Positions 1 through 64,000 of a stretch of 64,000 bases of DNA are shown here, one piece after another. The stretch is from positions 5,802,871 through 5,866,870 of the forward strand of contig JAJEKV010000010.1 of assembly GCA_021234155.1 (NCBI GenBank). The letters are read 5' to 3'. This DNA is from Isoetes taiwanensis (taxonomy: Eukaryota > Streptophyta > Lycopodiopsida > Isoetales > Isoetaceae). How positions within the stretch are numbered: position 1 is the first letter of the stretch; each line of letters begins with the position of its first letter. Position numbers and translations under genes: made by a program. The notes beneath the pieces were generated by a model. It was not told the origin of the DNA. It did not search any database and saw only the letters and a list, made by a program, of their open reading frames with translations.

Positions 1-50
1 GCAATGGTTTGTTTAATGATAGTTATATGTTGGTACTAAAATTTATTCAA

Positions 51-198
51 CAAGGGCATAAACCAAGCATCTAATCAACAAGGACATAAACCAAGCATCT
101 AATCACCTTTAGATATCGGAAGCGCGAACTTGCACATAAACCAAGCATCTAATCAAGGACATTTATTCAACAAGGACATAAACCAAGCATCTAATCAG
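51..198. repeat. Four copies of a ~26-bp direct repeat
   Basis: The unit AAACCAAGCATCTAATCA, mostly preceded by AAGGACAT, occurs at about 51-77, 78-104, 134-155 and 172-198. Copies are near identical, so the array is recent or homogenised. It lies about 440 bp upstream of the FDM-like start codon. No reading frame runs through it. Between 200 and 635 I see only the presumed promoter and leader of the downstream gene, with no feature that can be named. Confidence 0.8.
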
Positions 199-635
199 TA
201 TCATAACGAACCATAAACCACATGATTTGCTAACCTGTTTCGGCTTCCTTGATGCAAATTTGAGGATAGTGCCTGGATGACTGAGAGTTTACAGGCAGCA
301 GCCAGTTTGGAGCAGTCACCAGCATATGCCAGGCATATGCCTGGATATGCCCACATACCCACATAAACGAGGGTTTGCCCCCCTAGATAGCACACTTAAT
401 TTCAACATTGGCTGACAATGACAACGCACGCAACTTTCAGGAAAAGAAAGTATGCCACGTGTAAGCTCTCTATTCGATATGAGAGCAGAGTTACATGCCA
501 GTTGTAGTTGGACTAGGCCTAGCTTAACAAACCGGCTTCACTATCAAGCTTCACTACCCGCTTCATATCCGCCCTTCAACCTCCAAAAGCCCAATTCATT
601 CCCGCTCAATCAATTCTGCCAAGCTTTTTGCAGCT

Positions 636-2977
636 ATGGATATGGATTCCGGCGAATCTGGCTGCTCGGACACTGACTCTGAAGAAATCGAAGAGATATT
701 TAGGCAAACATATGAGCAGATTCAGCAGGGATTGTATAGCATTGGAGAAGAAAACATGTCATTGCGATGCCCCTTTTGCCCTGGCAAGAAAAAAACCGTC
801 TTTGGCTACACGGATCTCTTGCAACATGCTCAAGGAGTCGCAAGCTTTAAAGGGAAAAAAAGAACCCGTGATGCAGCAGGTAAACACAGGGCTCTTGCTA
901 CATTCTTGAAAGAAGATTTAGGCCACCTCCGTGTTGTGCCACAAAGATCTCTTAGATTAGAACAAGAAGCTCCCAAACGTGGCCAAGATCAGCTTGTTTG
1001 GCCCTGGATGGGAGTTATAAAAAATATTAGCACCAAGATTAGTGAAGGCAAAAGAGTAGGGCCTGGAAATGGGGAGATTAAAGACCGATTTGCCCAGTTC
1101 AACCTCAAGGGCGCTGATGTTCTGTGGAATTTCACAGGCCATTTGGGCATGGCTGTGCTTAAATTTGATGGTAGCATGCAAGGATATGAAGATGCAGAGG
1201 CATTCGAGAGAAGTTTTCTGAGCAAAGGACGTGGAAAGACCATGTGGCAGGGTGGGAATTATAGATGCGATGAGCTATATGGATGGCTAGCAAGGGCTGA
1301 GGATTATAATGCAAATGATGTTTTAGGTAAGCACTTAAGGCGTGGTGGAAGCTTGAAAACACTTTCAGAGATCAGTGCTCAGGAGAGCCTAAGAAATGAA
1401 CATAGGTGCGAACAAATCAGATCAGTTTTGAACAAGGAACTTAAGGTTTGTGATGAAAAGCTGGCCAGTCTAAACCATTTAATGCTGGAAACAGAGAATG
1501 CAAAATGTCGGGCAGAGTTAGAGAAGCGAGAACTTGAAGAAAAATATAAGAAAGGTAGGCATAGAATGTAATTTTATAGCTTCTGTTTTATACTTCGAGC
1601 TTATAGTTTATAGTTTCTTTTATTTTTCCTGAGTATATTCTTTTTCTAAACGTCGCAGAGCTCCGGAGACTTAGAGCTGAAGCACAAGCTGCCAGTGCAG
1701 ATCGCGACAAAGCAAGACAATCAGAAATTGCCTTCTTAAAAAATAAACTAGAAGCGTTGACAGCAGAGTTAGAAAGCCTGGAGCATAGAAACGACCAGAA
1801 TGTTGTAGCTTTAAAAGAAGAGGTAGGAGTTTTTTGTGCAGGATTACACCTGCATAACCTGATTCACTTAGTTCTTTATTCAGAATAAAAGGCAAATGCA
1901 GATTGTGCTCGAACAAGCTGGCATACAGCAGAAGCATCAAGCACAAGAATTAGACCTTATCAAAAAGCATGAGGTACACATCAAATTTCTGTAAAGTTTT
2001 GGCTCAGTAGCACAGTTTTCATGTACCAATTCATCATCATACAGGAGCAAAACAAATTACTAGAAGAGTCAGTGCACAACGAAAAGCTGCGCCTCGCAAA
2101 GCAACAAACGATGGAGGTTGAGATACAGGAACTGAGACAACAGCTTGAAATTCAAAAGTTGAATGGTAACCACAATGGAGACAATGCAAGAAGTTCCCGA
2201 GACTTAGAAGAAAAACTCAAAGATTTACTCGAGGAGAAGGAAGCAGATGAAGAAATGATTAAAACCTTAACTTACAAAGAACGAGAAGCCAATTCTGAAT
2301 TGCAAGATGCAAAGTTAGTTGCTGTTGAGGTAGACTCTACTTTCGCCGCTCTTTTTTTTTTTGTATTTTCTAAATATCTATACAAGTTTGTAAAAGATGG
2401 GAAATACGAGATATGCTGGAAAATGGTTATGATATGCAGGTATTAAAGACCCATGGATCACCAACAAATATAGGGGTGAAAAGAATGGGAGAAATATGTA
2501 TTAAGGCATGGAAGGATGTGTGCGAAGAGAAGTTTAAGTATGATGTGAATGGGTGGGAAATATGTTGCGCTGAACTATATTCAAGTTGGCAACAGAGGGT
2601 AGGAAATTCAGATTGGTGGCCTTTTAAAATGGTGAAGGTTGATGGCGAAGATGATAAATATGAGGTATATCTGAGGCAAATTTATCATAGTGCCTCATAC
2701 TAATTTTACATACTAACTCGAACCAATATGACAGAGGAAGATAAACGAACAAGACGAGAAGCTAGCAACTCTCAGAGAAGATTTGGGTGAGAGTGTATAC
2801 TTAACAGTAGTTGCAGCAATGACAGAACTAGAAGAATACAATCCCAGTGGTAGATACCCTGTCTCGGTTTCTTGGAACCATGAAAAGAATCGCGAGGCTA
2901 CACTTGCAGAGGTGGTTTCATATCTGAAAGGTATTCTGAGCAATAATAAGGCGAAAAGACGTCGAATAATGAGATAG
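636..2977 (+). CDS. FDM: FDM/IDN2-like RNA-directed DNA methylation protein (zf-XS / XS / coiled coil / XH), six exons, 641 aa
   Basis: Exons: 636-1554, 1659-1822, 1884-1973, 2045-2329, 2440-2664, 2735-2977. All introns are GT-AG and all phases fit, giving 1926 nt with one stop. The order is an acidic N-terminus, a zf-XS zinc finger (CPFCPGKK...HAQG, residues ~45-90), an XS domain starting at DQLVWPWMGVI (~118-240), a long coiled coil (~250-480), and a C-terminal XH domain with the family signatures GWEICCAELYSSWQQ and YNPSGRYPVSVSWN. FDM and IDN2 proteins bind dsRNA or siRNA-scaffold duplexes through XS and act with DRM2 in RNA-directed DNA methylation in the nucleus. Length matches the Arabidopsis members (about 630-650 aa). 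The first in-frame ATG, in MDMDSGESGCSD, was taken as start. No lesion was found, so this is probably a functional host gene. Which paralogue (IDN2 or FDM1-5) is not resolved. Confidence 0.93.
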
Positions 2978-5281
2978 GCAGACTATTGCATCTTCATAAT
3001 GCATCTGGTTTATTGGGCTGTTAATTTTTGTGATGGGCAGTTCTCATGTAACACAAAGTGGTATGAGACTTCTATTCTCTGATTTCTCACTTTTTAGTTT
3101 CATTCAACTGCTGACAGCCCGATACATTTTGGCAACAAAACGTTCCTGACTATCTGCACAGTTACAAGCATACATTACTTGTGAGAACTATGAAGAAAGT
3201 GAATACCGTGCCAAACGGATAATTTACAGCCAAGAACCTAATTAGTGCAACCGTGTCTCAACAAATACAGAATACGCAAAATTTTAAGAAATGCCCTGGT
3301 ATTTGCCAAAGTACCCCAAAAAATGCCAATTGGCTCGTTTTGCGGTCGGGGTTGTCAACTTACCAACCTGTCTTCCAATGCTTGCATATGAGTTACATCC
3401 AAATCTAGAAAGTGTTGATGCCCATTCACATACTCATGGAAAATGTATGAAGAGGGGTTTAACTCTTCCCTTACTCCATTCACATGAGTTGCAAGAGGGA
3501 AGCTTTGACCCCTTTAAATCATGAGTAAAAAATCAACAAGATGTTAATGCATGGACGGTTTCCTGCGTGTGATGGAGTTGATGTTCTTATTGCCTAGAAC
3601 ATGAGCACACCTTGTTCATCATGATTATGAGCATTGCTCGCATAGAAAGAACACCCACAAGGACTTTAAAAGCAGTAAAGAACATCCACAAGGCGTTCAC
3701 CCAAAACTCAATCAAATAGAAAGAACACCCACAAGGACTTTAAAAGCAGTAAAGAACACCCACAAGGCATTCACCCAAAACTCAATCAACTCAGAAAAGA
3801 ATAAAATAGATATCATTCTACGCTATCTTAGGTTACAATTGATATGAGCTCATCATGCCTATTATTATATCATCTATATCAAATACACCCACTAAGGATT
3901 CCCATATCTATGCAACAATACTCATACTACCTCCTTTTGTTGGCTATATATTTTAAACGAGGTGCACCTTGAACTACCACAGTCGTCAGATCCGTCGATC
4001 CTATGGCCCAGACTATATGTTGGGGCCTCTACCTCCTTTTATTCTAAATGAGGTGCACCTTGAACTCCCACAGCCGTTGGATCTGATGATCCTATGGCCC
4101 AAACTATATGTTGGGGCCTCTGGGCACCTTTCGTTTCGCTTATCCTTCTATATATATGATTATTAAAAAAAAAATGGCACCAAAAAGTCATTTTGGAATT
4201 ATGTATACTGATTTTCAGGCATGAATTTATTATAAACTCGGCAATCGGCATTTTTTTCAAAAACGTGCATTTTTTGTTCCGGCAAATAGCTATTTGTTGC
4301 CAAACAACGGAGCTCTGTGCGCACCTTATTGAAGCCAGGGGCTTTGTTCTACCCCATCACGCCCACAAATTTCAAACCGCCTCTATAAAGCAAATTTGTT
4401 GCAAATTTGTTACAGCTGTGAAGAGGAATTTATTGCAAATTTCTATGCTCCTTCGCTTCTGTGCTTGCTCCTTAGTGCTCTGTCATGAAATAGACAGGGC
4501 CAGACTGATGAAGCTTTGATTGCAATGCTCTGTTTTGTTCAATCCGGCTCAAGGCATGCCATGGCCTATGGCGTCTGTGTCTGGTCCAGAAGATTTCCCT
4601 GGGAGCACATGCCCAATGCTCTGGAATGGAGATTGTGCCAATAGCAGACAAATCCGGCAATATGGCCGTGAGACCTAGCTTCACCTCAGCCAATGGCAGA
4701 AAAGATATGCCGGTATGTGATTTTTTTATTGTCTTCTTTAGTTCGAGATGCAAAAAGGCTTTTTGTTCTGCCTACAGATTGACCCAATTTTTTTCATCTC
4801 TGCCCACTGCATAAAAATCCTCTGTTTTCTTATGTTTTTCCGTTCACTATCTGAGTTTCTACTGTACAGCAGGCTTCTCAGTAATGAGTGCCACTGGTGA
4901 TGAGCTTAATTTTTTGTTAGACATTTAGCAGGAAGCCAAGATGGTCCAGCCCTGTTTGCAATCCGAATGATTTTTGCAGAGGCTGTTTGGGGTATGAAAA
5001 AGCCGACATGTAGATGCTGCATCAACAGGATGTGGCCTTGCACATATTGCCTTGCAATGGTTGTAGGGAAATGACCGGCTGTTTCTCATATTACGCTTTC
5101 AGAGGTACTTATTATGCTTGGTAGAGATTTAGACAGTATTTTAGGTTTGTTGCATGTTAAGGAAGCTCTATTATAATATTATATTTGCTTGAAGCAAAAT
5201 GGATCAGGCATTCAAGAGCCTGTGATGGTTATTTGTTTTTAAATTAGAATTCTGAACCTATTTGCATTTGATCTGGTTACA
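2978..5281. other. Non-coding stretch with two tandem duplications
   Basis: No convincing gene. A ~71-bp unit containing AAAGAACACCCACAAGGAC is duplicated head to tail at about 3646-3716 and 3717-3788. A ~98-bp unit containing GAGGTGCACCTTGAACT and CTATATGTTGGGGCCTCT is duplicated at about 3957-4054 and 4055-4150. A short exon-like stretch at 4626-4715 ends at a good donor (GATATGCCG/GTATGT), but no partner exon was recognised. Confidence 0.6.
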
Positions 5282-5283
5282 GC

Positions 5284-5394
5284 ATGGTTCCCAATATGGG
5301 CACATTAAGACTTGATCCCAGTGCAGAAGATTTTGATTCAGAAACTTGGCTATGGCGGTTGGTTACTGCGGGAGAGAAGCGCCATATTGAATAA
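5284..5394 (+). pseudogene. Unidentified exon-like fragment (36 codons)
   Basis: Directly after a TTACAG acceptor, an open frame starts MVPNMGTLRLDPSAEDFDSE, continues with a Trp-rich segment, and stops at TAA. Its composition is that of real coding sequence rather than chance (LDPSAEDFDSETWLWRLVTA). I do not recognise the protein, and no upstream exon was found. It may be a captured gene fragment. Confidence 0.3.
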
Positions 5395-5859
5395 AAAATC
5401 GCATTTCTTAAATCTCTGTCTCAGCAACTAGTTATTATGGCTATGTTTTCTGAGATGCTTTGAATCTTTTTGAATGCCGGAGTAAATTTAAGCAGTATGA
5501 ATAAATGGAACGGAGCAAAATCTGCCTAAATTGAGAGCTATGGCATCATAGAGCCAGTCCCCTGCCTTTTCTAGTTGTTCCAGTATATTTAAAATAGACA
5601 AAGATACATGCCCATCAAACCCATCTCCATTGCCACAGGTAAATCAGAGCAGGAGCTTCTTAGACCAAATTAGAGCAGAGGCTTCTTATGAGTCACTTAA
5701 TCCTCTGTCTCTTCGGTCTCTTACCACATACTCCGCGTTCCTTCCTGCCAAAGTACACCTCTAGCTTCAGGCTGATCAACACCTCAACTTGAATTTAAGG
5801 GGAAAGCAGGTCAGTCTTCTGAGTTTTCTGTTTCCAATTTAAGTTTCAACATTTCTTTG

Positions 5860-7246
5860 ATTGAAGAGGAGGTTAGTAAGTTGGAAACAGATCTAGACAA
5901 ATGTACAACTGATCTGGTAAAAAGATTAGTACCATTGAGGTAGATAAGAACTCTTTAGCAAGTGAAGAGAGGATGATTGAGCATGGAAACGAGATAGCAA
6001 GAATGGAGAATGAGTTGTCTGCTTTGAATGCCAAAGAAGACAAGAATGATGGAGACTTGAAGCAGATGGAAGAGTTAAAGCAAAAAATATGTGGTGAAAT
6101 ATATTTTTTCTCTAAACTGGAGGCTTGCCTTCCAAAGGTTAGTGTTGAAGCATTACAGGAGAAGGAAAAGAAGGAAAGATTAAAAACTTCACTGGAATTC
6201 AGATTACAGGAAAGCAGGAACTACTTAGAAGCTAGTAGACAATTGATGGACTCAGATATATCAAAAATGTCTATCATAACTATGAAAAGCAGGTTGCCTG
6301 GTTTCATGGAAGATGCATGTGCTGCATGTGGATTGGTCTTCAATCCAAAATATAAATTGGGTATGGCATTACCATGTGATCATGTCTATCACTTGGCATG
6401 CTGCATGCTTTTATATGAAAAGAAGACATGCTTCAGGTGTTTGAAGGAAGTTCCCAGTGAAGGTTTTGTGGAACTTGGCCTAGAGGTTGCAGGTGAAGAA
6501 GACTTGCAGATTCAGGCAGGCAGTGCACTTGAGGTCACCTGATAAGTTTTCCAATGTTGTCACACCTGTGGCTTCACCTGCTTTATTATTTAATAAAGCA
6601 CCTGTGGCACCTGTGGCTTCACCTGCTTCACCTGTGGCTTCACCAAAAAATGTTGGTTCTACTGCATCAGCTCAAGTGTCACCAAGTCCAGTAAGGAAAG
6701 CTGTAGAAGCTTTGCAGAAGGTAAGACTTTGAAATTTCTTATTTGTGTTTTAACTAACTTAATCTCATTTAAATTGATTTATGTTCTAAGCAGCAAAGTT
6801 CTGTAATTCAGCTTAGTAAGGGGCCAGCAAAAAAAAGGATAAAACGTTCACGTGTTGTTGAGAGCAATTCAGAAGAATATTATGAACAACCTGTACAAAA
6901 GGTTCCTGCAATTGGCATAAAGACCAGGTTGAGGAGTGCAACTGCAGGAGAAAGTTCTACTGCTGCACATGTAGATGTTCACGTAAGCAGTGATGAAGAA
7001 CAAGCAAATGAAGATGATGTTGATGCTGAAGTTGCTGAAGATGCTGTTGAGAAAGGTAAGGGTAAGGGTAAAGCAGCAGTTGAAATGGAGGTAGCAACAA
7101 CGAAAGTCAAAAAGAAGATTGGGAGACCCTCAAAGAAGCTGCCACCTCAAGCACCAAAGCAAATAGGTGATCAAGTTGATATTATTTTGAAAATGTTAAA
7201 TGGTAGTTCAGGTTCTGTTTCTCAGTATATCAAGTCATTGAGTTAG
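5860..7246 (+). pseudogene. Coiled-coil, RING-like zinc-finger protein with AT-hook-like tail; two frameshifts
   Basis: A heptad-rich coiled coil (SLIEEEVSKLETDLDKC onward) runs from ~5860 with a one-base frame change near 5925. It is followed by a Cys/His cluster at 6316-6460 (CAACGLVF...LPCDHVYHLACCMLL...CFRCLKEV) that spaces like a RING or RING-variant finger. A second frame change near 6490-6545 leads into a Pro/Ala/Ser-rich segment. That exon ends at donor 6720 (CAGAAG/GTAAGA). The next exon, 6794-7246, carries basic and acidic stretches and IGRPSKK, an AT-hook-like motif, then stops. RING fingers usually act as E3 ubiquitin ligases; that role here is inference. The gene is followed 170 bp on by the HAD gene in the same orientation, and both face the minus-strand transposase-like gene. 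The two frame changes suggest a decayed copy. The 5' end is not defined. Confidence 0.5.
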
Positions 7247-7418
7247 TTTCAGAACATAACATATTGTGGTGTATGTGAACATTGTTTTATGTTGTTTGAG
7301 AACATTGTTTTATGTTGTTTGAGAACATTGTTTGAATATTGTAATTCTGTTTTCTTTAATTAATGACTTCTTTTAATTCATGTTTAAGTCATGTTGATGT
7401 TTAAGTTACGTTTTTTTT
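7247..7418. promoter_or_regulatory. Spacer between RING-like and HAD genes with direct repeats
   Basis: Three near-identical copies of a ~24-bp unit containing GAACATTGTTT(TATGTTGTTTGA) lie between 7275 and 7335. The spacer holds the 3' end of one gene and the 5' end or last intron of the next. No strong promoter motif can be claimed. Confidence 0.35.
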
Positions 7419-8324
7419 ATGAATGTTGCAGAGGATTTAGAAAAGAAAAAACTTGTCGTCTTAGACATTAATGGAGTTTTGGTCAACACCTTCCAAAAAA
7501 GAGCAAGGGTAAAGATTCCACCAGGTCTCAAGAAGTATTACACAGCAGGGAAAGTGGTTATTTGCAGACCTTTTTTACAAGAGTTCTTGGATTGGAGTTT
7601 TGAAAGATTTGAAGTTGGGATTTGATCTAGCATGATGAAGCACAACATCATACAAATCCTTAACAGTATTCTGCCAGCACACTACATTGCTAAATTCAAA
7701 TTCATTTGGGGTCAGAATGAATGTGAGGTGCTGCCTTTTATGTTTCCAGGCAGTGCAACCAAACTAGTATTTATGAAGCCAATTGTCAAAGTTTACACAG
7801 CTTTTAATGATGTACAGGATGTTGTGCTTGTGGATGACTCTTTGTACAAGACTTTCTTGTCCCCACCAGACACATGCTTAATAGTTGAGAGCTTTGACAA
7901 TGAGGAAAATGATAAGGTATTCAACTACATAAAAGCATGTTTGCACACTTGGCTTCATTCAAAGAATCCTCAAAAGTGGTTGCACCAGCAGCTTCATGTT
8001 GATGTGATCAAGGAAGTAGACATCAACATACTCAAGTTTACTGTTGACCACTTGAAAGAACTTGCAAGATGGAAAGTAGCAATTGAGGGAAGCATGCAAT
8101 TGGTGAAAGATATTGTTGGTGTTGCAGCTGATGTTGTTGTAAATGAACAGGATGAACCTGCAAAAGAAGACACAACACAGATTCTCCATCCTGATCCTAA
8201 ACACATTGAAGATACTGATCAGACCAACATTGAAGATACCGATAAACAGGAGGAAACTGCAAGAGAAGAAATAACACAAGATCAGACCCACATTGAAGAT
8301 ACTGACTTTGAGATACTGATTTAG
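7419..8324 (+). pseudogene. FCP1-like HAD phosphatase domain protein with one nonsense codon
   Basis: One frame is interrupted only by TGA at 7623-7625. Motif I is LVVLDINGVLVNT, motif II is VGI-stop-SSM (the position is normally Trp, so TGG to TGA is likely), and motif IV is VVLVDDSLYKT. These are the hallmarks of the FCP1/SCP (CTD phosphatase-like) branch of HAD enzymes. Motif I is D-x-N-G, not the classical D-x-D-x-T/V, so the second aspartate (general acid/base) is replaced by Asn. The C-terminal third carries three short repeats of the type HIEDTD. The ATG at 7419 is usable, but GAATGTTGCAG at 7421-7431 could also be an intron acceptor, leaving an upstream exon unknown. Founding function would be protein phosphatase or a non-catalytic relative; the copy is probably inactive now. 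A second DxNG HAD domain sits at 28 kb. Confidence 0.65.
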
Positions 8325-8789
8325 AAATTCATGTAACTTAAGATATAACTTAAGATATAACAGTTGTTTCTTTGTGAAGACTGGATATGAGTACATAGAT
8401 GTACACTTTTGTAACAGAACGGATATTAATGTAAATTCAAGGTTTCAGGCATTTACCTACACTTGTGCAGATCATCATTTGTAAACTTTGTTCATTTGTA
8501 AACTTGCAATATGTTTTCCATGTCCATGAAGTCTGTTTTCCAGAAGTTCATCAAGTCTGTAATAGTTAACTGAAAACAGAAAGCATGTAAGCAGACAAAG
8601 CATAAGTATGAAAAGCAGACCTAGCAGCTTTTCTTTTAAAGCTGTGAGGACAAGGAACATTTGTGCAGCAAAGATTTTTTTAGTTTTCATTGATAACGAA
8701 TTATAAAGATTATAAGAAAGAATATGGCAGGAAAGAGCCAGTGTACATCTGCTTCTTCGAAGCAAAAGCAGAAAAAACAGGCAGCAGAA
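8325..8789. other. Convergent intergenic region between the HAD gene (+) and the transposase-like gene (-)
   Basis: This ~460-bp AT-rich stretch separates two 3' ends. A small duplication (TAACTTAAGATA twice) lies at 8335-8360. No gene was recognised. Confidence 0.5.
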
Positions 8790-9329
8790 TTAGCACTCTA
8801 CTGGAAGGGATGCCATAACTTTTTGGCATGTCTCTTCACTCATCTTGAAACTGTTGTTACCAAGATGCTCCATATCAAACTTCACCTGTCTGACAAGGTG
8901 GCTATACAAACTAGCAACTGGCTTGTCCAATAGCAACTCAAATTGGAGTGCATCTGTTTGCTTGTAGTAATGGCCAGAAACTATAACTTCTCCTACACCA
9001 AATGCAGTACCCCAAGCATCTTCATATGTATCTAACAATGTGTGTTTAGTCTCTGTACACCTAAGAACATAAAAGTCAACTCCCTCATCATCTTCTGGAT
9101 GTGCATTTACAACAAAGTTATCTCCAACTTCTAGAAGAGAACTAAGGTAATCTACTTCTTCATCTTCTTCTTCTTCATCTTCTTCTTCCTTTCCCTGAGT
9201 AATTGCTGTGGATGTTTCTCCAGCAAAAGAATTCATCTTTGGTTTAAGTTCTGCTGTGAGCCATGCTCCCAAACGTGCTTTGTTCGTGCAATCATCCCTT
9301 TTATCATGAAAGCAATAGCACTACAAGGG

Positions 9330-9622
9330 CTAATGGGGGTTTGTAACGTATTGATTTGTGACGCATATTAATTTGCCACGCAATTTTAGATTTGTCATAC
9401 GTGACAAAAAACATTAAGGTTTGTAACGGGTAGCAAATGTTAAATACTTGTAATGCGTTACGAAAATTTGTATGAACTAGTTGCAACGTGTGACAAACAT
9501 TAAAATTTGTAACACGTTACAAATGCAATTTGTAACATGTGGTAAATGTTAAAATTTGTAATGCGCTGCAAATGAAATTTGTAACGTGTGATGATTATTT
9601 TTTTTTTTTTTTTTTTTTAAAG
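9330..9622. repeat. Left subterminal repeat region of the CACTA element and poly(T)
   Basis: About ten degenerate copies of GTAACG(C/T)GT or GTGACGCAT occur next to TTTGT or ACAAA, in both orientations, within 260 bp, followed by a T tract of about 21 bases at 9599-9619. The right end (16270-16500) mirrors this, so these are subterminal repeats and not chance. Confidence 0.75.
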
Positions 9623-9998
9623 GACGTTAAAATTTTTTATTACATAGGATAGGATATAAAATACATAGGAAGGAATAGATGAGGTGGAAATAGCCCCCCA
9701 AATCCTGTCCTTCTCCTCATCTGGTAACCTAGAAACTTGAAATTGACTGTATAACCTAGACATGACCTCTTGGAGCAAAGGCCGAGCAGTAGAGAACTCG
9801 CTTAAAAAATGAACTGGTACCTCCTCTTCCAGACTACCCAATAAATGATAGCTCCACAAATCTTGAACGCAAGCTTCCTAAAACAAGGCCCATTTGCAAG
9901 AAAAAGGCCATGTAGTACTTGTTGGCTATTAAGGTGATGGCAAAAGTAGGTCTGAGTCCATGCCCAGATACATTGGATGTAAGCACAAAGGTGAAAGC

Positions 9999-10366
9999 AG
10001 ATATGGTTTGGGGGCCCATGGGAACACTCAAGTAAATCTTTTGGAGACAACACCTAATCATCATATTAGAGGATCAAACTCAACATCTAGATGCTTTTTC
10101 CCAGTTGGTTAAGGCACGATAGTTAAGGTGTTATATCAAATGGTATTAGAGTCGGGCCTCGAGTTTAAGTCTCCATGGGAGTCTCCCAATTAATTAGTTG
10201 GTTAAGGCAAACAATGCAAGTCCTCATAGATCCGAGGTACGGACCCTCATGGGCGAATGATGTAAGCCCATTTGCTCAATCAAAGACGAGCATTCCGAGA
10301 GTGGACGGATTGATATGGTTTGGCGGCCCATAGGAGCCACTCGACTAAATCTTGGGGAGGTGACCA
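9999..10366. repeat. Direct repeat pair and primer-binding-site-like sequence
   Basis: The segment around GATATGGTTTGGGGGCCCATGGGA (9999-10050) recurs diverged at 10311-10366 (GATATGGTTTGGCGGCCCATAGGA). Between them lies TGGTATTAGAGTCGGG (10141-10156), which resembles the initiator-Met primer-binding site of LTR elements (TGGTATCAGAGC). This could be a relic of an LTR-type element, or chance. Confidence 0.3.
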
Positions 10367-11018
10367 TTCCAAGTATAATTCATGATAAGATGGACCAACA
10401 CAAGACTTTCTTGCCAAAGCTAGATCCTTTTCCCAAGCGTTGTCAACACGCTTTCCAGATGAAAGTGAGCTTGGTGGGTGCCTTGACACATGGGGATGGA
10501 ACTGGCACCTATAGTCATCTTATGCTTGATCTATGAAGGGATGATCCGAATTTCCATGTGAGTTCTACTTTCAAGTGCTTGAGAACACTAGAGAGAGGAC
10601 CCATAGAAGGGAGAAGGTATTCACCCCCAGCCCCCATTTTTGAGACTTTGATGGATGATCAATCGCTTACTTATCAAAGGAGATAAAAGAGCTCACATCC
10701 AAAGTGTCGAAAGAAACAAGGAGGATTTGGGATGAGTTCCCCATACTAGAAAAACAACTGCCAGAGAAGCTATGTGTTCAATTGGACGACTGTTGGAACG
10801 AAAACAAGAATAGATGGATGTTTGGGGCAATGTCATACTTGACAGCAGTAGGAGTATTCAAGATTGTGAAGGTGGGGTTCATGATAGTTGGGCATATACA
10901 TGATGATATAGATGCATTCTTCATAACTTTCTCTATCAAGCTCAAGAGAGAAAACGTGACAAGTCTCCCTGAACTAATGGATATGTTTGAGAGCTGCATT
11001 GACCCCAACCCATCTTGA
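10315..11018 (+). pseudogene. DUF7869-type transposase-like remnant within the CACTA element
   Basis: Two blocks are readable. The first, 10365-10536, contains SIIHDKMDQHKTFLPKL followed by a THGDGTGTYSH segment. The second, 10704-11018, reads WNENKNRWMFGAMSYLTAVG then VGHIHDDIDAFF, the variant of the VGHTHEDVD signature typical of DUF7869 proteins. A frame break separates them, and the N-terminal half is missing. The same family occurs in the decayed gene at 41.5-44.5 kb, where the signature reads PGHTHEDVDALFG. The remnant is probably what is left of this element's own mobility gene. Confidence 0.5.
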
Positions 11019-11225
11019 GATTTTAATGGATGCGTGAAGATTAAGTCTCGCAGTTGGAACCAAGCCAATTAAGACCAATTCTGAAGAACCAGCCAGCATA
11101 TGCAAGGAAAGAGGAATTCAGCGTTTATCATTCAAATATAATTGTTCAATTCCTAAAAAAGCATTTTCATTGTATGCATTGTCATGGGTAAGGGTAAATC
11201 TTCCTCGAAGAAGGTAATTTATTGT

Positions 11226-11352
11226 TTGGTTTAGTTGCTAATCCATTGGGTTAGCAACTAAGAGATCTTGTGTTCAAGCCTCTGGGGTCCGTCATATGTC
11301 CTCATGGATATTGCCAATGTGGCAGGACGTAAAGATTATATCTATCTAAAAG
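11226..11352 (+). mobile_element. tRNA-derived SINE-like repeat
   Basis: A pol III box A-like block (GGTTTAGTTGCTAATCC...GGGTTAGCAAC) is followed about 40 bp later by a box B-like GTGTTCAAGCC, then a short body ending in TATATCTATCTA. This is the layout of plant tRNA-derived SINEs with a short (TATC)n tail. Target-site duplications were not clear. Confidence 0.45.
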
Positions 11353-12445
11353 TTTAGGAAATGGAACTCTAGTGAACTTATTCTAACCCTCGAGGGTTTA
11401 ACATTATCCTTGCTTAGTTTCTTGTGAGTTGATAAGTTGCACTTACCATGCAATAAAATACCACTATGGACCTCATAGGTAACATTGTTACAACTGTAGT
11501 CTATCTATCTAAAAGTTTAGGAAGTGCAACTCCAGTGAACTTATTCTAACCCTTGAGGGTTTAATATTTGTTGAGATAATCATGTTATATGATTCATTTC
11601 AAGAGAAGTTGTTGACACAACATTTCTAATCTAAGGGCATTCACAGATTTATGCTTAGAAACAATCTGCAGAGCAATATAAGCCTCAAGATCATATGAGT
11701 TAAGGTGGAGAACACAGTTGCAGTATAATTGTATTAGGGTTGTGTGTAAGTTCAATGGTGCACATTAGATGAGCCAATATTTAAGTATATGATTGATTCA
11801 ATGGTTCAAGGTCGAAGCATTAAAGAAATGCATGTGGGATATTTCGGTTGATCCCGAAAATGGGATAACGTATGTGGGATATTGTTGTGCCATGCAGAAA
11901 ATAGAAAGGCCTTGAATGTCGGCTTGCCGAGTTGAGTACACCGCCGGATTAGCAGTATATATGTGGGATCAGATGAATTGAAGATGTACCGGGGTGGATA
12001 GTGTAATCGGTCAGGAGAATAAGGTGCTTGGGCTCTCGGGGATATACAATGGTTATGAATATGATTGCTACCGTGCTTTAACCATATTCATTTGAATAGT
12101 ACCCAGTATGATTATTGTAATGGTTTGAAATTAATTTGAAGAAGACCCTCTATGCTCATTTGAGTTAAAATTTGTTGTACTGCTTATATTATTGGAACTT
12201 TTTTTCAAATAATATCTTCAATATTATCATTGCTTAGTTTCTTGTGAGTTAATAAGTTGCAGTTACCATGCAATAAAATTCCACTATGGACCTCATAGGT
12301 AACATTGTTATAACTCTGGTGAACTTATTCTAACCCTTGAGGGTTTAACATTATTATCCTTGCATAGTTTCTTGTGAGTTGATAAGTTGCACTTACCATG
12401 CAATAAAATACCACTAAGGACCTCATAAGTAACATTGTTAGATTA
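11340..12445. repeat. Three to four copies of a ~90-165-bp internal repeat
   Basis: The block CTTGTGAGTT(G/A)ATAAGTTGCA(C/G)TTACCATGCAATAAAAT...GGACCTCATA(G/A)GTAACATTGTTA occurs at about 11403-11490, 12235-12309 and 12370-12440. The linked block GTGAACTTATTCTAACCCT(C/T)GAGGGTTTAA occurs at about 11372, 11533 and 12318. The 11.5-12.2 kb interval between them shows no gene. Confidence 0.7.
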
Positions 12446-13340
12446 ACATCTCTAAGCCAATGTGCATGCCATAAACCATCAGATGGATCTATCATAACTT
12501 CGTTTGGGGCATATCCATATTTGAGCTTTTTTAAGCTAACAAGAATCTTTTGCAACAAATACAATCCCTATACTTTACAAGATGCATGCGTAATTGCTTG
12601 TGCTTCGGAATTTAAACAGAAATTGGCTTACGTCATAATACTATTCCTTTAACATCCATTATGACTTAGGGGAATAAATGTGAAATTCTAAGTTCTTCTA
12701 ACTACTTTTTGTCTTGTAGAAATGCAAGTGCTCTCCATTACACGCTCCATTCTTTTGTCTCAAAATGGCTAAGCAGACTTAATATATGGTAAATTCATTA
12801 GCCTTATTAGGCTACTCTAAACATGATGGTTAGCTTGGATAAGGGGTCGCATGACACAAAACAATTGGTTGAGCTCCCTTGACCACGTCAGAGATGGAGT
12901 CGTAAAGTAGTAGTATTGGTCATAGTATCTATTTTGAAAGCATCGAGCAAATTCCAGCTCAGAATTTTATGTTCCATTAGAGAACACATTAAATTGTTTG
13001 GGTGAGTGTCGCCTCGTAACATTGTTCTTCCAATCCGGATATGATTTTCCTTTTTGTTGGCATTCCATCAACAAAATTCTACATACTTCCGTCCATTTGC
13101 AAATCAACCTATCTGTTATTATGCACTTTATTATGCACTGAAAACTCCCCATTAGCGACTTGATATTCTATTGCCATATATTCCCTATATTCAATAGGTG
13201 CTTCCTTATTGTGATTCTCTATTGTTGCTTGATTATTGAAACAATTATAACCTCTGAGAATTTTTGTAGAACCCGTGGGAGCAAAATATGATAAGCATCC
13301 TATGCCAAAATTTAAAGAAGAAATGCTAAATTTTGTAGTG
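12446..13340. other. Unassigned interior of the CACTA element
   Basis: AT-rich sequence with short minus-strand frames of weakly protein-like composition (GYAPNEVMIDPSDGLWHAHWL near 12440-12520). No recognised family. It ends at a CACTA-like terminus, TTTTGTAGTG, at 13331-13340. Confidence 0.3.
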
Positions 13341-13947
13341 GCGCCCATGCGTCACAAAACTTTTCTGAAATGGTTTCTTGTTTCTTGATTCCCGCCAATC
13401 TTGCGGGCCGAACTTGTTGGGGGTGCAGGCGATCTGTAGGCGCTCAAGGACCGGTTTGTGGTAGGCTCAAAGCAGATAGTTGCTTCTTCTTTTTTTACTT
13501 CGGTTTAACAGCCATTGACACAGATCCTTTGTGGAGCTCTGCGATGCCATTGTGGGCTCTGGTTTGACCAGATAAAAATGGCGTAGAGGGCTGATTTACA
13601 TCATTTTGGAAAGGAAGACTCTACAAAGAATAAGACCAGACATTCTGCTTGAAATGGAAGCGAACATACTCAGGTCTTTATTTTGAAAACGAATGCTTCA
13701 TAATTTTCTGCTATGTGAGATTATCTTTAAATTGCATCCTCAAACATTTCTTAGGTTTGGTTTTAAGAAGTGGCATACTTTTCTTTCAGGAGCTCTAAGA
13801 TCTGTCCACTAGCAATCACTGTATTCTTTGGCCTCCAGGGGTTCGTTTAGCAAAGCAAAGCCTCCAGAGGTCCTTTTCCCAATCGCATTTTGCTTTCCAT
13901 TAGTTTTCAGGTAGAATGGAGAGAGTATATGTTTGTACCAAGAGGTA

Positions 13948-14190
13948 TTAGTCATTAGGTATATATGCAGCAACAAGTAAGGATGTAGCCAGAATGATAA
14001 TACTTAAGGCATAGACATATATCAATGTACTGATTGCTGTGAAGGTCCATTTTACCTCATTGCATTTTGTTGTTCCTCCCTTCCACTCAAATCTATAGTC
14101 TACCTTTGTGAATATTGTCCGGGTATCTGGATTAGCCGCATTGGTCTCACATGAATCTTTCCAAAAGAAGAAAATGCCCACTAGGCACAT
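13948..14190 (-). pseudogene. Unidentified membrane-protein-like fragment in the CACTA element
   Basis: The open frame contains DYRFEWKGGTTKCNEVKW followed by a hydrophobic segment (IYVYALSIIILATSLLVAAY) and a stop, consistent with one C-terminal membrane helix. It may belong with the minus-strand fragment at 14487-14828 as a captured gene. I do not recognise the protein. Confidence 0.3.
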
Positions 14191-14248
14191 ACAAGATATT
14201 AAGCAGATTTTTCAGCCTGCTAAGGGACTTATTTATCTTGTGCTAATA

Positions 14249-14392
14249 TTTTATGCAGGTTATGCCATCTGGTTTCTTTATGACAAAGTTGTTAACAATG
14301 GTTTTCCTTCTTGGCTCGTTGTAAATATTTATGCAGGTTACATCATCTGGTTTTTCTTTTATGACAAAGTTGTTAACAATGGTTTCACAAGG
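14249..14392 (+). repeat. 72-bp tandem duplication
   Basis: A unit starting TTTATGCAGGTTA(T/C) and containing TATGACAAAGTTGTTAACAATGGTTT occurs twice head to tail, at about 14249-14318 and 14321-14392, with small differences. Each copy contains an acceptor-like TTTATGCAG. Confidence 0.75.
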
Positions 14393-14486
14393 GAAACTGT
14401 TGCTTATTCTTGAAGGAGGCTACTAACTTCAGTTCTCCTTTTGTCTTCCATATGTATTCAATCTATTTATTTGGTAATAAGAAGCT

Positions 14487-14828
14487 TTATATTTTATCCT
14501 GCAGGTATAATTTACGGTCTATTTCGTCTTCTGTAAGAGCGGTGATAGAGGTCTGTTTTGCTTCTTTAGAACTCCAGTGCGTATCTACTACATGCAACCA
14601 ATCCTGTTGCATGGTATATGAGTTAACAGGTACTTCTGGGAGATGATCCTGGTCTTCTGCCAGTTGATCTTTTACCAAGCGAAGCTGGGCAGCAGCGATG
14701 TTTGAAGTCCTTTCTGTCCACTCAAAATACTGGAAGAAGTTAATTATCCCATCATTTCTGAAGAAAAACCTTGTGCATGATTCATCAAATTGCAGCATGA
14801 AAGGTGTTTCATCGAATGGCAACTTCAA
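14487..14828 (-). pseudogene. Unidentified captured gene fragment (exon-like)
   Basis: A 113-codon frame of clear coding character (for example PFMLQFDESCTRFFFRNDG and DQDHLPEVPVNSYTMQQDW) ends near a CTGCAG. It is not a transposon protein by appearance and is probably a captured host exon. Family unknown to me. Confidence 0.4.
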
Positions 14829-15039
14829 AGGTCAGTAAGAATTTCTGTTTACTGCTTAGGAGAGTTTTGCTGTTTCTGTGCGTTCGTCTTTATTGTGGAA
14901 TGGAAATGCGTCTTATTATATATACCTTTCTTAGATAGTGCTGGAAATCAGGCATACTGCTTCTAATTCAAATTATGAAATGAGGAATTTCTAGCATGGG
15001 CCTAATATATCCCAACTTACAAATGGTAATTTTGTTAGC

Positions 15040-16055
15040 AAGTTTCTTAAATTAAATGCAGAATCTAGGAATGATGGAGTGGCACAACATATTCTCTTGT
15101 CCGCTGACGGAAGCCATTTAGATAGTAGCGTTAAAAGCTTCGGCTTTGTGGAGGCCCTTGGGATCGCAGCTATCAAGGCAGCAATGGCAATCAGCTGTAT
15201 TATAAGTGGTCGGCTGGTAAGATTGTGAGGTTATGCTATTAAGAGTAAGAGCCAAGTGCAAAGAGAACCTCATATACTACCTTTGAATTAATTTCCATTC
15301 TGCAGCTTTTGCGTCCCATATATAAGCAAATGGCAGAGAACCATAATGCAGAGATTTTTGCTGCAAATACCTTGCTGGTGGTCCTTGGCACAAGTGTTCG
15401 AACCGCCAGGGTATGTCTTTTCATGTACAAATTATGAAAAGCAGTAGTTAAAATAATTATTGATTGGTATTGGTTCACTAACCTGTTATTGGTGTGGTTG
15501 ATACAGGCTGGATTATCCATAGCTCTTGAAGCATTCTTAACAGGGGTTTGCTGCTTGTCTTATTTTTCATGACGGTGAGTTTGGAGGCTTTTATTAATTA
15601 ATAAGGCAGATTACGCATATAGGCATAATTTTACAGCTCATTTCATAGAGCACTTAAGGTGGCAACATGTAAATATTGGTTCTGGGCCTTTCACCAAGAA
15701 ACTGTGGTCTATATGTTCTGATTTCAACAACATTTTCTAGTGATGAATAGGCAACAAACATCCTGTTGAAAGTTGATCTTGAATGCACTGTGGACTTGGT
15801 ATCTACTGTTATTGATGTTTCTTTGCCACTTTTGTAGGTTGGTACGTCGATAGATCCAAGGTTATTTGCTGCTGCACTTCCTATAATTGCAGGAGCCCTT
15901 GGCCTCTTGATATGTGGACCGTTAATTGCTATGGTAGGTCGGCAATTTGGACTTTCAAGTGTTGCAGCCATACGTGCAGATCTCTTGCTGCTCCAGGAGG
16001 GGAGTTTGCTTTTGTAGCATTTGAGGAAGCTGTGCATCAGCCAAGAAATTTATTA
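15040..16055 (+). pseudogene. KEA: Captured fragment of a K+ efflux antiporter (KEA) gene with introns
   Basis: Exon pieces at about 15040-15216, 15306-15410, 15507-15574 and 15838-16055 have proper splice sites (GGCTG/GTAAGA, GCAG/CTTTTG, CAGG/GTATGT, TACAG/GCTGG, GACG/GTGAGT, GTAG/GTTGG). They encode EALGIAAIKAAMA, LLRPIYKQMAENHNAEIF then ANTLLVVLGTS, AGLSIALEAFLTG, and VGTSIDPRLF...GRQFGLSSVAAIRADLLL then PGGEFAFVAFEEA. These are diagnostic of the CPA2-type transporter domain of plant KEA1/KEA2-like chloroplast-envelope K+/H+ antiporters. Lesions: about 20 codons missing after the FLTG block with a frame change, and a one-base insertion before GGEFAF. Retained introns show it was captured as genomic DNA. 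It lies wholly inside the CACTA element, so this is gene-fragment transduplication, not a working transporter. Confidence 0.8.
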
Positions 16056-16269
16056 TTGCCATGTCTAAAGCATGTTGTATGCTGGATAAACATGTTGATA
16101 CACTTTGAACCACTTTTGGTGTACTTGATTTTTTATCATATAATCCAAATTTGAGTGTATTCTTTTTTACTCTCTTTCGAAGGTTCTCATTCCCCCCTCC
16201 CTCCTTTTTTTTATATACATCTAATTTATTTGCAATTGATATCCGTGACAATGAAATATGATATAATTA

Positions 16270-16497
16270 ATAATAAAAATTATAATTTGTGACGCGCGAC
16301 AACTACAATGAAATTTTGTTACACGTCACAAATTTGGTATTAGTAACGTGTTACATAATAATATTTTGTAACGTGTTACAAGTGGTTTTTCGTTGGTAAC
16401 GCGTGACAAATTACCTTTTGTGACGCAAATAAAAAGATGATCATTAATGTATTTTTCGTTACAAAAAACGTGACAAACTATATTATATTCTATTAGT
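16270..16497. repeat. Right subterminal repeat region of the CACTA element
   Basis: Copies of GTGACGCGCGACAA, GTTACACGTCACAAA, GTAACGTGTTACA and GTAACGCGTGACAAA occur in alternating orientation across 230 bp. They match the left end of the element. Confidence 0.75.
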
Positions 16498-18562
16498 GTA
16501 GGAACAATAGCAAGAGAGGCACCTGTAAGCAACTTTTGCAGGGTTCTTTTTGTCACATGGTCTGATGCAATGAAGTTTAGAGCTCCCACATTTTCAGATT
16601 TGTCTACACTTTGGGGATCAATATGCCAAAAGAACCTGCAATATAAAACAGATTCATACAACTTCAAATCTAAGAAAAATCTAAGAAAAAACAAGAATTT
16701 ACCTTCTTATATGAGGGTCTGGTGGATTGTTCATCATGTACCAGTTCATGAAATCCACAATGTCTTTGGCACGCTCCAATTTCCAGGCCTCATACTTCAA
16801 TTGCTCTCTTGCCAAAACCCTTTTCAATATTGCACCTTGTCCATCATGTTCTCCTTTGCCATGAGAACTGGCAAAGAAATTCCACTCATACTCAATTCCT
16901 TCACTACACATAGTTCCTTCCTAAATACCAGAAAGGCCTTGCCCCTTTAAACTGGGATGTGCAACCATCACTCCAAAAAATATGTTTCTTGTACTCAATG
17001 TTCTGTGCTCTAAGCCAGTAAGCATGTACTTTCAAGCAATGTTGTACAAACTCAGTGCTATGCTCCCTGTCATCTGAAATATAAAAGTGCACTTCCTTTA
17101 TAATTCTCCTCTGATTAGTGCTGATGGTCTCCTGACTCGTCTTCTTCTTTCTTTTCAGCTTATCCCGCTCTGCTTCTCTTTGCTCTGCCTCTTTAACTTC
17201 CATCTCCTCTATCTCAGCTTGGGTTGCATGTCTATATGTGATATGAACCAGAATTGAGGCCTGGTCCGTGTGCCAGTGGCAAGATTGTGCCTCCCTCTGA
17301 ATTTTAAAACTGTAATTTTTAGCAAAGTCAATTACAGAGACAATTGCATCTTCAGGAAAGGTATCCAAACACGTCCTGAATTGCTTTGCCTGCCAGTGTG
17401 CCACATAATTGTGTGTGACAAATTGTACCATTGTCTTGGAGGCATGCTTCATGAACTCGGGCAGACTCTCGTTCTTGTATGCAAGTCTTGTTACTTTTGC
17501 TGGTTTCCTCCCTCCCATTTTTTTCTTGGTAGTCTCCTTCATGTATCCAACTTCTTGTGATTTTAGACCATGAACATTTCTGTCAGTTTGCAGTTTGTTT
17601 AAAAAGCATGTTACACGAGCACAATTTAATTAAGCCAAACAGAATATCTTTTCAAACTGTTTCCACTCCACCTTGTAATCAGTTTCCATCTTCTCCTTAG
17701 GACAAAAAGCAAACCTGTTTATAATACCACAATTAAAGTTACTGAGCAGTAATATCTTTAAACATGATAACATTGAAGAGACAAACTTAAGAGTACCTTT
17801 TCAGCCCACAATCTTTGCATGCCAACTGCAGACATTGATGTTTGTGCCATTCTTCATCTTCTTCTTTAGAGCAGACCATTTGCCTCCAAAAATCACTAGT
17901 GGATTTATAAACATGGTTCTTGGCACTACAAAAGTTACCATCACCACAAACAGCACAATTACAATTGTATTCTTTATGCACCCCATTTGAATCTGTTCTG
18001 ATTTTGTTGAGTGCTTGCATCACATACTCAAAGTGCATGTGATATTGGCAGCAACAGGTCTCTCTTTCTTTTAAACGCCTCACAAAAGATGGCTTCAGCA
18101 ATTCAAATGTGCGCTGTGAAATCTTCATTTCATTGAATTCCTTTTTGAATTCCTTTTCATTGAACTATAAACAAAGCAGAAATACAGAGTTTCAAAAGAA
18201 ATTAAAAGCAGCAATCTAGTAAAGCAGAACAAGCATAACATATAAAGCATAATAATTACCTGAGAAATTTCAAGCAGTTGTATTGGATGATCAATTCTTT
18301 CACCATCTTTTGTAACAAACTTTCTCACATGCTTCCTGTATGGTGAGACTCTTGTGTTTTCTGTCCAGAACTTGTAAACAGAATTCTTAACCTCATCAGT
18401 TATTGCATCTGATCTCTTTTTCCTTGAAAACATTGACCACGGACCACATTCTTGTTCTGCCATTACTCTTCTTCTGGTTGCTGCAATAACAGATTTTCTT
18501 GTGATTGATCCATTTAGAATCATGTTGTACAGAGAATTGTGTTGTACAGAGAAACCCTGCTG

Positions 18563-20099
18563 CACAAAGAAAATTCTGTTCAGGGGTACAACACCGGATC
18601 ATGCTTCCCGCCATAGCCAAATCCTATTCACTCTCCACGCCATCTCACAACAACCCCGCCAAATTGATTATGTACCGAATTTGATTTTGCGGGTAGCCAT
18701 GTCATCGATCTGGAAGCAATTTGCTAAAAACGGATCATCGCGTTCCCGCTCTCCGAGCACATCCAAGCACAGCGGACCAAGCACGAAAAGCAGCGCGTCC
18801 GGACGGGTGCTTTTGTACCCCAATATCTAACTTAGACCCACCAGGAAACCAATACCTTGTAAACAAAAACCATTATGCTAGCTGAAGAGACATTAAAAAA
18901 CAAATACCTTTGTAAGTGTGAGCAAAAAATCCAACTCGTGGTAGCAAAAATCCACTCCCGCAACAAGAATCCAAGAGGGCAAGTACACATGCATATGCGC
19001 ACATGCACACACATGCACACATGCACATGCTGCACTTGCACTTGCACATGCATGCATATGCATACAAATGCACATGCATACACATGAGCAGTGTTCATGC
19101 ACAAACACATGCAGAGAAACACAACAACCCTCGGATTGTTCCAACAAACGAAAATCAACGGCCCATAAAGGGTGCACTCTAGAAATACTATTTAGTACAC
19201 ATCAACGAATACAACAACGAAATCATAGAAAAACCATGTGAAAAAACGTATAAAAATCTAAAAGTAACCCCCTGTTATTGTGCTAGATATTCGCTTATTT
19301 ATTCTTCTTGTTTATATATTACAAGAAATTTATCGCTGCGGCCAAGACCACCGCGAACATTTCTCTTTATCAGTCTTTGAAGATAATGTTTGTGAACATT
19401 GTGAAAGTTGAATTCCATGGTTTCGAGTGCTATTGCATCAATATTTAAGTCATTGGCCCTAGTTAAGGAAGGGTGTTAGAAATATAGGTAAAAGTGTGAA
19501 AAATGGGTGCCAAACATGCACTTCAAATCTTAGGGAAAATATTTTTAAGGCAAACACAAGGAGACCAGCATTTAAACCTAACCACACATCTTAGGGAACA
19601 TATTTTTAAGGCAAACACAAATGGACCAGCATTTAAGCCCAACCACACGCACAATCAAAGCCGTATGTTTAATTCAGGTATATCTAACAGATATGCTTAA
19701 AATAGTAAGAAAGGCCAGCCAGCTGGGGTCACACCCATCAAGACACTAACATTCTTCAAGAAGTAAAACGCGGAAATCTGCGGCATAAATGGTTTCTATT
19801 TTTTCTTTCCATTTACGCTTGATTCTAGTCATTTGGTCCAGAAATTTAATTTTTCCTCAGAAATCTCTTCCCAACGCAAAAAGTTCTTGATTCATTGATC
19901 ATTATACATTGTCATCATTAGAATTTGCAAATTTAACATTAACTAGGGACAAAATGATAATAGGACGTCCGTAAAATGATCCCTCTATATATCTGTAAAA
20001 ATGGAAAAAACATCTGTATATATTTTACAATCACATGGCCAGACATAATGCAGCCAAGATGTTCATGACTGATATTTTATCCAAAGCCATTTCCTGCAC
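18563..20099. other. Flank of the transposase-like gene; (CA/TG)-rich microsatellite and a 60-bp tandem repeat
   Basis: An inverted pair GGGGTACAA (18583) and TTGTACCCC (18813) brackets a GC-richer stretch that may be the 5' end or terminus of the mobile unit. At 18985-19090 lies an alternating purine-pyrimidine tract rich in CACATGCA. At 19528-19650 a 60-bp unit (TTAGGGAA(A/C)ATATTTTTAAGG...) is duplicated. No gene was found. Confidence 0.5.
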
Positions 20100-20670
20100 A
20101 TTATTCTGAAGTGACTCGCGAGAGACACAAAACCGGCCTATAGATAGGCTTGTCATTCATCACAGCAGCAGTATATAATGTGTGGAAAACTAGGGAGAGA
20201 GAGGGGGGATAGCCGACCATAGGAACAATATCGGACTACCCCGTAAAAAGAAATTTGCCAAGGCAAAATAAAAGGGTAATGGCGACAACTTCTCATCGGG
20301 ATAAAAAAACCCCGCCCTTTCGCGTTTTCGAGGAAAACCCTAATGAGAAATGGTCGCCAACAACCTTGAATGTGTTGCCTAGAGAAGGGAGAGAAACGAG
20401 TTGATGGCGAACGCAAAATAGAGCACGACCCCAGCAAACGGCGAAAGCCTCCCCCGAATGTGTCCATGGAGAACCGAAGGAGAGGGATGATGGCGAACAG
20501 AAATAGAGCAGGACCCCAGCAGACGGCGGAAAACGGCGGAATCCTGCAAGCAATATAAAAAAACTCCCAAAAAGAACACCCGTAAATGGTCAGAGAAAAA
20601 CAACACAAGCTGCACCAAGAAGGTCCGAAAATGAAAACAGAGAAAAAAAGAACATAACAGAAAAAGATAG

Positions 20671-20950
20671 CATCACCCATAGGGTGGAAAAAACATCACC
20701 CAGCAGGTGGAGAACCATTATGTAAAAACATGCATCACCCTCGAGGTGGAAATAAACAGCATAAAGCATCACCGAGCGGGTGGAGAACCATTATGTAAAA
20801 AATATGCATCACCCTCGAGGTGGAAATAAATAGCATCACCTGCAGGTGGAGAACAACACAACAAGAGAGCAATGGAACAGAAACATAAGAATAGCAGGGC
20901 GATGGAACAGAAACATAAGAATAGCCACACTCACAGGTGGAGAACAACAA
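20671..20950. repeat. Array of small CACC/GGTG hairpins
   Basis: The motif CATCACC-(4-7 nt)-GGTGGAGAA or GGTGGAAAT, a 4-6 bp inverted repeat, occurs at 20671, 20694, 20732, 20767, 20807 and 20834, with relatives at 20930, 22477 and 22499. Loops differ (CTCGAG, CCATAG, CAGCAG, TGCAG) while the stems are kept. A ~75-bp stretch with two hairpins is itself tandemly repeated. Confidence 0.7.
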
Positions 20951-22204
20951 AGAGGCATGAACAACAAAAAATACAAATGAAAAAGACTCATGCGCCACCG
21001 ACAGCAGGGCGGGAAGGGAGGGAAGCCACGAGAGGAGAAGAAGAGCTGCTGTGAGAAGACGCCGATAACCGAGCCAAAATGAAAATGGCCTAATATAGGC
21101 GCTCGTCCCTTCCCAGAATGGCGATCCGATGGCTCGGATCGATGGGATTCTGGGAAGGGACTCGCGAGAGACACAAAACCGGCCGACTACCAAAGGACTT
21201 CCTCAACTATAAGCCTAGTCGTTGCGAAACCTCCAGGTGAAGCCGATAGCAAGAAGATACTCCTGCCACCACCCTCGAGCAGTCGGATAGGATAAAGGAC
21301 GCAGAGAGAAAGGAGAGGAGCGAAAAAGAGGGCCGCCGGACGGAGGATCGAAGAGATGATAGGAACCGGTGGAAATTAGGCGCTGAAGGATAGTGATGGG
21401 GCATGCGAATGAAGGCAAGCGAGCTAAAGAAATCGTATGACCACGGGCAAATTGGTCTCGTTTGGAGTGGCAGGAGGAGAAAGGAAACCAGGGTCCGAAA
21501 AGTCTGGAAGCTACACGTTGACGAGAACCAGCAGCGCGAGCGAGCCGTGGGGGAGAAAACAAAGCTGAAGAAGAAGAGCCGGAAGCGCCTGCTATGGACG
21601 GTATCAGCCCAATGACCTGAAAAAGGAAAGGACATTAGAGAAAAAACAATGAAAAGAAAAGCACGCCGCCATGATGACGAAGCGCCCTGGCAACAAGGCG
21701 ATGAAAAAACAAATCATGTTAACGCGTACAATGCACATATGATATGAATGCAGATCACGGACTGTCAATATTCGGGAAAAGAGGTCAAACCATAAACCAG
21801 ATAAAGGAAGATGAATATCAAGAGTGGTAAGGTGAACCTAAAAAGCAACGTCTCAAAGCTTACCAATACCAGACCAACACCAACAGAATGAGCCAGCTCA
21901 GAGGAATGTCAATAAGAAAAAAGAGGTTGACAACAAGAAGTCTAAAGCAAAGAAGTTCATAATGAGGAGAGTGAAAATGCCAAGGTCCGGTTCAGGGTAG
22001 CATAGGAGAAATGTGGAGTGATGTCAGAAGACAAATACCATATGCAAAAAGCCATGAATAAAGGCCCCAATAGGAAAACAAACTTTGGCAAACGAGGGAT
22101 GAGAGCGAAGAAGAGAATGTAGACATACTAGCACCGAGCAAAAGGAAGGTCAAGAAGGAAACTAAAGGTAATTCAGAGCACAACGTAAAAGAAAAAATGA
22201 GGCG

Positions 22205-25200
22205 TAACTTCATAAACTATAAGCCCAGCCACCGCGAAACCGCCAGGTGTCGAGTCAGGTGACGAAGCACGTAGCGAGGGTGAGACGAAGAGGAGTGCCA
22301 ATGACCGAGAGCGCGAGAAGAATGGGAACATGTAGAAGGCACCCATTAACGATTAAGGAGAACAAGAATGTGCATAATGGTGAAGCGGCAAACTGCAAAA
22401 CTACAAGCACCCAAATTGATGTGAGCGATTAGAAATGAGAAAAAATCAACAATTCATGAAAAAAGAGGGGATAGCATCACCCGGGTGGTGGAGAAAAGCA
22501 TCACCCAGCGGGTGATAAACAGAAATTTGTGTCCAAATATAGCTAAATAACAAATATGATGTATAAGGGTAGCACAATGCATAATGATAGCGAGCCACAA
22601 ATGAAGTCCCCAAAAAAGACAATAAAGTTATGTTTTAAGCCCAAGGATAAATACGAGAAAAGAGGAATGCAAGCCAATGAACAAAGCAACAAGAAAATAA
22701 CCACATCAGATTACATACCGACAGAAAGCAGGATACGAAAAATGATCGAGTGAGCATGGCAAAATAATGGACGAATCTCCCCATAACTAAAAAATCAAGG
22801 AAAGAATATACAATATGAAAATACGACATGAAGTTTAATCCAATGAGGTGAATAGGCTTCAAAGGATAATATGGTGCAAAGGAGCTCGCAAATGCAAAAA
22901 CATGACAAAGTGCAAAAAACATGGTAAAGAGAAGAATGTGAAAGGTTGAATGAGTATAAGGAAGTGCCAAACGCAACATGCGACGTATCCAGAAAAAGCT
23001 AAATAGCACAAATACAAATGATGTGTAATATTAAGGCCAGAAAACCGAAAGCTGAAAAGAACAATTGCAAGAACACAACGCCAAACGACAAGGTGCCAAA
23101 TAGGACTCGGTAGCCCCCAGCAACGAGGGTCATAAGATCACTAAGGGACATCGACATTATCTCTACATTGTCTCTACATTGGATCTACATTGTTTCTATC
23201 AGGGACATATGTACACAGTCCAAAAGAGTCGATTCATGATAAATAACCAATCCTCCTATAGAAATGGAAAATACCTACATTCATGTATCTAGATAAAATT
23301 GAGTAAGCCACCATGTGATGAAAAAGCGGCAGAGATATCGGTCCACCAACCTAAAGCCCATAAAAAACCAATAGAAGAAAAATCATCGAACACATAAAAT
23401 GCATGTATCTAAGCAAAACGGAGGAGCCATAGCCCATAAAAAAATCAATAGAATAAAAATCATCTAGCACATAGAAAAAATGCATGTATCTAAGCAAAAT
23501 GAAGGAACCACCATATGATACAAAAAATGTTGCCATTGATCGTATTCCAAGACAAGAAACCGTCAAAGAGTAGGTCCCATTATGTCTAGCAATGTCAAAG
23601 GCAACTCTAGATGCGAAAGCAAGAAGAGAACCCAGTATAGTACTCATAAGAACCATCAAAAATCAATAATCGTAAAAGAATACTACGAAGGAACTTACCA
23701 TAGTAAATATGTGAACAACAAGCATCGACATGACCCTAAGCAAAAAACCCCCAACATATGGAATACTTGGAACACAAGCCATGTAGCAATATTGAAAATA
23801 ACTAAGATGGCATACACGAGTCAGGTAACAATATTTAAACAACTGGCAACAGACATAAAAAGACAAAGTGCAACCTGGCAAATGTGGTGAATAAATCTCG
23901 GGCAATCAAAAGAATGAAACCATGAGAATGCAGCATATAAAATAGAAAAACAACAGCACAGCCCGAGGAAGCAACACATAGGCTACAGAAAGAAACTAAA
24001 GTAAAAATGCGGGCCAGAACATAAACAAGAAAATCAACCAGAATAACCCAGACAACTGTTGAAGAGTGCGGTGCATCAAAAAACAAGATAAACCACAAGT
24101 GCAGAAAATAAAACCCAACAACTAGGGGAAACCTAGAATGTAGAAGATAATACCACCCGAATAACGTATACCACCTGAGCCAAGTGTAGTGCATCACCCA
24201 TAAGATACAAACACAAGTGCAAAAGATAAAACCCAAACCACCATGGGGAAAATCCTAAACACAGAAAAGAATGCCACATATAACCACATGGGAACCACAA
24301 TATAAAAAATAACATACAAAAGAGATACATGTCGGAGAAATAACACGCAATGGAGGCCATACTACAACCTACCATGGAAATGGAATGCATCAATGTAAAA
24401 AAGACAAATGCAACCCGGAAGATGGTGGCCACAAATCTATAGGCAATAAAAAGATAATAAACCAAGAGACTGCAGCGTAGAATTATGAAAACAAGACAAC
24501 ATCCCAAGTAAACGACCACAAGACGAAAACGAGGTAAAAAGTGAGCCAGAACATAAACAAGAGAAAAACAGCGCGAGGAGAGCATAGACCCATTTAAATA
24601 GTATGGTGCATCGAATCCACGATAAAAACACAAGTGCAAAGAAGAAAAATCCGAAAACAACCATGAAAAAGCCTCAAATTCAAAGGATAATGTCACATAT
24701 AGAAAAACTAGATGTCCATCAACTTGGAAAAGGTAACATACGAAAGAGATAACATGGGAGGGAAAAACCACCCCCTAAAACAAAAGCCCCTAGATGCCTC
24801 ATATTCTAATGCAATTATGAATAAGACATGAGAAAAACATAACAATCGAAAACCCCGCATAGGAAAAAGAAAAGGGACACCCAAATGATAGAAAATATAG
24901 TGTAAATGTGACTCGTAATTCCCTCCGAGGGTATATGTAAAGGGGGCATAAGATAACCTATATATGCCACAAAAAACCAAGTAACATGCCTCTTCTAAAC
25001 TATAAACTCCGCAATAAGCCTGAGAAAGAAAATGCACAACTAAACTTAACCTGATTCAATGCACAATGTGAGTGTTTGCAAAACCCAAACTTAGATAGTA
25101 ATATGGTAAGAAACCCCAGAGGAAAAAATGCGGATATTCGGATGTCATAATTCACCCTATGCCACAAAAACCAAGTAACATGGTAGAGCCCCTTCTAAAC

Positions 25201-25300
25201 TATAAACTCCGCAATAAGCTTGACAAAGAAAAATGCACAACTAAACTTAACCTAATTCAATGCACAACCCAAAAAAAAAAAATGTGGAATTCGAAAAACT
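22205..25300. repeat. Diverged internal repeats of the 20-27 kb insertion
   Basis: AACTATAAGCC(C/T)AG...CGCGAAACC(G/T)CCAGGTG occurs at about 21209 and 22214. A ~78-bp unit ending ATGCATGTATCTAAGCAAAA is doubled at about 23345-23505. A ~105-bp unit (TATGCCACAAAAA.CCAAGTAACATG...) is repeated at about 24961-25065 and 25157-25267. Blocks with GCCAGAACATAAACAAGA recur near 24012 and 24544. No coding sequence is supported. Confidence 0.6.
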
Positions 25301-26985
25301 TATCTGAAGATTATCCGCCAAAGCCGAATGCTAGGGAGTTGAGAGATCATCCCGGGCCTTAACCAACATTGAATGCTTCGAAGGAGATCTAAATAAAATC
25401 TGAGGATACAGAGATAATGTAACCTTGTAATGGTGGAAAATCTTGGCTTAGGTAATAGGGTAGGAAATAAAAGAAATATGGGGATACCAGGATAAGGTAA
25501 CCCCGACATGGGTTGCACAGTTGATCGAAAGGGGAATCGAATGGGGAATCGAATGGCAAAGTGTTTGAGGATCAGATGCTTGTGAAGCAAATGCAGAGAG
25601 GATAGGCCGAAATCAGATTATGTAAGAAGGAGGATTCGTTGGAGAAGCTCCATAATTGATTTGCAAAGGAATCCGATGGCCGATGCTTAGAGTGCTTCGG
25701 CAAATTGTCCACCTGGCTCCAATCGGCTGCATAACTCCAATTTCGAAATTCATGGGCCTGTTGCAGGCAGGTACAGCAGGCTAGATTCTGAGAAGCTGGT
25801 GTGTTGAATCGCAACATAAGTATAGCACAAGGGAAAACCAAGCAGCACAGGAGCAAATTCGACCAGACTAGGAAGGCAGATTGTCAGAAAATAGAGCAGC
25901 ATGCAGAGCTGGCCAGATATGAAGATAGCAGTGACCCATGTAAAGCAATCAAAAAGCCAAAATGGCAAAAGGCGATAAGGAACGAAAAACGTGGAGATGC
26001 TAGAGGAAAGGCTGGTCCAGAGTCGAGGATCAACGGTTCTTGGGCCAGGATGGGTTGCAGTTCATAGGTGAAGCCTGAGGAAGGACGTCTCAAAAGAAGA
26101 AGGTCAACCGCTCCACGCAGGTGCCAGACGAATCCAACTGTTTGAAAAGATCTGCTCCTGACGAATCAATGATGAGGCAGATCTCTGGAGAGAACCGATC
26201 CCTGCTCTGCCTGCACTCAATACTATAAAAGAAAATAGCTGTTGCATGCTCCTTTGCATGTTCCAAAGATCAAATTGAGAGAAGTATAAAACCAATCCGT
26301 CAGAGGATGCATGCAGATAGATAGCTGTAAATGTAAGAAAAGCTCAACTGTAAAAGGAATCATCCAACCAGAGCCCAACTACGGTCTAAATCGCATGGAA
26401 GTACATCAATAATTCATGATAGTGCATGACGGATCTCCATGTAGAGCAATCCTCCTATAGACTCCTGATAACATAAACGGCAACGCAAAGACAGAAATGC
26501 ATGAGCATAAAAGAACTAGCAAGCAAAGCCACGGAAGCCAAACCATAGCGTACAAATCCGCCAAAACAATCGGGAGTGTGGCAAATCCGCCTGTGTGTAG
26601 AAGAACCTTGGCATAGGGAGAGAAATCCATACCTCATAAGCGATACTTGTATACATCATAAGTTGAAACAAAACAGCAAGAGCAGCCTAGCTATCAAATG
26701 GCCAAATCCAGAAGATGATGAGCCAAAAAGAAATGTGAAACAAGTGCAGGTTGAAGAGCAGGAAAAATTCAGAATCTGTGATGGGAAAACAGAGGGAATC
26801 AAAGATGATAAGACAGATGGGAAGCAATGGACAAGGAAAGACGGAGGGAAGCCACGAGAGGAGAAGAAGAGCTGCTGTGAGAAGACGCCGATAACCGAGC
26901 CAAAATGAAAATGGCCTAATATAGGCGCTCGTCCCTTCCCAGAATGGCGATCCGATGGCTCGGATCGATGGGATTATTCTGAAGT

Positions 26986-27430
26986 TCCTGTTGCACAGCA
27001 CAAGCATCAACCCATCGCATACTTTTTGTGTCCAATTTCTTGCAGTGCTTTCATACTTGGGCCTCTCAGATTTGTACATATGAGCTATCCAGGAACGAGT
27101 GGGTCATAACCATCATTCAATTAAATTGGGATTATGTCTATTCCAAAATCGCGCCGTATAAGCCTTTCATTGACCATTATATTGAATTAACCACACTTTT
27201 GCACTGTATTCATTTTCGGGCCAGGAAGATGCATTTTATGTTGAAATGCAAAGGCATTCAAATATTCGTAGCAAATGACCCATATTATGACAGAATGTTG
27301 GCAATAGAAAAAGTACGAAATTGCTTATAAATTCGTGCATTCACAACGACAACGAAATCTAAACTTTGAAATTGTCGTGCTTTACGAATAAATAACAGCA
27401 AGCAAGTTGCTACGAAACAGAGATTTTCGT
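26986..27430. other. Unassigned sequence right of the 20-27 kb insertion
   Basis: A plus-strand frame (27028-27330) has moderately protein-like composition but matches no family I know. At 27325-27420 short inverted blocks (ATTCGTGCA, TTGTCGTGC, TTTACGAAT) may be subterminal repeats of the following locus. Confidence 0.3.
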
Positions 27431-27502
27431 GGTTCAAATCGCGCCACGCGCGATTTGAACCGTCATAAATAACGCATTACAATAGAACATAAACTTAACA
27501 AA

Positions 27503-27733
27503 CTAATCAGATTCATCGTCGACAGGCGCTGCAGGCGGTCCTGATATCCTGTCGATCATGAATAAACCATGCTCTGGATTCCATATAAGATGGATTACAA
27601 CATCAAAGGGATCAGGATAGAAGCGGACGGGATTCATAGCAACGACATCAAGCCAGTCCTGAAGTTCTATTTCTAGCTCACGGCACCTGCAGAGGTCCGC
27701 ATGGTTCATCTTGCAGGTAATAGAATGTGCCAT
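27503..27733 (-). CDS. Small hypothetical protein, 76 aa, downstream of the ParB/MTase-like gene
   Basis: An intact frame begins at ATG 27733 and stops at 27503. It contains a Cys-rich start (CKMNHADLCRCRE), an acidic/aromatic middle (FYPDPFDVVIHLIWNPEHG) and an acidic end. No family recognised. It has the same orientation as the large gene and starts about 280 bp after its stop, with a palindrome copy 42 bp beyond its own stop. It may be a separate small gene of the same unit. Confidence 0.4.
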   Translation of the reverse strand: MAHSITCKMNHADLCRCRELEIELQDWLDVVAMNPVRFYPDPFDVVIHLIWNPEHGLFMIDRISGPPAAPVDDESD

Positions 27734-30700
27734 AATACCAGGCAGAAGGCGGAGACCGAAGCCGATGGTTTGCCAATTTCATGCATACCTATTTATACGC
27801 ACCTAAATTATTGACGGTATATACATACAAATTATTGCAAGTATAGCAAACCATACACATAATATAAAAAAGCAATACGTACACAGAACCAATAATGCTG
27901 ATATAAGAACACAATATATATTCAAAACCTTTCGTGTAAAGTATATTTCATATTCAAATTTTTTTTGAAAGTGTATTTCCTGTATACATATATATCAAAA
28001 AAGTTCCCTTTCTAGAACGATTTTTTCAAGGTCCCTGTCAATTTCCCCTGTCCGAGGTATAGTGTTTGTATCTCTTCAACCGTTTTTCCTGAAGCTATTT
28101 CATGCAAGACACTAACAAAACGAAGCAGGAAGTCGTCTTTGTCAAAATCTGCAGGATGATAGGATGGTGGATTCAATGACTCTGACTGATTGAAGCAACA
28201 CTTTAGAGCGTCATCATCCACAATGATGATGCCTTCCTTATCCTCAACACCTAGGGCATCCATCATGTTGCGCAAGCATTTCACAAATATCTTTTTACCT
28301 GTCGGTTCTTTAGGGTTTGTGAATGAAGCACATTTGCTTTGATCCCAGATGGACGCCCAATCTCTATTTAGCTCAGGCACTACTTTCAAAACATCATGTA
28401 TATTTCTAAGCTCCATAGATGACCAAATTGCACAACGAAACAGACTGAAGGCCTGGTCCAACATCTGCGGGTAAACATATTTGGTACGTGTCTCAAATGG
28501 TTGTTGCGCATACCATGACTTTTCAAACGTTGCTTTAGGTAACGTTCTACATAGCACACCATTCAAATCAAAGACCAGTACTTTTGGGGAAGCCAAATCA
28601 TTTCTGCAAGGAGAACAATAACGTATGAGATAAAAGAAATGGAAAACGAAAACGCGCCAGGCGCGATTTCATGAATGATGCATGTCAACATAAATTAAAA
28701 ATATGAAATCTAGGAAACTCTAAATCGCGCAAGGCGCGATTTCTAGATGCTTGTAGTTTATAAAATGCATGGATATAAAAAAAAAAAACATTGTTACGAT
28801 ACCTTTCTTCTTCTTCATTCCCCGGTGTGTCTTCTTCCGTTGCATTCTTATTCTGAATTGTCTCCGCTCTGATAGAAGCACCAACCACATCAGTTGAGAT
28901 CTGTACAGTGTGAACTATGCTTGATAGTTCATTACTCTTTATGCTAACCTGGCTAGTGTTTTCAGATTTGGAGTCTACTTCATCATCATTATTGTTATTA
29001 TCATCATCCTTATTATCTTGATCCTTGTTATCTTGATCTTCAGGGATGTTCACAAGGATGTTCACAGGGATGTCGATAGGTACTTGGTGCTCTGGCTGCT
29101 CTTCGGTTTCATCCATGATGTTGTGGCCAATGATTAGTTTTCTCATATTCTCTCGTTCCTTAAGCAAATCTGCAGGTATTTCGGCCTTAGAGGTAGAAGC
29201 TGTGTTTTTTGCACTGCCGATTGGTCCCCTAGGTGCTTCCTCTAGTACTTTCTCAAAGAAGAGGTCCAAGAAATTTTTGGCTCGATCATCGGAGACGACG
29301 CTCTGACATTTCCTTGCTAACTTCAAAGCTTCTCTACCGATGTAACCTCCAACGTGAAGTTCCCAGCAAGTTGTTCCCAATGGACAAAATGCTTCAATGA
29401 GGTACTGGAAAAGCTCCATAGAGAACCCGTTCTTGTTTAGCTTACCCTTATGTGAAGTTAGGAGCTCATACTTAATGTGGCCCACAAGAATTGGGTCCTC
29501 CTCGTTTTCATCCTCTTCTTCCTCTTCTTCCTCTAACTCTTCCACGACCTTGACACACTTCCCCTTGTCTTCTTGCTCCAGATAGAAGACGTTTCTGATT
29601 ATGCGTTCATCTAACTGATAGCACTGCCATGCTAGTTTGTCTCCATCTGGTTTTCCCCTGAGCCTTTCATATTCCTTATCATCCATCATGGCTATCATAA
29701 TTATAAGCACATGAGAAATTTTACTTGTCTAAGGTCTTTGAAGTCACTGTCCCTGGTTTCATCTATGAGGATCGCCTGTCGTATGACTTTCACGCATTCT
29801 AAGTCATTTGCAGCAGTTAGAGCATATGCATAGGACATGTCGGAGGGACATATAGTGACAATTGTGTAGTTCATCTCCGTCGTGAAACCATTGCATATGT
29901 GGAAGAACGTATTATAGTCATCAAGCGACCATCTGGTGTCTCGGCTATCAAGCACGAAGAGTGTGATATCATGGGGACCTGCACCCACTTCTGGCAAGGC
30001 ACACTTGAAACCAGTGGACACTTGATAAAAAAAAGTGGATTCCGTCTCCGGGGTCTTCTTCACCAACGCGACTTTTCGTTTCAAGTCGGATGCAACTTTA
30101 GTGTGAATCCCACTGATCTTTGCCACGTTCTTCAACTTCTGCTGCTTGACAAAGTCCTTGGACCAAAATACATACTTCTTTAGGTCGTCGTTGAAGACGT
30201 TATACTTTTGCATGAGTCCTAACTCCGACAACGACCACTCTCCTGTAAGCCTTTGTAATTCCTCACCAACTGCCTTTTTGAGCACTCTAATATTTTTCAG
30301 CTCGTCGCATGCTTCTTCAAATGATTCCAGAGACTTTGCTGCCGAGGTTTTCTTGTATAGAATTTCCTTTCTGATTAACCTATCCAGAACTGAGATCAGC
30401 TCTTGATCGTCCAAACCCTGAGCCTTCCTCAACTCTGTTGTATGTATATCAAAAATTGATGTGTCAACAGGAGGAAATCTTCCTTGTGAATCTGGCAACT
30501 TCTTCTCGACGTAGGCATCCCAGAATTCATTCCATTTCTCCCATACTGGATCTGAAGCAAATATTATCTTGCAGGCATCCTTGGGCACAGTTGGTTCCTC
30601 GGAAGCATCACCCTTTTCATCTCCTTTTTTTTTCTTTGATCTGGTACTCTTGTTTTTGTCTTGTATTATCGTCTGACTAAGTGTCCTCTCCAGCAACTTG

Positions 30701-30879
30701 AATTCAACGCTTTTGGACTGGCCCTGTCTGGTTGGCATTGGCTTCCCATATTCAATCGACTGGTTCCGAGCATGCCGAAGTTGCTCTATATAGGGACTGC
30801 AAGGAATAACCTTGTTAACTTCATAATCCTGAATAAAATAAATCCTTATAGTTTAAATCGCGCCAGGCGCGATTTCATA

Positions 30880-31162
30880 TTAGAAAGCAAATCGCAAAGA
30901 ACAAACGCTTCCTGTTATGGTAGCCATTTCTCGTCACACAAGTAAATCGCGCCTGGCGCGATTTCATATTGGCTAGCCTGAGGAGACTTGGCTATTAGAC
31001 GGATAGCCTTTATCCTGAGGGTAGGCAAATCCCGCGTGAGGCGTTTAGCATTCTCATATGAAATCGCGCCAGGCGCGATTTACTTGTTTGACGAGAAACA
31101 ACTACCAAACCAGGAAGCGTTTGTTCTTTAGAATGGGCAAATCGCGCCTGGCGCGATTTGCC
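30880..31162. repeat. Large foldback with palindromes in the arms (intron 2)
   Basis: The arm at about 30880-30975 (with AAGAACAAACGCTTCCTG and TTTCTCGTCA.ACAAGTAAATCGCGCC) is the inverted copy of about 31045-31150. The loop is about 70-90 bp. Each arm includes one or two of the GC-rich palindromes. Arm identity is high, with mainly single-base changes, and no reading frame crosses it. Confidence 0.8.
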
Positions 31163-32421
31163 TTCTAATATGAAATCGCGCCTGGCGCGATTTGCAAATA
31201 CGAAAACGAAACCTAAGGGAAGAGAATTACCTTTTGTATAAGAATGTTATTCCCATGTCATTCAAGAGTGCGCTTATTTCAGCTAGCTCGGCAGGTGTTG
31301 TTGAGCCGCTCAGGAACCGGCAGTTTCTGACAGAATACAGTTTATAGAACAACTGATGCCCACTATGCTGTGCCTTCCTGATCAGAACCTTCTGGGCCTC
31401 TATTGAATGCTGGCCATCTATTATCATAAAATGTGTGTCAGGATTGTCGATGAAGTCCTCCAGCTTGCTCCACATGAATATCTTCCTCGTTCTGGTATCG
31501 TACGTCACTACATCTGCAGGCATTGGCACTTGCCCTGGATTTTCGATCATGCTGTTCACTATCTCCAAGGAGTGCTGCTTGTCATACCTTCTGCTGATAT
31601 AAATGGCTTTAGTGGACCTAAAAAGCCTATCCGTGGAATTTGGATGGGTGAAGTTCAGGCCCAATGGATACTTGTCGACATATTTTTTGAGCTTGCTCAT
31701 CGCCTCAAACTGCGACCTTGTCATCGTCACTTGTAAGGCCTCTTTGCCGCTACGTGGTTTCCCCGCCTTTAGAGCTTGCTTCTTCCTTATCCTTCACTTT
31801 GCTGTAAGTAGACCTTTGCGAGGGGCCTCGTGCTAATGGCTCGTCGAACATTTTGTAAGCCCTCGCATATTCTTTTAGGAGTCAATGGCTGCCAACTGTC
31901 CAGCCAAATTTGAAGAGGTTATCGGCCATGTAAATGCGATCTTAAAATGATCTCTTTAAAAGAGCTGCTTTGCATCGATTGATCTTCTTTAGGCTCTTCT
32001 TATGTTTTTGGCCGACTTCAACTAGCGAGAGAACGAAAGAAGAATCGTACTGTACCATGTAATAAGAATTCCCTGCTTCTTCATTTGATCAGTCTCTCTT
32101 ACCCTTGACATAAATATGAGGTCTGTCTTCCCACCAGTTTTGAATATCTCCACATACCATTCTGACCCCTCTATAAGATCTTCTTCTGGACATGGAGGTT
32201 CTACCTGAGCCTTTATTATTCCGGATGTATCTTCTAACGTCAATACATGCTGCAGGTCTATAACAGTAACATCTTCATCTGTCCTTTGCTTTTTCTGGGC
32301 TGAAGAGGTCTCGCCTTGCTTGGTTCTCCTTTTGATTGGCTTTTGTGATCCTGTAAAATTACAGCACATGGTTTAATCTGTTAATGCTAAAACATATGCT
32401 ATGTCGAAATATATGCAAGAA

Positions 32422-32535
32422 AAACGCGCTTGGCGCGATTTGGAAAGAGTATAGAGCAAGTTCATTTACTTATTGGAGCTAACAAGAACGCGCTTGGCGC
32501 GATTTGAAATGAATACAGAGCAAGTTCATTTACTT
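32422..32535. repeat. 64-bp tandem duplication including the palindrome
   Basis: ACGCGCTTGGCGCGATTTG plus AGAGCAAGTTCATTTACTT is present twice head to tail (about 32423-32471 and 32488-32535). It shows how palindrome copies can multiply with their flanks. Confidence 0.75.
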
Positions 32536-33239
32536 CAAATGCTGACACAACTAACTATAAAAAATACAACTTCAATTGTCGATTCTACATCTCAAGATAT
32601 AGAAACTAATGTAATGCCTTGACACAAATAACTATACCACCACAACTTAAAGAGTTGAATTACACTACAAACTATAAAAACCACAACTAACTACTGAATA
32701 CTGTTTAGCCACACATTAAGCACACATGTTTGGGACATATGAACTCTAATATTAGAGGACACATGCTTCTTCTCGGTTAATAACTCTATTAGGGTCACTT
32801 CCCACTCGCCTTTAGGTTAGGTTAAACTTAACTAGCTAGTTACCTCTTAATTTAATAGAATGTAAGTTACGCTTTCCCATTAAGGCCGTTAAATTAAAAC
32901 TAACTTAACGGATCGTGAAAATATGCATTCCCACTATATTCATTATGAACCACTTAGATTATGTCCATAAACTCAACTTAACCTAATATTTACAATGAGT
33001 TTGAGCTTCACACTAGTAGTTATAGGGTTAATTGTATTATGTTCCCACCTTTAGTTAAATGTACCTTTAAGTTAGAGAGAACTAAAGGGGGCTATTGGTT
33101 GTTGGTTGCTTGAATTGAGTAGGTTAATGGGATTGATAACATATGATACACCTACTATAGGTAGACTATAGGTAGTCTCCAGATATTACTATATCTGTAG
33201 ACTTCGAAATTTTAAAGCTTAAAGATAGTCATTGAAGAT

Positions 33240-33402
33240 GAACTCGAAAGTGTTTATAGTGCAAATGCTAGTCAGGTTATTAATATTACGTGATACATAG
33301 TAGTAGTTGTGTACATATTGTAGTTACGTGATGCATATTGGACCTGACTATTAATATTTTCATGTAGTTGTTTATGGTTGCATAAACACTTTTGAGTTCG
33401 CC
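33240..33402. repeat. ~160-bp foldback inside the Harbinger element
   Basis: GAACTCGAAAGTGTTTAT near 33240 is inverted at 33383-33402 (ATAAACACTTTTGAGTTC). TAGTCAGGTTATTAATATTA and GACCTGACTATTAATATT pair further in. It looks like a small MITE nested in the non-coding half of the element. A diverged ~123-bp tandem repeat (GTAGCCCAATGT...CACCTTAAATACCAACCT) follows at about 33977-34165. Confidence 0.55.
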
Positions 33403-34703
33403 TTTTAAATGACAAATATAATGGGAAGAAATGCTGTGTTTCTCATAAATTGTTCATATTGGTAACATCTAACGGATGGAGTTTTTGAGCTACCAGCAGG
33501 GATTCTCTACACCAACAAGAATTAAGCTCCAGCACAGAGTTGGTAACCTTCTACCAATGCATGATTAGTGGCTTGCATGACTCAATACATTTAAGCCTAT
33601 GATTGTTCCTCATGTTTTTTCTTATCTACAGCGAAAGGACCAAATATTGAACGTGGCTGTTATGATCCGCAAACTTTTCCTTCTTCTCAAAGCCGTTTCC
33701 TTAGAAGATATTATTAGAGCCGTTACTTGAAGACTTGTATATTATTAAACGAAATCATAGAAAAAGACACTGTTCATCAGGGATCGTTTAAAGCACTGTT
33801 CACAAGGGTTCGAACATTTTCGATTGCATTTTCGGCTCTAAACACTATCGCCTACATGCCGCAGAACTCAAGCTGATGAAATCCGGCACTGTTCAATACT
33901 ATTCTTCCAATCAGACCGGTTTACTTACTATTTATTACTTTACACAATCTGTCTTTTAGGTACAAAGCTTATCCAAAAATTCTGTAGCCCAATGTTCTGC
34001 ATGAATGATTTCGTTCACCTTAAATACCAACCTTAGGACAGAGATAAATCTATAGACAGAATAATCTGGAAAAAAAAATATCTGAGACAGAATAACCATG
34101 ACTGTAGCCCAATGTGCAAAAATGATTTCTTTCACCTTAAATACCAACCTGAGGACAAATTTAAGCTGCAAAGATTTTCTCTACTTCCCTCATAATAGAA
34201 CTAGTTCCACTAGTAAATGTTTAGGGTCCTGGAAGTGTCCATGACATTAAGCAATGAATTTCATCAGTTCCTATTCTCTAATTTCCAGCTTCATCTGTTA
34301 TATTTGCTAAGCTAATCATTTTCATTCACACGGTATTCTCCTGATTACAAACATTGATCAATGCAAGGCAAATAGCACTAGGATGCAGAATATAAATCTG
34401 GCACCTATGCAAATGTAGAGACACATCTGCCATACCTTCACTATTAATAGTTTTTCTTCGCCACTGCTAGCCATATCATTACATAGCCAAGCTCCAAGTC
34501 TCCACCTAGCATTAGGCAATTATATAGACAAACAAAACATATTGTTGAAAAGCTATCTATATTCTAAATGTTCATATGAGTTCCCTTTGGTGGGCTGCAA
34601 TGATGATCTCCCACCTGTAAATATGCAAAAAGGACTTTAATATTCAAAGCTATGGAAAAGTATCACAAAGGCTTTGCTAATGCTTGCAAAACTATTACCA
34701 GCT

Positions 34704-36014
34704 TCAAAAATTGAGGACAAGATACTCAGATATGGACCTCCTTAATTCTTCTCCTAAAACAGCAAGTTCTGCCTCTTCAATGGGACCCTCCACTGTTGCT
34801 GGTGCTATATTCAGATCTCCAATTATGTTTCGAGCATGTCTTGCCAGCCTTTGAGCCTCAAGTTCTTCTAGTTCTGCATTTACATCCACTTCACCTATAT
34901 CAATGAGAACATTATGTAATACACAACATGCATGCGCAACAATATTGGCATATATTGGCTTCATCTTCATCTTCTTGTCCAAAATCTTAAACTTTGCTTT
35001 TAACAAACCAAAAGATTATTCAATGAAAACACGAGCCTTTCCTAGCTCTTTATTGAATTCCCGTTCAACAACTGTATGCACCCGTCCTATCCTATCTAAA
35101 AAGGAGACGAGAAGCCACGGGCTGCATGTATAGCCCTCATCAGCCAACAAAATGGGTTTTACTTGCACACCAAAATTGATGGTAACTACTGGTTCTTGCA
35201 TAATTTCACGATTTTGAATCCTCTGACGAATGCCTGAGTTCTTCCAAACCCTTGAATCATGAACACTTCCAGGATATCCAATGTTAACATCAAGGAATTT
35301 GCGGTTACTATCACAAACAGCCTGTAGAATTATGCTAAACCTCTGTTTTCGATCATAGTAATCTGCTCCAGTTGGACCTGTAGGTTGCAAGATTTCCAAA
35401 TGTGTACAGTCAAGAATCCCGCAGACATTAGGAACCTTAGAAATAAGGGCAAATCCATTTATAATTTGCTGCAACTCCTCGCCAACTGGAAACTTTATTA
35501 CATCATTGAAGTTAGAGCAGACTGCCCTACAAGTTTCTACACAAATCTTATGGGCAGTACTAACACCTATTCCAAACTTCTCCGAAAGTACTAAAAAATC
35601 AACACCTCTGAAAAGCTTATAGAATGTACACCCAACTCTGATGTGCACTGGAACAGCATTACGAAAGTTAGTGTCACATCTCTGAATATCGTGTTCCAGC
35701 CTTGCACAGAACCAAAAAAATGTTTCTTTCTTCATCCGAAAGTTTTCTTTCCACCTTGCATCATCATAATAGCCCATCATGAACTTGTCAAACCAAGTGA
35801 AGCTCCTTGGTTTAACCCACCACCTGTCTTGCAATGACAACTCTTGTTCTACAAGTAAATTTACATCTTGAACATGTTCAACTAACTGCAGATCTTCATC
35901 TTCAATATCTTCCATCCTAGCATTTAAACCCTCCTCTGAAAAAATTTGTTGGCCTCTAAAAATCATAGGCAAAGTTTGACCCGCTAACATCAAAATTGTT
36001 TCTTCTAAACTCAT
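34704..36014 (-). pseudogene. PIF/Harbinger transposase (DDE_4), one in-frame stop
   Basis: A single 436-codon frame is broken only by TAA at 35016-35018. N-terminal part: helical region with FYKLFRGVDFLVLSEKFGIG and STAHKICVETCRAV (HTH-like). Catalytic motifs: VCGILDCTHLEI (first D), DVNIGYPGSVHDSRVW, ILLADEGYTC (second D), then KARVFIE-stop-SFGLLKAKFKIL, where E is the third catalytic residue and the stop follows it at once, in place of the usual Gln or Arg codon. One C-to-T change (CAA to TAA) or G/A equivalent would explain it. The C-terminal ~100 residues remain open. The start ATG at 36014 gives a complete N-terminus, although an upstream exon is possible. The enzyme would cut and paste at TWA sites with the Myb-like partner. 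As it stands it is truncated, so mobility would need trans supply or readthrough. Confidence 0.9.
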
Positions 36015-36221
36015 TTTCTAACTCTTGAAGAGTCCACTAGTCGCTTTCTAATTTATTTATTAGAATCTAGATCACCTCCAAGCTACATGTGCAACGTTAT
36101 TCAAATCCTACTGAGAACCTGCAAAAAATGACCCACAACTTAGAATTCAAAAGTAACAGAATTTCAAAACAAAAACTTATAAAACATTATTTCACCAGTA
36201 CATGAGAACCGGCGCGCAATT

Positions 36222-37501
36222 TTACGCCATGCATTTGCGATGGTTTTTCAAATTTTTATTGAAATCCCTTTGTTGTTGTAGCTTTTCCTGCTCGATTTCC
36301 AATAACGCTTCAGTTTGTTCCCTTCTCTCTTCCTTTGTATTTTTTATGGCATCTACCAAGTTCCTATTTGCCTCTAATATGGTGGCAGCCATGCTGTTTC
36401 CAGTAGTTTTTCTCCTTTTTCCCGATGAACCTATCTCACCTTTACCTTGTGGATGGTGAGGATCAATATGATCCAATTGCAATGTGACTACCTTGCTTGT
36501 ATCAACTATGTTAGGTGGATTGACATTGGGCCTTGATGATTGAAATGAATCCATCGCATCAAATATGCTACGATGGAAATTTGGCAACTTCCTTTGCTTT
36601 TTTTCTTCACTCGAAAGAGAGAAAAAATCTGGATTTCCTGTTTGTTTCTGAAAATCCTTCACAGTCTTATATTCTCCAATCAAGTTCTCCCATTTGGTCC
36701 TACAACCCTCTCCATCTCTATCCTTGTAGCCATGTTTTTGCATTTCCTCGGCTATCTTCATCCATTTCACGTTTGCATTCTCCATCTTCTCCCTTGTATT
36801 TTTCTGCTCATAAATCAGCCACTCTTTCTTTTTAAAATCCACAAGCAAGAGTGCCTCATCAAGATTCCAATTTCTTGATCGTTTTCTCTTTGCACTCGTG
36901 GATGGATCAGCCACATCATTCTCAAGTCCAATTCCTTGCTCTTCACCAATGGCTTGCTGTTGGTTATAAAATTCTCTATCAATACTACAACTAGAAGATC
37001 TATATATACATCAAGTAATAAAATAATGAAATACCATTGTCTCGTGTACATCAATTTGCTCTTGCTCTTCATGGACCTCAAATTGCTCTTGCTTGGAGGA
37101 ATCCGATTCAATTTCCACAACCTACAAAAATAGATAGATGTTTTAAACAATGTGATATGTTTGATGTGGAGAATAAACAGATCAAGCAGCTACCTAAAGA
37201 CCCCTACGAAGAATTCTGCTACTTATAGAATGAATTCGAAATCATTCAAGGGGCAACTAGTTCAGGGCCAGAATCTAACTATGCCAATGCAACCGTCATT
37301 GAGGTTTACTCTCTATTCTTGGAATATAAGCATCAATAATAAGTAATTGATACTATCAGATATGAGATTGGATAGGAATATTTCAGACGACAGAGGCCTT
37401 ACTGTTGTTTGTTTTGAATTTGATGCATTGCGATTTCTAAGCCTGCCCGAGCAGCCACTATCTCCTCGACCGCGACCTCGATCATTTCTGCGTTTTCCCA
37501 T
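36222..37501 (-). CDS. Harbinger Myb/trihelix-like accessory protein, three exons, 306 aa
   Basis: Exons 37501-37403, 37124-37035 (start 37121) and 36956-36222 join in phase 0 with GT-AG borders. Product: Arg/Gly-rich start (MGKRRNDRGRGRGDSGC), an acidic linker, then a Myb/SANT-like trihelix domain (RNWNLDEALLLVDFKKKEWL ... KWMKIAEEMQKHGY ... GCRTKWENLIGEYK), and a C-terminal coiled coil rich in Glu/Gln. No lesion was seen. In plant PIF/Harbinger elements such a protein recruits the transposase to the element ends and to the nucleus. It lies upstream of, and in the same orientation as, the transposase, 208 bp away. Confidence 0.82.
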
Positions 37502-38032
37502 TTTTTCTCTCAGGCATAACCTAATAGATTCATTCCCTTTTCTCACTATTCCATTACGTTAATGCTTAACTGCGATTAAAAAAAGTTAAATGGACCTATC
37601 ATAGGTCACTTAACTTCTCCTTTATCTTAATTCTGAAAAAAAAAAGTCCGGTTAACATTTTAACATAACCGTCTTCAATGAGAAAGCCGACCTTGTTAAG
37701 TTAGTCACCGTTAAAAATTAACCAATATTTACTTAACCGGAGATAACCTAAGGATCGGTGTGAAAACAACTTTCAGTTAATTAGCCTATTTAACCTAACT
37801 TAAAGGCGAGTGGGAAGTGACCCTTATTACAGAAAAACATCTTAAAAAAACCTAACAAAAAGAGGGACACAGAAATCAATTACAGACCAAAAACAGATCA
37901 ATTACCTGAGGCGCTTGCTGGATTTGTGCTTTCTGCTTGTTCAGAAACCTCCAGGCTTTGCATTTGTGCTTTGGACTGTCGCCCACCTCTACCTGCGCCT
38001 CGGCCGCGGTTGCCTGATCCTCTAGACGCCAT

Positions 38033-38420
38033 AGAACTGCAAGTGCGGATAATATAAGACTGGGGTTTTGGTTTAAACTTATATGTATGCGTTGATAATC
38101 TAGGCCGTCAGATTTACAACTGTAAATTCAAATTCACGTCTTTTTTAATTTATACCGCCTTAATTAACCGCCCGTCCCGCTCATTTACAAATTTAAATTG
38201 TGTTTTTCTTTTTAGTGCAATTTCAAGATAACAATTAATTATTAATTTCAAGAAACGTATATGTGGCAATCTACTACCACCTAATCGGCCACCTACTATC
38301 AGAGCGCCCAAGATCATTCCTACTATCAGAGCGCCCAAGAACAATCGACTATCAGAGCGCCCAAGATCCGTCTACAACGCCATCAATCCCATTCGATCGA
38401 GCCGCCTTCAATCCAATTCG
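38033..38420. promoter_or_regulatory. Divergent promoter with three 18-bp iterons
   Basis: The 388 bp between the two divergent start codons contain CTATCAGAGCGCCCAAGA at 38296-38313, 38323-38340 and 38349-38366, spaced 27 and 26 bp apart and identical in the core. They lie within 125 bp of the plus-strand start. Regular iterons between divergent genes suggest binding sites for an element-encoded protein. No TATA box can be claimed with certainty. Confidence 0.6.
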
Positions 38421-38767
38421 ATGTCTGCTGAACTATGGTGAGTGTGATTCCATTCCGAATGCATTCTCTTGTTCTCTATTTTTCGTCCTCTATTTTTTCC
38501 AATGCATTCTGGTTCTTTATCAGTTTCGGAGAAGAATGCTATCTTTTAACAGCAAACTTGAAGCGCCGAGTAGGCTTATGTAAAATCGAAGATTTGAATC
38601 CAAGTTCTATGTGTCATGGTGTTCCTCTTGGAAACAGTTTCTGTAAGATTTCCATTATAAACTGCAATTATGAAGATGAGGCTCTTCCAAGAAGACATCC
38701 CGGTGGCGATACAGTTGGTGAAAGCGTGGGCACATTTGTAGCATGGCCAAAAGAACGTCTGAAAAAG
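38421..38767 (+). CDS. Start of a Tnp1/En-Spm-like transposon gene (two exons seen, 3' part not found)
   Basis: Exon 1, 38421-38437 (ATGTCTGCTGAACTATG/GTGAGT), and exon 2, 38524-38767 (CAG/TTTCGG ... AAAAAG/GTATGT), join into 87 open codons. They carry MCHGVPLGNSFCKISIINCN and DTVGESVGTFVAWPKERL. This matches the pattern of the plant Tnp1/En/Spm-type domain (PLG...V.V.....D..LP.P....TVGEAVG.FVAWP). No following exon was recognised before the palindrome cluster at 39 kb, so the gene is probably truncated or its 3' exons are lost. It is divergently arranged with the ParB/MTase-like gene. A similar AWPRDSIQ block occurs in the gene at 41.6 kb. Confidence 0.5.
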
Positions 38768-38799
38768 GTATGTATATTTGGATATTCAAAAAATAAAGA

Positions 38800-38975
38800 A
38801 TATATCATAACATCTGCGTGATGTTGTGAATTTTGAATTCTGTGATGGTCTTTAGCCAGTCTTATCAACCCCATGAAACTACAAATTAATGAAAATATGT
38901 AGTTTCTTGGGGTTGGTCATACTGGCTGGAGGGCATCACAGGATTCAATGTTTTCGACATTGCATATAAAGAAAC
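38800..38975. repeat. ~175-bp near-perfect foldback
   Basis: About 80-bp arms pair around a ~14-nt loop at 38883-38898: TTTAGCCAGTCTTATCAACC and CCATGAAACTACA on the left, TGTAGTTTCTTGGGG and TTGGTCATACTGGCTGGAGG on the right, with CTGTGATG/CATCACAG further out. Bulges are small, as in MITE or young miRNA precursors. It sits in the intron or 3' flank of the Tnp1-like gene. Confidence 0.7.
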
Positions 38976-39107
38976 ATAATAAACTAATGACAGAAAAGTA
39001 TAGTGCAAAATTGCGCCAGGCGCGAGTTTGTATTCATATTCCAAAAAAGTATATGTACATTTCTTCTTCTGCAAAAATGCGCCAGCGGTAGCGAATTCTT
39101 TCTATCT

Positions 39108-39527
39108 CTACAATATGTCACCACGGACACACTTCATCGGCCCAATCCATAAAAAGTCCCACCTGAACCACCACCGATATGGCGGGATCCTCATCTTCCC
39201 TGCGAATGTCGAGTCTCCAAACCCAGTGTTGTATCGATCCTTGATACTATAAATCAAATCCTCGTACTTATTTGTTGGCATGAGCCTTACTAAGAGCATG
39301 AGGAGCCGCATATGTCCAGAGATGCGATGGAAGTGTTCCCATGGCCCCTGAAACAGACCGTCTAATGGATTCTCCAACTCTCTTTGAACGTTTTGAACAG
39401 TACAATCAAGTAATATCTTGTACAGGGTCCAGAGTTGATGGTCGTCCAGGGAAAGTGTATTTGTTCTAGAACCAGCCAGTGTATTTGAACTAGGAACAGC
39501 CAGTGTCCATGCATAAGGAAAATCCAT
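39108..39527 (-). CDS. Hypothetical protein, 139 aa, flanked by palindromes
   Basis: An intact frame from ATG 39527 to the stop at 39108. It is rich in Trp/Leu: DDHQLWTLYKILLDCTVQN, WEHFHRISGHMRLLMLLVRL, and a Trp-rich C-terminus (PPYRWWFRWDFLWIG). Palindrome copies lie on both sides, so it belongs to the same unit as the ParB/MTase-like gene, in the same orientation and about 1.1 kb upstream of it. No family recognised. It could be an exon of a larger gene. Confidence 0.45.
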   Translation of the reverse strand: MDFPYAWTLAVPSSNTLAGSRTNTLSLDDHQLWTLYKILLDCTVQNVQRELENPLDGLFQGPWEHFHRISGHMRLLMLLVRLMPTNKYEDLIYSIKDRYNTGFGDSTFAGKMRIPPYRWWFRWDFLWIGPMKCVRGDIL

Positions 39528-39829
39528 GGCACTAGAACGAGAGAAATTAAGATATTAGCAAATGATATATTACTCTCCCCATAAAACGATTCTGAACATA
39601 CATAATTCAAAAAGCGCCAGGCGCGCTTTGTGTTTTTCACATATCTATTTCTCACGCGCCTGGCGCGATTTGTATAGAGCCGTATGAAATAGAAAAGCCA
39701 AACTAAAAACGCGCCTGGTGCGCTTTGATTAACCTAGTGGAAAAACGTAACCCAAAAATAGAAATGCGCCAAGCGCGATTTCTCCCATTCCAACATATTA
39801 TTCTAACAAAATGCATAATGCAGAATGCA

Positions 39830-41550
39830 GAATGCAGAATTCAAAATATGAAGCCAGTTAGAGTAGATATATAATAATAATACTCCTTGTTTAGTTCAAT
39901 ATTTAGTTCATTGTTTTAGTTCATTATTTAGAGCAGATAGAGGAAGAGCTAGTGAAGATCTATGATCTATGATCTATGATCATAATCATAGATCATAGAT
40001 CATAGATCATAGATCATAGAGCAAGATCATAGAGCAGATATGATCTATGATCATTATTTACTTCATTATTTTAGATCATTAATTAGAACAGATAGAGGAA
40101 GAGCTAGTGAAATAGAATAACTTCATTATTTTAGATCATTAATTAGAACAGATAGAGAAAGAGCTAGTGAAATAGAATAAGAGCAGATCATATAGGCAAG
40201 ATCACAGAACAAGATCATAGAGCAGGATCTATATATGAAGGTGGTAAATATACTGATGCATGTAAAAGTAAATAACATGCTTTCTGTAAAATAACTACTT
40301 TATGTAAATAACAGGAAATACTAACCTATTTGTGTTCTGTACCCGAGAATTGAGCCTTTGCCTTCGAGCCGAAACCAAAAGATCGAAAACCAAAGTTGAT
40401 TTGATTCGAGAAGCCAATAGCAGATGATTTGAGCCTTAAGAAGCCGAGAAAAAGCAATAGCAGCTAATTTGGAGACCGAGAAGCCGAGAAGCTTTAACAC
40501 AAAAAACCAAAGTTATTCAAAGTCAGAGAGATTGTAGAGAGCCGAAAAGCCAAAAAAACCAGAGACATTCTTGCTGTAAGAATGATGCTATACCAGAACA
40601 TTCTTGTAATATATGTGGAACATATACATTCTTGCTTATATTGCATATATTAAAAGTCCCATGGAACATTCTTGCTTATATGTGATGATGCTATACTAGA
40701 AACTCTATAATCAACAGAATTCTGCCTACAAACCTTGGAGCCGAAAACACCTTTGAGCCGAATACCCTAAAGCAGATGATTGTAGAAGCCGAAAAGCTCA
40801 AAAAGCCGAGTTTAAAGCAGATAGAAGCCGAAAAGTCGAGATTGATGCAGATAGAAGCCGAGATTGATGCAGATAGAAGCCGAGAAGCAGATAGAAGCGC
40901 CTAGATTGCATGCAGAGATAGAAGCGCCGAGAAAAGCCACAGAGATTGTGGAGCCAGAAAAGCTCGAAAGCTCGAGAGATTGTGGAGCCGAAAAGCTCGA
41001 AAGCGCAGTTCGAAAAGCACCAGAAGAGAAGTTCGAAAGAGAGACAGAAAAGCTGGAAAAGTTGGAAAGGGATTGTAAACTGGAAATAATAACTGCTTTA
41101 AAAAATTCGTACCGCGCCATAATAACTGCCGCGAAAATTTATTGCAAGGGTTATAAGTTATAAGATTTAAGGTTAATAGTTTTAAGGTTTATAAGTTAAG
41201 GTTATTAGTTAAGGTTAATATTTTTAAGTTCATAAATAAGGTTATAAGTTTAAAAGTTTATGAATTTGAATTTAGAAGTTTTAAGTTTTAGAAATTTTAA
41301 GGTTATATTTATTGAAGGTTAGAAGTTTTAACCTTAAAACTTCTAACCTTAAAAGTGCTAACCTATAATAAGCTTTAAAGTTGTTTCTAAGGTTACAACA
41401 TTTAAGGTTATTATAAGTTAATATATTATAGGTTAACTTATTATTATTATAGATTGTGTTATTATAGGTTATTATTAAGGTTAACTTTCATTTAAGAACA
41501 TGTTAGGGAGATGTTATTTGGATATGCTAACTTACTATAGGTTTTTATGC
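39830..41550. repeat. Simple and tandem repeat region
   Basis: GATCTAT/ATAGATC palindromic microsatellite at 39957-40055. A 60-bp unit (TTCATTATTTTAGATCATTAATTAGAACAGATAGAG...) is doubled at about 40072-40191, with a third diverged copy at about 39905. GAAGCCGA(A/G)AAGC-type repeats fill 40340-41060 and create an artificial charged frame. Degenerate AAGGTTATAAGTT repeats fill 41155-41500. No real gene is visible. Confidence 0.65.
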
Positions 41551-41566
41551 ATTTTAGGTCAATGGC

Positions 41567-44538
41567 ATGCAAAATGCTAAATCCCCCAAGGCCCCCAATG
41601 ATGGTGATCAAGGCAAGGAAAAATCCCCAACTAATGAAGATGACAAAGATGATGGGAAAGGAAAGGAAAAGACCAGAAATGAAAATGATGAAGATGACAA
41701 AGATGATGGCAAAGGAAAGGAAAAGACCTCAAATGAAAAGGATGATGCCAAAGGAAAGGAAATTGTACTTTATACTCGGGTCGATTGGAAAAACAAAAAG
41801 GTCAAGATCCTGCATGCATGCAACAGAGAGGCAGTAGGAGAAGGGATTATTGTTCTAGCAGATCCTATCAATGCAGTGAATGATGAAAGATTAGGGGAGG
41901 ACAGGTTAGGTGTGGCAATCTCAAAATTATATGACAATTGGAAGGAAAAGGGTTCAGGCAAACAAGAATGCCTAGCTTGTGTGAAGCAACTAGAGGTTCC
42001 AACTATTGTTGCATGGCCTAGGGACAGTATTCAACTGGAGGGGAACTACACGTTTCCTATAGATGTAGAACCATTGTCAACAATGTTCACACAGTGTAGC
42101 AAGAGGCCACTTCCAACTTTCAAACATTATCCCACCAAAAGATGCAAGTCAGATTATGATTGTTCTCCTGAAGCTATGATGAAGGTTAGAGGAGGTGAAT
42201 GTTGTTGGGCTTCTTGTGTTAGAATGTTCACAATAGAGGAGTTGGTGGGAGCAAGAGCTACATATCAGGAACATAAGTGTGATAGCAGGAGGAATTTCAT
42301 GTACACCATATTTGGCTATGCAATTAGGGATGAAAGATCAAAGAAGAAAAGATTCCCATTGAATGGAAAGTGGATATGTTCAAAAGCATGGATGGCTATA
42401 CATGGAATTCCAACCTCTTCTTGGCACAAACCGGCAAAAGAGACATGAAAATGGTAGTAAAATTGCATTGCATGGGAACACCGGGCACGGTAAGGCCTAC
42501 CTCAAGAACTATAGCTGCAAAGGAAATATTTGAAAGATATGTGGATTTCAATGCGAGAAAACATGCCACATAAGAGTAAGAAGGATGAACAGGGGTAGAG
42601 TTATTGTTGAAAAGAGATTGCCATCCCATTGTACCCTTAAGAGCATATTAGAGGAAATAAATGCATTGCTTGGGAACTTGGAGTGGCCTCTATATCCCAG
42701 CCCAGTTTTAGTAGGCTATGGAATAAGCATTTCAAGCATGTGACCATAGCAACTTCAAACAACTTTGCCAAGTGCAATTTATGTGCTAAGTTGAAGGAGA
42801 CACTAGATAAGGCTGTGCAACCAAGTCTAAGGGCAAAGATAAGGGAACATATGAAGGACCATATGACAGATCAACTATCATGTAGATCAACTTATTGGAT
42901 GTGGAGGACCTTATACGCAATGGAACCTAATAACTATCTATGTGTATTATACATGATAAAATGGACCAACAGTAAGACTTGTCTTCCACAATTCAAGTAC
43001 ATTCCTAAGTCATGTGGAAGATCATACCCTTTGCAGATTTCAATGGCTTGGGGGCAATATTGCATGGGCAGTCTCGGACCTATTATGGCCATTTCGGTTT
43101 AGAGTTGTGGCGTGATGGTCCAGATTTTCACATTGGGAGTATCATGAGGTGTTTAAGAAACTATGAGAAGGATTACAATGGTCACCTCTGAGGATCCTAC
43201 TGACTAGCCGGGCACTACATAGTGCATTGTTGGATGGAACCCCTAATAGTATTGAAAAGTTTAGCAAGGCAAGATTTAGGAGGAATGGACCTAATGAACA
43301 TGTTGGAGCTTCAACATCTCGTGCTAAACCTCTAGAGATCCTTGAAAGCTCCTCTTGCAACTAGATAATTGTCTTTGGTCAAAATAAGAAGCAGTGGATG
43401 TTTTCTTTCCTATCCTACTTAACAAATTTGTGGGTATTTTTGAAAGAGTCAATTTGGGGTTCCTAATGCCCGGACATACTCATGAGGATGTGGATGCATT
43501 GTTTGGAAAATATAGTCATGTATTGAGATAGCAGACAGTTACCAACTTTCCCAGGCTATTGGAAATATTTCATGGATGTACAAATCCATCTCCTATAGGA
43601 TCTATCATAGAAGAAGTGCCTGATTGGAAGAGTTTTGTGGATGGTTATGCTCTCGACATAGAAGGTCATTCTAGACCTCTTCAATTCACTTTTTGGGTGA
43701 GAGAAGGGATTCCAATCATGCAATGGAAAATGAGACCTTCAGAGGAGAAGTGGAGAGGTGGGGCAGAAATTTGGCACATGGATGCAAATGGCAAGCCTAT
43801 GATACCTCCTGGTCAACCAAAAGCTCTAAAACCAACTGAAGAAGTCAAGCAATTGGGATTGACTAAGGATGGCATCAATGACTACATCAAGCATTGACAA
43901 ACTAATTCAGATGAGACTAATCGTGCATTGATAGATTATTGGAAGAAGGTGATCAACTTGTTGGATGAGGTAGACACATCCTCAGAAGAGCTGAAAGAAG
44001 GGTGGTTCCCTAAAAGTAAGTGGAAAACATTAGCTGGTGCTGACGAAGATGATGGTACCATTAGTAGCATTGTGAAGACATATGCTCCTCCTCAATCTGA
44101 TAAACACTATGTTGGTCCTAAGAAGGACAGGCCAAAATATTTAGGCATGGATTGTTATGAACCTTCTCTCGGCGTGGAGTGCCACCAATTTGTAGTAGTA
44201 AAACCAAGAGATCTAGAGACCTATCCGGTGTGGTTGGGATACACTATCTCGGATATTTGCAAAGAAGAAGGTGATGTTAACTTCAATAAGGTCTTGGCGT
44301 GGAATGGTGGTGTCGATTACATCGGTTGAGTAATGTCATAGATAAAGAAAGATATTCAGATTGTTGGACAAAGAGGTGGAGGAGAAATCCAAGTGATCCT
44401 GATCTTTGGCTAGACATTGAAACCGTATTGTATTCGTGGACTCCAAAAACTGTTCCTAGTAAAACAGCGAGAGTTACAATACCTCAGGATGTAAGGAATA
44501 AGGTTCTCATATCCTTGGGGATGCTAGTGGAAAAATGA
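41567..44538 (+). pseudogene. DUF7869-type transposase-like gene, heavily decayed
   Basis: The first frame (41567-42448) has a Lys/Asp/Glu repeat start (three GKEK blocks), then RVDWKNKKVKILHACNREAV and IVAWPRDSIQLEGN, and a Cys region (CCWASCVRMFTIEELVG). After frame changes near 42435, 42575 and 42720 come FERYVDFNARKHAT, RVRRMNRGRVIVEKRLPSHC, FSRLWNKHFKHVTIA and KCNLCAKLKETLD. Then, after more breaks, the signature PGHTHEDVDALFGKYSHVL (near 43470-43525) is followed by an in-frame stop. The C-terminal frames 43559-43897 and 43928-44329 are split by one TGA, and the tail is at 44299-44538. KCxxC and GHTHEDVD are typical of DUF7869 proteins of plant mobile elements. No terminal repeats were found, so element borders are unknown. 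Confidence 0.7.
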
Positions 44539-44775
44539 AAAACAGTTACTATATATCTTTTCTACAGTTAATAAAAGTTGTGTACTACTTGAGTTCCATG
44601 ATATATGATTTTGTAATTTGAAGTTAAGGTTGAGTTTATATTCCCGTGTGTGATTATATGTTAACGTCTATTCTAGTCTAAGGGCAACAAAGTTACTAAA
44701 AAAGTGAATTTAACAAAGTTACTAAAAAAGTGCAATATAAAATTTATCCCAAAATTAAGACATAATCCCAATTTA

Positions 44776-45434
<659 letters not shown>

Positions 45435-46440
45435 ATCAAAAGATCGATCCGCTTGATGTAGAAAGCAAATATAACTCATCACTTGTCTGATCACATAACG
45501 TTTTTGGTCTAAGAAGACAAAAGAAGGCATGACACATCTCAAAAAACAAGAAAAATGAGCTTCCATATGGCAAAAAGTCTTTAGCCACAGTCATAGCTAA
45601 AATCTGCACACACAAATTAGAGCTCACGGTGCTCATCACAGCAGCGGCTAGGCAAGGGCAAGATGTCCGGACAAAAATATAGGCATATATCTTTCTGTTA
45701 TTCTGAAATGCGCTCTTGTCAAGAGTTTTTTACGAAGCTTGAAGTTTACCTGATGTAAGGCCGTGATTATGCGAGCTCTGATACTTACCATCCATTGTTT
45801 CTAACAGACCAAACTTCTTGAAGATATGGCATATAATCAGGCCTCTGAATCGCCCCATGGTCTTCTATTTGAATCACTCAACTAAGTTTTCCTCTAAACT
45901 TTCCACTTTAGCTTTTTTGAAGACCCAAAGCCTTCTGTTATCCAAGGAATAGAGGTAAAATGGATTGATGCTTGAAAGATTTTAAAAACTGCATCATCCA
46001 TTCCCATCACAAAATAGAAGTAGGGTTGCTTTGATTCCCTAGCGCCCAATCGTGAGACAACGCGTGGCATAGCCCAATATTGCAGAATAGAAGTTGGGTT
46101 GCTCGATTCTGCGTGACCGGCTGTGCCTGTTACTCAGCAAGAACTTCACACTATTTTTCCACCAGATCTTCCCTGTTCTGTGTTATTTTTCCACCAGATC
46201 TTCCATGTTTTGTACTGTTCTTCAGCTATTCTTTGCCGAAAAGACTTCACAGAGGTCAGATCTTAGAGTGCAAAGACTTTATAGGGCAGGATCTTCGCAA
46301 GGCAGGTAGTTTTTGCGTTGGATCTATCAAAAAACCTCTAAGACGTCTGATTTTTGCCGTATCTCTTCCTAATCTATTCAAGACAACTTCAAATCTCATG
46401 AAACGGAAGAAAAGATCCAAACCCTAGCTCCCCTACTTCT
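45435..46440. other. Unassigned sequence between the E2 pseudogene and the foldback
   Basis: No supported gene. A short doubled segment (TTTTTCCACCAGATCTTCC(C/A)TGTT) lies at about 46152-46210. Open frames here are short and of unnatural composition. Confidence 0.4.
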
Positions 46441-46446
46441 ATTTTG

Positions 46447-46564
46447 TAGGGGAAGGGAAGCAGGGGCTCCCCTTCTGCAATAATCGGCAGACCCGCTCCC
46501 GGCTGCGCCGGTCGCGGGGCCCCTGCCGATTTTGTGGAAGGGGAGCCCCTGCTTCCCTTCCCCT
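46447..46564. repeat. GC-rich foldback with ~44-bp arms
   Basis: The left arm 46447-46490 (TAGGGGAAGGGAAGCAGGGG...AATCGGCAG) and right arm about 46521-46564 are inverted copies with few mismatches around a ~30-nt loop that is itself GC-rich (GCTCCCGGCTGCGCCGG). It is much richer in GC than its surroundings. Either a small MITE or a terminator-like hairpin; function unknown. Confidence 0.75.
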
Positions 46565-46842
46565 ATACATTTGTGTGGGCAAGAATCGCAGAGCTTGTGA
46601 CCTCCCCAAATAGGAAAGCCCCACCGCCCTTTGCAAGCACAGGGCCTCCGCAAATCTGCCGGAATAATTTCACAAAGTTGTTTGTATGCAAGAAAAATCC
46701 ACCTGATAATCATGCCGGAGATTGTACCCAGGAAAAAGACTGTGTACGTGTCGCTCAAATATTAAGGCGCAAAAAGAATCGAATCTAAGGAGAAATAATT
46801 ATATATGTGTAGATAATGCACGATATATTATAAATGGTTCTT

Positions 46843-46986
46843 GGGCCTTTGGTGTGGTGGTAAAACACTAGTTTTAGATCAATTATGTCTCAAGTTCGAG
46901 ACCGCCCAAATTCGCAATGTGTATAGACCCGTCCCATGGCTCGTTCTGGTCTCTGTCGATGGTAAAATAATATCTATCTATCTATC
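46843..46986 (+). mobile_element. tRNA-derived SINE
   Basis: The head GGGCCTTTGGTGTGGTGGTA is followed by a box B match (AAGTTCGAGACC) about 40 bp on, giving a tRNA-like pol III promoter. A ~70-bp body ends in TAATATCTATCTATCTATC, the short-repeat tail of many plant SINEs. Clear target duplications were not found. The order head, body, tail sets the plus strand. Confidence 0.65.
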
Positions 46987-47063
46987 CTTTGGTTTCTCAA
47001 CTCTTTAGTTCCATTGGTTTGCCAATAGCCTGATGCAAATTATTTGCACTACAACTTCGCATA

Positions 47064-47084
47064 CATGCATGCATGCATGCATTA
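47064..47084. repeat. (CATG)n microsatellite
   Basis: About five CATG units in a row at 47064-47084; self-complementary. Confidence 0.7.
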
Positions 47085-47336
47085 TCGATGAACTATTTTA
47101 CAACAAAGAACTTCACAAACTATTATAGAGTAAAATCGATGTTAATTACTTGGTCAACAATTAATCCCTTTTCTCCTTTTCCATATAAGTAATTATTGTT
47201 CTTATGAAAACCGTATCTAACAAGGTGTTGTCCCACGATGAGTTGCCTATGAATGGGGTAGAGATAAATGTAATGAAATTGAATTGAAATGCAATAGATC
47301 AAATCCAATGTTTCCACAAAGAGACACAAGTAGTAT

Positions 47337-48055
47337 ATGATGTCAATGCATTTGATGAGCATAAGTGGAAGCCCACATACAAGAAAGTTGTTCATGTATC
47401 ACTACTCTTTGACTGATAGACAGCTCAGCAGATATAGGGAGTTATACTACTCTCATAAGATGTTAGCAGATTTGTATGGCACATTGCTCCTTCTCATGGG
47501 AAAAGGTGATCTTCACTCATTGCTGATGGAGAATGGATCAGAATATAACAGCTATCACTTTGGTACGGATAAAGGCTTCTACCGGATCTACAATGCTATA
47601 TTTGATCAGAAAATGCAGGAATGAGACTCCCTAGCCAAAACTTTCATCCCGAGCTTCAAATACCTATAGTTCCCTTCTCATTGTCACCAAACCTACTGTC
47701 AACAGCTCATCTGCTAGTACTCAATATTGTATCTATTGCTTGTCTAACTACAAGCTTTAGCATTTTGCTTGGCTTTTTGTTCATGCAGGTTATGGTTTTC
47801 TGGTCACAGCAGGGAGTTGTGATTTCTGCCCTCTCACAAAGGGCAAGGGACTTCATATTCTCGCCTTATCTCTCAAACTTGGTGCAGCTGGTGTGAAGTT
47901 TCTTGTTTTTGTTCACAACCTTGAAGATACATTTTATCATATTATCATTATCCTGTTTAAACTTATTTAACTCTGGTGGCTGCTGATATGGATTTTTCCC
48001 ATCAGTCACAATATTTGTATGGCTTTAATTAATTAATGGAAAAAACACCTCTTAC

Positions 48056-48091
<36 letters not shown>
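47337..48091 (+). pseudogene. Unidentified exon-like segments ending in a poly(A) tract
   Basis: The frame 47337-47624 has protein-like composition (HYSLTDRQLSRYRELYYSHK, DLHSLLMENGSEYNSYHFG). A second segment begins at an acceptor (TTCATGCAG/GTTATGG, 47790) and stays open to ~47893 in one frame and ~47990 in another. A run of about 30 A residues ends the region (48061-48090). I recognise no family. It could be the 3' end of a retroposed gene or a LINE fragment; the possible intron argues against a simple processed copy. Confidence 0.3.
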
Positions 48092-48093
<2 letters not shown>

Positions 48094-49404
48094 ATAACGT
48101 TGACATATGCTTTGTGATGTGAAGTATTTAGTGAGAACATGCGTTAATGTGAAGTATTTAGTAAGAACATGCACTAAAGTCCATATGCAAGGAACTTAAT
48201 ATTATTCATGTTGAAAAGTTTCACTGAACGTCGCTATTGACATGGATTTCACATTATTTACCCATTGAAGGTAATGTATAGTAAATTCTTGTGACTCCTC
48301 CTTGCAGATGCTTCTACAAATCATACACACTAGTAATCTAAGAAATTATGTAAATGTTAATAGATTTGGAAAGTGGCATCGTGTCTTCATTTACTACTAA
48401 TGCCATGTCATTAGTTAATGTAAAATGCACGTGTATGTTAGTTTCTCTTCTATTTAAATAAATTAAAATTGAACGACTAATTTACTAGACCAGCCTAGCA
48501 TTTTTAGACTAGTTAGCTTATCCTACCACTTGATAAAGGATGGAATCCCCTACTGCTAGCAGACAAACCAAGCACATTATAGACAAAAGTTCTACCACGT
48601 TGGGAATCATCACCGGATAGAATCTCTAGCCATTGTAGACAAAAGTTCTACCATTTTGAGAATCATCACCGGTTAGAACCTCTAGCCACATCCAACAAGA
48701 CAACGTATGTGGCTGGACGGGAGATCACCCATTCCAGTTCTATTCCAGCAAAAGCGCACTTAATTTGAGTCATATTACGAGGTCTCTACCAACTTCCCTT
48801 ACTTTCGTTGTGCAAAACTTTTGCAGTGCAAGCATTCTGTAGGCTAGAATAGAACCACATCTTAGGAAATCCAGTTCATAGGGCATCATTAGGGGAAGTT
48901 CAGGTCCTAGAGCATCATCAGGGCAACTTCTTGCGCACCACATAGGTGCCACATGCATGCAAGACTTTTGGGCATTCTAGGACTTTGAAAACAAATACTA
49001 ATTTACTAGACTAGCCTAGCCTTTTTAGACTAGTTAGCTTATCCTAAACTAGATTGCGATTGAATGCACCTACAATAGCAGACAAACCGAGCACATTCTA
49101 GGCAATAGTTCTACTAGGTCAAAGACCATCATTGATAAAATCCCTAGCCATACTCAACAGGATAGATATAAAATCAACTATCTCAGTTCTCTTCCACTCA
49201 ATGCACAATTAACTTGAGGTATGTTGCGAGGTCTTTACCAACCTTTCCCACTTATGTTGGGCATAATGTTTGTAATACATGCTCATTTTGTAGGTTAAAA
49301 TAGAATTCCACGTTAGGAACTTGAGGTCCTAGGGCATCTCCAATGGGCAAGACTTTTAGCACTGCCATCTAGGTGTCACCCACTGCGCGGAATATTTGGG
49401 CATT
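48092..49404. other. Non-coding stretch with a diverged ~470-bp repeat
   Basis: The segment CTAATTTACTAGAC(C/T)AGCCTAGC(A/C)TTTTTAGACTAGTTAGCTTATCCTA occurs at about 48477-48530 and 48997-49050. It is followed in both by similar text (CAGACAAACC(A/G)AGCACATT, TTCTACCA.GTT). This is an old tandem duplication. No gene was seen. Confidence 0.55.
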
Positions 49405-51015
49405 TGTGACGTCCCCTACTCATATACGGTACATTCATTGTATACAAACAGGAGTTCATCCCCCATACCAGCTCCACACTGATACAGGGCCCTCCACGTA
49501 TCACTGTAACCTTGATGAGTTCCAGTGGGAAGAATGAAGGGGTCATTTGCCCTGTCTCCCTCAGGGCCGACCTAGCTGCGGAAGCGTAACATACATATCA
49601 GTACACAACATAAATATCACATACCACCTCGAAGGATGGCACATCACATATCTGCATAGACAAAGATCAATACATCACAAGGGCATCCTACCCAAGGCTC
49701 AGACTTCAAGGGAATGACTGACAGCTTGGGCCTCCAGAGTTCATTGCAGACAGAATTCATGGCAATGAATTTGACTGGCATGAGAACATGGCTTAGGGTA
49801 GTCCACTCCATCCGCCCCTCCTGTGCACACTTTGCAGAGTAGGTTGATAAGTGTTGGGACCTGACTGTTAGCCCGCCGGATGCATAGCCAAAGGGGCTAT
49901 TCCTGGGTTGCATCTCCCCAGTTCCGATGGGGCAGGTAGGGATCACTCCCTCCAAAGATCTACATGCTGACTCAAGGTGACTAGAGGGCCACTGCCCTTA
50001 TTCGACTTGAACCCAATGGAGAGTGACGCATCACTCCACGAGTGTCGAGCCCATGCCTTGCCCACACGCAGTGGCAAGCCATTAGACCTAGTCCACAGGG
50101 ATCCCCGACAGACTTTACACACCAGAGGGATCGTTCTCATGAGTCAGGACATGAACCTCCTTGTAAGCCAGTCTGGCCCCTTTACCTACAACCAGGCGTG
50201 GCTCCTGTGCACAGGCCGAATTTATAGTGCACTAAAGAGGCTAACTAGGAGCATCATCTACTAGGCTTTAAGGTCTCTACCCCCCTTCCCAATACAATGA
50301 GTTCACAGAGATACATCATCAGATACATATCACAGAAGAACTAAAGAACAAGATCTAATCTAAATCACAGAGTTAAATTCTTTAGTTATGGCTCGATATC
50401 TAGAGATCTAGATGGTTGCTATAGGCAAATCAATATGCTAAACCTACTTATTCTATGTCTGGGAGGCGGTTTAGGCTATTGATTTGGCAAAATACCTGAT
50501 CCTTGGCTTGCTCCTCCTGCTCTGAACTCGACCATGCTGCAGAACTGCTTGAAGATGAAGCTAAAAGGGAAAACTGATGGCCTAGTCTGCAGAGACAGAC
50601 TTTGGGAGGCGAGATGGGCTCTTGAAGCAAGCAAAACAGAGCCCTAGAAGCCTTTGGACGAAAATGGAAAGTTAGGGTTTATATAGACTAAGGGTTAGAG
50701 CTAGGGTTCCCATTATTCCCTTTAGGCATGTGGGATAATTGGATGTGGCCCCACTTATATTAAATAAGTGGCCTAGGATATCCACATGTATAAATGTGTA
50801 CACATGGATAAATGTGTACACATTGACACACACATGGATAAGTGTCCACATGAGCAAATGTGCCCATAATTAAATGCACACACCTTGCAAGTTGCCCCCT
50901 AGGGTGTTACTTGCTCGGCTACACGTTGGCGTACACGTCAGTCGGAATGGCGTGTACGCGTGACGAGGCAGTACAATATACGTCTTAGGACCGTATACTA
51001 TGCTGGAACGTCACA
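49405..51015 (-). mobile_element. Gypsy-like LTR (minus orientation), 1611 bp
   Basis: The segment starts TGTGACGTCCCC and ends GGAACGTCACA, that is TGTGACGT...ACGTCACA inverted ends with TG/CA borders. Immediately to the right, read on the minus strand, lies AAGGTGGGGAGAA (51016-51028), a polypurine tract directly before the LTR start, repeated 40 bp further in. So this is the 3' LTR of a Ty3/gypsy-type element whose interior should extend to the right. No 5-bp target duplication was found around the LTR alone, which argues against a solo LTR. No intact pol lies beside it. Confidence 0.65.
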
Positions 51016-51028
51016 TTCTCCCCACCTT

Positions 51029-53500
51029 GAAATGATGCTGTCCGCAGCATCGTGGGTCTCCCCACCTTGGGATCTTCTTAACCTGCAATCAACTTGATGC
51101 ATACAATTTATTATTATTATTATACTTACACAATGATTAGAATTACTCTAGGGTAATGTTTAAGACATTACTATACTATTTCATTATCCAATTAACTTAT
51201 CACTTCATAACTTAATCAACGCAAGGTAATTACTAACCTTACTTAATACAACATTTAAGTTTATCAAAGTTTATCAATTTCATACAAAATTTACACTTCC
51301 AAGGTACTCTTCATCCCTTGCAACACGTTATAACAAAATTTGTGTTGCAAGTCTTTGCACCTTGAAATCCTGCATTAATTTTTACAATATCTATAATTAC
51401 ATAATTACTAGCTTACACAAGATTTAAGCGATTAATTTCAATGGTAGAAATCACAACTACTCTAGAACTATGTATAGAAGTGCTCGTGATGCGACTCCCC
51501 GCCGGTTCTTCGTTCTCATTGGCCTCTTGGATTCACACCACGCTAGAATATTAATGTAAAGTTGGTTATAAGGGAACCACCCCATCTATCTACATGAATG
51601 CATGACTAATCTCCCGGCGTAGGAAGAGGATGCTTCTTCCATCGTGGCCGTGGAGACAGCGCCCTATAATGCCTAGGATGACACTCATGCCTACACCTTT
51701 AGTTGCCCTGGGCGTGAAGGTGGCGTCCTTCCCATAGGCATTGACTAGAGGTGCTTTCCTATCAATGCATTCCTGAATGGCCTCTTATCTCTCGAGGTCG
51801 TCTACTTCCGTGGGACGGAAGTAGACTTTTTATCTACCTTCCAACTCATTCAAGCAAAACCGCGGTCATGCCTACAATGACATTACACCACGTCCTAGAG
51901 ATACCATAGTCGTCTCATCATCGGTAACAACGCATGCAACCCATACCTAGCATAGGCTGCATTCGTAGATTAACTTGAAACCTGCATGATTTCTGCTGGC
52001 TCCTTTAATGCATGCGATTAACATAATTACCCTAAGGTAATATTTATGAATTGACATTATCATAGTATCGGATACATTACTTCCGATAGTACAATTATAT
52101 TTACTCTAAGCTTTACAATATTTAATGACTTTTAGATCGCGATTATCTATTGTTTAAATTTGGTTTTTCCGGCACCCCAAAAACTTTTTAGATTTTTTCT
52201 TTAACTTGATTTCCTAAGATTTTGAAGGTTTTGGCGGCCGGAAAATAATTCCGATATTCAAAAAAAAATGGGAAAAAAGTTTGGTATAATTTTAGGACCG
52301 CGTTTTCCAGTTGATAGAACTTCTATAATGGGCTGGTGTTTTGAGGCCGCTGGATTATCCTCTAGGCTGCATCCGACAATTGTTCAAGCCTGAGTTCTAT
52401 GAGAAAAGATACGGCATGAAATTTTCCCCTTTCAACGTTTTCGTGCACATGCATATGATGATGATATTCGGATGATATTTTGCATTTTATAATCGATGGA
52501 TCCGCCTTTAGGTTGCTATTCCCGGCCGTTGCATTTGAAACTTTAAAGTCACATGGAACCGTAGAAAATCAGCAACAGTTCTGGCTCCAGTCTTAATTCT
52601 TTGCGTAGCCAGGGTTCTATGCAACTCTATGTCTTCATCTCACGGGTTATCCTTTCCATAATTTTTGAGATTTTGTTGTTTTCCAGAATCAATATTGGTG
52701 GAGACAGACCCGGCTAGATATTTGCCAGCACGAAGAATCAGACGAAGAATCAGGTTATTCTGTACTTTTTCTTTTTGTCCAACAGATGCACGTTTTGAAG
52801 CTTTTAAATTTTGACACTGCACAGATCCGCTCCAATATTGTGAGGCCAAGTATGGTGAACATGTATATTCCATTTGGAATTCATGAATAAGTAGTCATAA
52901 TATTAATGTAGGTACGTGCAAGTTATCTTGAACCATTTTTGAACATCCATCTTGATGTAGAAGATGTACAAATATCCTATTTGCATTTTATCTAGGTATG
53001 ACCCAGCGTGAAGTTCTTTGTAAGCATATCAAACAGTGAGGCACCAAGGATATATTATATTAAATGCATGTTCTGAGTTCTTTTTCTATTGCCATGCTTT
53101 ATTTGCTTAAGCAGTTTCGTCCTTATATTGTTTGCTATTTTTCCATCCAGTGTTGTTGATTCAGCCTAAAGAATATTTGCTCCATAATCCTTCAGGTAAA
53201 GTCGCTGCCCTTTGTTTTAAAGATTAGAAGCCCTTTGTTTTAAAGGTAGTTTTTACTTGCAAGTGAGGCTTATGCTATGGAGCATGCAGGACAGGTCTAA
53301 GAGACTGGAGACCCTTGGGCATTGCAGCTTACTGCCTATGAAATGCTTTTGTATGCTAGATGTGCATGTATGGCCTTGATGACATCATTTTGAAGCAGAT
53401 AACTCTTCTTCATACATCCATCTTGATGCAGAAGATGTACAAATATCCTATTTGCATTTTATATAGGTATGTCCCAGCGTGAAGTTCTTTGTAAGCATAG
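51029..53500. other. Degenerate sequence right of the LTR
   Basis: No reverse transcriptase or integrase motif could be read. It contains a perfect 12-bp-arm hairpin (GTCTACTTCCGT-GGG-ACGGAAGTAGAC, 51800-51826). A ~90-bp segment (ATCCATCTTGATG(T/C)AGAAGATGTACAAATATCC...TTCTTTGTAAGCATA) occurs at about 52945-53029 and again at about 53417-53499. Confidence 0.5.
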
Positions 53501-55825
53501 AAATCGTGCCCAAGGCTATCATTTTTCCCTTCAGTTCATGAGAGTGAGAGGAATGCAGAGACCGTCAATCTTCACAAACATGGCAAATACATTGACTCAC
53601 CCAAATCCGTGAGATCTTCGCATACAGCTTCAAAGCTACAAACATAAAATTATTTTGCACAGCAGACTTGAAGTAAAGTCGAAGACCCGATTGCAGACAA
53701 ACGAGCAACCTTGACTCTCCTCCTGTTCACACAAAGTTCTTCGCGCACTCCTTTAATATATCCAACAAACTTAAGGCTTCATGCTAAGATCGACACTTCA
53801 TTTCATGCAGCTATTGTGCTCATCGCCTGGCCTTATTTGCTACAATAGGAGCCATGATAATTTGTTAGCATGCCATTTAATGCATTTGATTTTAGCAAAC
53901 AAGCTGAGCTCTAACATAATAATGGCAAACCTCAAATTTTCGATTCACTGCGCTTCCTTCTTTCTACAGTCTGCATGTTCCTTCTTTCCACTGTCCGCCA
54001 ATTCCATGCAGGTATACATACTTTCGCAATGTGCACCTTACAAGTTTAATAGATTAATTTTACTTTGGCTTGAATTGCAATCACTATTCACATTTTCAGT
54101 ATGTGTTGAAACCGAAGCTAAACCTCCAACTGCACAGCAGCAGACCGAACTGGCTCAGTCAAGAGGCTTCGCCAGAATTTCAAGATTCGATCAGAATGTT
54201 TTAAGCCTTTCAAGATTCGATCAGATAGTAATTTTCAAACCTTATTCCCAATTGTGACAGAGAGAATACGACACTAATCTACCCAGGTTACCTGCATTCT
54301 TATTATATTTCTTCAGTTGTAGTTCATATTTCTCAGATTTTTCATGCTTTAAATTGCAGACATGAAGTTTGTCCTTCATCGTAGTTCTGCCTGCTAAGAC
54401 GTGGTTCCTCCCACCCCTTGACCAGAAAGTTCATTTAATTTGTCGTTGCAGAGCCAAACAAATGCAGAGACCATGCATCTTCACAAAGATGCAGCATACA
54501 TTGATCTGCTTCCACAGGTAAGACAGTCTATCGCATTCACATTTTCACATATACTTTTTACATTTCACCCAACATCGTAATTTCTTCTCTTGCACGTAAC
54601 ATATTCTTAAATAGCTGCTACATATTTCTTAAGTCATGGTTTTGTCTTCTTCATGAATAATCCTCACAAGATTGCGGAGAAATTTCCAAGTCAGACCGCT
54701 TAACATTCATATTTGCATTCTGTTTCTCAAGAACAGCACGAAGGACCTCAAATACATAAAGCTTCATTCGCTCAAACTAATCAAAAGCAAAAGTACTACT
54801 TCATGCACTCGCCATCTCTTTTCCTTCAAACATAAAGTTTCACGTTCGATATAATCCAGGTAATACCATCCAGTTTCACATAATTTCCTTCAATATAGCT
54901 TTGTACTTTAGCTTTTAGCCTCTTCATCCTACCTTTACTTTTTGTTTTAACTACAGAACAGTATTTACACGCCAACAATAGGTGTTTCTACACCAACAAT
55001 AAGTCAACGCTACCCAGGTAATACCATCCAATTTCACATACTTTCTTGCATACAGCTTTGTGGTTTGGCTTTTAGTCTGTTCATTCTTCCTTTACTTTCT
55101 ATTCTTTCATTATCATCAATCAGGATAATATTGTGGGAAGGCATTCCAACAAAAAGAAGCAAAGAGTTTCACAGAACTTTCAAATGAAGACTTGAAGCCA
55201 CTCATAGAGTATCAAGCACCATCACCAGCTACACTGCTTGCAATTCCTCTTTTCAGATTATCTCCATTATTATATCGTTATGAGCTCTGCAGTCTATTAT
55301 AACCAATGCTGTCACAATCTTGCTCTTTTCAAAAGGTCAGTTTATAGTTAAAATTTTGATTTCTAAACCTACGTTGCATGCCCAGCATAAATCAGAGAAT
55401 ATAGGATCAGAGAATACCGCACTTATGTTATGTCAGCTAATAAGAGAATTTGAAACTGTGTGCAATTGCTGAGTTTCATCAGACCCATACTTTGTAGAGG
55501 ACAATAAATATTGCCAGCCTGAAGAATCAAGTTATTTTGTATTGTATTCTCCTTATCCAGCAGATCCACATTCTCAAGCTTTTAAATTTCATTTGCTGCA
55601 TTTAATTATGCTATTTTCTTTCCAGGTCTTTGTTAATCTCAACTTTATATACCACTTTCATATTTTGGTGTCATACAATAGTAAGGTCTTTCCTAGGTTC
55701 CAAATTGTCTTTGATACATAAGAGAGTGTAAGAATTAGCAGTCAAATAAGCAAGACTTGAAGGATAGCAGTAAAGTTCTAGCTGATTATATGGATGTTTT
55801 TAATGAATGGCTTGCTGGCTTACAG
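53501..55825 (+). other. Series of duplicated exon-like segments
   Basis: AATGCAGAGACC(A/G)T...CTTCACAAA.ATG..(G/A)CA(A/T)ACATTGA occurs at about 53553-53600 and 54472-54518. The second copy ends at a clean donor (CCACAG/GTAAGA, 54519). CCAGGTAATACCATCCA(G/A)TTTCACATA and its ~100-bp tail are tandemly repeated at about 54857 and 55014. A block near 52715-52815 recurs at about 55505-55590. These may be duplicated exons of a rapidly evolving or captured gene; no protein family is recognised. Confidence 0.35.
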
Positions 55826-56370
55826 GAAGCAATGTACAAGAGCCAACTTCAGGAGTACACACAAAAGTTTTCTTGCCCCTCCCCATCCATTCTTAGAACT
55901 GAAAATGTTCCTGTTGGACAATCTTAATTGCGAGATATAGATATTCGTTTGCTCCTGCCTCATCAACATACTTTTCTTTATTTAGTTGCGTATAATTTTC
56001 TATGCTCTCTTTTTGTGCAGCAGCAATCTAGCCTTTGTAAAAATATAATGCAACAGTATCCGCAGCTTAATGGCACATTTTATTCAACCGGTGCTTCAAA
56101 AAACAAAAAAGATACTGAAATTAGAGCTGCACGCACTGCTCTTATAGCGATACATTGGAAGTGCTTCTCTTTTTATTGCTAAATTTGTTTCCATTGCAGT
56201 TGCTCCTGCACCTGTCACAACCAGCGTCCAAGGAAGACAAACAAGTTGTCCCAGAAGAGACAAAAGTTTTCCAGGCCAAAAGTAAGGTACAAATTAAAGA
56301 GAGTCTCAACAGATCCTGTACGAAACGGAAAGTAACTCCTTCAAAAACACCCCCAAGCAAGAAATATTAA
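55826..56370 (+). pseudogene. Double-stranded RNA-binding domain gene fragment (DRB-like)
   Basis: Three exon pieces. 55826-~55926 follows a TTACAG acceptor and encodes AMYKSQLQEYTQKFSCPSPS, matching helix 1 and loop of a dsRBD. 56021-~56155 follows TGTGCAG and encodes YPQLNGTFYSTGASKNKKDT then EIRAARTALIAIH, matching the last strand and helix 2 with the KKDAE..AA signature. 56200-56370 follows TTGCAG and encodes a Ser/Lys-rich tail with a stop. The region between strands 1 and 2 is poorly preserved, and the frame stops soon after the first piece, so this is probably a fragment. It lies about 1.1 kb before a Helitron 3' end, which suggests capture. Confidence 0.55.
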
Positions 56371-57440
56371 GCTGAACGTTTAAAATCCGAGCAAACAGTA
56401 CTATCAAAGCAGCAGAAAGTTACCAGGGTGAAAAACCAATTTCGTTCCCTATCTTTCTCTCATATGTCCTTCAAGTGCCAATTGCCAATTCTATTCAATA
56501 TGTTTCTCATATATTTATGAGATGCCAGACATCCACGGGTTTTTCATGAATGCTATTCATCCAATATTTCCAACTGTGCAATAAAGGCTGTGGTAATTAC
56601 CATACGTATCTTTTTAGAACACATGTTCGAGACATTTTGCGTATCATGTCAACGACCAATATTTGTGAGCTTGAAACTATTCTAAAGGCTGCAATAAATA
56701 GGACAGGTTTTTTATAATTACATTCTTGATAGCAAAAGATCATCATTTCAAGTGACACATTTGTATAATTGTGTAAGAGAGTTCTTTCTATTCTACTCTA
56801 TTCTTAGGTGAAAATGAACGACTTCTCCCGGAATTCTATCTAGAATCCAAACTTACATCTACAATAATCTATGTTCTACAAATTTTAATTTTCTTGCATT
56901 AGGTACTAACTTCGCAAACAAAATGTCATACTTAAGAAATCCTTTCAAATCTACAGATCAAGTAAACAAAATGATCAACCAATCATGCCTTCAGATCGCA
57001 AACGAACTAAATAACTAACATCCAATAATCTTGCAACCAAACAACTAACATCCAACCAATTATATTGTCTAACTCGACTACATGCCATCTTCTTATATAT
57101 AAGTACGACACATTCTCTCCCAAAACATGAGCCTAACTTGATCTCCATCATATAACACATTATCGTAACGCATTTGTAATTGACCTTCACTTATGAAGAT
57201 GCATGTAGCAAAATGAAAGGCCACGATATAACAAATTAAAAGCCATGATAACAAAGCCCTAATTGGTACCAATCTATACAATACACAATAGCACTTCAAG
57301 TAGATGAACATAGAAGATCATTGAGTAAGTAACTATCATACCTTTGTTTCTACTCTTATCTATAAATATTGTTTCCGTGCATGCTACACCTTCATTTCGG
57401 GCCTTATTAAACAACCACCCCACCAAATTGTACTAGATCC
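56371..57440. other. AT-rich non-coding sequence inside the putative Helitron
   Basis: No gene. It leads into the Helitron terminus at 57466. The only notable feature is short repeats such as CAACTAACATCCAA. Confidence 0.4.
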
Positions 57441-57466
57441 CGGCAACGCCGGGCACCATAACTAGT
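57439..57466 (+). mobile_element. Helitron 3' terminus
   Basis: A GC hairpin, CCCGGC-AAC-GCCGGG (57439-57453), is followed 8 nt later by CTAGT (57462-57466) and then by T. This is the canonical Helitron end: a short hairpin about 8-12 nt before CTRR-T, inserted 5' of T. The 5' TC end was not found with confidence, so the element length is unknown. It probably covers at least the DRB fragment to the left. Confidence 0.75.
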
Positions 57467-58800
57467 TTAAATAATAACCCTGATTTAGATCTATTGTTAC
57501 ATAGACAAGGTTTTAATTATCATACACAAGAATTAGATGTGCTTCTTATTCTCTTCCTTGGGTCCTGCTGCATTACCTTTGGAAGTATATCCCTAAGGTG
57601 CACTTAAGTATATCTGAATTCTATTTTCTATTTATATTTATAAGGAGCCCGAGGTCATATAGCTAACCTTGGAAGGAATTGCATCCTTGCGAAGGATTAA
57701 TTAACATGCTACCTCACATTATCGTTGTTATTTAACTTATTTCCCTATGATACATATACATACAGCAAATTCTATGCAGTTATTAGGATCTATATTTAAC
57801 TTATCAATAATACACATTAAAGCTTATAATACATGCGCACACCTTACCTAAGGCTAGAACGCATCCACCCATTGAGCCGGCGTCGAGTAATTTGGAGATG
57901 ACTTGGTCGTTGCATTGCTCCCATAGTTTTTCTCCACTTCATTGGTGTGGTTAGCTACTACGTCAGTCTCGCACGTTGAAGGCCTCCTGTGCACTAAGGT
58001 ATCTATTTATCTTACACTCTATTCGCTTTGGCCATTGCCAGAGTGAACTCTATTCTACGGGTCGGTCAATTCGATACAAGTACGTTCAATCATAAGATTG
58101 AGCCCCCCCACAAGAAAATGGTCCTGCACCCCTTCAATGACGTTGTACACAACGTCATATATATTCTCTCCCCTTAAGAGGTTATACGCTTCTTACTTAG
58201 CGCATTAATTTACTAGCCTTAGCTAACATATATAACCATCTAAGATGGATGCACATATTATGTTTATCATTTATTTCAATATAGTTATGGGTTACTTGCT
58301 TAGTTAGAACGATTCTAAACCACAAGGTTTTGTCATCACGACAATTCCTTTGGTCTCAAAAGACTATTTGATTACTATAATTCTTATTTTAGATGTACCT
58401 TGCATGTACTATTCTTTTATATTCTAGAGATTCCCCCTTTCTTAGTTATTTAAACTCTTGGAATATTCCTACCAATCAAATTGATGCCATCGTAACAAGT
58501 TGGCCGGACTTGTTAGATTACTTCTTTTCTTTCGGTTGGATTATTCATTTGGAGGTGCTAGATTTTTACATGGTCAACAATCATCCTAGTAATGATTCCT
58601 TCTTAGCGAGGAGATCAATCTCACCAAGTGGTTTCAATACGTTGGATGTCTGTTAACAATCGTTATAATTATAGTTACTCCTATGCATTTCCTTCCCAAT
58701 CCTTGACGCTTAGCTCAATATTGGGGCGATCCTTTCAGCGAGAATATCTGGAAATGCCTTCTAATCTCAATATGGATGTTACCGTCCATATATTTACCTA
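57467..58800. other. Unassigned AT-rich sequence
   Basis: No gene supported. An open frame at 58393-58656 has ordinary composition but no recognisable motif. Confidence 0.4.
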
Positions 58801-61800
58801 CTAGGTCCCATGGCCTTAGATCCTTGAGCTTGCTAGAAGCTCATCCACTCGTTGCCTGCTTGAAGTAGCAAGGTAACGTTCTTTCGAGTCGCTCGATACT
58901 TCGGTCTCCTTGACGGTGGCTCCTCCTTGATGTAAAGGTTGACTTTGTTCGTTAGAAGCCTCTCATTGCTGGTGGCTTTGATGGTATAGTTGATCACTTG
59001 AAATCTTCCATGCCACTTTTCAAAGCCTAAAGGTGGCGCCGTTGAAAAAGATCTTTCATCTTGAACTCTTTGTCTTGGCAGCTGAAGGATGACTCTGGAT
59101 CCGATATTGTTTCTTCGACTCCATCGACGTCTCATACGTCGAGTCCTCTTGTCGTTATCGTGTTGCCCGAAGAGTGTTGAGGATGTTGATTGCTTCGACA
59201 TTTCGGTCTGCTTCCTGATCCTGAACTTGGGCGGTAATTGTTCCCCCTTCATGTTGCTTGAAGCTATTTGGAGGCGTCTCTTGAAGTTGTGCACGATTCC
59301 TTTGGCTATACTCCTCTGGAGTTGTTCTCTTCTGCAGTTGTTCTTTGAATCGTCGATCCTTGGGTTCACCAAGTTGCATGCAAGTCCGCATGCAAGTCAT
59401 CAGCTCGGCTCGTCTAGTCGCTTCTCCATCGAGCTTCCAATCTTACTTGTTTGATCCCCTCAATCACATGGCTTGGACGTTGTCACCTTCTACAGTGCTA
59501 TGCCGTCTTCTTGTCTTGAGGTCCCTTCCGGTGACTTTGATTGTGCTCGTCAGTTTTGATCCTCCTGTTGCCTCTAGGGAGCTCGTGGAAGAAGTCGGTT
59601 GCTAGCACTTCTTTAGCTTTCAGTTCCTGGCCTTTGTCCCTCTATGCATGTCGGTCTCTCTGGCAAGTAAGACATCATGGCTCTCCTCCCTGATGGCTCC
59701 GTTGTCGGGATGATGGATCCTTATATCTGCGCAGCTTGACCCTTGAGTTGAAGAAGTACCTTCTTTAGATATACTCTTGTCGTTAAGGTGTCGAATGCTT
59801 CTACCTTGGGCGTTTGATGTCCCACATGTCGGAGATACGATCGGCTTCTTCTCTTCTAATTACTGGTAGGAGTACCTGACGAAGCCATCACCTAGTTGTT
59901 GAAGGCATATCTCCTCCTCGCGGTGCCTTTCGTAAGTGCATCTCCATCTAATACGCGTGTCATAGCGCATCACCCTATATTACCACAAGGTGGAATTATG
60001 GTCGTCGAGATGTTGCCTTCTTAGTTGGCTCGTTGATGTCGGGTCGTTCCTCCTTCTATTGTTGAGGCCACTCGTGTCATAAGTTCGTCAAGTGTTGCTG
60101 CTGCCACAAGAGGTAGTGTTGCACCCTGACGATGTCCTGGTGCAGCGCTGATGATCTTGACATGATCGGTGTTGTCTCTTATTCTGACATTGGGTGGACG
60201 AGCGGTCTTCTACTTGAGGGCACTTCCCGAAGTGTTTAGAGTCGAAGGTTTGCTTGGGCTCTGGTCGTTTCTCCCTCGTACTTGCTCTTCCATTTTGATC
60301 TTGGGCTATCGTTGTGCTTCCTTGCTTCCTCATTTGGTAGTCGAAGTGAAGGAGCTTCCTGATCTAAGCACTAAATCCGTAAAACATGACTCTAAACTCA
60401 TGTTTCTCCACCTATATATGAGAACACCCGAGATATACAATAGACATATACGCATTTACATTGGGATTTTAATTCATCCACTTTTCCAAAACAACTACGA
60501 AGATCTACTTAAATGTTTATACTCCTTTAGGGTTTCCCCTCCTCCTATCGCGTTTGATTCTTCGGTTTTGCTGCATCTTCTTCGTTCTGGTTGACTCCGG
60601 GATTCCTTGAGATGCTGCTACTATTGTTGACCTTCATGTCTGATCCGAGCTCGTCACCCCAAGTTGCGAAGAGTGTTCGTCGATGTGATCCCTTGAAAAA
60701 GATGCTCCTCCTTAATGTGTGTGTCCGTCGTGAGGAATGCGGCGACCGCTCAACGTCCCTACATGTGGTGTGTCGTTGCAAGGTTGCCGATGTGCAGAGC
60801 CATTGATCATTTGAGTAGGATCACCTGGCTGTTAAACTCGGGCATTCTTGAATATCTTCGAAGCTCTGAGATCGTGGTCGGTAGGCAGGCATTGTCATTC
60901 CTCCGCAGGTTGAATTTCTGAGTGCGACTCCTGTTGCTTGGGCTTTGCTTCATTCCGAGGTGCCTCTATTGTGCCTGGAAGTGTGGTCATCTCCATTGCA
61001 CCTATCATAGCTCCTTCTAGTCGCCTTTGCGTGATTTGTACCTGCTGGCTAGGTCGTCTCCTCCGTCCTTTGGGTCCTATCCATTCGAGTCTCGCACTCC
61101 TTGGCTGACGTAGTAAAGTCGTCCTTCCTTTGGTTTCTAGGTGTTTCTGGGTCCAGAATTCTTGTTCGAGCATAGTATTCTCCTCCTTGATCTTGCCCCT
61201 AATGCTGATATAGGCCTTCAAGTCGGAGATGTTCCTTCCCTGATATGCGTCTCCTCTCCCTCATGGTCTCCTACTTTTTGGAACCGATGGAAGTTCTCTT
61301 GCTGGTGCAAGGGAGCTGGAAACTCGTCCTGGTCAGCCTTAGGTGCTTTGTGGTTGCATTAGAGGAAAAATGAGATCACATTTTGTCCCATTAAGGGATG
61401 CTTAAAATGCCATGTCAGCTTTTTAAACTGTCCAATAAGAGAAGAGCTCCAGTATATCTCATTCCAGTATTATGTGGCAGCCTGTAATTAATGCAGATGC
61501 AACTAACTTCTGTAGAATCATTTTTTCATTATAACTTTTGATCCAGAACTCCGATTCAAAAAAATTTTGTAGCAATGGGTTCGTCTTCACAAGATCTATC
61601 TAGTGATAACCATTCATACATCTTTTACGATATAAATATATAAGAAATAAGCAAAAAATCATATTTTTTTAAGGTTAACACATATGATCATATTGAAATA
61701 CATCATAACCATATATCATTGGAAAGATCTTTTCATTCCGCATCTAATGCAACAAACGCCGCAACATTTTGACAAGTGGATCAAAAGTTATGGGGGAAAA

Positions 61801-62460
61801 ATAACAGCAATGAAGTTGTTGGTGCTGCATTAATTGCAGTTAATAGAGGGTAGCCATTCCATTGGAGGATTCTTATGGGGATGAAATAAGATCTCAAATT
61901 TCCTCTAATGCCTAGCTTGATTGCTCCTTTTGTTGACGTTGCATGACATTCGCTTGAGCTGCTGGGCTGCAAGGTCGTGTTGGTATACGCTCCTGTGTCG
62001 CCATGACTTCTCTCCTCGACGAAAGATTATGCCCTCTGGCCCTAGCTCGAGATGCTAACGCAGCACCGATGTCTAACGTCTTCCTGCACCTGTAATTTGC
62101 TGCCTTGTGTTCTTCCATTTGAAACTCATGTGCGTCGAGTTGGTGAAGGCGTCGAGATCCTCTTTCTGATGTGAGCTCGTGGACGTGGTATCGGGGACTT
62201 GATGCCATTGGTTACCAGATTTTCTTCCCATTTGATGGAGATTGATGATAGGTCGGTGGTGTCCTGTTCTACTCGTTTGTCGGTTGAGGTGTTTGTCGTT
62301 GTGCTTCCCTCCCTTGGGTCTGCCTTTTCGGTCTCCTCTCCTTATCTGTCTGTAGATCGTCTGGGTCCTCGATGTCTTCAAGAAGTTGCGCCTCTAGCTC
62401 TTCTGTGGCTCTGGCCCTGTACTTCGAAAGCAACGCTCGTATATTCTAGAGTCTAATGGT
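58801..62460 (-). mobile_element. Retroelement-like GC-richer region, minus strand, degenerate
   Basis: GC and codon texture differ from the AT-rich flanks, and many overlapping minus-strand frames are polar and Arg/Gln/Lys-rich. Examples are FEKWHGRFQVINYTIKATSN near 58990 and the Gln/Arg-rich stretches at 60088-60333 and 61912-62381. This resembles decayed gag or linker regions of LTR elements. No reverse transcriptase, RNase H or integrase signature could be read, so the assignment is tentative. Confidence 0.3.
61356..61914. mobile_element. MITE-like element, ~560 bp, inverted ends
   Basis: The left end GCATTAGAGGAAAAATGAGATC and the inverted right end GCATTAGAGGAAATTTGAGATC match over about 22 of 24 bases, then diverge slowly (CCCATTAAGG/CCCCATAAG). 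The interior is AT-rich and non-coding, unlike the GC-richer flanks. No convincing target duplication was seen, so the superfamily is open. Confidence 0.55.
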
Positions 62461-63155
62461 CTACTTGAAGGGCTCTCCTACAACATTCTGGGCTCTATAA
62501 GCAAGCAAGATGGCTCGAGCAGCATTACTGGAGACATATCTATAATCTTCAAGTCTATGGACATTAGGACATGTGGTATGGCATGAAATGAGGTTTGTTT
62601 TAAGCCTTCATGATGTTTGAGGCATACTCTAAGGTCCTAGCAAAATTGGTTTGGGGGAGGGGTCCAATCTCTACACATGGAGTGACTTGGGCAGCTTTAG
62701 ACTCTAGCTCCTTTCTAGATATCTTGGCAATATGGGGTGTCAATGTGGCGGCTATATAAGTCAAACTCTATTAGAAGGACACAGAATTAGATCAAGGTTT
62801 ATGCCTTTGGCATGAGCAGAGGTGATATACCAACAATTGAACTTGGGTTGCTGAGGTCTAGATGACTATAACAAAGGGGTGTTCTTGAGCACTTCTATCT
62901 AGGAGTAAGGCATCAGCTTCGAGCCGAGAGCAATACTTGCGAGGTACTAATGGGGTATGCTTCTATTTACAAACAAACCACAGTTTGGAAAAACAATTCA
63001 AGGGTTTGAGCCATTTTGGTCATTTTGAGCTGGGGTTTGACATTTCTAGTCTAAGTTTAGGTCATAAATGAATTCTAGACTGTCTAACGGTCCTATTACA
63101 ACAAATTTCAGGCGATTTGGAGCTCTGTAGCTCAAGTTATAGAGGTTCAAAGTTT
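62461..63155. other. Non-coding stretch before the paired palindromes
   Basis: Nothing identifiable beyond LTR- or leader-like composition; no gene seen. Confidence 0.4.
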
Positions 63156-63159
63156 GGAT

Positions 63160-63440
63160 GTCTCATGGTATGCGCTGGGAGGCAAAACCAAAATTTGGTT
63201 TTGGGTCTGGGCACACACCGTGAGACATTTGACCCAATTTGGTCAAAACTAATCTAAACAAGGTGAACTAAGGGTCAAAACATGATAATCTCGCCGAGAT
63301 ATGCAAGATTAACCCCTTACTTGGTCGATTTGGAGATGTTTAGGACTAGTTTAGGACTAGTTTAGGTATGAAGGTCTCACGGTGTGCGCTGGGAGGCAAA
63401 ACCAAAATCTGGTTTTTGGCCTGGGCGCACACCGTGAGAC
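63160..63440. repeat. Two 67-bp imperfect palindromes, 214 bp apart
   Basis: 63160-63226 and 63374-63440 both start GTCTCA(C/T)GGT(G/A)TGCGC and end GC(G/A)CACACCGTGAGAC, so each folds into a ~16-bp outer stem. An inner palindrome (ACCAAAA(T)TTTGGTTT type) forms a second stem. The two copies differ at only a few positions, and the second has perfectly matching outer arms. Confidence 0.85.
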
Positions 63441-63537
63441 ATTGGGCACTATTTGGCCTACAAATGTCCAAATTTACTAAAACAAAGGGCAATTGTTGCT
63501 AATTCGACCTAATTAACATCAATTATGCACATATAAC

Positions 63538-64000
63538 TTACAACGAAACACTTTGTTCTCCTTTAATGTGGCTGGCGAGGTGCATGTCTTTCTTCATTAA
63601 GGTCACCCTCTTGACGTGTACAGTGCAGACTGTTGAGTCTTCAAAATGTTGGACCAGCTTCTGCTCTACTGCTTCTTGAACCTTGGCCTCCCCCTCTCGT
63701 TCTGCCCTCTCCTCTTCTTGTATCTCCCGCTCTATCTGCTCGTACACTTCTTGGATCTCTTCATCCATTGAACCCGGAGATCCAATGTCCTCTTCCTCCA
63801 GTGCTTCCGTTGATCCCTGGGATCCCTACTCGACTGGCTGGTCCCCTTCTGTTGGCTTAGAGGAACTCCCTACCTCCAGGTTTGGATTGAAGTGCTCGTC
63901 GTCTGAATCATCGGAGGAGGCTGGCTGGTCGGCTAGCCGTTCCTTGATGACTACCTTGACGGTCGGGGTCTTCTTCGTCTTTCGCTTGGGCTCCTCCATG
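63538..64000 (-). pseudogene. Gag-like acidic/coiled-coil reading frame start, one in-frame stop; cut by window edge
   Basis: From ATG at 63999 the frame reads MEEPKRKTKKTPTVKVVIKE, then an acidic Ser/Asp block, a TAG near 63826, and a Glu-rich coiled coil (EIQEVYEQIEREIQEEERAE) ending at 63538. This layout (basic start, acidic stretch, coiled coil) is common at the N-terminus of gypsy-type gag proteins or of element-encoded ORF0/1 proteins. Orientation matches the LTR at 49.4 kb, but the distance (12.5 kb) and lack of pol make a link uncertain. Confidence 0.3.

What the first reader, a model, noticed from the sequence alone, without database searches (positions are those of the whole stretch)
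28012..38032. Eukaryotic ParB-like + DNA methyltransferase-like + HAD phosphatase-like fusion
Seen: IDGQHS in a ParB/Srx-like context, then a motif IV-like LDSRD, a motif I-like WELHVGG next to an ELFQ.LIEAFCP block, then a complete DxNG HAD domain, in one minus-strand exon series. Known: ParB domains fused to or beside beta-class N6/N4 methyltransferases are common in phages and bacteria, but rare in plants. Inferred: a prokaryote- or virus-derived modification module was taken up by a plant mobile element and joined to a CTD-phosphatase-like domain. The catalytic motifs are altered, so it may bind rather than modify DNA.
Basis: partly seen in the sequence, partly recalled or inferred. Interest (0 to 1): 0.88.

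Follow-up and report, generated by a model that had tools for sequence, protein, structure and literature searches.

The report
Plant transposon's self-marking DNA-binding fusion gene
A high-copy plant DNA transposon carries a fused gene of ParB-like, methyltransferase-like and phosphatase-like parts together with many copies of a palindrome found, wherever checked, only inside these elements, which suggests that the protein recognises and protects or regulates its own element.

Summary
The fused gene is real. It is an accessory gene of a TIR DNA transposon (window 27108-44789; 32-bp TIRs, 4-bp target duplication, a DUF7869 protein as presumed transposase). Its exon E3 has 110 match rows in the 1.66-Gb host genome. 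The window copy is decayed and split by a nested 5-kb PIF/Harbinger. Subfamilies differ under strong purifying selection (dN/dS 0.07-0.13, synonymous sites near saturation). The HAD/NIF domain is certain. The methyltransferase relationship shows only when a second, diverged family found here is added (hhalign P=1.2e-5; 0 of 60 shuffled controls reach it); motif IV is lost, so methylation is unlikely. ParB-likeness is suggestive, not proven. New: each family carries its own palindrome in introns and flanks. Family 1: AATCGCGCCNGGCGCGATT (637 exact genome sites, reversed-pattern control 0; 112 inside, 0 outside the elements in 11 contexts). Family 2: AATTGGGCGNNCGCCCAATT (2848, control 0); its protein starts MARTKQTAR, like histone H3, in 2 of 3 loci read. 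Best reading: a sequence-specific factor that marks its own transposon, working like (not shown to be a member of) Arabidopsis VANC anti-silencing proteins. DNA binding is inferred, not shown.

The parts
27108..44789 (.). whole TIR DNA transposon (family 1), 4-bp TSD ATGA on both sides
   Evidence: homology to other copies stops at both ends; TIR and TSD
27108..27139 (.). terminal inverted repeat, one end
   Evidence: 100% inverted match to 44758-44789
44758..44789 (.). terminal inverted repeat, other end
37903..38032 (-). exon 1, MASRGSGNRGRGAGRGG...
   Evidence: ATG and in-phase GT donor, read; also found in other copies
32792..37823 (-). nested PIF/Harbinger element (Myb/SANT ORF 36225-37010; DDE_Tnp_4 ORFs 35019-36017 and 34707-35015), TSD TTA; not part of the fusion gene
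   Evidence: other copies run on without it at this point
31231..32350 (-). exon 2: N-terminal region and ParB-like domain with IDGQHS; frameshifted here, this stretch mostly open in copy C1089
28803..30796 (-). exon 3: linker and degenerate beta-class methyltransferase-like domain (LDSRD ... CPLGTTCWELHVGG); one frameshift near 29740, open in other copies
   Evidence: acceptor in phase
28012..28603 (-). exon 4: NIF/HAD domain with DLNGVL
   Evidence: Pfam PF03031 5.8e-10
30856..31192 (.). intron cluster of five exact palindromes AATCGCGCCNGGCGCGATT (30856, 30945, 31062, 31140, 31174)
28650..28741 (.). two palindromes 73 bp apart in the MT-HAD intron
32422..32504 (.). two palindromes upstream of exon 2
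27437..27455 (.). palindrome downstream of the gene
39009..39780 (.). five palindromes around the small ORF
39111..39512 (-). small ORF of unknown family inside the element
   Evidence: no Pfam match
27506..27751 (-). small ORF of unknown family (82 aa), also matched in 4 of 5 further places
41558..43099 (+). presumed transposase gene remnant; in two other copies the same gene region shows DUF7869 (PF25273)

Best explanation
The gene is an accessory gene of a large TIR DNA transposon. It encodes a sequence-specific, probably non-enzymatic DNA-binding factor. The ParB-like and dead methyltransferase-like parts would recognise, as a dimer, the 19-bp palindromes clustered in the introns and flanks of the element's own genes, and so mark and load onto their own element. 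Bound there, the protein would act on chromatin or transcription to keep the element expressed or anti-silenced, through the NIF/HAD domain in family 1 and the histone-H3-like tail in family 2. Shown: element, copy number, fusion, selection, methyltransferase relation (via family 2), and family-specific palindromes confined to the elements where checked. Inferred: binding, dimer recognition, anti-silencing.
For: Element: 32-bp TIRs, exact 4-bp TSD in 2 of 3 two-ended copies, the third differing by one base. Copies: 110 match rows in the own genome. Long-term constraint: dN/dS 0.07-0.13 in all 12 comparisons between six main-group sequences and L032/L033. Palindromes: 112 inside and 0 outside the elements in 11 contexts; 0 of 11 in coding exons of copy C1089; genome-wide 637 exact, reversed control 0; of the first 50 sites listed, 14 lie by a family-1 match (my count), and 5 of 5 further places (8 sites) fall in family-1 elements. 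Palindromes persist where introns have otherwise diverged. A second family (ParB part 28% identical) has a different palindrome: 2848 exact, control 0, and 17, 18 and 14 sites in three loci. This is the pattern described for VANC21/VANC6 and their motifs in introns and upstream regions (PMC5735166, passages read).
Against: No binding data. ParB homology is only suggestive. The GxRR-type motif of ParB (recalled) is replaced by DGQHS/NGNH. Clustered palindromes can spread by local duplication (73-bp and 37-bp spacings). 28 of the 50 listed genome sites, and the 587 not listed, were not placed; of the 2848 family-2 sites only those in the three loci read were placed. No HAD was found in the family-2 stretches, so it is not essential to the type. 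All copies read carry some damage or were not checked throughout.
Confidence: 0.5

Rival explanations
1. The palindromes are binding sites of a host transcription factor (for example an E2F-like dimer; recalled resemblance only) that the element collected as promoters or enhancers; the fusion protein does something unrelated.
For: GC-rich palindromes with A/T flanks; sites also lie around the small ORF, not only in the fusion gene.
Against: Two families carry two different palindromes, which a shared host factor does not predict; no sites were seen outside the elements in 11 contexts.
Confidence: 0.2
2. The fusion protein is a transposition partner: it binds internal palindromes to assemble the transposase complex or control copy number, as a replication or partition-like factor.
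For: ParB-like layout, palindromes arrayed at recurring spacings, a DUF7869 gene in the same element.
Against: Palindromes are internal, not at the ends; I recognised no ParA-like partner among the ORFs read, but did not search for one by profile.
Confidence: 0.15
3. Active modification enzyme: the domain still methylates element DNA and the HAD acts as a phosphatase.
For: Profile similarity to phage ParB-MTases at motifs X-I when both families are used; family 2 keeps VLDFFSGG.
Against: No [DNS]PP[YFW] motif IV in either family; family 1 has WE[LF]HVGG instead of FxGxG; HAD has DLNG instead of DxDG.
Confidence: 0.08
4. The palindromes are passive: hairpins spread by slippage and conversion, without a cognate protein.
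For: Local tandem and inverted duplications.
Against: Same sequence kept at matching introns in a subfamily whose synonymous sites are near saturation; none in coding exons of C1089.
Confidence: 0.12

Closest known systems
VANC21/VANC6 anti-silencing proteins of Arabidopsis VANDAL transposons (PMC5735166)
   Same: Element-encoded factor; short motif enriched in introns and upstream regions of its own element; related families with different motifs; motifs spread by tandem repeats (passages read).
   Different: VANDALs are Mutator-like (recalled); here 4-bp TSD, a DUF7869 protein, a ParB/MTase/HAD protein and palindromic motifs. Homology to VANC was not tested.
Phage ParB-N6/N4 methyltransferase fusions (for example XTK82984.1, Evtepia phage NatCom_11697)
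   Same: Order ParB-like, then MTase with motif IV before motif I; profile match at motifs X-I.
   Different: No DPPY, degenerate motif I in family 1, long linker, added HAD or H3-like tail, introns.
ParABS segregation (ParB and parS)
   Same: ParB-like motif context and family-specific palindromes.
   Different: No GxRR-type motif; no HTH found by Pfam in the exons scanned; no ParA recognised; homology only suggestive.
NLI-interacting-factor-like phosphatases (PF03031)
   Same: Nearly full-length Pfam match.
   Different: Second catalytic Asp replaced by Asn (DLNG) and fused to a transposon protein.

Membership tests
PF03031 NIF phosphatase-like | curated Pfam cut-off reached | tested here: met
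   39.5 bits in the window copy, 64.1 bits in copy C1089, cut-off 21.8
PF03031 NIF phosphatase-like | DxD catalytic pair (recalled) | tested here: not met
   DLNGVL in the window, C1056, C1031, C1089 and L033
Beta-class N6/N4 DNA methyltransferase | motif IV [DNS]PP[YFW] (recalled) | tested here: not met
   LDS[RC][DG]TRW in family 1, CD[FL]R[YN] in family 2
Beta-class N6/N4 DNA methyltransferase | motif I FxGxG with motif X before it | tested here: inconclusive
   family 2 VLDFFSGG, family 1 WE[LF]HVGG; hhalign P 1.2e-5, probability 81% with both families, score 44.5 against a maximum of 26.3 in 60 shuffles; family 1 alone P 0.28, 27 of 60 shuffles as high; Pfam PF01555 only E 0.24
ParB/Srx fold | profile similarity to ParB | tested here: inconclusive
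   P 0.028, 0.2 and 0.042; scores 20.3 and 19.3 against shuffle maxima of 18.6 and 18.7, 0 of 60 each; no Pfam ParB match
ParB/Srx fold | structure | tested here: inconclusive
   AF2 without alignment, pLDDT 39; its fold search gave no match at E 0.001
ParABS | GxRR-type nucleotide motif (recalled) | tested here: not met
   DGQHS/NGNH[TM]
VANC/VANDAL | Mutator-like element with about 9-bp TSD (recalled) | tested here: not met
   4-bp TSD; DUF7869
VANC/VANDAL | own short motif enriched in noncoding parts of its own element | tested here: met
VANC/VANDAL | protein binds the motif and removes methylation | not testable with these tools
   needs bench work
VANC/VANDAL | sequence homology to VANC proteins | not tested
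   no VANC sequence was fetched
PIF/Harbinger (nested element) | DDE_Tnp_4, Myb-like ORF, 3-bp TSD, TIRs | tested here: met

The most novel reading that the evidence does not exclude
A eukaryotic ParB-parS-like self-recognition system carried by transposons: a fused ParB/dead-methyltransferase protein loads on its own family-specific palindromes and, by a histone-H3-tail mimic (family 2) or a HAD domain (family 1), recruits host chromatin factors to escape silencing; protein and palindrome have diverged together into at least two specificities.
Probability: 0.35. Interest if true: 0.93.

Novelty: new variant of a known kind. Interest (0 to 1): 0.8.

Why it matters
Few systems are known in which a plant transposon counters silencing by its own sequence-specific protein; VANC is the one found in the papers searched here. 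This would be an apparently independent system with a different protein and much longer, palindromic, family-specific sites, so protein-DNA co-evolution can be tested directly by binding assays. It would bring a ParB/methyltransferase-type module, best known from phages and bacteria, into eukaryotic transposon-host conflict, and family 2 adds a possible histone H3 mimic.

Tried and rejected
Sequence searches for relatives outside the genome: 5.8 billion proteins with E3, the ParB exon and a composite: none. Viral contigs and phages: none. PDB by sequence: nothing significant for the HAD or ParB exons or profile A3. AF2 of the ParB exon failed (pLDDT 39); its fold search was not used. The reference alignment held L036, which proved not to be a ParB fusion and was dropped. 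Adding L022 alone to family 1 gave P 0.0024. In exact form the palindrome occurs once each in 2 viral contigs, taken as chance. An earlier reading of mine that ParB and E3 were out of phase was wrong: the acceptor lies further in. The terminal structure of the family-2 element was not worked out.

Papers: listings only, with the start of abstracts, for (20 of 288 listed; 20 of 202; 20 of 122; 5 of 5; 12 of 378; 8 of 130; 10 of 97); passages read in PMC12704722 and PMC5735166. One search found no paper with DUF7869. None of the titles and abstract starts listed described a plant ParB-methyltransferase transposon gene or a transposon H3 mimic; full texts were not read for this.
Full report
Observation. 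Only the HAD/NIF domain is recognised by Pfam (E 5.8e-10).

One gene, in a transposon. The own genome (1.66 Gb, 1110 contigs) holds 110 match rows to exon E3, a lower bound of matches though a few copies are split into two rows. Ten further copies were fetched in 20-kb contexts. Homology to the window runs from 44789 to 27107 and stops. The ends are perfect 32-bp inverted repeats. Target duplications: ATGA in the window, AAGA in copy C1089, and a one-base mismatch in C1031. At 32791/37824 several other copies run straight through with a 3-bp overlap, so the window's intron holds a nested PIF/Harbinger with TSD TTA. The other strand of the element codes a protein with DUF7869 (PF25273, 1.4e-24 and 6.1e-19 in two copies). 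I take it as the transposase by inference; Pfam calls the domain unknown. A 4-bp duplication recalls the Sola superfamily, from memory only.

The fusion is natural. Exon 1 to 2 and MT to HAD join in phase; ParB to E3 joins in phase in the window and 4 of 4 other copies looked at. Copy C1089 is open through E2+ParB (356 aa), E3+MT (714 aa) and HAD (232 aa), with one stop in exon 1 and one early in exon 2. The subfamily L032/L033 differs from six main-group sequences at pS 0.69-0.73 (near saturation, so dS is rough) with dN/dS 0.07-0.13 in 12 of 12 comparisons. Within the main group the ratio is 0.38-0.93 over 15 comparisons, as expected for young, partly dead copies. The altered motif IV-like and I-like stretches are largely kept between subfamilies, so the altered form looks like the functional one.

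Methyltransferase and ParB. Next to copy C919 lies a diverged relative (ParB part 28% identical) whose motif I reads CTVLDFFSGGAFSRAA. Against nine phage ParB-N6/N4 methyltransferases, family 1 alone gives P 0.28 (27 of 60 column shuffles score as high). The relative alone gives 5e-4, family 1 with it 0.0024, family 2 0.0015 and both families 1.2e-5 with 81% probability, in the expected register (motif X helix, then motif I). The last score, 44.5, is above the maximum of 26.3 in 60 shuffles. Pfam PF01555 reaches only E 0.24. The ParB part gives P 0.028, 0.2 and 0.042; scores of 20.3 and 19.3 stand just above shuffle maxima of 18.6 and 18.7, 0 of 60 each. That is suggestive; the rest of the case is the motif, the order of elements in a poor model and its place before the methyltransferase part.

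Palindromes. The window has 15 sites like AATCGCGCCNGGCGCGATT (up to 3 mismatches), all in 27437-39780, against 0.00 expected in shuffles. In 11 contexts, 112 sites (up to 2 mismatches) are inside the element span of 148,428 bp and 0 in 77,573 bp outside; for five copies whose outer end was not found, upstream bases were counted as inside. In C1089 0 of 11 sites are in coding exons. In two introns of C1089 and L033 the blocks that align are mostly palindromes and splice edges. Genome-wide there are 637 exact sites and 0 for the reversed pattern. Of the 50 listed, 14 lie by matches (my count); the first five other places, 8 sites, were fetched and 5 of 5 are family-1 elements; 28 were not examined and 587 not listed.

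A second pair. Family 2 (88 match rows) has another palindrome, AATTGGGCGNNCGCCCAATT: 17 sites in L022, 18 in L051 and 14 in L052 (up to 2 mismatches), 2848 exact in the genome, control 0. L051 and L052 have none of the family-1 palindrome; the 3 in L022 lie in the neighbouring family-1 element. L051 (60% identical) and L052 (51%) keep the family-2 palindrome, so the palindrome follows the family. Spacings of 71-74 bp and 37 bp recur: 73 bp separates two sites in 10 of 11 family-1 contexts. Family-2 proteins begin MARTKQTARVPG in 2 of 3 loci and MARIKKTARIPG in the third; the first nine residues equal the start of histone H3 (recalled). No HAD was found in the family-2 stretches, though L051 ends soon after the methyltransferase part.

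Mechanism. A protein kept by selection, together with a long palindrome found only in its element wherever checked and a different palindrome in a related family, is best explained by self-recognition. The logic matches VANC proteins, whose motifs sit in introns and upstream regions of their own VANDAL elements, differ between families and spread by tandem repeats (PMC5735166, passages). It is not filed as VANC, since element type and motif shape differ and homology was not tested. Binding, anti-silencing and the role of the HAD and H3-like parts are inference.

Verdict.

Noticed in passing
L022 1981-3636 (-), L051 1998-3629 (+), L052 3137-4960 (-): Family-2 proteins start MARTKQTAR (2 of 3 loci) or MARIKKTAR (1 of 3), like the histone H3 N-terminus, in frame with the ParB-like protein.
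   Followed up: partly
window 7434-8321 (+): A second NIF/HAD-like domain with DINGVL lies 20 kb away, downstream of an XS-domain gene and a RING-like stretch (Pfam E 0.0013, below cut-off).
   Followed up: partly
window 528-1568 (+): zf-XS and XS domains (SGS3-like by recall), used here as a land-plant hallmark.
   Followed up: yes
L051 3661-4313: Ten family-2 palindromes at 71-73 bp spacing in one stretch; 73 bp also separates two sites in 10 of 11 family-1 contexts, 37 bp in L022.
   Followed up: partly
window 16907-18598 (-): Another transposase-like coding stretch (HIFWSDGCTSQFKGARPFW) without a significant Pfam match.
   Followed up: no
window 21017-21149 and 26843-26975: Exact 133-bp direct repeat, the second copy just outside the element.
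   Followed up: no
window 39111-39512 and 27506-27751 (-): Two small ORFs of the element without known family; the second is matched in 4 of 5 further copies.
   Followed up: partly
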